A stretch of 45,160 nucleotides of DNA. It comes from Paludibacteraceae bacterium. GTDB taxonomy: Bacteria; Bacteroidota; Bacteroidia; Bacteroidales; Paludibacteraceae. This document shows positions 1-45,160 of this stretch, piece after piece. The stretch lies in the NCBI GenBank assembly GCA_017444615.1, contig JAFSWF010000029.1, forward strand, positions 1 to 45,160, written 5' to 3'. The position numbers and the translations under genes are program-made. Every line of letters starts with the position of its first letter. Position 1 is the first letter of the stretch. The notes under the pieces are model-generated. The model saw only the letters and a program-made list of their open reading frames with translations, had not been told where the DNA came from and searched no databases.

Positions 1-1381
1 CAAAGTCTGCTTTCGGGTCTGAGGGTTCGTAGTAGAAGAGGTGCGAAGTGGCACCGGCACCGGGGTTCTTGCTGGCGATGGTACCGCCGTCCGACCCCGG
101 ATAATTAGGCCGTGTGTCCCCTTCATCCAGCATCACGTCATAGATCTTGGGATCTACTCCCGTAAACTGACGCATGATCTGCTTCTCGCCGTTCTCATAG
201 ATAGAGACCGTACCTTTGCTGTCATACCCCCATACATTCGCCAGAACACAATTGGTTTTACCATTACCGGCATCAATACTATTGACGGGGAAGGAACGGA
301 TCTGATAATCCTTGGCATAACCGGTCGCTTTATAGAACCAATTCGTGTACCCTTTCTTACCGCCGGTCTCATAGACCATGTAACCGTTGGGCGAACCGTC
401 CGAACACCACTCACTGCACCAGAAAGCACCTTCCGCCGCTCCGACCGTATGCTCAATCAGACGAGAGGAATGTTCGGTAACTATATTCGTGTGAGTGTGA
501 CCGGAGATGAGATGCTGCAGCACGGCACCTTTGTTGGTCCACGACTGCAGATTGGTCAGCACGCCGGTCATACTACGCGTAGGAATATGGAAAGACACCA
601 CAATAGGCGTTCCATTCGGCACTAATGCCAAATCCTGTTGCAACCAACTCTGCTGTTCCGCTGTCAGACCGCAACCGTAACTCTTGTCGCCGTTATGACC
701 TTTATATAGCACATTATCCAGCACCACATAATGGATGGGGCCTATGTTGAACGAATAATAGGTGGGCCCCCACGTAGCGGTGAACTTATCGTCGGCTATC
801 GAGTCTTGCAAGGCTTCGGTCTCCTGACCGGCGGCCTGACAGTTATGGTCATGGTTGCCGATAGTCATGAAGGATGGAAAACCCATTGCTTCAAAATAAC
901 CCTTCATCATACTATTGGCATTATACCAATCCCATACGATGTCGCCTACGCATAAGCCGTAGAACTTGGTGCCTTCGGGATACGTTTTCTTAAACGCCAG
1001 CACGTCTTCTACCGTCTCATAACGGAAGCGATGGTCATCATAGCCGTTCAACACTTGCGGGTCACCAAACACTAACATAACGTGGGTGGAATCCGCTTTG
1101 CCTCCGTCCGCCTGAGGATGGAGGGTAAAGTTATACGTGCCGGCAGCCGTCACACGCTTGTACATTAACGGCGAACCGGTGTCATCCAACGGGATATCAT
1201 AGCCCGATGGCACACTGACGAACACAAACTCTGCATTATCGCGGTACGGCAATTCATACGCACCGCTCGCATCCGTTTGCACAATGGTCACACCATCGCT
1301 GACAGCAACGCCGGCGATGGGTGAACCATTATCTGTCAACACGTTTCCTGTTATCAGGGCCGATAATAGAAATGCTAACAT
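1..1381 (-). CDS. Secreted calcineurin-like metallophosphoesterase, C-terminus cut by window edge
   Basis: I translated this frame by hand; it is open from 1381 to the window edge (460 codons) with no stop. The product starts with a short signal peptide (MLAFLLSALITG), then a carboxypeptidase-regulatory-like beta domain (about residues 13-90, GSPIAGVAVSDG), then a metallophosphoesterase core. The metal-binding motifs appear in order: GDPQ (about 105), GDIVWD, GNHDHN, SFHIPT and GHTHTN. A C-terminal domain follows. This order matches the Bacteroidota MetallophosN / Metallophos / MetallophosC architecture. Such enzymes hydrolyse phosphomonoesters or diesters with two metal ions; the substrate is unknown. 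It is the last visible gene of the exported-protein block, 34 nt after the beta-propeller gene. An in-frame TTG precedes the ATG. Whether it carries the shared C-terminal tail cannot be seen. Confidence 0.88.
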   Translation of the reverse strand, partial: MLAFLLSALITGNVLTDNGSPIAGVAVSDGVTIVQTDASGAYELPYRDNAEFVFVSVPSGYDIPLDDTGSPLMYKRVTAAGTYNFTLHPQADGGKADSTHVMLVFGDPQVLNGYDDHRFRYETVEDVLAFKKTYPEGTKFYGLCVGDIVWDWYNANSMMKGYFEAMGFPSFMTIGNHDHNCQAAGQETEALQDSIADDKFTATWGPTYYSFNIGPIHYVVLDNVLYKGHNGDKSYGCGLTAEQQSWLQQDLALVPNGTPIVVSFHIPTRSMTGVLTNLQSWTNKGAVLQHLISGHTHTNIVTEHSSRLIEHTVGAAEGAFWCSEWCSDGSPNGYMVYETGGKKGYTNWFYKATGYAKDYQIRSFPVNSIDAGNGKTNCVLANVWGYDSKGTVSIYENGEKQIMRQFTGVDPKIYDVMLDEGDTRPNYPGSDGGTIASKNPGAGATSHLFYYEPSDPKADF

Positions 1382-1424
1382 CAATCCATTTACTATTTAG
1401 TCATTTACCATTTTACTATTTTAG
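1382..1424. repeat. Period 7-8 junction repeat, TTTACTA/TTTACCA theme
   Basis: The gap between the phosphoesterase and propeller genes is filled by degenerate units such as catttac, tatttag and tcatttac. The tract runs into the stop codon of the propeller gene and lies directly before the phosphoesterase start. It is the same class as the AAATGGT-theme tracts at 30188 and 39817, read on the opposite strand. Confidence 0.6.
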
Positions 1425-3455
1425 TTCTGCACCTTGGGCAGTATAACGTCTGCCATTGCGCTCGATATAGAGCACTCCTTCGCGCAGCATCTTACGACCG
1501 GCACTCTTCTGATCTTCAGCCACCGACTCTACACCCTCTTCCGATTCGCCATTTACTATCGGCATGTAACGAACCGTACGCGGGTTGGAACGAATCGATT
1601 GATGGGTTTGGTTATCATACTCGTAATAGGTGATTTCTCCCGGCAGCGCGATGCTATCGATAGCAATGAATCCGGTGAAACGATCCGCTGCAGAATTGAA
1701 GGTACCGCTTACGGTAGTGCCGTCAAACTCAACATCGGCGGATTGCTCGAGCGGGAAGAGGGTAGCCTGACCTTGTGCGGCTACAATGCTCAGTGCTTGG
1801 CTGTAGGGAGCATCTACCGTGAACTTCGGCATCTCATTCGGGTTAATCTCCGGCAATGCGTATTTAACCAGCATCAGAGAGGGGAAGACACCTTTGTATG
1901 CCCCTGTATAAGGGTTGGTTCCGGCTTCCGGACAGAAGACATTCAGCACTGTATATTGGCTCCGACGACCCTTGCCATCTAAATCGGTCCACGAGTCAAA
2001 GATATTATCCGGACAGGTGAACGGCGCTTTGTCACGAACGTTGATAGCCTGCAGGAAATAGATACTCTTCTTATCCAGACTGAGCGCAACATCGATACCG
2101 TCTTCGTATTGCGGACCACCCGGACGGATAGCATTCGCCAACTTGCCACCGCGGGTAAGCGTAATCAAGAAGCAGTCATGACCACCGTTGGTGTTATGCT
2201 GCAACCATTGGTTGTCGATGGTCTCCACACCGGAGTTCTTTCCGTTCGGTAACGTACGAATCTCTTCCGGCAAACGGCTACCGCCGAAACGACCGGTCAT
2301 CATACCGGTTGCATACCATACACCTTCATCCGTACAACGCAGTCCGTACGTGACAGCATCCGAACCGGAAGTGCCGTTGCTATAACCCCAGTCATAGAAC
2401 CATTTGAACTCGCCATTGAGGTCAAATGCGAAGAAAGCGGAGTGCGCGAATTGCGCATCAAAAGCGTAGCCGTTATTGAACACATCTGCCAGATCATCAA
2501 TGCGCAGATCACCACTGTGGTGGTTCACCGCTATAGCTACTTGACCAATCGGGCTGACAGCCACACCTCCGGCTGCATCCGCTTCGTCACCTTCAATCAT
2601 ATGCATCCATTGCTCCTCACCGGCGGCATTCATCGCTAACAAGAACGCATTGCTAACGGTTGTACTAACCGCTTGACCGGCAATGGTAGTAGCACCGCTA
2701 ACACCGGATGCTAGATAGATATTATCTGCTGCATCGAGCGCCAGATATGGACGACCATAGACTGATTTGCCTTCGTCGTCACGGAAATTATGCCAGATTA
2801 AGTCTCCGTCATTGCTGTATTTAGCCACAAAGAGTTGCGCAGTGTTATCCTCGTTACCCTCTGCCTCAGCACCACCGAAGGAAGCGTCTCCATCCAATAA
2901 GCCGGCAATGATGATGTTGTTTTGCGAATCTACTACAACCGAACCGGCAGTGGCACCTACAGCAGATATCTGCCAAGCCTTAATCGCCTCTCCGGCTGCC
3001 GTCAGTTTGAGCACATAGATACCGTTATCCCACCATCCGTCGGGATTGAGGCGTTCCATCACCTCGGCACCTACGCGGATAGAACGGGTGAAAGTACCGG
3101 TTACAATCAGATTACCGTTGTTATCCAATGCCAAATCGGCTACGGTTGCATTACCGGCATCCACTAACTCATAGGTCCAAAGAACCACTTTCGACGGCGA
3201 TAGTTTAATCACCACCGCGTCGCCCTTAAGGGAAGCACTTTTACTATTCAGCGTTTTAGACTCGACTGCCACTTTCGTTCCGCCGAACAAAGCAGCCACA
3301 TAGATATTCCCCTCATTGTCCACTACCATACGTTGCGGCTCAATCACATTGCCCGCCTCGTTGGAGCCCCAATAAGCGTACCATTCCATACTGCGTTGCG
3401 CAAAAGCAACCGTTGACAGGCATACCAAGATGCCAAGAAGAATAGATTTTTTCAT
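1416..3455 (-). CDS. Exported beta-propeller (SBBP/NHL-like repeat) protein with C-terminal sorting-like tail
   Basis: 679 residues. A clear signal peptide (MKKSILLGILVCLSTVAFA, cleaved before QRS) is followed by a repeat region to about residue 490. Blades recur around a motif of the form (V/L)D-x-x-(G/N)N-I-Y-V-A: VDNEGNIYVA near 46, LDNNGNLIVTG near 109, VDSQNNIIIAG near 176 and LDAADNIYLASG near 242. This is typical of bacterial SBBP/NHL-type propellers, which serve as binding or scaffold modules. A beta-sandwich-like region follows (about 540-640). The last ~25 residues (KMLREGVLYIERNGRRYT, then AQGAELK) match the tails of three neighbouring proteins. The start is at an AATCGTATGA context also found at three other exported genes. 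Likely surface exposed or secreted; no catalytic motif recognised. Confidence 0.8.
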   Translation of the reverse strand: MKKSILLGILVCLSTVAFAQRSMEWYAYWGSNEAGNVIEPQRMVVDNEGNIYVAALFGGTKVAVESKTLNSKSASLKGDAVVIKLSPSKVVLWTYELVDAGNATVADLALDNNGNLIVTGTFTRSIRVGAEVMERLNPDGWWDNGIYVLKLTAAGEAIKAWQISAVGATAGSVVVDSQNNIIIAGLLDGDASFGGAEAEGNEDNTAQLFVAKYSNDGDLIWHNFRDDEGKSVYGRPYLALDAADNIYLASGVSGATTIAGQAVSTTVSNAFLLAMNAAGEEQWMHMIEGDEADAAGGVAVSPIGQVAIAVNHHSGDLRIDDLADVFNNGYAFDAQFAHSAFFAFDLNGEFKWFYDWGYSNGTSGSDAVTYGLRCTDEGVWYATGMMTGRFGGSRLPEEIRTLPNGKNSGVETIDNQWLQHNTNGGHDCFLITLTRGGKLANAIRPGGPQYEDGIDVALSLDKKSIYFLQAINVRDKAPFTCPDNIFDSWTDLDGKGRRSQYTVLNVFCPEAGTNPYTGAYKGVFPSLMLVKYALPEINPNEMPKFTVDAPYSQALSIVAAQGQATLFPLEQSADVEFDGTTVSGTFNSAADRFTGFIAIDSIALPGEITYYEYDNQTHQSIRSNPRTVRYMPIVNGESEEGVESVAEDQKSAGRKMLREGVLYIERNGRRYTAQGAELK

Positions 3456-3495
3456 ACGATTAAAAAGTTAAATATGTAAAGTAAACGTTATTTAT

Positions 3496-3558
3496 CTTAC
3501 AGGCCGCAGGCCGTTCTTACAGCGTAGCGGTCCTACAGCGTAGCGGTCAGCCCTTCGG
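3496..3558. repeat. REP-like tandem units with small inverted repeats between susD and the propeller gene
   Basis: The 104-nt gap holds tandem units of about 16-18 nt: ggccgcaggcc, then two near-identical copies containing tacagcgtagcggtc, then agcccttcgggct. The first and last units can each fold into a short stem (GGCC/GGCC and AGCCC/GGGCT). The tract begins at the susD stop codon. It could act as an mRNA 3'-end stabiliser or attenuator between the SusCD part and the downstream genes. That role is inferred from position only. Confidence 0.6.
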
Positions 3559-3559
3559 G

Positions 3560-5065
3560 CTAATAGCCTTCATTCTGCCCCAAATCGGGGTTAAGGAACA
3601 CCTCATCATACGGAATAGGCAGCAATAACTCATACTTCTGGAATCCCGTATATTTAGCCCCCACATTGGGTTCTACCACACTCCGCATATAGGCCACAAA
3701 ATCATCCGCATTGGAATAGAGTCGCATTAAGTCAAACCAGCGTTGGTTCTCAAAGCACAGTTCCACACGGCGTTCATGGAAGATAGCTTCACGGAGCGTA
3801 GGATAAGCTGCCACATAAGCGGCATTGGTTTGCATAGTAGCATAATCCTTAAGCGATGAAGATGGACGGCTGCGTACCTTATCCAGATACTCAATTGCCT
3901 TCGCCGAGGTATTGCCTTCCACGCGTTCGTACGCCTCCGCTAACATCAGATACACATCCGCGAAGCGAATCTCAAACCATATATTGCCGCCATAACCTGC
4001 CGGGTTCAAGTCCACATACTTACGCGTATAATACGTTCCATCGGTGTATTTGCGAATGGCGGCGGTAGTACGGATTCGGTCGTTGGTAGGAAAACCATTC
4101 TGCGTGCTTTCAAATTCCAGATAGAGGTTCTCTTGCCCGATATTGAATCCGCGACCGGTGAGCGCAGAAGTCAGACCTGTCGCACCTTGAGGTTGGAAAT
4201 ACTGCGCGAAATTAGAACCCTCTGCCGCATTAGCCATATACATAATGGGGAAAATCACCTCCGCGTCGTTTTGCTCCTCCAGTGTGAACAGTTTATTATA
4301 TGCCTTCTCCAGTCCGGCATAGCCGCTTACCGAAATGGCTTTCTCCAGATACGTAACCGCATCGTTGTACAACTCCGGTTTATTCTGCGTAGCGGCCTGC
4401 TGCAGATAAACTCTACCCAACAACGCACACGCCGCAGTACGGGAGGCGTGACCGAACTGCGCACCGGTACATGTAGCTGGCAACCAATTGGCATCCGCCA
4501 CACTCTTCAGGTCCTCAATGATGAACGCATACACGTCCTCTACGGGACTACGCCGCAACGCCGCAGCGGCAGCACTTCCGGTTATCGTATGCCGCATGAT
4601 CGTCACCTTTCCCCATAAACGTGTGAGGTAAAAATGACTCAACGCACGCAGATAAAGCGCTTCGCCTCTCAGACGATTACGCTCAGCCTCGGACATCTGC
4701 ACCGCATCCAAATGTTCCAGCACTAAGTTCGAGCGATGGATGCAGAAATAGAACGCGTTGTAAATCTCTGCCACAATGTCATTTTGACTGGTAACGGTAT
4801 GGCTCACAAACGTATAATACTTACCTCCGGCGGTTCCCATATCGGTCGTATAAGCATTATCGGACTTCATCTCCGTAACGAAGAACAACTTATCGTATGC
4901 CGGTCTTAGCCCCGCATAGGCAGACGCCAATAGTCCCTCCATGTCTGCCGAATCGCGGTAGAACTTACTCTCGTCAAACGCGTCCGGGTCGGTCAAGTTC
5001 AGGAAGTTACAAGAACTAAAACCAAAGGCAATCACTGCTAATACTATAAATGATACTCGTTTCAT
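3560..5065 (-). CDS. SusD/RagB-family outer-membrane lipoprotein
   Basis: 501 residues from the ATG at 5065. I chose this start because it gives a lipoprotein signal (MKRVSFIVLAVIAFGFSSC, lipobox FSSC, Cys19) and is preceded by AGAAAGGAGAATGTT, a good ribosome binding site. An upstream extension would lie inside an AT-rich repeat. The body shows the SusD pattern: N-terminal FLNLTDPDAFDESKFY, TPR-like helices (RLRGEALYLRALSHFYLTRLWG near residue 140), and a C-terminal SusD region with REAIFHERRVELCFENQRWFDLMR near 430. SusD proteins form the lid on a SusC TonB-dependent channel and bind its ligand at the cell surface. It lies 37 nt after its SusC partner. The ligand is not predictable from sequence. 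Confidence 0.95.
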   Translation of the reverse strand: MKRVSFIVLAVIAFGFSSCNFLNLTDPDAFDESKFYRDSADMEGLLASAYAGLRPAYDKLFFVTEMKSDNAYTTDMGTAGGKYYTFVSHTVTSQNDIVAEIYNAFYFCIHRSNLVLEHLDAVQMSEAERNRLRGEALYLRALSHFYLTRLWGKVTIMRHTITGSAAAAALRRSPVEDVYAFIIEDLKSVADANWLPATCTGAQFGHASRTAACALLGRVYLQQAATQNKPELYNDAVTYLEKAISVSGYAGLEKAYNKLFTLEEQNDAEVIFPIMYMANAAEGSNFAQYFQPQGATGLTSALTGRGFNIGQENLYLEFESTQNGFPTNDRIRTTAAIRKYTDGTYYTRKYVDLNPAGYGGNIWFEIRFADVYLMLAEAYERVEGNTSAKAIEYLDKVRSRPSSSLKDYATMQTNAAYVAAYPTLREAIFHERRVELCFENQRWFDLMRLYSNADDFVAYMRSVVEPNVGAKYTGFQKYELLLPIPYDEVFLNPDLGQNEGY

Positions 5066-5082
5066 AACATTCTCCTTTCTGT

Positions 5083-5105
5083 TTTCAATTTTCAATTTTC
5101 AATTA
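5083..5105. repeat. Period-7 junction repeat, CAATTTT theme
   Basis: Three successive units of the heptamer caatttt (the first slightly altered) fill the gap between susC and susD and end at the susC stop codon. The next unit would continue as caatta. The AT-rich tract reads in all frames for a short distance and produces a spurious N-terminal extension of SusD. Confidence 0.75.
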
Positions 5106-8100
5106 GAATGTTAGTTTGATTCCACCGCTGAACGTACGCGCCAAGGGGTACGTACCGAAGTCCAGACCCGGGGCGGTATTCGATGCATTATAGTCCACAT
5201 CCGGGTTATAACCCGTGTACTTGGTAGCCGTGAACACATTATCCACCGAGAAATAGAGATAGAACTTACTCAAATGCATTACGCGGAAGGCTTTGTTATC
5301 CGGAATCGTATAACCGAGCGTGATATTAGTCAGTCGTAAGAACGAACCGTCTTCTACAAAATAGGTAGAGAACTTGGTATTCAGGTTCTTCTGACTACGG
5401 TTGGCACGGAATAACATATCGTCATTCATGGCGTACGGCTGCGTATAGTCGCCGCGGTAACGGTTGAGCGCAATACTCATGGTGTTCACACCGCCTTCGA
5501 GGTTGCAGATATAGTACCGCGAGAAATTGATCACTTTATTGCCGAACTGTCCGTCGAACGAAGCGGAGAAAGTCAGACCTTTCCAACTCAGCGAGGTATT
5601 GAAACCGTAGGAGAACTTCGGATAGTTATCGCCGATAATCTCACGGTCGTCTTCGGTAATCTTACCATCGCCGTTCACATCTTTCCACTTCACATCGCCT
5701 ACATAGACGTTTGCATAATCAGCTACCGGCACACCCTTCAGCACATACCCGGCTTCACCCTGATGCTTGGCGTCCTCTTGGATCAGCGCGTAATCATCCG
5801 CGCTAATCAGACCTTGGCTCACCATACCAAAGTACGAACCGATGGCATAACCGTTGCGGGTAATATGGGTCAATTGCGAACGCTGACCATAAATCAGAAT
5901 ATCATCATCCAGCCCATACACCACGTTGCGGTTCAGCGACATATTAAAGCCGATATTCCATTTCACACCGCTCATATTCAGCACGTTAGCATCCACTTGG
6001 ATGTCGCCTCCTTGGTTAATCACACGGCCGTTCTTGAGGTTCGTCCACATAGCCGTAGCACCGGTGGTGGCAGACATTGTGTTCTGATAAAGCAAGTCGG
6101 TGGTTTGGCTGTAGTAATAATTCAGCACCAGACTCAACCGCCCCGACCAGAACGTCATATCCGTTCCTACGTTCACCTGAGAGGTTTTCTCCCATCCAAG
6201 GTCCGTATCTACTGAGGTCGGATAATAGGTCATGACCGTTGAGGCTGGATTACCAAACACATACGAACCGGTCTTGATGGTGGCTATGTGACGGTAATTG
6301 GAGATATTATTGTTTCCCGAGATACCCCACGAAGCCCGCAGCTTGGCGGTAAACGTATCTTGGATATCCTCCGCCCAGTGTTCGTTAGTAATGTTCCAAC
6401 CCGCACTCACAGAGGGGAAGAGACCCCAACGGTTCGTAGCACCGAAACGAGAACAACCATCGCCACGAAGCGTCAGCGACAAGGTATAACGATGATCGTA
6501 GGTGTACATCGCACGGGCGAAGGCAGACATCAACGCCCAAGCTATCTTGTCCGTTTTGGCTTTCGTACCGTTCTCATCCGTTTCCGTCGGTTGCGCCGCA
6601 CTCAGTTCTGTAATACGGTCGTCGGGTAGCGCACCTAATACCGTATTGGCATCAATGTTATTGTAATTCTTCTTCTGCATCGAATAACCTACCACCGCGC
6701 TCACCGTGTGCTTGTCGGCAAAGGTCTTATCGTAGTTAACCGTCGCCTCAAGCAACCAGTCGGTATTGAAATCGCGGTTATCCACAGCCTTCACCTTATC
6801 GTTTGTGGTGTAGTTCCCCGGGGCGTAATCGCTCTGACCAAGCCATGAAGGACGATAGAGGTTGTAAATCTGGTCCGCTATCTGCAAACCTAAGTTCAGT
6901 TTCACAAACAGACCGTCGATAATCTTATACGAAGCATTGGCGTCAATCGAAGCGCGAATCTTCGTGTAGTACTCCTGCCTGCCGTGTGCCAGTGCCACGG
7001 GGTTCTCGCCGCCGAAGCACATATACGACGTAGCTCCGTTGCGGTAACTCCATCCCACAGCGTACGAGCCATCTTCGTTATACACCGGATAAGTAGGCGG
7101 CATACCGAGCGCATTCAATATCACACCATCGTTGAAAGCCAAACCGTCCGTACGAACCACACGCTCGCGTACATAATACATATTCGTGTTCACGCCTATT
7201 TTGAAACGGTCACTTACCTGCACATCCATGTTCAGACGAGTCGTCAAACGCTGATGGTTACTGGGCGAAACGATTCCGTCTTGGTTCAGATAACTGGTAG
7301 AGAACATGTATTTGAACTTATCCTTACCGCCCGATACCGAGAAATTGACCTTATGCATCGGGGCGTCGCGGAAGATAGCGTCTTGCCAGTCTGTATCATA
7401 TGGCGAATTGATAATATCCGGACAAAGAAGCATTGTGTTACCTGCCCCCTTAGCGGTACGAGTGGCATTATCATCCTCACGGCTATGAGCCCAGTTAACA
7501 GCATCATCCGAACCGTAGATAGAGGGGTTATTGCGCAGATAATCGAAATAGGCGTTATTATAACCGTCCATGTGTAACTGACGAAGCTCTGCCGCATTCA
7601 TCATCGATATCTTATGCTGCAATTGTTGCACGGAGAATTGGTAATCCACTTGCACTTTGGGTTTACCTTCTGCACCGCGTTTGGTGGTAATCAGAATGAC
7701 ACCACCGCCGGCACGAGAACCGTAGATAGCGGCGGAAGCGGCATCCTTCAGCACCTCAATCGACTCGACGTCGGAGGGGTTGATATACACATCTTTCGAA
7801 CTCGGAAAACCGTCCACTACATACAACGGTTCCACACCGCCATAAACGGAGTTGACACCGCGGATATGAATAGTAGTCTCTGCGCCCGGCGCACCGCTCG
7901 TTTGCTTGATCTCCACACCCGGAGTGTGACCGATAAGCGCCTGTTCCAGCGTGGAGGAAGACATGTTCATCTCATCGGTCTTAACCGAAGCGATCGCACC
8001 GGTCATGTCGCTTTTACGGATGGTACCGTAACCGATAACCACAACATCTTCCAGCACTTCCGTGTCTTCACTCATAGTGATGGCAAGAGGCTGTGCGTCT

Positions 8101-8348
8101 TTGATGACCAGCGTTTGGGTCTTGAAGCCCAAGAAAGAGATAGTAATCTTCGCGCCTTGTGCAACCGACAATTCGAAATGACCGTCTATGTCGGTTACGG
8201 TTCCGCGCGTTGTGCCATCCACCGAAACGGCTGCACCGATGACGGGTTCGCCACTGATGTCCGTTACCGTTCCGCGGATAGCCAACTCTTGCCCCCACAC
8301 GACCATCCCCACGCATAGCAATAATAGAGTGAGTAATTTATGTTTCAT
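5103..8348 (-). CDS. SusC/RagA-family TonB-dependent outer-membrane transporter
   Basis: 1081 residues. The signal peptide (MKHKLLTLLLLCVGMVVWG) is followed by a carboxypeptidase-regulatory-like domain (about 23-100, RGTVTDISGEPVIGAAVSV), a TonB-box-like stretch (EDVVVIGYGT) and the plug (about 115-225, with IHIRGVNSV, PLYVVDGFP, VESIEVLKDAASAAIYGSRA and GGVILITTKRG). A 22-strand barrel ends in GGIKLTF, with the aromatic terminus expected for BAM-inserted barrels. Length and motifs are those of SusC-type transporters, which import glycans or peptides with energy from TonB-ExbBD. It is paired with the SusD gene downstream. The start lies in the AATCGTATGA context. Confidence 0.96.
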   Translation of the reverse strand: MKHKLLTLLLLCVGMVVWGQELAIRGTVTDISGEPVIGAAVSVDGTTRGTVTDIDGHFELSVAQGAKITISFLGFKTQTLVIKDAQPLAITMSEDTEVLEDVVVIGYGTIRKSDMTGAIASVKTDEMNMSSSTLEQALIGHTPGVEIKQTSGAPGAETTIHIRGVNSVYGGVEPLYVVDGFPSSKDVYINPSDVESIEVLKDAASAAIYGSRAGGGVILITTKRGAEGKPKVQVDYQFSVQQLQHKISMMNAAELRQLHMDGYNNAYFDYLRNNPSIYGSDDAVNWAHSREDDNATRTAKGAGNTMLLCPDIINSPYDTDWQDAIFRDAPMHKVNFSVSGGKDKFKYMFSTSYLNQDGIVSPSNHQRLTTRLNMDVQVSDRFKIGVNTNMYYVRERVVRTDGLAFNDGVILNALGMPPTYPVYNEDGSYAVGWSYRNGATSYMCFGGENPVALAHGRQEYYTKIRASIDANASYKIIDGLFVKLNLGLQIADQIYNLYRPSWLGQSDYAPGNYTTNDKVKAVDNRDFNTDWLLEATVNYDKTFADKHTVSAVVGYSMQKKNYNNIDANTVLGALPDDRITELSAAQPTETDENGTKAKTDKIAWALMSAFARAMYTYDHRYTLSLTLRGDGCSRFGATNRWGLFPSVSAGWNITNEHWAEDIQDTFTAKLRASWGISGNNNISNYRHIATIKTGSYVFGNPASTVMTYYPTSVDTDLGWEKTSQVNVGTDMTFWSGRLSLVLNYYYSQTTDLLYQNTMSATTGATAMWTNLKNGRVINQGGDIQVDANVLNMSGVKWNIGFNMSLNRNVVYGLDDDILIYGQRSQLTHITRNGYAIGSYFGMVSQGLISADDYALIQEDAKHQGEAGYVLKGVPVADYANVYVGDVKWKDVNGDGKITEDDREIIGDNYPKFSYGFNTSLSWKGLTFSASFDGQFGNKVINFSRYYICNLEGGVNTMSIALNRYRGDYTQPYAMNDDMLFRANRSQKNLNTKFSTYFVEDGSFLRLTNITLGYTIPDNKAFRVMHLSKFYLYFSVDNVFTATKYTGYNPDVDYNASNTAPGLDFGTYPLARTFSGGIKLTF

Positions 8349-8367
8349 ACGATTAGATTATAAAGGT

Positions 8368-8395
8368 GCAGAGCATCCCCAAAAGGATGCCCTGC
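8368..8395 (-). promoter_or_regulatory. Intercistronic hairpin upstream of susC
   Basis: Arms gcagagcatcc and ggatgccctgc pair over 11 positions with a 6-nt loop. One position is A-C on the plus strand but a G-U wobble in minus-strand RNA, so the structure fits the minus transcript better. No strong T tract follows on the minus strand, so I read it as a processing or attenuation hairpin between the 830-residue protein gene and susC, not a plain terminator. Confidence 0.55.
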
Positions 8396-8403
8396 TGTGT
8401 TTT

Positions 8404-10896
8404 TTAAAGTGCCTGACCCATTACGTTGTAACGAACGCCGTTCTTCTCAATAATCAGCATTCCGTTCTCAATGAGCTTAACAGCCTTTGCCTTCACATCC
8501 GTTTCGTCAATAGCCGTCGGTGTAGTCGCTGGGAAGGTGAAAACAAATGTATTGCTTCCAAATACCCAAGTGAACTTGTACTCGCCTTCTTTGTCTGCTT
8601 GGAAGTAAATATGGTTATTATTATCTTCGGTTGTGAAACCACTTACCGTTAACGAGCTACGCGTAACTCCTGTAGCCCCCGCCGAGCAACCAAGCCAAGA
8701 ATAGTTGATAATGGGTTTGAAATTATACCAATTATTGTTGGGGTCGTCATCCAAAGTGAACGACTTAACGGCCGTGGCCGACTTTTTGTCAGCGGCTAAG
8801 GTGGCTGTTATTTTGCCATCTCCCCAATCGGATGTCCAGCTACCGCCAAACTCTACTACCTGCGGGGTAAAGTCGCCTTCCAACTTGAATACCTCTCCAT
8901 CATAGGTAATGGTTACATCACCATCATCCGCAAGCGTGAAGCAAACGTTATTATCATTGTTGCCATAAAGACCTGCAATAACCTCCTCTTCAGTCAAATC
9001 GCTGAAGCCTTTCCAAGTTTCGCCATCAATAACTTTTAACTCATAAGAACCAGCCTCAAGATTTTTAGTATAACTATCCGCATATACAGGTATCTTGTTG
9101 GTTGCCCAACTGGTAAAGTCACCTGCAATGTAGAAATTCGGAGCAGTTACGTGAAGCGTATAGGAAACAACGGCACCTTGGAAGTTGTCATTCTCCGCAA
9201 TAGTAGCGGTAATGACTGCGTCACCTACACCTACAATGGTTACATTCGCACCATCTACCGTAGCCACATCGGTATTGCCGGATGCATAAGTAGCATCTCC
9301 GGCACCTGTAGCTTTGACAACAGGATTATTGAACACTAAATCTAACAGCGTTTTGGTTTCTTCATCATTTACGAAATAAGCATTTGCCGAAGCCTTACCA
9401 ATAACATGCAGCGTATAAGTAGTCGTTACCTCGCTCCACTTAGCCTGAACGGTGATGTCGCCTGTCTGGTAGCGATCTGCAACGGTTACTGTACCATCTG
9501 CAGCAATGGCTATCTTCTCTTCGTCAATGTCACCGAAATCAGTAATCGAATACTCAACATCATCCTCCGTATTATCAATCAAATCCTCATTCTTGAAACT
9601 CAAAGCATTTTCACCTCTTGCATCCAGCGTCGCCTCTTTCGTCGTATACAACAACCACGGAGTGATTTTCATTACGCCTAAGATTCCTACACCGCCATCT
9701 GCTGTGTATTCTAATTTCAAATAGGCATTACCCTTGGCTCCATCATCAATATCCTCGTTGAATTCATGAGGCTCTGCAGCTCCCACTGCTGCAACAGACT
9801 GGGAAGCCACAGCTTCTCCCCAACTCGTATTATCAGCAGAATAATACATTTTCATATTCAGATTTCCGCTTCCGCTTGCCCATTGACGCCAGTCGAACGC
9901 AATGTGTTTTACACCACCCTCTACTACTTCGTTAGAAATGATGGTAGAGCCGGCTGTTGAACGCAAAGCTGTTGCTTGAATACGCGGTGCAATTCCAATC
10001 GTATCATCTACACCACGGCGAACATTGGCAACACTCCAATCCCACAAATCACCATGCCATGTTGCTGCAGTCGTTTGACCTGTTTGAACCACTTTGCTGA
10101 AGTTTTCTGCAATAATGCCATCTACTACGTGCAATGTGTAAGTGGTAGTCACACCTTCGCTCCAAGTAGCAGTAATAATAGCATCGCCAGCACTGACCGG
10201 AGTAATCACACCCTCTTCATCTACAGTTGCCACACCAACCGCCGATGAAGAATACGTGATAGTACCTTCACTACCTGTATTATCAATCAATTCCTCATTG
10301 ATATAACCTTTTTGCTTCGAACCGATAGTAATTTCCTTTTGTGTATAAAGCAAGTACGGTGTAATAGTAATCGGGCCAATTATAAATCGTCCGCCGGCAG
10401 TTGTTCCATCACTTTGGGTAGATAAGTTTTGTAAAGTAAGTTTAGAGTTGGACTTAATTGCTAAAGAATTCGAATAAGATTGATCGGTGTTGTAATAACT
10501 ATCACTACCGTCAAAAGAAATTTGGTCTTTATTCGCTCCATCCACATTTATATTCAAAACAAACTTGAAGCCATTGTCACCCGTTCCAAATTGTCTCCAT
10601 TTAAAATCTACTTTTTTAATTCCGCCTTCTAGAGTGCTTTCAAGATAACAACTATTACCGGAAGCCCTGCTCAGCCAAAAACCTTTTGTATTATCGTTTA
10701 ACTTGTCATTACCGCCACCGCTTCTTGCATTACGATAGTACCATTGTGAGTATTTTCCGTTAAATGAAACTCGGCTCGACGAAGCACTACCTGCGAGATG
10801 ATTTGTAACATAATTCTCCGTCACACTCGTATCCGCCCACAGACCGAGGGTCAGCACACAAGCCATTAATGTTAGTAATACTTTTTTCATAATCAT
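8404..10896 (-). CDS. Exported modular protein: jelly-roll and BIG2-like domains, SusE/F-like module, C-terminal sorting-like tail
   Basis: 830 residues; the start may be two codons in (MKKVLL). A signal peptide (MKKVLLTLMACVLTLGLWA) is followed by two related beta-rich modules of about 150 residues (about 25-185 and 265-415), each with GG(I/V)K-x-(I/V)-x-F-x-WRQ and ending LLYT-KE. Each is followed by a bacterial Ig-like (BIG2-type) domain (VATVDEEGVITPVSAGDAII; TTTYTLHV). A third BIG2 domain follows, then a region starting FYIAGDFTSW that resembles the carbohydrate-binding modules of SusE/SusF, and a related final beta domain. The tail (LIENGMLIIEKNGVRYNVMG, then QAL) matches three neighbours. 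It lies 55 nt before susC, the side on which accessory binding proteins are often found. Function inferred: surface binding protein; no catalytic residues recognised. Confidence 0.82.
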   Translation of the reverse strand: MIMKKVLLTLMACVLTLGLWADTSVTENYVTNHLAGSASSSRVSFNGKYSQWYYRNARSGGGNDKLNDNTKGFWLSRASGNSCYLESTLEGGIKKVDFKWRQFGTGDNGFKFVLNINVDGANKDQISFDGSDSYYNTDQSYSNSLAIKSNSKLTLQNLSTQSDGTTAGGRFIIGPITITPYLLYTQKEITIGSKQKGYINEELIDNTGSEGTITYSSSAVGVATVDEEGVITPVSAGDAIITATWSEGVTTTYTLHVVDGIIAENFSKVVQTGQTTAATWHGDLWDWSVANVRRGVDDTIGIAPRIQATALRSTAGSTIISNEVVEGGVKHIAFDWRQWASGSGNLNMKMYYSADNTSWGEAVASQSVAAVGAAEPHEFNEDIDDGAKGNAYLKLEYTADGGVGILGVMKITPWLLYTTKEATLDARGENALSFKNEDLIDNTEDDVEYSITDFGDIDEEKIAIAADGTVTVADRYQTGDITVQAKWSEVTTTYTLHVIGKASANAYFVNDEETKTLLDLVFNNPVVKATGAGDATYASGNTDVATVDGANVTIVGVGDAVITATIAENDNFQGAVVSYTLHVTAPNFYIAGDFTSWATNKIPVYADSYTKNLEAGSYELKVIDGETWKGFSDLTEEEVIAGLYGNNDNNVCFTLADDGDVTITYDGEVFKLEGDFTPQVVEFGGSWTSDWGDGKITATLAADKKSATAVKSFTLDDDPNNNWYNFKPIINYSWLGCSAGATGVTRSSLTVSGFTTEDNNNHIYFQADKEGEYKFTWVFGSNTFVFTFPATTPTAIDETDVKAKAVKLIENGMLIIEKNGVRYNVMGQAL

Positions 10897-10910
10897 TAAA
10901 TTTATAAGGT

Positions 10911-10944
10911 TAAAATTATTTCTTTTTTAGATATTTTAAGCAAA
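10911..10944 (-). promoter_or_regulatory. Possible promoter for the 830-residue protein gene
   Basis: On the minus strand TTTG (10944-10941) and TAATTTTA (10918-10911) are separated by 22 nt, a near match to the Bacteroidota TTTG / TAnnTTTG promoter with a slightly long spacer and an imperfect -7 element. It lies 15 nt before the ATG. It would allow this gene and susCD to be transcribed separately from the two genes upstream. Confidence 0.4.
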
Positions 10945-10991
10945 TTTCTAAAATCACGGGATATATACATAGTATATATAGGGTGAGGTAT

Positions 10992-11034
10992 GATACGGGA
11001 ATACTTCGAGTTTACTTTGAGGCACTCCCGTATC
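10992..11034 (-). terminator. Hairpin after the 588-residue protein gene
   Basis: Perfect 9-bp arms GATACGGGA and TCCCGTATC enclose a 25-nt loop just after the stop codon at 11045. The minus-strand sequence after it is A/T rich (a tatata-rich stretch) but has no clean T run, so it may be a weak terminator or an mRNA-stabilising structure. Confidence 0.5.
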
Positions 11035-11044
11035 GCCTTTTGTA

Positions 11045-12811
11045 TCAGAACGCCTGTCCTTGCAGCGTATAACGCACGCCATTACGATAAATAACAATCT
11101 TGCCATTCTCTACTGCTTTGCGCACATCCGCCTTGATAACCGTATTCTCCACGCCGGTTGTCGGATCCGCATAAACAGTCCAAATCCAGTTATCATCCAG
11201 ACCGTACATCTTCAGATAAATCGTGTAGTGACCGTCTTCCGGAACAAGGAACGCCGTCTCACCTTCGGTGTAGTTGAACTTATAGTTGCCCTCACCGTTG
11301 TCCTGACCTGCCATAAAGGTTCCGCCTGTACAATGGTCTTCGAAAACAAAGGTCTGATCTTTATTCAAATCTGCAACGATACTATATTCGAGCCATTCAG
11401 TCTGTGCTTCGTTCTTCACACCGGCAATATAATCCGTTCCATCCACCAAGATGCCATACTGCCCCTCACACTGTGGTTCCGGTGCCTCGTAGCTGTACCA
11501 CTCTATATTGTCAACAACAAAGCGGTATTGATTGCTCGTTCCATCGTCTGGCACATTAAGGTTCTTAATCATAATAGTGAAGTCACCATCAATCTTAAGA
11601 TTGCCTACAGAGAAGCGGAACCAGCTACCCATCGGTTGAACGGCAGCACCGGCATCATGGATGGCGCCTACCGAGTCGCCATTGATATAAACAACAATAT
11701 TCCATGGATTCTTTCTGGAAGCCTCGGTTCCGTTTGCGTTCCAGTCAAATGCCAAACTATCAATACCACCGCTGATAGCATCGCTCAGCAGATAACCATA
11801 ATCTTCTTCTGCGTTCTTCTTTGCACGGATAACTGCAGCCATATTCGCAGCGGACGAACCGCCTAATGCTCCACGAATAGAGCCAAGATGAGTAGTCCAT
11901 ACAATACCGGCTTCAGAACGTGGTGCTACGGAGTCGTTCGTGTGGTAAGTTGCATTGCCCGTTGCGTTAGCAGCGCCATCGAACGTCTCTAATTTAAAGT
12001 TCAACGGCACAACGCGAAGTGTATAAGCAATCGAATCTGCCTTGTATGTCTCGTTCTCTGCAACAACGGCAGAAATAACAGTCGTACCTAAACCGACAAT
12101 CGTTACTTGCCCATTTTGGTCAACAGTGGCTACTTCCGGTGCACTACTGGATAGTACCGGTGTCGCGTCCGTTTCTTTCGTCAATTCATTGGTAAAGGGC
12201 TCAGCATCAATCATTTTGATAATTGATTTCTCTGCAAAAGCTAACCCTGCATCTTCCTTCTCTGCAGCGCCATAGGTAGTCCAACTCAGGTCGTCAAACA
12301 CAAACCGCATGAAGTTGCCGGTTCCGGTATACGGACTCAGATTCACAAACTTAATCGTGAAATCGCCTTCAATCTGCAGATTGCCCACTCCATATGTTTT
12401 AGTAGGAGGGTTGTCTTTCGTTGTTCCTGCCATATTGATTGCCCCCACAGAATCTCCGTTGATGTAGATGGCTACATTCCATGTTCCTGCACTCTCGTTT
12501 CCGTTACTGTTCCATGTGAACCAGAGACTATCGATGCCGCCACCGATAGAACTACTCTCAATGTACGGATATACAGTTTCTGCCGATTTCTTGGCACGGA
12601 TAACCGCCGCAGAGGTACTAAAATTTCCTACTCCTGTTAGAATGCCACCGGAGAAGAACGTCCATGTGGCTTGATCACATTTCTTGGAGGTAACGCTTGT
12701 TACATACGTTGCCGTGTACGTACCGTCTTCCGGCGTGAAAGTCTCTACCTTTGTGGTAGCCATCATCATTGTGGCTGCACATAGCAGCGAAAAAAGGAAA
12801 AATTTTCTCAT
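11045..12811 (-). CDS. Exported protein with duplicated jelly-roll-like modules, BIG2-like linker and C-terminal sorting-like tail
   Basis: 588 residues. Signal peptide MRKFFLFSLLCAATMMMA. Two homologous modules (about 22-180 and 275-440) share the order KVETF / KLETF, AAVIRAKK-x-AE, GGIDSL-x-F-x-WN-x-NG, (A/V)-x-YINGDSVGAI, VGNL-x-I-x-GDFTI and RFV-D-(L/I)-x-W. A BIG2-like domain lies between them (PEVATVDQNGQVTIVGLGTT). A smaller C-terminal beta domain precedes the tail (VENGKIVIYRNGVRYTLQG, then QAF). The modules resemble those of the 830-residue neighbour, so the two are distant paralogues. It starts 19 nt after the SGNH gene and is probably co-transcribed with it. Role inferred: secreted or surface adhesion/binding protein. 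I do not recognise a named family for the duplicated module. Confidence 0.8.
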   Translation of the reverse strand: MRKFFLFSLLCAATMMMATTKVETFTPEDGTYTATYVTSVTSKKCDQATWTFFSGGILTGVGNFSTSAAVIRAKKSAETVYPYIESSSIGGGIDSLWFTWNSNGNESAGTWNVAIYINGDSVGAINMAGTTKDNPPTKTYGVGNLQIEGDFTIKFVNLSPYTGTGNFMRFVFDDLSWTTYGAAEKEDAGLAFAEKSIIKMIDAEPFTNELTKETDATPVLSSSAPEVATVDQNGQVTIVGLGTTVISAVVAENETYKADSIAYTLRVVPLNFKLETFDGAANATGNATYHTNDSVAPRSEAGIVWTTHLGSIRGALGGSSAANMAAVIRAKKNAEEDYGYLLSDAISGGIDSLAFDWNANGTEASRKNPWNIVVYINGDSVGAIHDAGAAVQPMGSWFRFSVGNLKIDGDFTIMIKNLNVPDDGTSNQYRFVVDNIEWYSYEAPEPQCEGQYGILVDGTDYIAGVKNEAQTEWLEYSIVADLNKDQTFVFEDHCTGGTFMAGQDNGEGNYKFNYTEGETAFLVPEDGHYTIYLKMYGLDDNWIWTVYADPTTGVENTVIKADVRKAVENGKIVIYRNGVRYTLQGQAF

Positions 12812-12830
12812 ACGATTTAAGAATTAAGTG

Positions 12831-15248
12831 TTAGTATTGAAATATCTTTTGTCCTTGTACACTATACATCGTCCCTTTGTACATCAGATAGAGTTGTCCG
12901 TTCCGCAAAATCTTCTGACTTCTGACATCTGACGGCTGAATACTCTCTATTCCCGTCGGTTCCTCCTCCGGCGCTTTCAAGGTGGGATAACTCGTTCCTT
13001 GCTCCCAAGCTGCACCCAAAGCCTCTGTTACCGTTCCGTCCGCAAATTGCGTCTTCGTAGCGGATTGCGCTCCTTGAGAATTATTATTGTGCTGACCGAA
13101 CACCGCCGGAGCCGAACCTTCCCGATACCAACAGTTAACCGCTGTTACCGAAGTGCCATTGAAGACTCCCGCGATAGCTCCGATATAAGAAGTCGTCGTT
13201 GCCCCGTCAAAAGGCGTCAACTTGCCGTAGAAATGGCAGTTCTCAATTTTTAACGAACGAGCCGAACTACTGGAGTTCACATATCCCAGCACACCGCCGA
13301 TACGCGCCCCCTTGTCTTGCTGCAATGCCATCGTACACGTACTATAGCTATCGCGAATAACCGCATTATAGCCATAGCCCATAATACCGCCGTAGATACC
13401 TTTATGGCGAATGCGCCATGTGCCACCCACATAACAACGCTCAATGACGGTAGCTGCCGCACCGCTCACATCCGCGTTGCGACCCACAATCATTCCCACT
13501 GATCCGGACACGTTAGTAAAAATAGGCATGCTCACCGAGCAGTCTTGTATCGTACCTGCTTCACTGCAACCGCAAAGAATACTGAACGCCTTGTTCTGCG
13601 TATCGTCCGTGCCAGAAGAGGGACGGTTGAAATAACTCTCCTCCGTACCTATAATCCGCAAACGCCGGATACTCGCATTCTGTATATAACCGAAGAGACC
13701 CACAAACGTATAGGCGCTCAGTGTCGGGTCATCCACATAGTAGATATTAAAACCGCTAATAGTGTGCCCCTTGCCGTCAAACGTACCGGTCCACGGATGA
13801 TCCTTGGTGCCAATAGGCGTTTTCCAACAATCCTGCTTGGTATGGTCCATGTTAAAATCTTCCGTCACCTCTGCATTCAAAGCATATGAACCTCCATTCA
13901 CCGCCTCGGCAAAGTCTTCCATATCCGCACGGCTTGCAATAGGATAAGTGATATCCGCTGCCTCGGCACCCACAAGAGACAGTTTATAAATCGTCTCATC
14001 CGCACCCATTGCCTCTGAGATGACGCGAATGGTATATGTCACCGTCGCTCCCTTCTCCGGCGTTACCAAGGGATAATACCACGGTTTCGTCACGTCCCGC
14101 TCTATATCCGCACCATACGCGTCAGTAATGTTCAGTTCCGCGTTATTATCTATAGGGTACGCATATAACGCAACAGGCGTACGCGTATAGTCCACCTTCA
14201 CCGTAAATGCCGTGTCTTCACCTAACACCACATTCTGTCCGTTCACTGTCATTCGCTTCAGATGACTCTCCGTACCCGGTTCGATTGTCTCATGTTCCGG
14301 TTCGCTAAAATTATCTGCCAACGATGTCACTGCATAAGGAGTCTCCACTGCCGCATGAACGGCGTGACGACACATATCCGCGCAGTAGTCCGTGATACTC
14401 TCCGGCTTCCATGTTACATCCAATGCACTTACACCGAAAATCTTCTCATACCAAATCAGGGAAGCAATATATCGACCATGGTTATAATGCAGATGGTAAC
14501 CGTCTCTATTCAGACGCTGACCCATATAACTCGTTCGCGCATTCTGCACAGCCGTACCGGCAGGTATCAGCAACTCCAACTCCGGATGATTCGCCATCAC
14601 TTGCTGCGCCGCGGCAATAATGCTGTCATACATCGTCTGCTGATTCTTGCCATAGAGTTTAAACGAGCTATAGGTTGAACCCTCATCATACGCCCAAGTC
14701 ATATAGAAACCGATTTTGACATTGGGATTAGAGCAGTTAGCGTGCACAAAATCAATCAAATGTTCCATATACGGCACATACGACTGATAGATACCCGCGC
14801 TATCATGGTCGGACTGAATAATCACCCAGTCCCACGGCTCATCCTCCATCGCCATCTTCAGGCTATACGTACCCAAACCTGTCGATGTAAACTGCCCATC
14901 CTTGAATTTGCGGTAGTTATACGGCAGCGTGTCATTGCGCTGAGACCAAGCATCATGCTGGCTCAGCCATGTGCCACCGCGGTACGGGTAACCGATGACG
15001 GCATCTACACCCTCCGCACCTAACAGAGGCTGCATATGTTGCTCCAAGGCATCGACCGTAAAACTATTGCCGATGCCCAAAATACGAACAGGCTCCGCCG
15101 AAACAGTGCCTACCATCGCAAACAAGAGAAAAACTAAAATACTTAGAAGACTTGAATTCCTTCTAATGGGGGGGGTAAATTGTTGATTATCAACAAGTTG
15201 CAACAACCCCACGTGAGTAATTGAACGTAGCATATTGTGCCCTTTCAT
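12831..15248 (-). CDS. DUF4886/SGNH-like hydrolase with beta-sandwich, GLUG-like region and C-terminal sorting-like tail
   Basis: 805 residues from the ATG at 15248. An upstream in-frame TTG (15263) lies inside the -7 promoter box and cannot be the start; a second ATG at 15233 is also possible. A hydrophobic signal segment (RRNSSLLSILVFLLFAMVG) comes unusually late, after about 30 residues. The hydrolase domain (about 50-310) begins VRILGIGNSFT, with the GNS block carrying the likely nucleophile Ser, and ends with RDGYHLHYNHGRY, holding the Asp/His pair. This is the DUF4886 version of the SGNH fold, often acting on acyl esters of glycans. A cadherin-like beta-sandwich (about 330-420) and a GLUG-like beta-helical region (about 430-760; GTFDGKGHTISGF, VGLFGYIQNA) follow. 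The tail is KILRNGQLYLMYKGTMYSVQ, then GQKIFQY. First gene of the block, behind a good promoter. Confidence 0.82.
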   Translation of the reverse strand: MKGHNMLRSITHVGLLQLVDNQQFTPPIRRNSSLLSILVFLLFAMVGTVSAEPVRILGIGNSFTVDALEQHMQPLLGAEGVDAVIGYPYRGGTWLSQHDAWSQRNDTLPYNYRKFKDGQFTSTGLGTYSLKMAMEDEPWDWVIIQSDHDSAGIYQSYVPYMEHLIDFVHANCSNPNVKIGFYMTWAYDEGSTYSSFKLYGKNQQTMYDSIIAAAQQVMANHPELELLIPAGTAVQNARTSYMGQRLNRDGYHLHYNHGRYIASLIWYEKIFGVSALDVTWKPESITDYCADMCRHAVHAAVETPYAVTSLADNFSEPEHETIEPGTESHLKRMTVNGQNVVLGEDTAFTVKVDYTRTPVALYAYPIDNNAELNITDAYGADIERDVTKPWYYPLVTPEKGATVTYTIRVISEAMGADETIYKLSLVGAEAADITYPIASRADMEDFAEAVNGGSYALNAEVTEDFNMDHTKQDCWKTPIGTKDHPWTGTFDGKGHTISGFNIYYVDDPTLSAYTFVGLFGYIQNASIRRLRIIGTEESYFNRPSSGTDDTQNKAFSILCGCSEAGTIQDCSVSMPIFTNVSGSVGMIVGRNADVSGAAATVIERCYVGGTWRIRHKGIYGGIMGYGYNAVIRDSYSTCTMALQQDKGARIGGVLGYVNSSSSARSLKIENCHFYGKLTPFDGATTTSYIGAIAGVFNGTSVTAVNCWYREGSAPAVFGQHNNNSQGAQSATKTQFADGTVTEALGAAWEQGTSYPTLKAPEEEPTGIESIQPSDVRSQKILRNGQLYLMYKGTMYSVQGQKIFQY
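12912..12944 (-). repeat. Period-7 CTGANNN repeat inside the SGNH-protein tail
   Basis: The plus strand carries heptads such as ctgactt, ctgacat, ctgacgg and ctgaata. On the coding strand they read TCAGNNN and encode SIQPSDVRSQ, immediately upstream of the conserved tail KILRNGQ. In the three paralogous tails this linker has a different sequence. Confidence 0.7.
15168..15175 (-). repeat. C8 homopolymer tract in the 5' coding region
   Basis: Eight consecutive G on the plus strand (C8 in the gene) lie between the presumed start codon and the hydrophobic signal segment, encoding Thr-Pro-Pro. A gain or loss of one base would disconnect the start from the signal peptide. Confidence 0.85.
15180..15196. 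promoter_or_regulatory. Perfect 17-nt dyad in the 5' end of the SGNH gene
   Basis: TTGTTGATTATCAACAA is a perfect inverted repeat (8-bp arms, 1-nt centre). It sits about 52-68 nt inside the gene from the ATG at 15248, just upstream of the C8 tract, and is followed on the plus strand by gttgcaac, another small dyad. It could be an operator or part of an RNA structure in the leader. Confidence 0.5.
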
Positions 15249-15260
15249 GGTTTCCGACCG

Positions 15261-15291
15261 CAAAGGTACTACTTTTTTTTGATATATGCAA
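15261..15291 (-). promoter_or_regulatory. Promoter of the exported-protein block
   Basis: On the minus strand TTGC (-33 element) within CCTTGCATATATC is followed after about 19-20 nt, including an A8 run, by TACCTTTG (15268-15261), an exact TAnnTTTG -7 element. The predicted start of transcription is only about 8 nt before the ATG at 15248, so the leader is very short unless the later start at 15233 is used. Confidence 0.75.
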
Positions 15292-15386
15292 GGAATTTCG
15301 TATTTATTTTATTTTTTTTCGCATTTTTGAGAGCGTTATAGCGTTCCGGATGACTTGTGTTTGAGAAGGAAGGAATAATAAAAATC

Positions 15387-15408
15387 ATAGAGTAAAACTC
15401 TATTTTTT
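15387..15408. other. Hairpin with T tract in the divergent intergenic region
   Basis: ATAGAGT and ACTCTAT (7-bp stem, 3-nt loop) are followed on the plus strand by six T. It has the form of a small intrinsic terminator but no plus-strand gene ends here. It could insulate relA from readthrough or belong to an unrecognised small transcript. The rest of the 230-nt gap between the divergent genes is AT-rich, with a direct repeat AGCGTT near 15333. Confidence 0.4.
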
Positions 15409-15427
15409 ACAAAAAGTAGCAAATTTA

Positions 15428-15459
15428 TTTGCACATGTCGATTTTTTTTTGTAACTTTG
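15428..15459 (+). promoter_or_regulatory. Promoter of relA/spoT
   Basis: TTTG (15428-15431), a 20-nt spacer with a T10 run, and TAACTTTG (15452-15459), an exact TAnnTTTG -7 element. It is 19 nt upstream of the ATG at 15479, giving a leader of roughly 15 nt. Confidence 0.8.
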
Positions 15460-15478
15460 TCGCCGATTTGTATCGACT

Positions 15479-17749
15479 ATGGAAAAGAGTGCGTTTACAG
15501 CGGCAGAAGAGCAAATGATCCAAGGTGAGTTTCGCGCCTTGCTGGACGATTATGCGCATACGCCCCACCGTCAAAAAGTGGAGTTGATTACGCATGCGTT
15601 CAATTTTGCACATAAGGCGCACTATGGCGTGCGTCGTCTAAGCGGCGAACCATATATTATGCACCCGCTTGCTGTCGCGCGCATATGCGTTCGCGAGATA
15701 GGATTAGGTAGCACGAGTATCTGTTCGGCGCTGCTGCACGATGTAGTGGAAGATACCGATTATACGGTAGAGGACATCGCCGGGCTCTTCGGCGATAAGA
15801 TTGCGCAGATAGTAGGCGGGTTAACGAAGATCAGCGGTGGTGTGTTTGGCAGTCAAGCCAGCGAGCAGGCGGAGAACTTCCGCAAGTTACTGCTGACCAT
15901 CAGCGATGATATCCGCGTGGTGCTCATTAAGATTGCCGACCGGCTTCATAACATGCGTACGCTGGGTGCGCAGCCCAAAGACAAGCAATACAAGATAGCC
16001 GGCGAGACGCAGTATATCTACGCCCCCTTGGCGCACCGTTTGGGTCTCTTCCCTATCAAGACCGAACTGGAGGACCTTAGCTTCAAGTACGAACACCCCG
16101 AACAATGGCAGGAGATTCACGATAAGTTAGAGGCTGTCAAGTCCGTTCAGATGGATAACTATGAGAAGTTCGCCGGTCCTATCCGTGAAAGACTGACAGC
16201 GATGGGGTATACCTTCACCCTCAAAGCGCGTATCAAGACCGTCTATTCCATCTGGAAGAAGATGGTCAGCAAACAATGTGCGTTTGAGGATGTGTACGAC
16301 CTCTTGGCAGTACGAATCATCTTCACACCGCATGATGATATGAGCGAGAAAAACCAGTGTTGGATGATCTACTCTGCTATCACGGAGATGTATCGTCCAC
16401 ATCCGGAACGTACACGTGACTGGATCTCGACGCCTAAGGCGAACGGCTATGAGGCCTTGCATGTGACGGTGATGGGTATTAACGGAGAGTGGATAGAAGT
16501 ACAGATACGCACCGACCGCATGCATGAGATAGCCGAACGAGGTCTGGCTGCGCACTGGAAATACAAGACCGGCGAGAACGATAACAGCGAATTGGATAAC
16601 TGGCTGCGCGAGATCAAAGAGATATTAGCCCACCCCGACAAAGATGCGATGGAGTTTTTGGGTATGTTCAAGCTCAACCTCTTTGCGCAGGAAGTGTTCG
16701 TCTTCACACCGAAGGGAGAGATTAAGACTATGCCAATGGGTGCGACCGCATTAGACTTTGCATTCCTGCTCCATTCGGAATTAGGCGAACATTGTATCGG
16801 TGCCAAAGTGAACCATAGTCTCGTACCGCTCTCTTACCAACTGAAGGGCGGCGACCAAGTAGAGATCATCACCTCCAACAGTCAGCATCCTACTCCGGAG
16901 TGGCTGAACATGGTCACCACCGCCAAAGCCAAGAACAGTCTCAACCAATATTTCCGTCGCGAGGAGCGTAAGTATATCCGTCACGGCGAGCGCCTGGTGC
17001 AAGACGCTATCCAGATGGACAAAGACCTGATGGTCAACCCCGAACAAGTGATTGAGCGGTTGGTTCAATACTACCACGTTGAGTCGCAGAGCGAATTGTT
17101 CCTGCATGTAGGTCAAGGCGTGATACGCCTCGATAACCTCCGCGAGATAGTGCTGCCTAAGCGTCCATGGTGGCAACGCATGCCGTTCTTAGGCGGAGGC
17201 AGTCAGCAGTCAGCCGTCAGCATTCAGCCGTCAGCTGATAACCGTCAACCGTCAGCCGTCAGCAATCAGAAAGAGAAGGGTAAGAAGAAACCGCATGCCA
17301 TTGTGCTGACCGATGATAACTTAGGCAAGGAGTATATCCTGAGTAGCTGTTGCCATCCTATCCCGGGCGATGAGGTATTAGGTTACTTGGCAGAGGACGG
17401 CAAGATGCATATTCATAAGATTGACTGCCGCGAGGCTACGCTGCTGAAGACCAGTTATGGCAAACGTATCTACTCCGCTACGTGGAACACCCACCGCGTA
17501 CAGTCCTTCATCGAGACCATCGAACTGAAGGGTATCGACACCTTTGGACTGTTCATCCAAGTACTACAGACTATCACCACCGCCTTTCATATCAACATCC
17601 GCTCCATCCATGTATCGAGTGAAGACGGTCTCTTCCAAGGCCGGCTGGAGATTTATGTATATGACCGACACGAATTGGACGAATTACTCAAAGCCCTCCG
17701 TGCCATCCAAGAGATAAAAGAAGTGAAGCGATTAATAATTGATAATTGA
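15479..17749 (+). CDS. Bifunctional (p)ppGpp synthetase/hydrolase, RelA/SpoT family
   Basis: 756 residues, the usual long-RSH length. The HD hydrolase domain (about 45-200) has YIMHPLAVA and LLHDVVEDT. The synthetase domain (about 230-380) has KARIKTVYSIWKKM, the RTRDWISTPKANGYEALH loop and EVQIRTDRMHEIAERGLAAHWKYK. RTRD at the RxKD/ExDD position is of the basic, bifunctional type. A TGS domain follows (about 400-465, VFVFTPKGEIKTMPMGATAL), then a regulatory region and a C-terminal ACT domain. It sets the alarmone level in the stringent response. Residues about 574-598 are a low-complexity insert (QQSAVSIQPSAD... QPSAVSNQ) coded by a period-7 CTGANNN tract between the TGS part and the conserved VLTDDNLG stretch. 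The final codons (RLIIDN) and the stop come from an AATTGAT-theme repeat. Confidence 0.97.
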   Translation: MEKSAFTAAEEQMIQGEFRALLDDYAHTPHRQKVELITHAFNFAHKAHYGVRRLSGEPYIMHPLAVARICVREIGLGSTSICSALLHDVVEDTDYTVEDIAGLFGDKIAQIVGGLTKISGGVFGSQASEQAENFRKLLLTISDDIRVVLIKIADRLHNMRTLGAQPKDKQYKIAGETQYIYAPLAHRLGLFPIKTELEDLSFKYEHPEQWQEIHDKLEAVKSVQMDNYEKFAGPIRERLTAMGYTFTLKARIKTVYSIWKKMVSKQCAFEDVYDLLAVRIIFTPHDDMSEKNQCWMIYSAITEMYRPHPERTRDWISTPKANGYEALHVTVMGINGEWIEVQIRTDRMHEIAERGLAAHWKYKTGENDNSELDNWLREIKEILAHPDKDAMEFLGMFKLNLFAQEVFVFTPKGEIKTMPMGATALDFAFLLHSELGEHCIGAKVNHSLVPLSYQLKGGDQVEIITSNSQHPTPEWLNMVTTAKAKNSLNQYFRREERKYIRHGERLVQDAIQMDKDLMVNPEQVIERLVQYYHVESQSELFLHVGQGVIRLDNLREIVLPKRPWWQRMPFLGGGSQQSAVSIQPSADNRQPSAVSNQKEKGKKKPHAIVLTDDNLGKEYILSSCCHPIPGDEVLGYLAEDGKMHIHKIDCREATLLKTSYGKRIYSATWNTHRVQSFIETIELKGIDTFGLFIQVLQTITTAFHINIRSIHVSSEDGLFQGRLEIYVYDRHELDELLKALRAIQEIKEVKRLIIDN
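17201..17270 (+). repeat. Period-7 CTGANNN repeat inserted in frame in relA/spoT
   Basis: About nine heptads of the form TCAGNNN (tcagcag, tcagccg, tcagcat and so on, complement CTGANNN) lie inside the coding region and encode a Ser/Gln/Val-rich linker. The same tract type occurs between genes at 22954 and 41347. In this orientation the units contain no stop codon. Confidence 0.85.
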
Positions 17750-17757
17750 TAATTATA
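17731..17757. repeat. Period-7 junction repeat, AATTGAT theme
   Basis: Successive units aattgat, aattgat and aattata span the last codons and stop of relA/spoT and the whole gap to the DUF1573 gene. The tgA of the second unit is the stop codon. Confidence 0.75.
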
Positions 17758-17758
17758 G

Positions 17759-18841
17759 ATGAAAAAGATTTTGAGTACTCTCTGCATGACTCTCGCAGCA
17801 GTAGTCATGTTTGCCCAAGACCCGGTGATTACGTTCACGGAGAAAGAGCATAATTTTGGTACTATTCAAGAAGCAGATGGTAAGGTGACGACCGTTTTTA
17901 CCTTTAAGAACGAGGGTATGGCTCCGCTTCTCATCACGGACGCAAAAGCCAGTTGCGGTTGCACCAAACCGAAATACACAGAAGCGCCTGTTGAACCCGG
18001 ACAAACAGGAACCCTGTCCGTCACCTTCAACCCAAGCGGTTACGGAGGACGTACGTTCACCAAGACCATCACCGTGACCTCTAACGCCAGCACGCCTACG
18101 GTTACCTTGAGGATTTTTGGTAATGTTCTGGCCAAACAAGCTGTTCCCAAGAACCCCTACGTGCTGCATGTAGGCGAGTTGAGTATGAGCACCAGAGTGC
18201 TGGATTTAGGCACTATTCAGAAAGGTGAAGCAAAAGGTGGGGAGTTGGAGTACGCCAACTTAAGCGCCGCTGCTCACCAAGTGAATTTGGCTACCAGCCC
18301 TGCTGATGCATTCCTTGTGCACGAAATATCGCTGCCTAACCCGCAACCGAAAGAGGTAGGTAAGTTCATCTTCGTGATTGACTCCAAAGTAACCAAACTC
18401 TACGGCCCCGTAGAAGCCAAAGCCTATGTGGTAGTGGACGGCAAGAAAGATTTGAGCGAAGATTATGCCTTGACCATTAAGGCTACCATCACCGAAGATT
18501 TCAGTCAGTTGAGCATCGAGGATAAACAAAACGCACCGATTATTGAGGTAGCGAAAGAAGTGAACTTGGGTACCGTAGCCTCCGGCAAAATCCTGCGCGG
18601 ACGCGTGGAGGTACTGAACGTGGGTTCGAACCCGCTGGAGATTCGTCGCGTACTGAGCGTGGATCCTGCGCTGACCGTCAAAGGAGCCAAGAGTATCAAG
18701 TCAGGCAAGAAAGGTGTCATCACCGTAGATGTCAACACCAAAGGTTTGCAACCCGGTGTATATAACCGCGAGATAACCATCATCAGCAATGATTACCTCC
18801 GCTCTGTCAAACGAGTAACTGTTCACTTTACCGTTGAATGA
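17759..18841 (+). CDS. Exported DUF1573-family (ASH-like) protein
   Basis: 360 residues. Signal peptide MKKILSTLCMTLAAVVMFA. The first DUF1573 domain (about 22-130) has the family pattern HNFGTIQEADGKVTTVFTF, then KASCGCTKPKY with its paired cysteines, then EPGQTGTLSVTFNPSGY. A second related Ig-like region starts near STRVLDLGTIQKGEAKGGEL, and a third (about 265-360) starts VAKEVNLGTVASGKILRG. These periplasmic or surface beta-sandwich proteins are common in Bacteroidota and have no assigned biochemical role. Its stop overlaps the next start (ATGA), so it is translationally coupled to the MeaB gene, though the two functions are not obviously related. Confidence 0.88.
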   Translation: MKKILSTLCMTLAAVVMFAQDPVITFTEKEHNFGTIQEADGKVTTVFTFKNEGMAPLLITDAKASCGCTKPKYTEAPVEPGQTGTLSVTFNPSGYGGRTFTKTITVTSNASTPTVTLRIFGNVLAKQAVPKNPYVLHVGELSMSTRVLDLGTIQKGEAKGGELEYANLSAAAHQVNLATSPADAFLVHEISLPNPQPKEVGKFIFVIDSKVTKLYGPVEAKAYVVVDGKKDLSEDYALTIKATITEDFSQLSIEDKQNAPIIEVAKEVNLGTVASGKILRGRVEVLNVGSNPLEIRRVLSVDPALTVKGAKSIKSGKKGVITVDVNTKGLQPGVYNREITIISNDYLRSVKRVTVHFTVE

Positions 18842-19935
18842 TTGAACATCCGGAAAATAGTGCCGAATACAAAGGATTGACGGTCAACGCAGGCGTAGAG
18901 AACCTGCCTTCTGTCAACCCTTATACCACGTTCCGCCGCAAGAAGACGGTACTCAGCCCCGAAGCCTATTTTGAGGGCATTCGTCGCGGAGACCTTACTA
19001 TTCTCAGTCAGGCAGTGACGCTAGTGGAGAGTAATCTGCTGGCAGACCAAGCGATTGCGCAGAAAGTGATAGAGTTATGCCTACCCTACGCCGGTAACTC
19101 TATTCGCGTAGGTATAACGGGTGTTCCCGGGGCAGGCAAATCAACCTTTATCGAAGCGCTGGGAAGCGAACTATGCGACCACGGCAAACATATCGCGGTG
19201 CTTGCTATCGATCCCTCCAGCGAACGAAGCAAAGGTTCGATCCTCGGCGATAAGACGCGAATGAACGAACTATCCATCAAATCGAATGCGTTCATCCGTC
19301 CCAGTCCATCGGCAGGCAGTCTCGGCGGAGTAGCTCGAAAGACACGGGAGACGATTGTGCTCTGCGAAGCAGCAGGGTTTGATACGATCCTATTGGAAAC
19401 GGTAGGTGTAGGACAGTCAGAGACGGCGGCACACTCGATGGTGGATTATTTCCTGCTACTACAAGTGACCGGTACCGGCGATGAGTTACAAGGCATCAAA
19501 CGCGGAATCATGGAGATGGCAGACGGCATCGCAATCAATAAGTGCGACGGTAATAATATTGAACGTGCGCGCGCCGCGCGCGTAGGATTCAAGAACGCGC
19601 TCGCTCTCTTCCCTCCTTCCGAATCCGGATGGAAACCCGATGCTATATGCTGCTCATCCATTGACCATAGCGGTGTGATGGAGGTGTGGGAGAACATAGA
19701 GCAGTACATAGATTTCACAAAGAAGAACGGTTTCTTCGACACCCACCGCACAGAGCAAGCCAAGTACTGGATGTACGAGACGATTAACCAAGCCCTCTTG
19801 GACGGGTTCTATAAGAACGAACAAATGGAGCACCAGATAGAAGTGGCAGAACGACAGGTGCTCAATAACGAGATAAGCAGTTTCATCGCTGCAAACAATT
19901 TAATCACCGAATATGGCAGAATCAAGCAAAAATAA
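18838..19935 (+). CDS. meaB: MeaB/ArgK-type P-loop GTPase (methylmalonyl-CoA mutase chaperone)
   Basis: 365 residues. G-domain motifs are in order: GVPGAGKST (Walker A, about residue 96), LAIDPSS, LLETVGVGQSE (switch region) and NKCDG (the NKxD guanine-specificity motif). The RSKGSILGDKTRM and RPSPSAGSLGGVA segments are diagnostic of the MeaB/ArgK branch. These proteins guard and load adenosylcobalamin into methylmalonyl-CoA mutase, an enzyme of the succinate-propionate route common in Bacteroidales. The mutase genes are not in this window. The gene overlaps DUF1573 by 4 nt and dnaB by 23 nt, so all three are probably read from one mRNA. Confidence 0.94.
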   Translation: MIEHPENSAEYKGLTVNAGVENLPSVNPYTTFRRKKTVLSPEAYFEGIRRGDLTILSQAVTLVESNLLADQAIAQKVIELCLPYAGNSIRVGITGVPGAGKSTFIEALGSELCDHGKHIAVLAIDPSSERSKGSILGDKTRMNELSIKSNAFIRPSPSAGSLGGVARKTRETIVLCEAAGFDTILLETVGVGQSETAAHSMVDYFLLLQVTGTGDELQGIKRGIMEMADGIAINKCDGNNIERARAARVGFKNALALFPPSESGWKPDAICCSSIDHSGVMEVWENIEQYIDFTKKNGFFDTHRTEQAKYWMYETINQALLDGFYKNEQMEHQIEVAERQVLNNEISSFIAANNLITEYGRIKQK

Positions 19936-21493
19936 CACACGCAAACGCTCATCCTCTACTACGATCATCAAAGTAGGCGCTAACGAAATGGGCAAATTGC
20001 CGCCCCAAGCACCGGAGTTGGAAGACTCTGTGTTGGGCGCCTTGATGCTGGAGAAAGATGCGTACGGTACGGTGGCTGATTTGCTGCGACCGGAGGTGTT
20101 CTACAAGGATCAGAACCGTCTGGTCTTTGAGGCCATCCGTGCGCTAGCTGCCAAAGATGAACCGATTGACTTGTTATCCGTAGGCGAGAAACTGCGCAGT
20201 CAAGGTACGCTCGACAAAGCCGGTGGTGTCGTTTATCTATCCGACCTGACCCGTCGCGTGGCCTCCACCGCCCACTTACGCTATCACGCACAGATCATCG
20301 CTAATAAAGCCACCGGTCGAGACTTGATTGCCCTCGCGGCACAGATAGAAGAGAAAGGGTTTGACGAGACACAAGACGTCGAAGAGTTGATGCAAGAAGC
20401 CGAAGCGGGTATCTTTGAGATATCGCAACGCTCGCAGAAACGCGACGTGACGCAGATAGACCCTGTGATAGAAGAAGCCTTCAAACGCATGGAGAAAGCC
20501 GCCAAGAACGATGGTTCGATATCCGGCATTCCTTCGGGTTTCCATGCACTGGATAAGCTCACATCCGGTTGGCAGACGCCTGACCTGATTATCATAGCAG
20601 CACGACCGGCAATGGGTAAGACGGCATTCGTGCTGTCGATGGCCAAGAATATCGCCGTGGACCATAAGATTCCGGTAGCACTCTTCTCGCTGGAGATGAG
20701 CAATGTGCAGTTAGTCAACCGTTTGATCATGAACGTCTGCGAGATAGAAGGCGAGAAGATCAAGACCGGTAAGATGAGCAAAACAGATATGCAGCGACTC
20801 AATACGAAGATAAATATCCTGAAGGGAGCTCCGCTCTACCTAGACGACACTCCCTCTCTCTCCATCTTCGAGTTACGCTCCAAAGCGCGTAAGCTGGTTC
20901 GCGAACATGACATCAAAATGATCATCATCGACTACCTGCAGTTGATGAACGCACAAGGTTCGTCTTTCGGTAGTCGCGAACAAGAGGTAAGTATTATCTC
21001 CCGCAGCCTCAAGGCTTTAGCCAAAGAGTTAGATATTCCTATTATCGCCCTTTCGCAGTTGAACCGTGGGGTGGAAGCGCGGCAAGGTATAGAAGGTAAG
21101 ACACCGCAATTAGCGGACTTGCGCGAGTCCGGTGCCATTGAGCAAGATGCCGACCTCGTTTGCTTCATCCACCGACCGGAGTACTACCGAATCTACAGCG
21201 ATGATAAGACTGGTAAGGATTTGCGCGGACTGGCACAGATCATTATCGCCAAACATCGTAACGGTGCCACGGACGCAGTCTGGCTCCGTTTCCGAGGCAA
21301 GTACGCCAAGTTCCAAAACGAGGACGAAGCAATCGATGACGACGAGAGAGGCGTACTGCCCACTTCGGAAGAGGGCGTGTCTATCCAGTCCAGCATGAAT
21401 AACTCGCTCGGCGCAGTGTCCTTTGGACAACAGATGAACCCCGATGGGGCTACCTATAACGGCTTAGGAGAGAATATAGCGCCGGCGTTCTAA
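19913..21493 (+). CDS. dnaB: Replicative DNA helicase DnaB
   Basis: 526 residues. A charged Ser/Thr-rich leader (first ~25 residues) precedes the N-terminal DnaB domain (PPQAPELEDSVLGALMLEKD, about 30-135). After the linker comes the RecA-like helicase core: GIPSGFHALDKLTSGWQ, Walker A ARPAMGKTAF (about 229), SLEMSNVQLVNR, Walker B MIIIDYLQLM (about 335), ALSQLNRGVEAR (motif H3) and LRESGAIEQDADLV. It unwinds DNA at the replication fork as a hexamer. No intein interrupts the ATPase motifs. The ATG lies inside the end of meaB (23-nt overlap). The next in-frame ATG would cut into the leader only, so the exact start is slightly uncertain. Confidence 0.97.
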   Translation: MAESSKNNTRKRSSSTTIIKVGANEMGKLPPQAPELEDSVLGALMLEKDAYGTVADLLRPEVFYKDQNRLVFEAIRALAAKDEPIDLLSVGEKLRSQGTLDKAGGVVYLSDLTRRVASTAHLRYHAQIIANKATGRDLIALAAQIEEKGFDETQDVEELMQEAEAGIFEISQRSQKRDVTQIDPVIEEAFKRMEKAAKNDGSISGIPSGFHALDKLTSGWQTPDLIIIAARPAMGKTAFVLSMAKNIAVDHKIPVALFSLEMSNVQLVNRLIMNVCEIEGEKIKTGKMSKTDMQRLNTKINILKGAPLYLDDTPSLSIFELRSKARKLVREHDIKMIIIDYLQLMNAQGSSFGSREQEVSIISRSLKALAKELDIPIIALSQLNRGVEARQGIEGKTPQLADLRESGAIEQDADLVCFIHRPEYYRIYSDDKTGKDLRGLAQIIIAKHRNGATDAVWLRFRGKYAKFQNEDEAIDDDERGVLPTSEEGVSIQSSMNNSLGAVSFGQQMNPDGATYNGLGENIAPAF

Positions 21494-21494
21494 G

Positions 21495-21552
21495 AAATTA
21501 AAAATTAAAAATTAAGAATATTCATTATTCATTAATCATTATTCATTGAATA
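21495..21552. repeat. Period-7 junction repeat, AAATTAA and ATTCATT themes
   Basis: The dnaB-asnS gap contains three aaattaa units followed by four units of attcatt/aatcatt type. The change of theme occurs mid-tract. The tract ends one base before the asnS ATG. Confidence 0.75.
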
Positions 21553-21553
21553 A

Positions 21554-22951
21554 ATGCAAAGAACAGTAATCATAGATGCATTGAAGCGCACCGATTTTGG
21601 TGCAGAGATCAACGTGCGGGGATGGGTTCGTAGCCGTCGCGGCAATAAGAACGTGTCGTTCATCGCCCTTAATGACGGCTCAACGATTAAGAACATTCAG
21701 ATTGTAGCCGACCTGACGCAATTCGATGAAGAGCGTCTCAAACCGGTTACAACGGGTTCGTGTATTTCAGCCACCGGGATCTTGGTAGAGAGTCAAGGAG
21801 CAGGTCAAGCGGTAGAGATTCAACTCAAAGAGTTGGAAGTGTATGGCACCGCCGACCCTGAGAAATATCCGCTGCAGAAGAAAGGTCTTTCGATGGAGTT
21901 CCTGCGTACCGTAGCGCACCTCCGTCCTCGTACCAACACCTTCGGCGCCGTCTTCCGTATTCGTCACCATATGGCCATGGCAATCCATACCTATTTCCAT
22001 GAACACGGATACTATTATTTCCACACTCCACTCATCACCGCCAGTGACTGCGAAGGCGCCGGACAGATGTTCCAAGTGACGACAAAGAACCTCTATAACC
22101 TAAAATTTGACGAGAACGGTCAGATTGACTACAGCGATGATTTCTTCGGCAAACAAGCAGCACTGACCGTCAGTGGTCAGTTGGAAGGAGAGTTAGGCGC
22201 CATGGCGCTCGGTAAGATATACACCTTCGGTCCTACCTTCCGCGCAGAGAACAGTAACACCCCGCGTCACTTGGCAGAGTTTTGGATGATTGAACCCGAG
22301 GTAGCCTTTATCCAAAAGGACGAACTGATGGACCTCGAAGAGGACTTCATCAAGTACTGCGTTCGCTGGGCCCTAGAGCACTGTATGGACGATCTGGAGT
22401 TCCTGAACCAATTCGTAGATAAGGGGCTGATTGAGCGTCTTAAATCGGTGATTGACACGGACTTCGTACGCTTGCCATATACCGAAGGAATAGAGATTCT
22501 GCAAGAGGCAATCAAGAATGGTAAGAAATTTGAGTTCCCGTGCAACTGGGGCGATGATTTGAGTTCCGAGCACGAACGATTCTTGGTAGAAGAGCACTTT
22601 AAGAAACCGGTTATCATGACCGATTATCCGAAGGATATCAAAGCCTTCTATATGAAGATTAACGAGGATGGTAAGACCGTACAAGGCACGGATGTGCTCT
22701 TCCCGCAGATAGGTGAGATTATCGGTGGTAGTGTGCGCGAAGAGAGTCTGGATAAGCTGAACGATGAAATCGAGCGCCGACATATCCCGATGAAGGATAT
22801 GTGGTGGTACTTGGACACCCGTCGGTTCGGTAGTGCTCCGCACGCAGGCTTTGGTCTGGGCTTTGAGCGATTGATGCTCTTTGTGACCGGTATGCAGAAT
22901 ATACGCGACGTGATACCTTTCCCAAGGACGCCTAAAACGGCAGAGTTCTAA
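21554..22951 (+). CDS. asnS: Asparaginyl-tRNA synthetase
   Basis: 465 residues, the usual length. An N-terminal OB-fold anticodon-binding domain ([20 protein letters not shown], about 15-100) precedes the class II catalytic core: [20 protein letters not shown] with [15 protein letters not shown], motif 2 [20 protein letters not shown], and motif 3 [12 protein letters not shown] near the end. The lack of the AspRS-specific insertion and the EGAGQMF signature favour Asn over Asp specificity. It charges tRNA-Asn with asparagine in the cytoplasm. Confidence 0.96.
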
Positions 22952-22953
22952 GG

Positions 22954-23024
22954 AGTCATCAGCCGTCAGCCATCAGAAAAAACCGAATACTGAAAGCTGA
23001 AAACTGAAAGCTGAATCCTGAATG
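22954..23024. repeat. Intergenic period-7 CTGANNN repeat, both orientations
   Basis: Immediately after the asnS stop come TCAGNNN units (tcagccg, tcagcca), then, after a short break, CTGANNN units (ctgaaag, ctgaaaa, ctgaatc, ctgaatg). The two halves are in opposite orientation and could pair imperfectly as a hairpin, perhaps acting as a 3' end. The remaining ~45 nt before the next gene are AT-rich; I see no clear promoter there. Confidence 0.8.
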
Positions 23025-23069
23025 CAAAATAATAATTATTAACCATAAAAACACTAACAAACAAATCGT

Positions 23070-26000
23070 ATGAAACACTTTGTATCGTTGATGTTTGCGC
23101 TGATGCTGACAGTATCTGTCTTTGCACAAACATCCCTCAAAGGGCGAGTAATCGATGAGGCAACCCACACTCCGGTGGTGGGAGCTAAAGTGACACTCGC
23201 CAATCAAAACATTTCTACTACGACTAACGCTGCGGGTGAGTTTAGTTTGCTTTACCTGGAAGCGGTAGACGAGGAAGTGATTATTGAAGCAGACGGTTAT
23301 GTGGCTGCGCTCGAACTGGTGGCGCTGAAGGAGAACCAAGCCAATCAATTGGATGAGATCTCGCTGCAGCAAGACATCGTAGCACAGACCCAAGACGAGA
23401 TTCTGCTGAACCTGACAGAAGAAGAGATGAGCGACGATGAAGGTCGCTCGCAAGCTCAAGCGTCTTCTTCGTCCGCTTCGACCGATGTCTTCAACTCAAT
23501 GACTTCATTCGCTTGGTCTTCTGCCCGTTATCGTAATCGCGGTTATCAATCGAACGTGGAGAATTACTACATCGAGGGTCTGAACTTCAACTCGGCAGAG
23601 CGTGGTTCATTCAACTACTCAGCCATGGGTGGTCTGAACGATGCCAGCCGCTACAAAGAGGTGCTCAACCCCTTGGAGGCTACTAACTTCACCTTTGGTG
23701 GCATCGGTCAATCGACCAACTACCTAATGGGCGCCAGCCGCTATGCACAGGGGTGGAAAGTAGGTGCGGCAGGAACCAACCGTAACTACAAAGCCCGTGT
23801 GAACGCTACCTACGCTTCCGGCGTGATGGCTAACGGATGGTCGGTAATCGCCCAATTGGCATACCGTTTCTCTCCGTATGTGGACAACAAAGGTATCATT
23901 GGCGAAGGTATCAAGTACTACTCGCTAGGTTATTTCCTCTCCGCAGAGAAGATTTGGGATAACGCTCGTCTGAAACTGATCACCTTCGGTGCTCCTACAG
24001 AACGTGGTCAGAACGCAGCCGTTACGCAAGAGGTGTATGATTTGACAGGTTCGAACAACTACAACCCCTATTGGGGTTACCAGAACGGTCAGGTTCGTAA
24101 CAGCCGTATCGTCAAATCGTATGACCCGACTGTTTTGGCCACCTACGAGTACAAAATTGACGAACAGCAGAGATTCAAAGTAGCTGCCGGTTATCACTAT
24201 TCAATGTATTCGAACTCGGCGCTGAACTTCTACAACGCACCGGATCCGCGTCCGGATTACTACCGTAACATGCCTTCGTTTATGTGGGACGGTCAAATAG
24301 CAAATCCCTACATTGAGAAATCGTCTAATCAGCTCTTCGACGAGACCGGCACACACTACCCATGGGGTTTATTCGTAGGTAAAGACCTGAACGGTAATAG
24401 CTTCGGTTCCGGCTTCATTGGCGATGACGGCAACTTAGTGGGTCCGTCAGTCAACAAAGAGCAGTATAACACGTTGGTGAACCTTTGGAAAAACCGCGAT
24501 AATAAGACCACTCAAATTGACTGGGATAACATCTACGCGGCCAACTATTCGCATAATATCAGCGATCCGGACGGTTCGGCTCACTACCTGCTGGAGCGTA
24601 GGCATAATGATATTCAAGAGGCTGCCGCTTCGTTCAATTATGTGAACACCCAATTCGACCACCTGAAAATGACACTGGGTGTAGAAGGTAAGTTCTCGCA
24701 AGGTATTCACTACAAGACTATTGATGACCTGCTCGGTGGTAATAAATGGATCGATATCGATGCGTTCGCAGATCGCGATATCAAGGAGTTAGCAACCAAC
24801 AGTGGTTTCACCCAAAACGAGATCACACAACTCCGTGAGAATGAAATCCGTACGGGTTATAACACGGATAAAACAAATGTTGGAGATCGCTTCGGCTATG
24901 ACTATCGTATCAACATAGGCAACGCCAAAGTGTGGTTCCAAAACGAGTGGAGTTTCAATGAGGTCGATTTCTACTACGCCCTTCAACTGAACTACACCTC
25001 CATGCAACGTTCAACCAATATGCTGAACGGTCGTGCATGGTATCTGACCTATCGTGCAGATAACGCCGGCGATGCGAATGCTTGGAAATATTATGGCCGT
25101 GCCACATACGACCTCTCTAAGCAAGATCAGCCTTATACCAAACGGTCCGGTTATAGACTGTACGGAGACCAACACCATTTCTTGGATCCGGCTTTCAAAC
25201 TCGGTGCCACCTATAAGATTAACGGACGTAACCGCTTGAAAGTAAATGCCTTGGCAGAAACCCGCGCACCGTATGCACGCGATGCATATATTTCGCAGCG
25301 TGTACACGACCGCGTGATTGAGAATATTTACACGCACGACCAAGCTAAGAACCTAGCAGATTTCTACGCAGCCAGCGAGAAGATTGTTTCGGCGGACCTT
25401 AGTTATGAGTTCAACTATCCGATTGTTCGCGGTCGCGTAACAGGTTACTTTACCCAAAGCTGGGACGGTTCGGAGTTGAACGGTTACTATGATGATGAGG
25501 CTCGTACCTTCGTTAACCAAGCTATGACCGGTATCAACAAGCGTCATATGGGTATCGAAGCTGCTGCTGCTGTGAAGATGGGTACTTATTTCACCTTAAC
25601 CGGTGCCGCTAACGTAGGTGACTATCGTTACACCAGCGATGCTTTTGCCGTTAGTTCGGCTGAGAACGGTATGCCGATGACTCAAGACATGGTTTCGCAG
25701 GATCTCGTGTTCGAAACGCGCGACAAAGTGCTACTTAAGGGTGTTCGTATCTCCAATGGTCCGCAAGTAAGTGCAAGCTTGAAACTCTCGTTCTTCCACC
25801 CGAAAATGTGGTTCGCGGATGTGACGGTTAGTTACCATGATTGGAACTACCTCTCTGTAGCTCCGAGTCGTCGTATGCAAGGTCTCTATACCGGTACTCG
25901 TGCTGACGGAACCGCTGTGAACGGTTGGTTCGGCGACGCCAATGCTAATGCTATCCAGACTACCGATGGTATGACAGTTCGTGCCTCTGTAGATGAGAAT

Positions 26001-26381
26001 GGTAATGCCACATACGAGAACGCAGTATTGGATGCCAACGGTATGCCGGTACTGAAATATCCGTTCAACCTGATGACTATGCAAGAGAACCTGGCGGCTA
26101 CTAACCCACTCAACCGTTTCCTGATTGATGCATCGGTAGGTAAACTCATTTATCTGCCTCGTCGTCAATCGGTTTCCATCAACCTGAGCGTATCCAACTT
26201 GACCAATAACACGCACTTCAAGACCGGTGGTTACCAACAAGCCCGTCTGCCGCGCGCCGTTCGTCAGGGTGAGAAAGATTACCAAAACTCGGTTATCACC
26301 GCCAACGCATGGAAATACCCATCTAAATACTACTATGCATGGGGCGTGAACTTCTTCTTAAGTGTAACCTATAAATTCTAA
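23070..26381 (+). CDS. TonB-dependent receptor with carboxypeptidase-regulatory-like N-terminal domain (non-SusC type)
   Basis: 1103 residues. Signal peptide MKHFVSLMFALMLTVSVFA. A carboxypeptidase-regulatory-like domain (about 22-105, LKGRVIDEATHTPVVGAKVT) is followed by an acidic linker and a Ser-rich stretch. A plug region (about 145-215, RYRNRGYQSNVENYYIEGLN, RYKEVLNPLEATNFTFGGIG) precedes a long beta-barrel that ends FFLSVTYKF. It lacks the GYG TonB box and the KDAASAAIYG signature of SusC, and its partner is a DUF5689-type lipoprotein, not SusD, 5 nt downstream. It probably imports a ligand or exposes a surface complex; the substrate is unknown. The start context AATCGTATGA matches susC and two other exported genes. 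Confidence 0.9.
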   Translation: MKHFVSLMFALMLTVSVFAQTSLKGRVIDEATHTPVVGAKVTLANQNISTTTNAAGEFSLLYLEAVDEEVIIEADGYVAALELVALKENQANQLDEISLQQDIVAQTQDEILLNLTEEEMSDDEGRSQAQASSSSASTDVFNSMTSFAWSSARYRNRGYQSNVENYYIEGLNFNSAERGSFNYSAMGGLNDASRYKEVLNPLEATNFTFGGIGQSTNYLMGASRYAQGWKVGAAGTNRNYKARVNATYASGVMANGWSVIAQLAYRFSPYVDNKGIIGEGIKYYSLGYFLSAEKIWDNARLKLITFGAPTERGQNAAVTQEVYDLTGSNNYNPYWGYQNGQVRNSRIVKSYDPTVLATYEYKIDEQQRFKVAAGYHYSMYSNSALNFYNAPDPRPDYYRNMPSFMWDGQIANPYIEKSSNQLFDETGTHYPWGLFVGKDLNGNSFGSGFIGDDGNLVGPSVNKEQYNTLVNLWKNRDNKTTQIDWDNIYAANYSHNISDPDGSAHYLLERRHNDIQEAAASFNYVNTQFDHLKMTLGVEGKFSQGIHYKTIDDLLGGNKWIDIDAFADRDIKELATNSGFTQNEITQLRENEIRTGYNTDKTNVGDRFGYDYRINIGNAKVWFQNEWSFNEVDFYYALQLNYTSMQRSTNMLNGRAWYLTYRADNAGDANAWKYYGRATYDLSKQDQPYTKRSGYRLYGDQHHFLDPAFKLGATYKINGRNRLKVNALAETRAPYARDAYISQRVHDRVIENIYTHDQAKNLADFYAASEKIVSADLSYEFNYPIVRGRVTGYFTQSWDGSELNGYYDDEARTFVNQAMTGINKRHMGIEAAAAVKMGTYFTLTGAANVGDYRYTSDAFAVSSAENGMPMTQDMVSQDLVFETRDKVLLKGVRISNGPQVSASLKLSFFHPKMWFADVTVSYHDWNYLSVAPSRRMQGLYTGTRADGTAVNGWFGDANANAIQTTDGMTVRASVDENGNATYENAVLDANGMPVLKYPFNLMTMQENLAATNPLNRFLIDASVGKLIYLPRRQSVSINLSVSNLTNNTHFKTGGYQQARLPRAVRQGEKDYQNSVITANAWKYPSKYYYAWGVNFFLSVTYKF

Positions 26382-26386
26382 GCAAT

Positions 26387-27592
26387 ATGAAGACTATCAA
26401 ATATCTATCGTTTACCATTATTGGTACTTTAGCACTTCTCTTCTCCGCTTGCGAGCCCAAAGCGTTAACGAAAGAAGACGTGCTGATGGATGAAACCAGC
26501 CTCCAAGCAGAATTGACTAAATTGAATCCGGACGGATATCAGATTTATAATATCAATTCCTTCCTTGATAAATACATGACCGAGGATGGCAACTTCAAGA
26601 GTGACTCTTCTGTTTATCGTACCCGTTCAACCTATGGTACGATGCAGCTCTTCTCGATTGATACGCTGCCGGTCAACGGCCCCGGTATCTATCTGCGTGG
26701 ACGTGTAGCCACCGATGATTACGGAGGCAATTTCTATAAGTCACTGGTTATTCAACAAGTCAATGACTGGGAAACAGCAGGCAATCCGACGATTGATCAA
26801 CAATGCTTACGTATCTCGCTGGATTTAGGTTCGGCGAATGGTATGTATCCCCAAGGTCAGGAACTACTCATCCGTTGTAACGGCTTGGCAGTAGGTCGCT
26901 ATGCGAACCAACCGCAACTCTGTGTGCCGTCTTATAACAACAATATCTGGGCGAACCACGAGTCGGAGAAAGTAGGTTGGGCACCGGGTCGTATTCCTTC
27001 TGCTAAATTCCGCTCCAACACCCGCTTCCTTGGCGAGCCGGACATGAGTAAACTCGTTTACGAGACCCTTACTCTAGCAGAAATGCAAACCAAATACTTG
27101 GCTAAATATGCTGATGTAGAAGGTGCTCGTAAGTTGGATGGTCGTCTGGTTAAGCTGACGAATGTGCATTTCAACGGAAAATATGCAGATACCAATAACA
27201 ATGCCCAAAATTGCAACCGATACAAAGCAGATTCTACCGAATTGGGTAATCCCGAATTGGATGAAAATGCATGCACTTTCGGTCCTACAACCAAGAACGT
27301 AGGTTATCCGCAGTCGCGCTATGTAGAGGATGGCGCCAATAAAGTGTTAGTTAGCACCTCTGAATACTCACGTTATGCATACTATTACTTGCCTGCGGCT
27401 AAGTATGTAGGTTCGGTTACCGGTATCCTCAGTTATTATATGGATAACGGCAAATACAGCCCGGACGGAGGCGAATGGGCAGTTAGTCCATGCAATCTCT
27501 GGGATATTCTTCCGGAGTGCCAAGACGCCAATGCTGACCCATTATGGACTCCAACGGAATGGAAGAAAGGGACTCCGCAACCAGAAGACTAA
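26387..27592 (+). CDS. DUF5689-type lipoprotein
   Basis: 401 residues. A lipoprotein signal (MKTIKYLSFTIIGTLALLFS, then the acylated Cys) is followed by an acidic linker. Two OB-fold-like segments follow: IYLRGRVATDDYGGNFYKSL near residue 103 and KLDGRLVKLTNVHFNG near 250. This is the pattern of DUF5689 proteins, which in Bacteroidota usually sit next to TonB-dependent receptors. Position (5 nt after the receptor gene) and lipidation suggest an outer-membrane accessory subunit. The protein ends with a tryptophan-rich region (WDILPECQ, LWTPTEWKKG). Confidence 0.78.
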   Translation: MKTIKYLSFTIIGTLALLFSACEPKALTKEDVLMDETSLQAELTKLNPDGYQIYNINSFLDKYMTEDGNFKSDSSVYRTRSTYGTMQLFSIDTLPVNGPGIYLRGRVATDDYGGNFYKSLVIQQVNDWETAGNPTIDQQCLRISLDLGSANGMYPQGQELLIRCNGLAVGRYANQPQLCVPSYNNNIWANHESEKVGWAPGRIPSAKFRSNTRFLGEPDMSKLVYETLTLAEMQTKYLAKYADVEGARKLDGRLVKLTNVHFNGKYADTNNNAQNCNRYKADSTELGNPELDENACTFGPTTKNVGYPQSRYVEDGANKVLVSTSEYSRYAYYYLPAAKYVGSVTGILSYYMDNGKYSPDGGEWAVSPCNLWDILPECQDANADPLWTPTEWKKGTPQPED

Positions 27593-27596
27593 TCGA

Positions 27597-28112
27597 ATGA
27601 ATTGGTTAGATATCCTGCTCTTATTACCGCTGTTCTTTGGCCTCGTGCGAGGTCTTATGCGCGGTTTTATCTCCGAGATCATCGCCTTTGTGGTGGTGAT
27701 TCTCGGAGTGATAGGGGCACGCTTATGGGCACCGGGATTATCTGACTTTTTGCTGCGAGCTTTCGCTTGGCCGCAAGGCGTATGCGAATTAGTGGCCTAC
27801 GTGCTACTATTCCTCGCTGTGGCCATCGTACTCTCTATTTTCGCCAAACTACTCCATCGTTTCATTCACGCCATCCATTTAGGATGGGCGAATCGAATCC
27901 TCGGTGCTGCTTTCGGGCTGGCTAAGTACGGTGTTATTGTGCTCATCGCGGTCTTTGCGATGGATCGAACGAACCAAGCTTTTCATTGGCTCGATAACGC
28001 ACCCGTCGTTCAAACCTCGATGGTTTATCCGTCCATGGTCAAAGCATGCAATATTATCTATCACTCGGTGCCAATCTCGGCGAACGAGAACAGACCCTCC
28101 GACGCGCAATAG
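27597..28112 (+). CDS. CvpA-family inner-membrane protein
   Basis: 171 residues from the ATG at 27597, chosen because it gives the family N-terminus MNWLDILLLLPLFFGLVRGL; upstream codons overlap the previous gene. Four membrane segments (about 5-20, 25-45, 60-85, 100-122) include the characteristic GLVRGLMRGFISE loop. CvpA proteins were first linked to colicin V export and purF regulation; their molecular role remains unsettled. The last 67 nt overlap folK in another frame, giving a hydrophilic tail (ANENRPSDAQ) that need not be functional. Confidence 0.88.
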   Translation: MNWLDILLLLPLFFGLVRGLMRGFISEIIAFVVVILGVIGARLWAPGLSDFLLRAFAWPQGVCELVAYVLLFLAVAIVLSIFAKLLHRFIHAIHLGWANRILGAAFGLAKYGVIVLIAVFAMDRTNQAFHWLDNAPVVQTSMVYPSMVKACNIIYHSVPISANENRPSDAQ

Positions 28113-28471
28113 AACTGATCGAGCAGCAGATAGGACCCGTCCCTCGCTGCTCATCTTTCTATTATTCGAAACCGTGGGGCTTTCAGTCGGAGAACGCGTT
28201 TTGTAATCTTTGCTGCTTGGTGCAGACAGGATTAGCCCCACTTGATATGCTTCAGGCTACGCAGACTATCGAGCGTCAGCTGGGTCGTACCCATAAATCG
28301 TCGAACGGTCACTACACCGACCGACTCATTGACATTGACCTTATCCGTGCTTTCAACGAGGAAGGCAAAGAGATTATCTGCAACGATTCGTTGTTCACAC
28401 TCCCTCATCCGCTTTATCACCTGCGTGCATTCGTTACCATTCCATTGTCAGAGATTATCGATCCTGAATAA
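28046..28471 (+). CDS. folK: 6-hydroxymethyl-7,8-dihydropterin pyrophosphokinase
   Basis: 141 residues. It has the HPPK fold signatures: N-terminal YYLSLGANLGERE, SSFYYSKPWGF, FCNLCCLVQT, the ATP/Mg site YTDRLIDIDLI (DxD) and LPHPLYHLRAFVTIPL. It transfers pyrophosphate from ATP to hydroxymethyl-dihydropterin in folate synthesis. The conserved N-terminus begins at the ATG at 28046, so the 67-nt overlap with cvpA appears real; no later in-frame ATG keeps the LSLGANLG loop. Confidence 0.94.
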   Translation: MQYYLSLGANLGEREQTLRRAIELIEQQIGPVPRCSSFYYSKPWGFQSENAFCNLCCLVQTGLAPLDMLQATQTIERQLGRTHKSSNGHYTDRLIDIDLIRAFNEEGKEIICNDSLFTLPHPLYHLRAFVTIPLSEIIDPE

Positions 28472-28492
28472 TCACCTATACTACCCAAATAG

Positions 28493-28516
28493 AACGCATT
28501 TCGGTGCGTTTTTTTT
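28493..28516 (+). terminator. Intrinsic terminator after folK
   Basis: AACGCA, a 6-nt loop tttcgg, and TGCGTT are followed by a run of T broken only by one C. It lies 22 nt after the folK stop and closes the TonB receptor - folK unit. Confidence 0.9.
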
Positions 28517-28525
28517 CTTTTTTAT

Positions 28526-28541
28526 GTCTTATTTATAAGAC
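28526..28541. promoter_or_regulatory. Inverted repeat upstream of the lysS promoter
   Basis: GTCTTAT and ATAAGAC form 7-bp arms around a TT centre, about 25 nt upstream of the -33 element of the lysS promoter. The position suits an operator, but it could be an accidental AT-rich dyad. Confidence 0.35.
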
Positions 28542-28566
28542 GAAAACGATTATTTTTCCAAAAATC

Positions 28567-28597
28567 TTGCATATATGCATTTTTTTTTGTACCTTTG
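28567..28597 (+). promoter_or_regulatory. Promoter of lysS
   Basis: TTGC (28567-28570) within the dyad TGCATATATGCA, a 19-nt spacer ending in a T run, and TACCTTTG (28590-28597). The leader to the ATG is about 55 nt; I recognise no riboswitch or T-box in it. Confidence 0.85.
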
Positions 28598-28657
28598 CAG
28601 CCGCAAAGGTGTGGGCTTCCCGCAACCTAACCCGAAAAGATAAAAAAAGAACATTAT

Positions 28658-30187
28658 ATGGAGTTAAGTGAACAAGAACAAGTAAGGCGGCAGAGTTTGC
28701 AAACTATGCGCGATTTAGGGATCGATCCCTACCCTGCAGCCGAGTATCAAGTAACAGGTTATTCAAGCGATATTAAGGCTGATTTTGACAATTGGGATGG
28801 CAAAGAAGTGCGCATCGCCGGTCGCCTGATGTCCAAACGTATTATGGGCAAAGCGTCTTTTATTGAGTTACAAGACTCGAAGGGACGTATTCAAGTATAT
28901 GTATCCCGCGACGACATACAGGCACCTGTTCCTGAGCCATCAGAAGTCAGCCATCAGCTTTCCGTTGAGCAACAAATGTACAATGTTGTCTTCAAGAAGT
29001 TGCTGGATATAGGTGATTTCATTGGCATTGAGGGATTTGTGTTCCGTACGCAAATGGGTGAGATTTCCGTGCATGCCAAAAAACTGACCGTGCTGGCTAA
29101 GAGCCTCAAGCCGCTACCTATCGTCAAATACAAAGATGGCATAGCCTACGATGGGTTCAATGACCCTGAGCAGCGGTATCGTCAGCGTTATGTAGACCTA
29201 GTGGTTAACGAAGGCGTGAAGGACACGTTCCTCAAACGCGCTGCTATCCTGCGCACCATGCGTCAAGTGTTTGACGAAGCCGGATATACAGAGGTGGAGA
29301 CCCCTATCCTGCAGCAAATTGCGGGAGGCGCAAGTGCTCGTCCGTTCATCACGCATCATAACACGCTGGATGTAGATATGTACCTGCGAATTGCGACAGA
29401 GTTGTATCTGAAGCGGCTTATCGTAGGTGGTTTTGAGGGTGTGTACGAGATTGGTCGTAACTTCCGTAATGAAGGTATGGACCGCAACCACAACCCCGAA
29501 TTCACCTGTATGGAGCTCTATGTGCAATACAAGGATTATAACTGGATGATGACCTTCACAGAGAACCTATTGGAGCGTATCGCTATCGCTGTGAATGGGA
29601 CAACCAAGGTGCAGATCGGAGATCATGAGGTGGATTTCAAAGCCCCCTACCGCCGTCTTCCCATCCTGGATGCCATCAAAGAGAAGACCGGATTGGATTT
29701 GGCTACCATGGACGAAGATGCTATCCGCATAGAAGCGAAGAAACTCGGTATTGAAGACACGGAACATATGGGCAAAGGTAAACTGATTGATGAGATTTTT
29801 GGCGAGACCTGCGAAGGAACCTTCATTCAGCCTACTTTCATCACCGATTATCCGGTCGAGATGAGTCCGTTAACAAAGCTTCACCGCTCCAAACCCGGTT
29901 TGACCGAGCGCTTTGAGCTGATGGTGAATGGCAAGGAGTTAGCGAACGCATATAGCGAGCTCAATGACCCGATTGATCAATACAACCGCTTCGTGGAGCA
30001 AATGAAATTGTCGGATAAGGGAGATGATGAGGCCATGGTTATTGATCACGATTTCATGCGTGCACTTGAATATGGTATGCCCCCCACCTCCGGAATCGGC
30101 ATTGGCATTGACCGTCTGGCCATGTTCATGACCGGACAACCGACCATTCAAGAAGTGCTTCTCTTTCCCACCATGCGCCCTGAATAA
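28658..30187 (+). CDS. lysS: Lysyl-tRNA synthetase, class II
   Basis: 509 residues. The OB-fold domain (VRIAGRLMSKRIMGKASFIE, about 52-150) is followed by the class II core: RYRQRYVDL, TPILQQIAGGASARPFITHH, motif 2 YEIGRNFRNEGMDRNHNPEF and motif 3 GIGIGIDRLAMFMT. It charges tRNA-Lys. Residues about 90-107 (PVPEPSEVSHQLSVEQQ) form an extra loop between the RDDI strand and NVVFKKLLDIGDF. Part of this loop is coded by a period-7 CTGANNN tract, as in RelA and SecA. Confidence 0.97.
   Translation: MELSEQEQVRRQSLQTMRDLGIDPYPAAEYQVTGYSSDIKADFDNWDGKEVRIAGRLMSKRIMGKASFIELQDSKGRIQVYVSRDDIQAPVPEPSEVSHQLSVEQQMYNVVFKKLLDIGDFIGIEGFVFRTQMGEISVHAKKLTVLAKSLKPLPIVKYKDGIAYDGFNDPEQRYRQRYVDLVVNEGVKDTFLKRAAILRTMRQVFDEAGYTEVETPILQQIAGGASARPFITHHNTLDVDMYLRIATELYLKRLIVGGFEGVYEIGRNFRNEGMDRNHNPEFTCMELYVQYKDYNWMMTFTENLLERIAIAVNGTTKVQIGDHEVDFKAPYRRLPILDAIKEKTGLDLATMDEDAIRIEAKKLGIEDTEHMGKGKLIDEIFGETCEGTFIQPTFITDYPVEMSPLTKLHRSKPGLTERFELMVNGKELANAYSELNDPIDQYNRFVEQMKLSDKGDDEAMVIDHDFMRALEYGMPPTSGIGIGIDRLAMFMTGQPTIQEVLLFPTMRPE
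28931..28963 (+). repeat. Period-7 CTGANNN repeat inside lysS
   Basis: Units tcagaag, tcagcca and tcagctt lie in the coding region and encode SEVSHQL. The coding strand is again the stop-free TCAG orientation. Confidence 0.75.
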
Positions 30188-30222
30188 AATGGTACATGGT
30201 AAATGAATAAATGGTAAATAGA
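30188..30222. repeat. Period 7-8 junction repeat, AAATGGT theme
   Basis: Units aaatggt, acatggt, aaatgaa, taaatggt and aaataga fill the lysS-gpsA gap and abut the gpsA start codon. The tract contains several ATG triplets out of frame or in short open frames, which complicates start calling. Confidence 0.75.
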
Positions 30223-30223
30223 A

Positions 30224-31213
30224 ATGTATCGTAAAATAGCAATATTGGGTTCCGGTTCTTGGGCGACAGCATTGGCGAAGATTATCATGCAAAACCAACC
30301 GGAGATTAACTGGTTCATCCGCCGACAGGAGGTGATAGACGAATTTATCTCAACCGGCAAGAACCCCTCCTATTTAGGTGCGGCAGAATTTGATGTAAGC
30401 CGTATTCATTTCTCGGCAGATATCAACCAAACAGTGGCGCAGTCCGATGTGCTCATTGTTGCTATCCCCTCCCCATACCTCAAGCAGTCGCTCAATAAGA
30501 TTCGCCGTGACATGACCCATAAAGTGGTTATCTCTGCCGTCAAAGGTATGATTCCTGACGAGAATATCATCGTTACCGACTATTTGCATAACCGCTTCCG
30601 CATTCCGATGGAGCAATTGGGCGTTATTGCCGGTCCGTGCCACGCGGAAGAGATCGCATTGGAGCGATTGAGCTATCTGACCATCGGTTGTGAAAATCGC
30701 CAAAATGCAGAAGTATGGGCCAAACTGTTCCAAACCTCGTTTGTACATACCACCACTTCTGGTGATGTGATCGGGCTGGAGTATAGTTCGGTGATGAAAA
30801 ACATCTATGCCATTGCGGCCGGTATGTGTCAGGCCTTGCATTATGGTGATAATTTCCAAGCAGTATTACTATCCAATGCCATCCAAGAGATACAACGTTT
30901 TGCGACGGCGATGAGCCATGTGCCACGTGATATTACGGCATCGGGTTACCTCGGCGATGTGCTCGTAACCGGTTATTCGCAATTCAGCCGTAATCGCCAA
31001 TTCGGTCAAATGTTAGGGATGGGGTATTCGGTCAAGGCGGCTCAAATGGAGATGGAAATGGTAGCCGAAGGTTATTATGCCACGAAAGCTATCCATCTTG
31101 CCAACGAACGCACGCAGGTTTCCTTACCCATCGTTGAGGCGATGTATGAGATCCTCTACAACCGTCAGAAGGCCAAAACTATCATTATGTCATTAACAAC
31201 AAAATTACAATAA
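30224..31213 (+). CDS. gpsA: Glycerol-3-phosphate dehydrogenase (NAD(P)+)
   Basis: 329 residues. N-terminal dinucleotide site [17 protein letters not shown]; the usual GxGxxGT/A reads GSGSWAT. Then [14 protein letters not shown] (catalytic Lys region), [13 protein letters not shown] and [13 protein letters not shown] with the second catalytic Lys, and [15 protein letters not shown] in place of the more usual GLGDLxxT. It makes sn-glycerol 3-phosphate from dihydroxyacetone phosphate for phospholipid synthesis. The lysS-gpsA-pgi order is compact: pgi starts 1 nt after the gpsA stop. Confidence 0.94.
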
Positions 31214-31214
31214 T

Positions 31215-32558
31215 ATGAGAATTTGTATTAAGAACGCTGCAGGTTTTGTGAATGCCGAAGCGTTGAAACAACTGGAGTCACAAACTGAAGCTGCTAACCT
31301 CCTGTTGGAGAATGGTCAAGGAGCAGGAAATGATTTCATCGGATGGGTACATCTCCCCTCTTCTATCACCGATGCTTTCTTGGAGGAAGTACAAGCCTGC
31401 GCAGACGAGTTACGCAAACGTTGCGAAGTGGTGATTGTAGCCGGCATCGGCGGTTCGTACCTCGGTGCACGTGCAGTCAACGAAGCGCTTGCCTCTGCCT
31501 TCGATGCCTTCGTAGCAAAAGACCGCAAAAACCCGTATGTGGTATATGCCGGCAATAATATCGGAGAAGATTATTTGGCAGAATTGATGGAGTTCATCAG
31601 CGATAAGCAATTCGGTATTATCAATATCTCTAAATCGGGAACCACTACCGAGACCGCATTAGCTTTCCGTCTCCTGAAGACCCAGCTGGAGAAGCAAGTA
31701 GGTAAAGAGGAAGCACGTCATCGCATCGTAGCCGTTACCGACCGTGCCAAGGGGGCTCTCCGTAGCCTCGCTACCAAAGAAGGATACAAGACTTTTGTCA
31801 TTCCTGATAATGTAGGAGGTCGTTTCTCAGTGCTCACGCCGGTTGGTCTGCTGCCCATCGCAGTGGCCGGAGGAAACATCCGCGAGATCGTACGTGGCGC
31901 GCAGGAAATGGAGAAAGCTACAGATGTCTCTGTTCCGTTCGCCCAGAATCTCGCGTGCCAATATGCGGCTATCCGCAATGCCCTCTATCAGAGCGGCAAG
32001 AAAATTGAGATTCTGGTTAACTTCAACCCTAAACTGCATTTCTTTAGCGAGTGGTGGAAGCAGCTGTACGGTGAATCGGAAGGCAAAGAGAACAAAGGTA
32101 TTTTCCCTGCTTCCGTTGATTTCACTACCGATCTGCACTCTATGGGACAGTGGATTCAAGAAGGCGAACGTTCTATCTTCGAGACGGTTATCTCCATCGA
32201 GAAGGCCTCCAAGACCGTACTCGTACCTACGGATGCCGAGAACCTCGACGGTCTGAACTTCCTCGCCGGCAAGCGTGTGGACGAAGTGAATAAGATGGCT
32301 GAACTGGGCACACAACTGGCACACGTAGATGGAGGAGTACCTAATATTCATATCAGTTTCGAGAAACTGGATGAGTTTAATATCGGTCAATTCATTTATT
32401 TCTTCGAGCGCGGATGCGGTATATCGGGGTATGTATTAGGTGTTAATCCGTTTAACCAACCGGGCGTGGAAGCATATAAGAAAAATATGTTTGCCCTGCT
32501 CAACAAACCGGGCTACGAAGCGGAATCGGCGGCTATTAATGCACGTCTTAATAAATAA
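31215..32558 (+). CDS. pgi: Glucose-6-phosphate isomerase
   Basis: 447 residues, the short bacterial type found in Bacteroidota and Firmicutes. Motifs: [16 protein letters not shown] (about 76), [17 protein letters not shown] (sugar-phosphate SIS site, about 138), [29 protein letters not shown] and the C-terminal [19 protein letters not shown]. It interconverts glucose 6-phosphate and fructose 6-phosphate. Coupled to gpsA with a 1-nt gap. Confidence 0.97.
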
Positions 32559-32585
32559 CATAAATGATTAAACTGTAAAGAAGAA

Positions 32586-33026
32586 ATGAAAAATATGAAA
32601 CGCTTTTCCATTATCGCTACCTTGCTTTGTGCGTTTGCGATTAGCAGTTTTGCGTCCAAACAACCGATTGCGTTTAAGTTTGTGCCTGACGCTGTGCAGA
32701 AAGCAGTTTTAGAGAACTACACAAAGGAACAGATCCAGTTTATCACCTCTGAGAAAAAATTCAGGAACTATGAGTACGAGTTCATTCTCAATGACGGCAC
32801 TTCCATTAAATACGATAAGAAAGCTAAATTCCGCGAGGTAAAGAACAAAAACGGCATCAAGGAGATACATCTTCCGAAGAATATTCTCCAGTACATCCGT
32901 CACACCTTCCCTAACACTGTAGTAACTGAGTATGAGAAAGAAAGTTACCGTCAGAAAGTAGAACTGAATGACAAAATGGAATTAGTATTCGATATTCGCG
33001 GCAGATTCATGTACATTGCTAACTAA
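32586..33026 (+). CDS. Exported PepSY-like (DUF2874-type) small protein
   Basis: 146 residues; translation may begin at the first ATG or at the second (MKRFS), three codons later. A signal peptide (MKRFSIIATLLCAFAISSFA) precedes two related beta-alpha repeats. The pattern is VPDAVQKAVLENY, then YEYEFILNDGTSIKYDKKAKF, then LPKNILQYIRHTFPN, VTEYEKES and KVELNDKMELVFDIRGRF. That is the PepSY-like fold of Bacteroidota periplasmic proteins. Function unknown. It follows pgi by 27 nt and is closed by a hairpin terminator, so it ends the lysS unit. Confidence 0.82.
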   Translation: MKNMKRFSIIATLLCAFAISSFASKQPIAFKFVPDAVQKAVLENYTKEQIQFITSEKKFRNYEYEFILNDGTSIKYDKKAKFREVKNKNGIKEIHLPKNILQYIRHTFPNTVVTEYEKESYRQKVELNDKMELVFDIRGRFMYIAN

Positions 33027-33065
33027 CACGAACACTCTTCTCGGTTAGTGAAGATTAGAGAAATG

Positions 33066-33104
33066 GCACATATGTGGTTCAAACCTGCATATGTGCTATT
33101 TTTT
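33066..33104. terminator. Hairpin terminator between convergent genes
   Basis: GCACATATG and CATATGTGC (9-bp arms) with a 13-nt loop are followed on the plus strand by tatttttt. It ends the pgi/PepSY-like transcript. The minus-strand yitT stop lies inside the T tract, so the structure may also serve as the 3' end of that transcript. Confidence 0.85.
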
Positions 33105-34067
33105 GATTGTGTCAAAGCCTGCGCCGAAGACTCCGGCGACGTCTGCCATACTTACAAACGCGTTCGGGTCAATATCATGGATGATGCTTAACACAAGCGA
33201 ACTCTCCGGCTTGCGAACGAGTACAGAAATGACCTTAACAGGTTTTTGGGAGTACCAGCCGGTGCCATCTAACACCGTTACACCGCGGTTAACCGTTGTA
33301 TTAATCGCCGAAGCTATCTCTTCATACTTAGAGGAATAAATGAGGAAATGAACAGAGCGATGGAGTCTGGCAAGCAACCAGTCGACTGCCAGCGTATAAG
33401 AAAGCGTCATGCACACACCATAGAGCACGCGTTTGATGTGCAGGAAAAGCGGGTCTCCGCCTTCGCGGAGCATTGACTCGGGTAGCGGCAAGAAGAACGC
33501 CGAAAGGATGATGACAACATCGCAAGCTAACATGATATTACCAAGCGATATATTGCGGTAGTGATTAATGATCATCGCCAATATATCCGTTCCTCCGGAT
33601 GAACCGTTTGCTGCCAATACAACACCCAGACTAAGCCCAAACACAAAGCCGCCTATGATTGCGCCTAACCAAGGGTCAGCGATGATGGGTTGGGGCAGGA
33701 TAGGAATGACACGGTACCAGAACGTGATCGCACCTACGCCTACCATCGTTCGGATGCAGAATCGCCAACCTACCGTCAAACCTGCAATGACAAGCAAAAT
33801 AGCATTGAATACAAACGTCGTCAGCCAAACAGGGATAGCGCCGTTATACTCTGCAAAGAGCGAAGGAAACATACCTTCTGTGACATAATAGATAATGGAA
33901 CAAATACCGGTTAACCCTCCACCCACGAAAGCATGGGGCAATAACACCCAATTGACCATCAGCGCCATCGGGAAGATGCCAAAGATGATCATCAGATACT
34001 CAAACACCGTGCGCGCCGTAGAAGCACTCTGCGCATTGTGTGGGTTGACGAAATGACTAAAGCGCAT
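33096..34067 (-). CDS. YitT-family membrane protein (first of two paralogues on the map)
   Basis: 323 residues from the ATG at 34067; the in-frame TTG two codons upstream adjoins a repeat and is unlikely. About six membrane segments cover residues 25-230, including VNWVLLPHAFVGGGLTGICS and FGLSLGVVLAANGSSGGTDI, the YitT (DUF161) signatures. The cytoplasmic C-terminal DUF2179 domain (about 245-323) reads ITVNRGVTVLDGTGWYSQ to HDIDPNAFVSMADVAGVFGAGFD. The transport or sensing function is not established. It lies 41 nt after its paralogue, last in the gcvP unit. Confidence 0.88.
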   Translation of the reverse strand: MRFSHFVNPHNAQSASTARTVFEYLMIIFGIFPMALMVNWVLLPHAFVGGGLTGICSIIYYVTEGMFPSLFAEYNGAIPVWLTTFVFNAILLVIAGLTVGWRFCIRTMVGVGAITFWYRVIPILPQPIIADPWLGAIIGGFVFGLSLGVVLAANGSSGGTDILAMIINHYRNISLGNIMLACDVVIILSAFFLPLPESMLREGGDPLFLHIKRVLYGVCMTLSYTLAVDWLLARLHRSVHFLIYSSKYEEIASAINTTVNRGVTVLDGTGWYSQKPVKVISVLVRKPESSLVLSIIHDIDPNAFVSMADVAGVFGAGFDTIKK

Positions 34068-34070
34068 GGC

Positions 34071-34110
34071 CAATTATCAATTATCTATTATCTATTATCT
34101 ATTACACATT
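34071..34110. repeat. Period-7 junction repeat, CAATTAT/CTATTAT theme
   Basis: Units caattat, caattat, ctattat, ctattat and ctattac fill the gap between the two yitT genes and end at the stop codon of the upstream one. A pure heptad period is visible. Confidence 0.8.
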
Positions 34111-35032
34111 ACTTGCCGTTTGCCATAGGGTCAAAGCCCTGTCCGAAGACGCCTCGCACTTGACTTTGGCTGACAAAAGCGTTGGGGTCAATCGCCCGCA
34201 CAAGGCGGAAGATAGTAGCCGATTCGTACGAGCGGGCAATGGTGGTTACCACCTTCATCGGTTGTTTGTTATAACCTCCCTCCGCCTCAAGGAACGTACA
34301 ACCACGGTGTGCCTGAGTAATGATGGCCTCGGCTATCTCATCGGCCTTTGAGGAGAAGATCATGAATTGTACGGACTGCCGCATGCGGTTCATCACCCAG
34401 TCTACGGCCGTCGAAGCCATGAACGTATAAGTGAGACCGAAGAGAATTTTCTCCACTGCCCCTTGAAAACCTGCTGCTTGGATAGTAGGCAGGAAGAAAG
34501 CGGAGGAAATGACGGTCATATCCGTAAAGAGCAACACGCGACCCATCGGTAGATGGTGATACTTATTAACAATCATCGCCACTATATCCGTGCCGCCGGT
34601 CGAACCGTTATTCAAGAAGCAGATACCCAAAAAACAGCCGGTAAAAAGACCTCCGATGACCACTGCCATAAAGGGGTCTGTCAAGAGAGGGACAGGTGCA
34701 ATCGGTATCACTTTAAGCCATATGGTGAGCCACGCTACACCCCAGATGGTACGGAGGGCATAGCGCCAACCTACGGTAAGTGCGGCGATGATGAGTAGTA
34801 CCACATTGATAAGGGCGCTACTAAGCCAAATAGGCACGTATGTATTCGTCGCAAAATAAATAATCTCACACAAACCGGTCACTCCTCCGCCGACGATGGC
34901 ATGCGGGACGAGAAGTTGGTTGACCGTTAGGGCATAAGGAATAGTACTGATGACGATCAGCAAGAACTCCTTAATCGTGATCCACGGCAGGGTGCGGCGA
35001 TACTGCTTGAGTTGTTCTCTAATATTACTCAT
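34109..35032 (-). CDS. YitT-family membrane protein (second paralogue)
   Basis: 307 residues. Same architecture as its neighbour: membrane segments with VNQLLVPHAIVGGGVTGLCE and FLNNGSTGGTDIVAMIVNKY, then a DUF2179 domain with RGCTFLEAEGGYNKQPMKVV and IDPNAFVSQSQVRGVFGQGFD. The two proteins align along their length (GGG(L/V)TG, NGS(S/T)GGTDI, DPNAFVS) and arose by tandem duplication, though they have diverged well. The start ATGAGTAA overlaps the gcvP stop by 8 nt, so it is translationally coupled to gcvP. Confidence 0.88.
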   Translation of the reverse strand: MSNIREQLKQYRRTLPWITIKEFLLIVISTIPYALTVNQLLVPHAIVGGGVTGLCEIIYFATNTYVPIWLSSALINVVLLIIAALTVGWRYALRTIWGVAWLTIWLKVIPIAPVPLLTDPFMAVVIGGLFTGCFLGICFLNNGSTGGTDIVAMIVNKYHHLPMGRVLLFTDMTVISSAFFLPTIQAAGFQGAVEKILFGLTYTFMASTAVDWVMNRMRQSVQFMIFSSKADEIAEAIITQAHRGCTFLEAEGGYNKQPMKVVTTIARSYESATIFRLVRAIDPNAFVSQSQVRGVFGQGFDPMANGK

Positions 35033-37847
35033 ATTTAGCGACTAAGTTTCTATCTCCAAAGCCATTATCAACACGTCCAACAGGACACCAGAACTTCGTT
35101 TCTGCCACCCAAGGCGTGGGGTACGCTGCTTCGCGACGGCTATATGGATGCATCCACTCGTCAGCCACCACCTCATATTCTGGGTGCGGAGCATTGATGA
35201 GAAGATTATCCGTCTTATCGGCCTTACCAGACTCGATATCCGCTATCTCTTGGCGTATCTGCAGCAACACGTCGCAGAAACGGTCTAACTCAACGAGGGA
35301 CTCGCTCTCTGTCGGCTCCACCATCAGCGTGCCATGCACAGGGAAAGAGAGTGTTGGTGCATGATAACCATAATCCATAAGACGTTTGGCAATATCCGCT
35401 TCGGTAATACCGATGGCGTGAAATTGACGGCAGTCGAGGATCAGTTCGTGCCCTACTCTGCCATTTGCACCGGTATAAACAATTCCATAGGCATCCTTGA
35501 GACGTGAAGCCATGTAGTTCGCCGAGAGAATAGCGACTGCGGTAGCATGCTTGAGACCTTCTTCACCTAACATAGCAATGTACCCCCATGAGATAAGCGC
35601 CATGTTAGCATTGCCATAAAGGGCTGAGCTAACACGATTAGCTTCTTCAGAAGGCAAACACTCCGCCATGGCTTCGGTACAACATACGGCACCCACACCG
35701 GGACCTCCGCCGCCATGAGGAGATGCAAAGGATTTATGGAGGTTGAGGTGGCAGACATCTGCACCGATGAAGGCAGGGTTCGTCCAACCTATCTGGGCGT
35801 TCATGTTCGCCCCGTCTAAGTACACATATCCGCCGCAGGCATGGATCGTATCAACCATCTCACGGATGGCTTGTTCGAAAATACCGTGCGTCGAGGGATA
35901 CGTAATCATACAACCCGCAAGGACTTCTTTGTTCTCCTCCGCTTTGGCTTTCCAGTCGGCAAGGTCGGTGTTACCTTGTTCATCGCATTGCACCACACAT
36001 GGCGTAAACCCGGCTTGCACGCAAGAGGCAGGGTTAGTGCCGTGAGCGGAGGCAGGGATAAGGAGCACATGGCGGTGGCTTTGACCTTGGCGGCGGAGAT
36101 ATTCGCGGATAACCACCAAGCCGGTGTATTCACCCGCGGCACCGGAGGTAGGTTGCAGTGTACAAGCTTCGAAGCCTGTGATGGCGCAAAGTTGTTCTTG
36201 GAGTTCGGACATAATAGTCTCATAGCCAATAACTTGATCCTTTGGTTGAAGCGGATGAATATTGAGTGCCGCAGGGTGAGTGATAGGAATCATCGCCGCA
36301 GCAGGGTTCAGTTTCATCGTACACGAACCCAGAGGAATCATTGAGGTAGCCAAGCTGATATCCTTACGGTCGAGGCGCTTGAGATAGCGCATCAACTCGG
36401 TCTCAGTATGATACAATTTAAAGACTTCTGCCTGCATATAATCGACTTCGCGAACGCGACTCTCATCGATGGCCCAGAGTCCCTCGAAAGCAGCCTCATC
36501 ATCCTCTGTGCAAGGCAGGTTATTGCTGGCTTCAGCGAAGATGGTGATCAATTCGTTCATCTCCTCGAAAGAGGTGTCTTCGCCAATGGACAGGCCTACC
36601 CAGCCCTGTAGGTCGTAGTAGAAATTGACGTTGTTCTCTTCCGCTATCTCGCGCAGGCGTGCTTGCCAGCCTTCATCATCGTCACGGGTGATTTTGAGGG
36701 TGTCGAAGAACTCCGCATTCTCTTGGTTGTAGCCATATGCTTGCAGCATCTCACTCAGATAAGCGGCTCGGCTATGTATCGACTCAGCGATGGAACGGAT
36801 CCCTTCTGCACCATGATAAACACCGTACATACCGGCCATCATCGCAGAAAGGGCTTCGGCGGTACAGATATTCGACGTCGCGCGTTCACGCTTAATATGT
36901 TGTTCGCGGGTTTGGAGCGCCAAGCGGTATGCGGGATGCTCGTATTTATCTTTGGAAAGACCGATGATGCGTCCGGGCATGTCGCGCTTGTACTCCTCAC
37001 GCGTAGCCATATAACCGGCGGTAGGACCGCCAAAGCCAATAGGCAGACCGAAGCGCTGTGCCGTTCCACACATGATATCGGCTTGAAGAGGTTTGAGAAG
37101 CGCCAAAGCCATCAGATCTGCCACTACCGTCACCTTGAGGCCTGCCTCATGACAATCGTCAATAAACGTGTCGTATTCCTCAATCGAACCGTCACTATTG
37201 GGCCATTGCACGAGGGCGCCGAAGAACTCCGCAGTCGGTTGGAAGTCCGCATAGGAGCCTACCACCAGGTCGATACCTTGACCGGCCGCACGAGTGCGGA
37301 GAACGGAAAGGGTGTTCGGCCAAATCTTCTCATCCACGAAGACCTTGCAGACATTGTTTTTCACCTGATCGCGCGTACGCAGATTACGCATCATCGTCAC
37401 GGATTCAGCGGCAGAGGTTGCTTCGTCCAGCAGCGAACAATTAGCCAATGGCAGACCGGTGAGGTCGCTAATCATGGTCTGGAAGACAAAGAGCGCTTCA
37501 AGTCGGCCCTGACTCACTTCGGCTTGGTAAGGAGTATAAGAAGTGTACCATACAGGGTTCTCCAACATATTGCGACGAATAACCGCCGGCATGACAGTGC
37601 TGTACCATCCGCGGCCGATGTAGTTCGACACATCGTCGTTTGAGGAAAGGATCACATCGGCGTACTTGAGATGCTCAGACTCCGTGAGGGGTTCAGGCAG
37701 GTCAATAGGCTCAGGCAGCAGAATATCTGCCGGCATTGTTTCGCGAACCAATTGGTCCAGAGAAGAGGCGCCGATGGCCTCTAACATCTTCTTTTCATCT
37801 TCGGGAGTAACGCCTATATGGCGCGATTCGAGATAGTGGTTTTTCAT
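35025..37847 (-). CDS. gcvP: Glycine dehydrogenase (decarboxylating), P-protein of the glycine cleavage system
   Basis: 940 residues, full length for the single-chain P-protein. The N-terminal half has RHIGVTPEDEKKMLEAIG, YTPYQAEVSQGRLEALFVFQ and the glycine-rich GGPTAGYMATREEYKR. The C-terminal half holds the pyridoxal phosphate site NLHKSFASPHGGGGPG, with Lys near 704. It decarboxylates glycine and passes the aminomethyl group to GcvH. The T, H and L genes are not in this window, so the system is dispersed. It has its own promoter divergent from nadK and leads two yitT genes, an association without an obvious explanation. Confidence 0.97.
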   Translation of the reverse strand: MKNHYLESRHIGVTPEDEKKMLEAIGASSLDQLVRETMPADILLPEPIDLPEPLTESEHLKYADVILSSNDDVSNYIGRGWYSTVMPAVIRRNMLENPVWYTSYTPYQAEVSQGRLEALFVFQTMISDLTGLPLANCSLLDEATSAAESVTMMRNLRTRDQVKNNVCKVFVDEKIWPNTLSVLRTRAAGQGIDLVVGSYADFQPTAEFFGALVQWPNSDGSIEEYDTFIDDCHEAGLKVTVVADLMALALLKPLQADIMCGTAQRFGLPIGFGGPTAGYMATREEYKRDMPGRIIGLSKDKYEHPAYRLALQTREQHIKRERATSNICTAEALSAMMAGMYGVYHGAEGIRSIAESIHSRAAYLSEMLQAYGYNQENAEFFDTLKITRDDDEGWQARLREIAEENNVNFYYDLQGWVGLSIGEDTSFEEMNELITIFAEASNNLPCTEDDEAAFEGLWAIDESRVREVDYMQAEVFKLYHTETELMRYLKRLDRKDISLATSMIPLGSCTMKLNPAAAMIPITHPAALNIHPLQPKDQVIGYETIMSELQEQLCAITGFEACTLQPTSGAAGEYTGLVVIREYLRRQGQSHRHVLLIPASAHGTNPASCVQAGFTPCVVQCDEQGNTDLADWKAKAEENKEVLAGCMITYPSTHGIFEQAIREMVDTIHACGGYVYLDGANMNAQIGWTNPAFIGADVCHLNLHKSFASPHGGGGPGVGAVCCTEAMAECLPSEEANRVSSALYGNANMALISWGYIAMLGEEGLKHATAVAILSANYMASRLKDAYGIVYTGANGRVGHELILDCRQFHAIGITEADIAKRLMDYGYHAPTLSFPVHGTLMVEPTESESLVELDRFCDVLLQIRQEIADIESGKADKTDNLLINAPHPEYEVVADEWMHPYSRREAAYPTPWVAETKFWCPVGRVDNGFGDRNLVAKYE

Positions 37848-37888
37848 ATGAGAGAATAATCGATTTTTATCCTTTATTATTTTGCGTG

Positions 37889-37919
37889 CAAAGGTACAAA
37901 AAAAATATCATATACGCAA
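37889..37919 (-). promoter_or_regulatory. Promoter of gcvP
   Basis: On the minus strand TTGC (37919-37916) in CTTGCGTATATGATA, a 19-nt spacer with a T8 run, and TACCTTTG (37896-37889). The leader is about 40 nt, AT-rich; no glycine riboswitch is recognisable. Confidence 0.82.
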
Positions 37920-37955
37920 GAAAAAAGCGATTATTCCCCCTAATTTGCAATTTTA

Positions 37956-37987
37956 TTTGCATATATGCAAAAAAAGTTGTACCTTTG
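37956..37987 (+). promoter_or_regulatory. Promoter of nadK
   Basis: TTTG (37956-37959) overlapping the dyad TGCATATATGCA, a 20-nt spacer with an A7 run, and TACCTTTG (37980-37987). It is about 22 nt before the nadK ATG at 38009. It is divergent from the gcvP promoter, and the two -33 elements are about 37 nt apart. Confidence 0.85.
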
Positions 37988-38008
37988 CACTCAAATTTTG
38001 TGCTTATT

Positions 38009-38875
38009 ATGACGATTGCTATCTTTGGAAACGCAATGAAGCCCGAGACCTTGGAAGAGGTGCAGCATATTCTGCGTTTTATGAAGGAAAAGAATATTCA
38101 CGTGCTACTCTCCCATGAGTTGCGGCAGGAGTTGAATCTACGCGAGTATCCCAGTTTTGAGAATGGTCACACCGATGAGGCAGTGGATTTTGCGCTTTCG
38201 GTAGGTGGCGACGGTACGTTCTTGACCAGTGCCGCAGCAATTGGAGCGAGGAATATCCCTATTCTTGGCATTAACTGCGGCCACTTGGGATTTCTTGCCG
38301 AAGTGCAATCGCAAGACGTAGATGCTATCTTAGCCCAGTTAGTGGCGGGTGAATATACGATTGAGCAGCGTAGTCTGCTGAATCTAAGCGTTTTAGACAA
38401 AGAGGGCAATAAACGCGAAGGGCTGATCTTGGCTCCGAATGCCTTGAATGAGATTGCTATTCTCAAAGAAGGTTTGAGTAGTATGTTGCAAATCGAATTG
38501 AAGGTAAACGGCGAATACCTGCATACCTATAATTCCGATGGCTTGGTCATTGCTACGCCTACCGGCAGTACCGCCTATAACCTCTCTATCGGTGGACCGT
38601 TGATGGCGCCGCAGAGTCGAGGTATCATCTTAACGCCTATTGCGCCTCATAGCCTGACGGTGAAGCCGTTGGTTGTACCCGACGACTGGAAATTTGACAT
38701 TCGCGTAAGCAGCCGATATGATGCATTCATGGTATCAGTGGATGGCCGCAGTCAGAGTCTGAGCACCGATATGAGCCTGCATATAGAACGCGCAGCGTAC
38801 ACCGTCAAGGTGGTACAAATAGGCGATAATAGTTTTCTGAATAGTCTCAAAGCCAAACTTAATTGGGGCCGGTGA
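38009..38875 (+). CDS. nadK: NAD kinase
   Basis: 288 residues from the ATG at 38009, chosen because it starts MTIAIFGNAMKP after the promoter. A longer in-frame extension would be encoded by the promoter region itself and is not credible. Motifs: SVGGDGTFLTSAAAIG (GGDG, about 63), GINCGHLGFLAEV, ALNEIAIL (NE), and SDGLVIATPTGSTAYNLSIG with the conserved GSTAY. It phosphorylates NAD to NADP. First gene of the nadK-lgt-fmt-HD unit. Confidence 0.95.
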   Translation: MTIAIFGNAMKPETLEEVQHILRFMKEKNIHVLLSHELRQELNLREYPSFENGHTDEAVDFALSVGGDGTFLTSAAAIGARNIPILGINCGHLGFLAEVQSQDVDAILAQLVAGEYTIEQRSLLNLSVLDKEGNKREGLILAPNALNEIAILKEGLSSMLQIELKVNGEYLHTYNSDGLVIATPTGSTAYNLSIGGPLMAPQSRGIILTPIAPHSLTVKPLVVPDDWKFDIRVSSRYDAFMVSVDGRSQSLSTDMSLHIERAAYTVKVVQIGDNSFLNSLKAKLNWGR

Positions 38876-38887
38876 GCCACCGGTGGC
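38869..38887. repeat. Palindromic REP-like element at the nadK stop
   Basis: CCGGTG-AGC-CACCGG spans the nadK stop codon (TGA at 38873-38875). It overlaps the perfect 12-nt palindrome GCCACCGGTGGC (38876-38887). The high GC and compact dyad resemble the units at 3496-3558. In RNA it can form a 6-bp stem with a tight loop. Confidence 0.6.
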
Positions 38888-38900
38888 GAACATACAAAGT

Positions 38901-39818
38901 ATGATATTAAATTTTATTACATGGGATGTTGACCCGATTTTGATTCATATCGGGGACGGAGGAATACGTTGGTACGGATTACTGTGGGCCATCGGTTTAT
39001 ATGTATGTTGGGCGGTGAATGAGCGCATGTACAAACGCGAGCATTGCCCCGAAGAATGGGCCGACCAGTTGTTCTTTTGGATGGCAGCGGGAGTGATCAT
39101 CGGTGCTCGCTTGGGGCATTGCTGGTTCTACGAGTGGCATCAATATGGCAAGCCTTGGTACCTGTTCGGATGGGAGTTCACTTACCGTAATCCGTACATT
39201 GAGAACCCCTTATTACTTTTACGCATATGGGAAGGCGGACTCAGTTCGCACGGAGGCGCCATCGGACTAATCACCGCGGCTATTCTGCTCAATAAATACC
39301 GGTATAGCAAATACCCCCAATATGGTACCAGTTGGCTTTGGATACTCGACCGCTTGTGCGTAGGCGTTTGTTTCACCGCCTTCCTCATTCGCCTCGGCAA
39401 CCTCATGAATAGTGAGATTTATGGTGGTCCGACCGACCTTCCGTGGGGATTTATTTTCGTTCGGGACGGACAAACAGTGCCGTGCCACCCCACACAAATA
39501 TATGAGATGCTCTATTGCTTGGTAGCCTTGGCGGTTACATGGCCGATGTATTGGAAGACCGACGCGCGGCGGAGAGAAGGACTGTTACTCGGTGTGTTCT
39601 TAGAGATCATCTTCGTTACCCGTTTCCTGCTTGAATTCATCAAAAATGACCAAGAAGCTTTCGAAGCCGGTCATATGCTCAATATGGGTCAATGGCTGAG
39701 CGTACCGTTCATCGTATTAGGAATCTATTTAATCATACGGGCATACAGGCGTCCCTTATCGCCGGTGGTGGAAAAACAGCCCGAAAGCCTCGACCCAAAA
39801 TATCGAAACAAAAAATGA
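38901..39818 (+). CDS. lgt: Prolipoprotein diacylglyceryl transferase
   Basis: 305 residues from the ATG at 38901. An in-frame GTG at 38883 overlaps a palindrome and gives a polar extension that the family lacks. Seven or so membrane segments. The Lgt signatures include IRWYGLLWAIGLYV, SSHGGAIG (HGG) and IRLGNLMNSEIYG, which matches the family signature around G-x-x-GN-x-x-N-x-E-x-x-G. CHPTQIYEMLYCL and RFLLEFIKNDQ follow. It transfers diacylglycerol to the lipobox cysteine, the first step of lipoprotein maturation, needed for the SusD-type and DUF5689-type lipoproteins seen here. Inner membrane. Confidence 0.95.
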   Translation: MILNFITWDVDPILIHIGDGGIRWYGLLWAIGLYVCWAVNERMYKREHCPEEWADQLFFWMAAGVIIGARLGHCWFYEWHQYGKPWYLFGWEFTYRNPYIENPLLLLRIWEGGLSSHGGAIGLITAAILLNKYRYSKYPQYGTSWLWILDRLCVGVCFTAFLIRLGNLMNSEIYGGPTDLPWGFIFVRDGQTVPCHPTQIYEMLYCLVALAVTWPMYWKTDARRREGLLLGVFLEIIFVTRFLLEFIKNDQEAFEAGHMLNMGQWLSVPFIVLGIYLIIRAYRRPLSPVVEKQPESLDPKYRNKK

Positions 39819-39847
39819 CAAATGGTAAATGACCAAATGGTAAATAA
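39817..39847. repeat. Period 7-8 junction repeat, AAATGGT theme, containing the fmt start
   Basis: Units aaatgac, aaatggt, aaatgac, caaatggt and aaataaa run from the lgt stop into the fmt coding region. The fmt ATG and the first codons (MVNDQMVNK) are made of repeat. Confidence 0.75.
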
Positions 39848-40769
39848 AAATGATCTCCGCATCATTTTTCTAGGTACACCGGAGTTTGCGGTGGAGAGTT
39901 TGCGCGCCTTAGTAGAAGGCGGTTATAACGTAGTAGCTGTCGTTACTATGCCTGATAAACCTGCCGGCCGCGGACACCAAATGCAATTCTCCGACGTCAA
40001 AAAATATGCCTTAGAGGTGGGCCTGCCTGTAATGCAACCGGAGAAGCTGAAGGATGAAGCGTTCATCGAGGAACTCCGCTCTTACCACGCTGACCTGCAA
40101 ATCGTTGTGGCTTTCCGTATGTTGCCGGAAGTCGTTTGGGCGATGCCACGTTTAGGCACCTTCAACTTGCACGCCTCACTGCTACCACAATACCGCGGCG
40201 CTGCGCCGATTAACTGGGCGGTGATAAACGGAGACACAGAAACAGGTGTAACTACGTTTATGCTCAAGCACGAGATAGATACGGGCAATATGATTCTTCA
40301 GGAACGGTTGCCCATAGGCGATGATGAGAACGTCGGTTCAGTGCACGATCGTCTGATGGAATTAGGCAAAGGACTGGTACTCAAGACTGTGGATCTGATC
40401 ATCGATTGTGAGAACCGCGGCGCCGCTTTACCGACCACGCCTCAACCGGAGATAGCCGAACTGCGACCGGCTCCGAAGATTTTCAAAGAAGACTGCGAGA
40501 TCAAGTTTAGCGACAAGACCGCCCAAGAGGTACATAACTTCGTTCGCGGACTCAGTCCCTACCCTGCCGCATGGTGCAATCTGACGATTAATGACAAAAT
40601 GTACGAAAATACGAAAATCTTCTCCGTCGAAGTTCTTCCTTCCCTTCAGGGGAGGACCGAGGAGAGGCTTATCATCCCTTGCCGCGAAGGTGCGGTACGC
40701 ATTCTCGAGTTACAAGTCCCCGGCAAAAAACGCATGGACAGTCGTTCATTCCTGAACGGGATTCATTAA
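39822..40769 (+). CDS. fmt: Methionyl-tRNA formyltransferase
   Basis: 315 residues (310 if it starts at the second ATG, 39837). Motifs: DLRIIFLGTPEFAVESLRAL, VTMPDKPAGRGH, SLLPQYRGAAPINWAVING with the formyl-folate site (SLLP, also GDTETGVTTFML), HEIDTGNMI, and a C-terminal tRNA-binding domain (VHNFVRGLSPYPAAW). It formylates Met-tRNA for initiation. The start lies in an AAATGGT-theme repeat, so the first ~9 residues are likely recent and non-conserved. A second oddity is a C/G-rich stretch at 40636-40657 coding LPSLQGRTEE, which looks like an added loop. Confidence 0.95.
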   Translation: MVNDQMVNKNDLRIIFLGTPEFAVESLRALVEGGYNVVAVVTMPDKPAGRGHQMQFSDVKKYALEVGLPVMQPEKLKDEAFIEELRSYHADLQIVVAFRMLPEVVWAMPRLGTFNLHASLLPQYRGAAPINWAVINGDTETGVTTFMLKHEIDTGNMILQERLPIGDDENVGSVHDRLMELGKGLVLKTVDLIIDCENRGAALPTTPQPEIAELRPAPKIFKEDCEIKFSDKTAQEVHNFVRGLSPYPAAWCNLTINDKMYENTKIFSVEVLPSLQGRTEERLIIPCREGAVRILELQVPGKKRMDSRSFLNGIH

Positions 40770-40783
40770 AATTTATTATTAAT

Positions 40784-41365
40784 TTGGACTACCTTTCGCT
40801 CATAGATAAATACTACAACGATTCGCCGGAGTTAAAGCACGTTCTCCTGACGCATAGTCGTCAAGTGGCAGACCGCGCGCTGAAGATAGTAGATGCGCAC
40901 CCCGAATGGCTAAACGCCTCCGGAGGCTCTCCGGCAGTGGATAGAGCGTTCGTTGAAGAAGCGGCTATGCTGCATGACATCGGTATCATCTATTGCTCGG
41001 CACCGAAAATCTACTGCGTTGGACCGCATAAATACATTGAGCACGGTTACTTAGGCGCCGAACTGCTGCGAGCCGAAGGCTTGCCCAAGCATGCCTTGGT
41101 AGCCGAACGGCACACCGGAACGGGTATTACCATTGAGCAGATAGAACGCGAAGAACTACCTATTCCTGAACGCGATTATTGTCCACGCTCGATCGAAGAG
41201 AAAATTATTTGTTACGCGGATAAATTCTATAGCAAAAGCCACCTCGGCGAAGAGGTTTCCATTGACAAAATCAAGTATAATATCTGGAAATACGGCCATG
41301 AGGCCTTCGTTCGATGGAACGAACTCGTCCAACTCTGCGGCGAAAATCTGAATACTGAATACTGA
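40784..41365 (+). CDS. HD-domain protein, probable metal-dependent phosphohydrolase, likely TTG start
   Basis: 193 residues if it begins at TTG 40784 (LDYLSLIDKYY). There is no ATG or GTG between the fmt stop (40769) and the conserved N-terminus; a longer open frame would overlap fmt by about 90 nt. HD-domain residues are HSRQVADRA (about 25), AMLHDIGIIYC (HD, about 70) and KHALVAERHTGTG (about 110), followed by EEKIICYADKFYSKSH. This is the small HDIG-type family found in Bacteroidota; the substrate is unknown. The C-terminus NLNTEY and the stop codon are coded by CTGANNN heptads, so the original end of the protein may have been replaced. Weak ribosome binding site. Confidence 0.82.
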   Translation: MDYLSLIDKYYNDSPELKHVLLTHSRQVADRALKIVDAHPEWLNASGGSPAVDRAFVEEAAMLHDIGIIYCSAPKIYCVGPHKYIEHGYLGAELLRAEGLPKHALVAERHTGTGITIEQIEREELPIPERDYCPRSIEEKIICYADKFYSKSHLGEEVSIDKIKYNIWKYGHEAFVRWNELVQLCGENLNTEY

Positions 41366-41406
41366 CGACTGAATACTGATGGCTGAATGCTGAATGCTGA
41401 CGGCTA
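41347..41406. repeat. Intergenic period-7 CTGANNN repeat
   Basis: The cleanest tract of the family: eight consecutive heptads of form CTGANNN (ctgaata, ctgaata, ctgacga, ctgaata, ctgatgg, ctgaatg, ctgaatg, ctgacgg) with no indel. It joins the convergent HD-protein and DUF3078 genes and supplies the HD-protein stop codon. Confidence 0.9.
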
Positions 41407-42579
41407 CCTAAACTTATGGGCAAAGCCGATGGACAGTAACTCGCGGAATTGAATCTTGGCGCGGTCATCGCCTTTCATGATCACCGACGAGTCATAGCGC
41501 GGATGAAGCGTCAGACGAGCGGACATAAAGCGATTGATGATAAAATCGCAATTGACCTCCAAATCTATTTCTACGTTTTTATAGTTGGTGTAGGTATAGA
41601 ATTTTGCTTCTAACGCCACCTCACGCACGGGTTTCCATAGATATTCCACACGTATGGACGAACCAATATTATTCTGAGTCTGTTGTCCTTTCTCCAAGCC
41701 ATATTCAGTCACCGTCACCCGCGTGGTATCCATGATATGAATCATCTTATACGATATCGGTGAGACAGCGATGGAGAGGTTCTTCACCGGCTTATAATCA
41801 ATACCGAATGCTGCCGTAAAACGCACCGGCGCAAAGGGACCACTCTTCAAATCCATCGAATTGGATTTATAGGTAGGCAGCAAACGCGTCTCAAAATCTA
41901 CCGAAATAGAGGTAAACACTTTCGGTACGATTCGCAGGTTCGCCTTGCTGTAGATGCGAAACAAGTCATCCGTGGTATTCACTTTATGCAGCGAGTCGGC
42001 AGAGATGGTTGAACCGCCCATACGCCATTCGCCGTAGTTCTCCCACGTAAAACGTTCACGAATATAACTGACTTGACCTTTGGCGATACCGAGGGCTGCG
42101 AACGACGATGAACCGCCTTGGTACCAGTTAGGGGTGACATAGTTCTGTGTTATTTGCGCCATCAACGTGGCCTCGCGCCGCCAAGGCGAACGCATGTTAC
42201 GAATCGCTTGCAGCACATCATTGCGGTCCTCCACCTCGTCCTTCACCCACGATTTCTCAACCTCTATCGTCGGTATTCGCGCTTGTACTTGCTGCACGAA
42301 CTGCTCATTGACCACCCGAATCGAATCTAATCGTGCGTTCTCGCGTTGCAGCGAATCGAGCCAGTACTGCTCTTCCGGCGTCAAGGCATAAGCTGAGTCA
42401 TCTTCGTGCAGTTCAACGCTCTGTTTAGCCACCAGATCTAACAGCATCGCATCCATATCCACGGTCGCTTTCTGTTCCGCCACCTTAAACGTATCCGGAT
42501 ATAACAGGATACTATCGTTTTGTGCCGCCAGTTGTCCGGCGGCACAAAGCATAAGTACTATGAGTATCTTACATCTCAA
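41404..42579 (-). CDS. Exported DUF3078-family protein
   Basis: 391 residues from TTG at 42579 (signal peptide LRCKILIVLMLCAAGQLAA, cleaved before QND). No ATG is available upstream; an earlier in-frame TTG (42627) would add residues coded by repeat DNA. An acidic helical segment (about 55-120, with SLQRENARLDSIRVVNEQFV) is followed by the DUF3078 beta-rich domain: ITQNYVTPNWYQGGSSSFAA, NYGEWRMGG, DDLFRIYSKANLRI and an outer-membrane-like end (LLSIGFAHKF). Such proteins are Bacteroidota-specific, probably outer-membrane beta structures of unknown role. It lies 58 nt downstream of secA on the same strand. Confidence 0.83.
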   Translation of the reverse strand: MRCKILIVLMLCAAGQLAAQNDSILLYPDTFKVAEQKATVDMDAMLLDLVAKQSVELHEDDSAYALTPEEQYWLDSLQRENARLDSIRVVNEQFVQQVQARIPTIEVEKSWVKDEVEDRNDVLQAIRNMRSPWRREATLMAQITQNYVTPNWYQGGSSSFAALGIAKGQVSYIRERFTWENYGEWRMGGSTISADSLHKVNTTDDLFRIYSKANLRIVPKVFTSISVDFETRLLPTYKSNSMDLKSGPFAPVRFTAAFGIDYKPVKNLSIAVSPISYKMIHIMDTTRVTVTEYGLEKGQQTQNNIGSSIRVEYLWKPVREVALEAKFYTYTNYKNVEIDLEVNCDFIINRFMSARLTLHPRYDSSVIMKGDDRAKIQFRELLSIGFAHKFR

Positions 42580-42580
42580 A

Positions 42581-42624
42581 ATCAGTCTGTACTCTGTCAG
42601 CGAAGCGGTCTGTATTCTGTCAGG
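42581..42624. repeat. Divergent period-7 repeat between secA and the DUF3078 gene
   Basis: Heptads ctgtact, ctgtcag, ctgtatt and ctgtcag, broken by cgaagcggt, precede the DUF3078 start. They differ from the CTGANNN consensus by one base per unit and I treat them as the same class. Confidence 0.55.
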
Positions 42625-42637
42625 CAACGCCGGTCTA

Positions 42638-45160
42638 TTAAATGCCTGCGTTTAACTTACCGTGGCATTGCTTGTATTTCTTGCCGGAGCCACACGGACA
42701 CGGATCATTCGGACGCGGTTTCTTATCCACATGAATCGGTTCGGGACGTTGCTGTGCACGGGTGTCGTGACCTGCCGCTTGTGCCTGACCGGAAGCCTGT
42801 GCCGCTTGTTGCACCGTATCTTTCTGTGAACGGTAACGACTATAGTCCGTACGGCGTTGTTGCTGAGCTTGCTGCACGCGGTCGGGTTCCTGCGTGTGGA
42901 TCTGTCCGCGAAGCAGAATAGAGATCGCACGACGGTTAAGCGCATCCAGCATGGCCTTGAAGATATGGAACGACTCTAACTTATAAATCAACAGCGGGTC
43001 TTTTTGCTCATACGACGCATTCTGCACAGACTGCTTGAGGTCATCCAACTGACGCAGATGCTCTTTCCACTCATCGTCAATCACATAAAGCAACATACGT
43101 TTCTCAAACTCCTTCACCACCTCTTTGCTGTGCGTTTCGGCAGCCGTTTTGAGGTTGACGGCGATGTTATACACTTTCTTGCCGTCGGTAATAGGTATGA
43201 GAATATTCTCGTACATTTGTCCCTTAGTCTCGTAGATATATTGGATATTCGGGTCAGCCACTTGTACCAATTTATCCATACGCCGCTTGAAGCTATCTAA
43301 CGCAGCCTCAGCCAGTTGTTGACTCAATTCAGCTTTTTTACCCATAAGGAAGGTATCTTCGTCGTACGGCGGTTCAATAGCGAAGGTCTGCATCACATCG
43401 TAACGGAAACCTTCGTAATCATTGGCTTGACGGGCGTCGAGGAACAGGTTCTCTGCCATCTCATAAATCATGTTTGTGATATCCACACCGATGCGCTCAC
43501 CCATCAACGCGTGACGACGTTTCGCATAGATAAGATTACGTTGTTGGTTCATCACATCATCGTACTCAATCAAGCGTTTACGGATACCAAAGTTATTCTC
43601 CTCCACTTTCTTCTGTGCACGCTCGATGGAAGAAGAAATCATGGAGTGTTCAATCATCTCTCCTTCTTGGAAGCCCATACGGTCCATGACGGAAGCGATA
43701 CGATCCGAACCGAACATACGCATCAGATCATCCTCCAACGAAACATAGAACACAGACGAACCCGGGTCACCTTGACGACCGGCACGTCCGCGTAACTGCC
43801 TGTCCACGCGGCGACTCTCGTGACGCTCGGTACCGATGATGGCGAGACCTCCGGCCTCTTTGACCTCCGGCGTCAACTTGATATCGGTACCACGACCTGC
43901 CATGTTGGTAGCAATCGTTACTACGCCTGCACGACCGGCTTCGGCTACCACTTGCGCCTCTTGCTGGTGCAACTTAGCATTCAGCACGTTGTGCTTGATA
44001 TGACGGCGGTCGAGCAACTTACTCAGCAATTCGGATATCTCCACGCTTGTCGTACCTACCAAAACCGGACGACCTTGGCTGACCATCAACTCTATCTCGT
44101 CGATGACGGCATTGTATTTCTCGCGTTTGGTACGATAAATACGGTCGTTCATATCGTTACGAGCGATGGGTTTATTGGTCGGGATAACCACAACATCCAG
44201 TTTGTAGATGTTCCAGAACTCTCCGGCTTCCGTCTCGGCCGTACCGGTCATACCGGCAAGTTTGTTGTACATACGGAAATAGTTCTGCAGGGTGATGGTA
44301 GCAAACGTCTGCGTCGCGCCTTCTACCTTCACGTTCTCTTTCGCTTCTACGGCTTGGTGCAAACCGTCCGACCAACGACGACCTTCCATGATACGACCGG
44401 TCTGTTCATCCACGATCTTCACCTCTCCGCCATCGATGATGTAATCCACATCTTTCTCAAACAGCGTGTACGCCTTGAGCAACTGATGAACGGTATGTAC
44501 GCGTTCGGACTTAATCGAATAGTTCGTCAGAATATCGTCTTTCTTCTGCTGTGCTTCTTCGGCTGAAATCTGATGGCTGACAGCTGATTGCTCTACCTCT
44601 GCCATCTCCGTTCCCACATCCGGCAGCACAAAGAAATTCGGGTCATCAGTGGTACCCGTCAGCGCGTCGATACCCTTATCCGTCAACTCAATAGACTTGT
44701 TCTTCTCATCAATCACGAAATAGAGTTCGTCGGTTGCTATGTGCATATTTTTCTCATTCTCTTGCAGATAGAACTCTTCCGTCTTCTGCATCCGCACCTT
44801 GATACCGGGTTCCGAAAGGAACTTAATGAGCGCTTTCGATTTCGGCATACCTTTGAACGAACGGAAGAGTGCCAACTCGCCTTCCTCGCGTTCTTTCTCG
44901 TCTGCCGAACCCATTTTGGCTTTCGCTTCCGCCAACAATTTGGTAGTCAACGTCGTCTGTTGACGAACCAAAGCCGCTACGCGGTCCTTGTATTCATCGA
45001 ACATCTGATCCTCGCCGCGGGGCACCGGACCACTGATGATCAACGGCGTACGGGCATCATCAATCAAGACTGAGTCCACCTCATCGACGATGGCGTAGTT
45101 ATGTCCGCGTTGCACTAAGTCAAGCGGACTAATGGCCATATTATCACGCAGATAATCGAA
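42638..45160 (-). CDS. secA: Protein translocase ATPase SecA, N-terminus beyond the window edge
   Basis: The frame stays open to the last base (FDYLRDN before [12 protein letters not shown]), so the visible 840 residues lack roughly the first 200-plus, including Walker A. Visible motifs: [19 protein letters not shown] (DEAD-type Walker B region), [52 protein letters not shown] (arginine finger region), and the C-terminal zinc site [16 protein letters not shown]. It drives preprotein export through SecYEG. A stretch coded by CTGANNN heptads (QSAVSHQIS) lies in the loop between [15 protein letters not shown] and the [17 protein letters not shown] helix. A Gln-rich linker ([25 protein letters not shown]) precedes the zinc motif. 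Confidence 0.96.
44561..44590 (-). repeat. Period-7 CTGANNN repeat inside secA
   Basis: Plus-strand units ctgaaat, ctgatgg, ctgacag and ctgattg correspond to TCAGNNN on the coding strand and encode SAVSHQIS. Reading frame and orientation match the copies in relA/spoT and lysS. Confidence 0.75.

Follow-up and report, generated by a model that had tools for sequence, protein, structure and literature searches.

Degenerate seven-nucleotide tandem arrays of varied wording and rapid turnover in a Paludibacteraceae genome

Short, degenerate tandem arrays whose main constant is a step of 7 nucleotides are spread through the genome of a Paludibacteraceae bacterium. In a genome sample of 337,638 bases we count 117 tracts of self-similarity at a lag of 7, against a mean of 0.6 in shuffled sequence. 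The tracts lie both between and within genes, are often absent from orthologous sites and, between sister species, differ in length and in wording. Their broad kind, the bacterial heptanucleotide simple sequence repeats, is known; the variety of themes and their turnover seem to be the new part. We propose, with moderate confidence, that slippage-type duplication keeps generating the arrays, by preference in steps of 7 nt, that they turn over fast, and that purifying selection filters them.

Several described systems can be set beside these arrays. In heterocystous cyanobacteria the STRR heptanucleotides likewise include a number of distinct tandem 7-mers within a single genome. REP/BIME elements are paired imperfect palindromes tied to a RAYT transposase, whereas the units here are, by inspection, direct 7-nt repeats; as the first-pass annotation of this DNA had said, neither are they CRISPR, the 7-nt units being contiguous and without spacers. 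That annotation knew of no description of a heptad class, a statement overtaken by accounts of heptanucleotide repeats already published (PMC4679880, PMC4692102). Excerpts of MacGregor 2015 (PMC4679880) describe TAACTGA direct repeats in Beggiatoaceae, cyanobacteria and five Bacteroidetes that are mostly intergenic and that, in the Beggiatoaceae genome, for the most part closely precede start codons; they stop all frames one way and leave a frame open, read as LSVISYQ, in the other direction. Indels that distinguish a pair of close Cyanothece strains come there mainly in 7-nt increments, and repeat-free close relatives have shorter intergenic regions. TAACTGA is a rotation of CTGATAA and so falls within the CTGANNN pattern of our arrays, and both are 7-nt direct repeats. 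The Beggiatoaceae genome, however, has in these excerpts one dominant exact heptamer whose single-base variants are rarely repeated (PMC4679880), whereas here there are dozens of degenerate themes, units vary within an array, orthologous wording differs and many arrays lie in genes. As to placement before start codons, 30 of 51 co-directional junction tracts of this genome (30 of 109 period-7 tracts overall, 53 of which lie inside genes) end at most 11 nt before, or overlap, the next start; these junctions are short, and a good number of the tracts reach the stop of the upstream gene as well.

The GGGAATC and GGGGA(T/C)T heptads of Xanthomonas and Nostoc, described as G-rich and quadruplex-forming in excerpts of Rehm 2015 (PMC4692102), which also mention three Calothrix heptanucleotides, are likewise abundant, intergenic and variable in length and sequence between related genomes; they are a single G-rich unit, not the themes found here, and no GGGNATC consensus unit occurs among our 117 tracts. 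Mrazek et al. 2007, as reported in excerpts of PMC4679880 and PMC4692102, found heptamers to be the most abundant or an over-represented unit of long simple sequence repeats in most genomes surveyed; those repeats are runs longer than statistically expected, whereas ours are degenerate arrays of alternating unit variants. Heptamer-derived bacterial satellites, such as (GATAGRA)n in Chloroflexus aurantiacus (PMC6749651, in part), resemble our arrays by description in that heptamers seed abundant tandem families, but with one unit in that species. The tandem repeats of Borgs, according to passages of PMC9879509, evolve fast, form independently within and between genes and create new protein segments; their in-gene units are all divisible by three, whereas in-gene arrays here retain the 7-nt unit. 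High density of short tandem repeats in Bacteroidota is noted in a survey spanning all life (PMC12699852), which, under the terms tried, does not mention heptanucleotides. Beyond the cited papers, the open-licence literature yielded no account of a genome with dozens of degenerate heptad themes, of a period kept while the wording of orthologous junctions changes, or of the CTGA-H-D-D grammar described below.

Why heptanucleotides are favoured as long repeat units in bacteria has, in the literature covered, drawn only a conjecture about polymerase contact length, credited to Mrazek et al. in excerpts of PMC4679880. The present genus suits a test of 'why seven': density is high, sister species occur with and without an array at one site, the preferred period differs among the congeners sampled, and arrays in conserved genes make a 7-nt step costly. 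The grammar adds a concrete constraint for any model.

The window, that is, the whole stretch analysed, is one entire contig (C8) of 45,160 bases from a source genome of 1.6 Mb in 72 contigs, 76% complete; with 20 further stretches it makes up the genome sample (21% of the genome). Tracts were ungapped local match runs at lags 2–24, scored +1 for a match and −1 for a mismatch and counted at a threshold of 12 for the own-genome lag spectrum and 13 for gene-location counts and congener spectra; five dinucleotide-preserving shuffles in 300-base blocks served as control. Counting tracts was preferred to plain lag-match means, which over crude open-reading-frame classes diluted the signal (intergenic lag 7, 0.290; other lags, 0.25–0.29).

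The annotation had proposed a chromosome-wide class of period-7 repeats and suggested looking for a lag-7 excess over shuffled sequence. It was largely right, and the signal is stronger than it claimed: the excess at threshold 12 is overwhelming, and at threshold 20 there are still 48 tracts against a shuffle mean of 0. Other non-harmonic lags give 0–24 tracts at threshold 12 (lag 6, 10; lag 8, 24; lag 9, 13; lag 11, 15; lag 12, 10; lag 15, 14; lag 16, 20; lag 22, 13; lag 24, 13), with zero at lags 5, 10, 13 and 19, and the harmonics are raised (73 at lag 14, 33 at lag 21). The window alone, at the same threshold, has 8 tracts at lag 7, 6 at lag 14, 3 at lag 21 and 0 or 1 at each non-harmonic lag from 2 to 24. 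Because 93 of the 117 tracts remain after masking every CTGA/TCAG pair at 7-nt spacing, many themes contribute to the excess, and the class is not one fixed heptamer in the manner of TAACTGA. The pattern CTGANNNCTGANNNCTGA matches 231 times in this genome and its reversed form 6 times, a fair control for this genome only, because the reversed form is itself a heptad theme in some congeners. The idea that the period and not the sequence is constant holds broadly, with the qualification that themes recur above shuffled units and that tracts of periods 8 and 11 also exist.

The tracts of the window, with scores at lag 7 unless stated, are as follows.

41348–41405, plus strand: the focal array, eight CTGANNN units; score 29.
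22954–23049, strand not assigned: a pair of arrays that face each other, beyond the gene taken for asnS; scores 10 and 26.
21495–21547, plus strand: dnaB–asnS junction array, AAATTAA three times and then ATTCATT four times; score 30.
17199–17272, minus strand: in-gene CTGANNN array of a SpoT/RelA-like gene (15479–17749; Pfam); score 35.
17731–17754, plus strand: AATTGAT array over the stop codon of the SpoT-like gene; score 15.
5070–5104, minus strand: TTTTCAA array at the junction of minus-strand genes 3560–5065 and 5103–8306; score 20.
34071–34112, minus strand: CAATTAT/CTATTAT array between minus-strand genes 33096–34067 and 34109–35032; score 27.
12912–12939, plus strand: CTGANNN units in a minus-strand gene (12831–15116); score 15; missed earlier.
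28940–28957, minus strand: three CTGA cores at 7-nt spacing in the gene read as lysS; sub-threshold; missed earlier.
44561–44592, plus strand: CTGANNN units inside secA (Pfam), two overlapping three-core matches; Tandem Repeats Finder (TRF) period 14; missed earlier.
30187–30219, plus strand: AAATGGT tract of mixed 7- and 8-nt spacing, following the gene taken for lysS; TRF; lag 7, 8; lag 15, 10.
39813–39845, plus strand: period-15 (8+7) AAATGACC/AAATGGT tract before a formyltransferase gene (Pfam); TRF period 15.
1386–1423, strand not assigned: weak mixed 7/8-nt TTTACTA tract; TRF scores 33; lag 7, 7; lag 8, 11; lag 15, 10.

Ten tracts had been listed earlier, and we rescored each by its ungapped lag-7 score inside the listed span ±10. 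Six are clean period 7, among them those listed at 5083 (score 18) and at 22954–23022 (score 23); three mix 7- and 8-nt spacings, including that at 39817 (lag-7 score 8, lag-15 score 12); and a CTGTNNN tract at 42581 fails, with a lag-7 score of only 5 and no TRF row. The strongest tract of the window, 17199–17272, had been missed; on the minus strand it reads GSQQSAVSIQPSADNRQPSAVSNQ. The HD-domain gene has its stop at 41365; the focal array starts within the final codons of that gene and extends to the 3′ end of a convergent DUF3078 gene (41404–42552, minus strand); in relatives it is not present or is worded differently. The first of the facing arrays consists of TCAGCC units (22954–22976, score 10) and the second of CTGANNN units (22979–23022) that pass into A/T-rich sequence up to 23049 (score 26). 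The cores in lysS encode the linker SEVSHQLSVE in the OB-fold region, and the units in secA fall under a lag-7 threshold of 10. Among the named genes, SpoT/RelA, DUF1573, DnaB, SecA, formyltransferase, HD-domain and DUF3078 have Pfam support; two are class II tRNA synthetases by Pfam, assigned to AsnS and LysS by eye, and the gene at 23070 is, also by eye, a putative TonB-type receptor. An Rfam scan of the window at gathering thresholds gave no match.

Gene junctions, where the class had been placed, hold 56 of 109 period-7 tracts; the other 53 lie inside genes (threshold 13, simple hexamer-based gene models). By density the preference is about tenfold, with 171.5 tracts per 100 kb between genes and 17.4 within, and relatives show 68.1 and 5.7, with 43 of 119 tracts in genes. 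Units of 3n nucleotides are tolerated in a reading frame and those of 7 shift it, yet in-gene tracts of this genome number 53 at period 7 against 4 at period 6, 7 at period 9 and 5 at period 12, and in relatives 43 against 5, 10 and 10. This dominance is better explained by a bias in how tracts are generated than by selection for the period, and supports a mutational origin of the 7-nt step, since selection within genes should favour multiples of three.

A selected function, in which the arrays would be regulator sites or stop-codon insulators between genes, seems to us distinctly improbable, although it accounts for features that slippage does not. As 7 is coprime to 3, units bearing TGA or TAA give stops in all frames, and TGA/TCA is the top enriched trinucleotide of our units (64 of 109 against 28.4 expected) and the second, after TTG/CAA, in those of relatives (62 of 152 against 32.9); excerpts of MacGregor 2015 (PMC4679880) propose the TAACTGA repeats as translational regulators. 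At co-directional junctions of this genome, 36 of 51 tracts start near the upstream stop, in the interval from 27 nt before it to 10 nt after it. Across our genome and relatives, co-directional tracts stop more frames in sense in 53 cases and in antisense in 20, with 28 ties (binomial p 1.4e-4), a bias that is partly built in because gene models absorb a stop-free array beside a gene end. Against a function stand the 53 of 109 tracts inside genes and the periods 10 and 13, which are coprime to 3 but absent from our sequence and few in relatives (10 and 7 tracts). On the latter ground, and because in-gene arrays favour 7, frame selection was rejected as the main cause of the period. The stop-free orientation of all 33 of 33 in-gene CTGA arrays was dropped as evidence, as the opposite orientation would terminate the gene model.

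Divergent junctions in relatives hold 23 of 46 period-11 junction tracts compared with 15 of 76 at period 7. Six of 17 relatives also have period-11 arrays, with differing 11-nt units, ahead of the SpoT-like gene, at these positions.

L121, 7728–7824: period-11 array upstream of the SpoT-like gene.
L123, 7789–7844: period-11 array at the same place.
L125, 7553–7681: period-11 array at the same place.
L126, 6027–6070: period-11 array at the same place.
L127, 7686–7723: period-11 array at the same place.
L129, 1290–1330: period-11 array at the same place.

Within arrays, units resemble one another less with distance, the identity of units one to four apart being 0.829, 0.812, 0.777 and 0.730 in 48 of our arrays and falling from 0.825 to 0.715 in 107 arrays of relatives. 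A 14-nt super-unit was rejected as a general feature: identity at 14 nt is on average slightly lower than at 7 nt, being higher in 22 of our 48 arrays and in 33 of the 107 from relatives. In 46 tracts mismatches tend to fall at the same unit positions (1242 against 927, sd 32), a clustering that fits constraint and concerted spread alike.

Arrays with at least three CTGA at 7-nt spacing obey a strong but not absolute grammar, CTGA-H-D-D, in genes and at junctions alike. Among 139 own units the first free position is G once, the second C twice and the third C five times, and among 100 units of relatives the counts are 3, 3 and 0; in single CTGANNN of this genome the same letters make up 19%, 27% and 21%. 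In genomes of other families with CTGA heptads (G041, G052, G053), among the matches listed, the grammar is not kept. Neighbouring CTGA units share the same NNN in 15 of 95 pairs and second neighbours in 11 of 51, with a pool expectation of 8%. Slippage with neutral drift predicts neither the grammar nor this unlikeness of neighbours.

Themes are also shared between loci, counted as units that differ at no more than one position: sharing exceeds that of shuffled units in 5 of 5 genomes, with 8.9% against 2.2% within this genome, which tells against slippage. Dispersal would explain this sharing, as it would the 231-to-6 excess of CTGANNNCTGANNNCTGA: units or arrays would be copied between loci, through gene conversion, ectopic template switching or some mobile process, and a genome's library of themes would overwrite its junctions. 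Two small samples agree, with more sharing within than between species in G035 (16% against 2–9%) and G026 (37% against 2–7%). In G000, G001 and G007, sharing within the genome (9–11%) is not clearly higher than between species (4–11%), so that much of it is not genome-specific. Between species, sharing exceeds that of shuffled units in 9 of 10 pairs, in several only slightly. The 44 own CTGA arrays share no unit order beyond chance (two-unit strings, 28 against 26.7 expected; three-unit, 1 against 0.6; four-unit, 0), and en-bloc copying among them was therefore discarded. We rate dispersal as unlikely, while noting that it too covers something that slippage leaves out.

Orthologous sites show arrays to be present or absent, and differently worded, among species. 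At the dnaB–asnS junction, readable in 29 of 30 loci and scored alike for periods 5–13, an array occurs in 15 of 29 species, this one included, with best period 7 in 15 of 15 and units that include AAATTAA, TTTTTGA, ATTTGAG, AGTTGAA, AATTGAC, AAAGACA, ATAGACA and TTGATAG; the absence of any array above threshold in the other 14 of 29 speaks against a selected function. At the junction of asnS with the receptor-like gene, among 30 loci, period 7 is found in 6, period 8 in 1, period 6 in 1 and none in 22. The focal HD–DUF3078 junction, readable in 28 of 30 loci, has period 7 in 7 (two of them sister species sharing one array), period 8 in 1 and none in 20, of which 5 are uncertain, with an estimated gap over 160 nt, and several have gene ends too close for an array.

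Two proteins show junction-type repeats turning into linkers. The SpoT-like linker was followed in 17 relative loci, found via the protein in Paludibacteraceae or uncultured Bacteroidales assemblies whose body sites, where stated, are reticulum, omasum or rumen: its units are of CTGA type in the window, GGTTACG type in L122 and AGGCGAA type in L121 and L131, and in the other 14 of 17 relatives nothing exceeds the threshold at periods 7, 8, 10 or 11. The LysS linker varies within the genus, being of TCAG type in the window (sub-threshold), an AACAGC-type array in L231 and a missing insert in L232; eight other-family genomes have no array in lysS, and the window's lysS likewise has none above threshold 10.

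Close genomes, whose comparison for copy-number change the annotation had advised, reveal change in 7-nt steps. Two metagenome-assembled loci, L124 and L130, are 98.7% identical (217 mismatches in 18,244 columns). Of the six indels between them, one lies at the edge of the alignment, four are 1–2 nt long and the sixth adds a 7-nt unit to a heptad array. Two sister-species pairs (G088/G083 and G111/G112), compared over 81 kb of anchored colinear sequence, have an array in at least one species at 53 sites, 23 of them classed as period 7; the classes are automatic, and some alignments within arrays are debatable. At 9 of the 23 neither length nor theme has changed; at 3 the theme is kept and the length differs by a multiple of 7 (14, 7 and 21 nt); 5 are present in one species only, and theme switch, other length change and change of best period account for 2 each. 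Whole arrays are reworded at the same junction, GGTGAAA against GGTGTAC (a site counted among the 2 best-period changes) and GGTTAGA against GATTGAA, and at one junction the period is 8 in one species and 7 in the other. Locus L194 of G088 also carries, at about 741 and 1496, period-15 TACTTGG/TCACTTGG-type arrays of alternating 7- and 8-nt units, where G083, the sister species, differs by four and by one unit of 15 nt.

The 7-nt changes in copy number and the decay of unit identity with distance fit the slippage-like origin with drift that the annotation had entertained. Exact-multiple change with the theme kept, at only 3 of 23 sites, weighs against slippage, and rewording or an 8-to-7 change at a sister site asks for loss and re-formation, or else for import. 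Replacement of whole arrays at one site is what dispersal would produce, and an array of G112 is 98% identical over 46 nt to one at a different locus of G111.

The slippage reading that we prefer would run as follows. Local recurrent duplication, by slipped-strand synthesis or short template switching, would make short degenerate tandem arrays, with 7 nt as the lineage's preferred step and 8 and 11 as lesser ones. A stretch so duplicated would gain and lose 7-nt steps and acquire substitutions, and arrays would be lost and re-formed, rather than imported, on the time scale of sister-species divergence. Orthologous junctions would often keep the period and change the wording because the step recurs and the sequence does not. 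Purifying selection would then set where arrays survive: between genes, across stop codons, within genes in stop-free orientation, and in tolerant linkers such as those of the SpoT-like and LysS proteins. We infer slippage as the molecular event from these patterns, and the polymerase may be the source of the number 7.

Alternatively, a sequence-directed or dedicated heptad-writing process in the genus might insert 7-nt units that follow a grammar (CTGA-H-D-D in the main class) and come from a genus-wide repertoire, and might rewrite the wording of a junction array while keeping the step, much faster than point mutation of the flanks; we regard this as quite unlikely.

MutS repairs small loops, and larger ones escape it. 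Loss of mutS was ruled out as the cause of the arrays, the gene being matched in 36 of 37 genomes (35 above the curated cut-off; the lone genome without a match is 54% complete). Its presence agrees with the escape of larger loops from repair and gives no account of 7 rather than 5, 6 or 9.

A density comparable to that of the window's genome, which the annotation had expected of relatives, is found in some congeners, G035 among them; it is low in others such as G011, and nil in G028 and in the four other families sampled. At threshold 13, lag-7 tracts number 28 in 77 kb of G035, 12 in 80 kb of G001, 10 in 80 kb of G026, 7 in 33 kb of G007, 4 in 70 kb of G020, 1 in 27 kb of G013 and zero in 80 kb of G028; four genomes of other families (G037, G039, G044, G057; 61–80 kb each) have zero. 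G011, in 80 kb, has 11 tracts at lag 8, 7 at lag 11 and only 3 at lag 7, and G009 has 13 at lag 11, 6 at lag 10 and 5 at lag 7, so that the preferred period is 7 in G000, G035, G001, G026 and G007, 8 with 11 in G011, and 11 in G009. Of 36 relatives in the same genus, 29 contain three successive CTGANNN (2 to 252 matches) and 7 do not; among 24 genomes from other families, 11 contain them (1–29 matches). Themes vary by species, because the reversed pattern AGTCNNN equals or exceeds CTGANNN in some congeners (157 against 74 in G007; 59 against 0 in G009).

An artefact of metagenome assembly or binning has a negligible chance of explaining the arrays. Relatives are metagenome assemblies where so titled, and our genome is itself fragmentary and incomplete; but the arrays are short (mostly under 100 nt), are flanked by conserved genes, turn up in numerous separate assemblies and vary by 7-nt steps.

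Two further features of the window were noted by eye. Tiny hairpins capped by GNA-type triloops (GCGAAGC, GCGTAGC, GCCGCAGGC, CCCTTCGGG) follow one another in strings at 3505–3560 and 42596–42612 and in L046 near 16115, and look like a separate dispersed element; the string AGCG[AT]AGCGGTC occurs 10 times in the own sample and its reversed form 0 times. Three large adjacent minus-strand genes at 8404–15263 have alike C-terminal ends (NGVRYNVMGQ, NGVRYTLQGQ and KGTMYSVQGQ) that look like a sorting signal.
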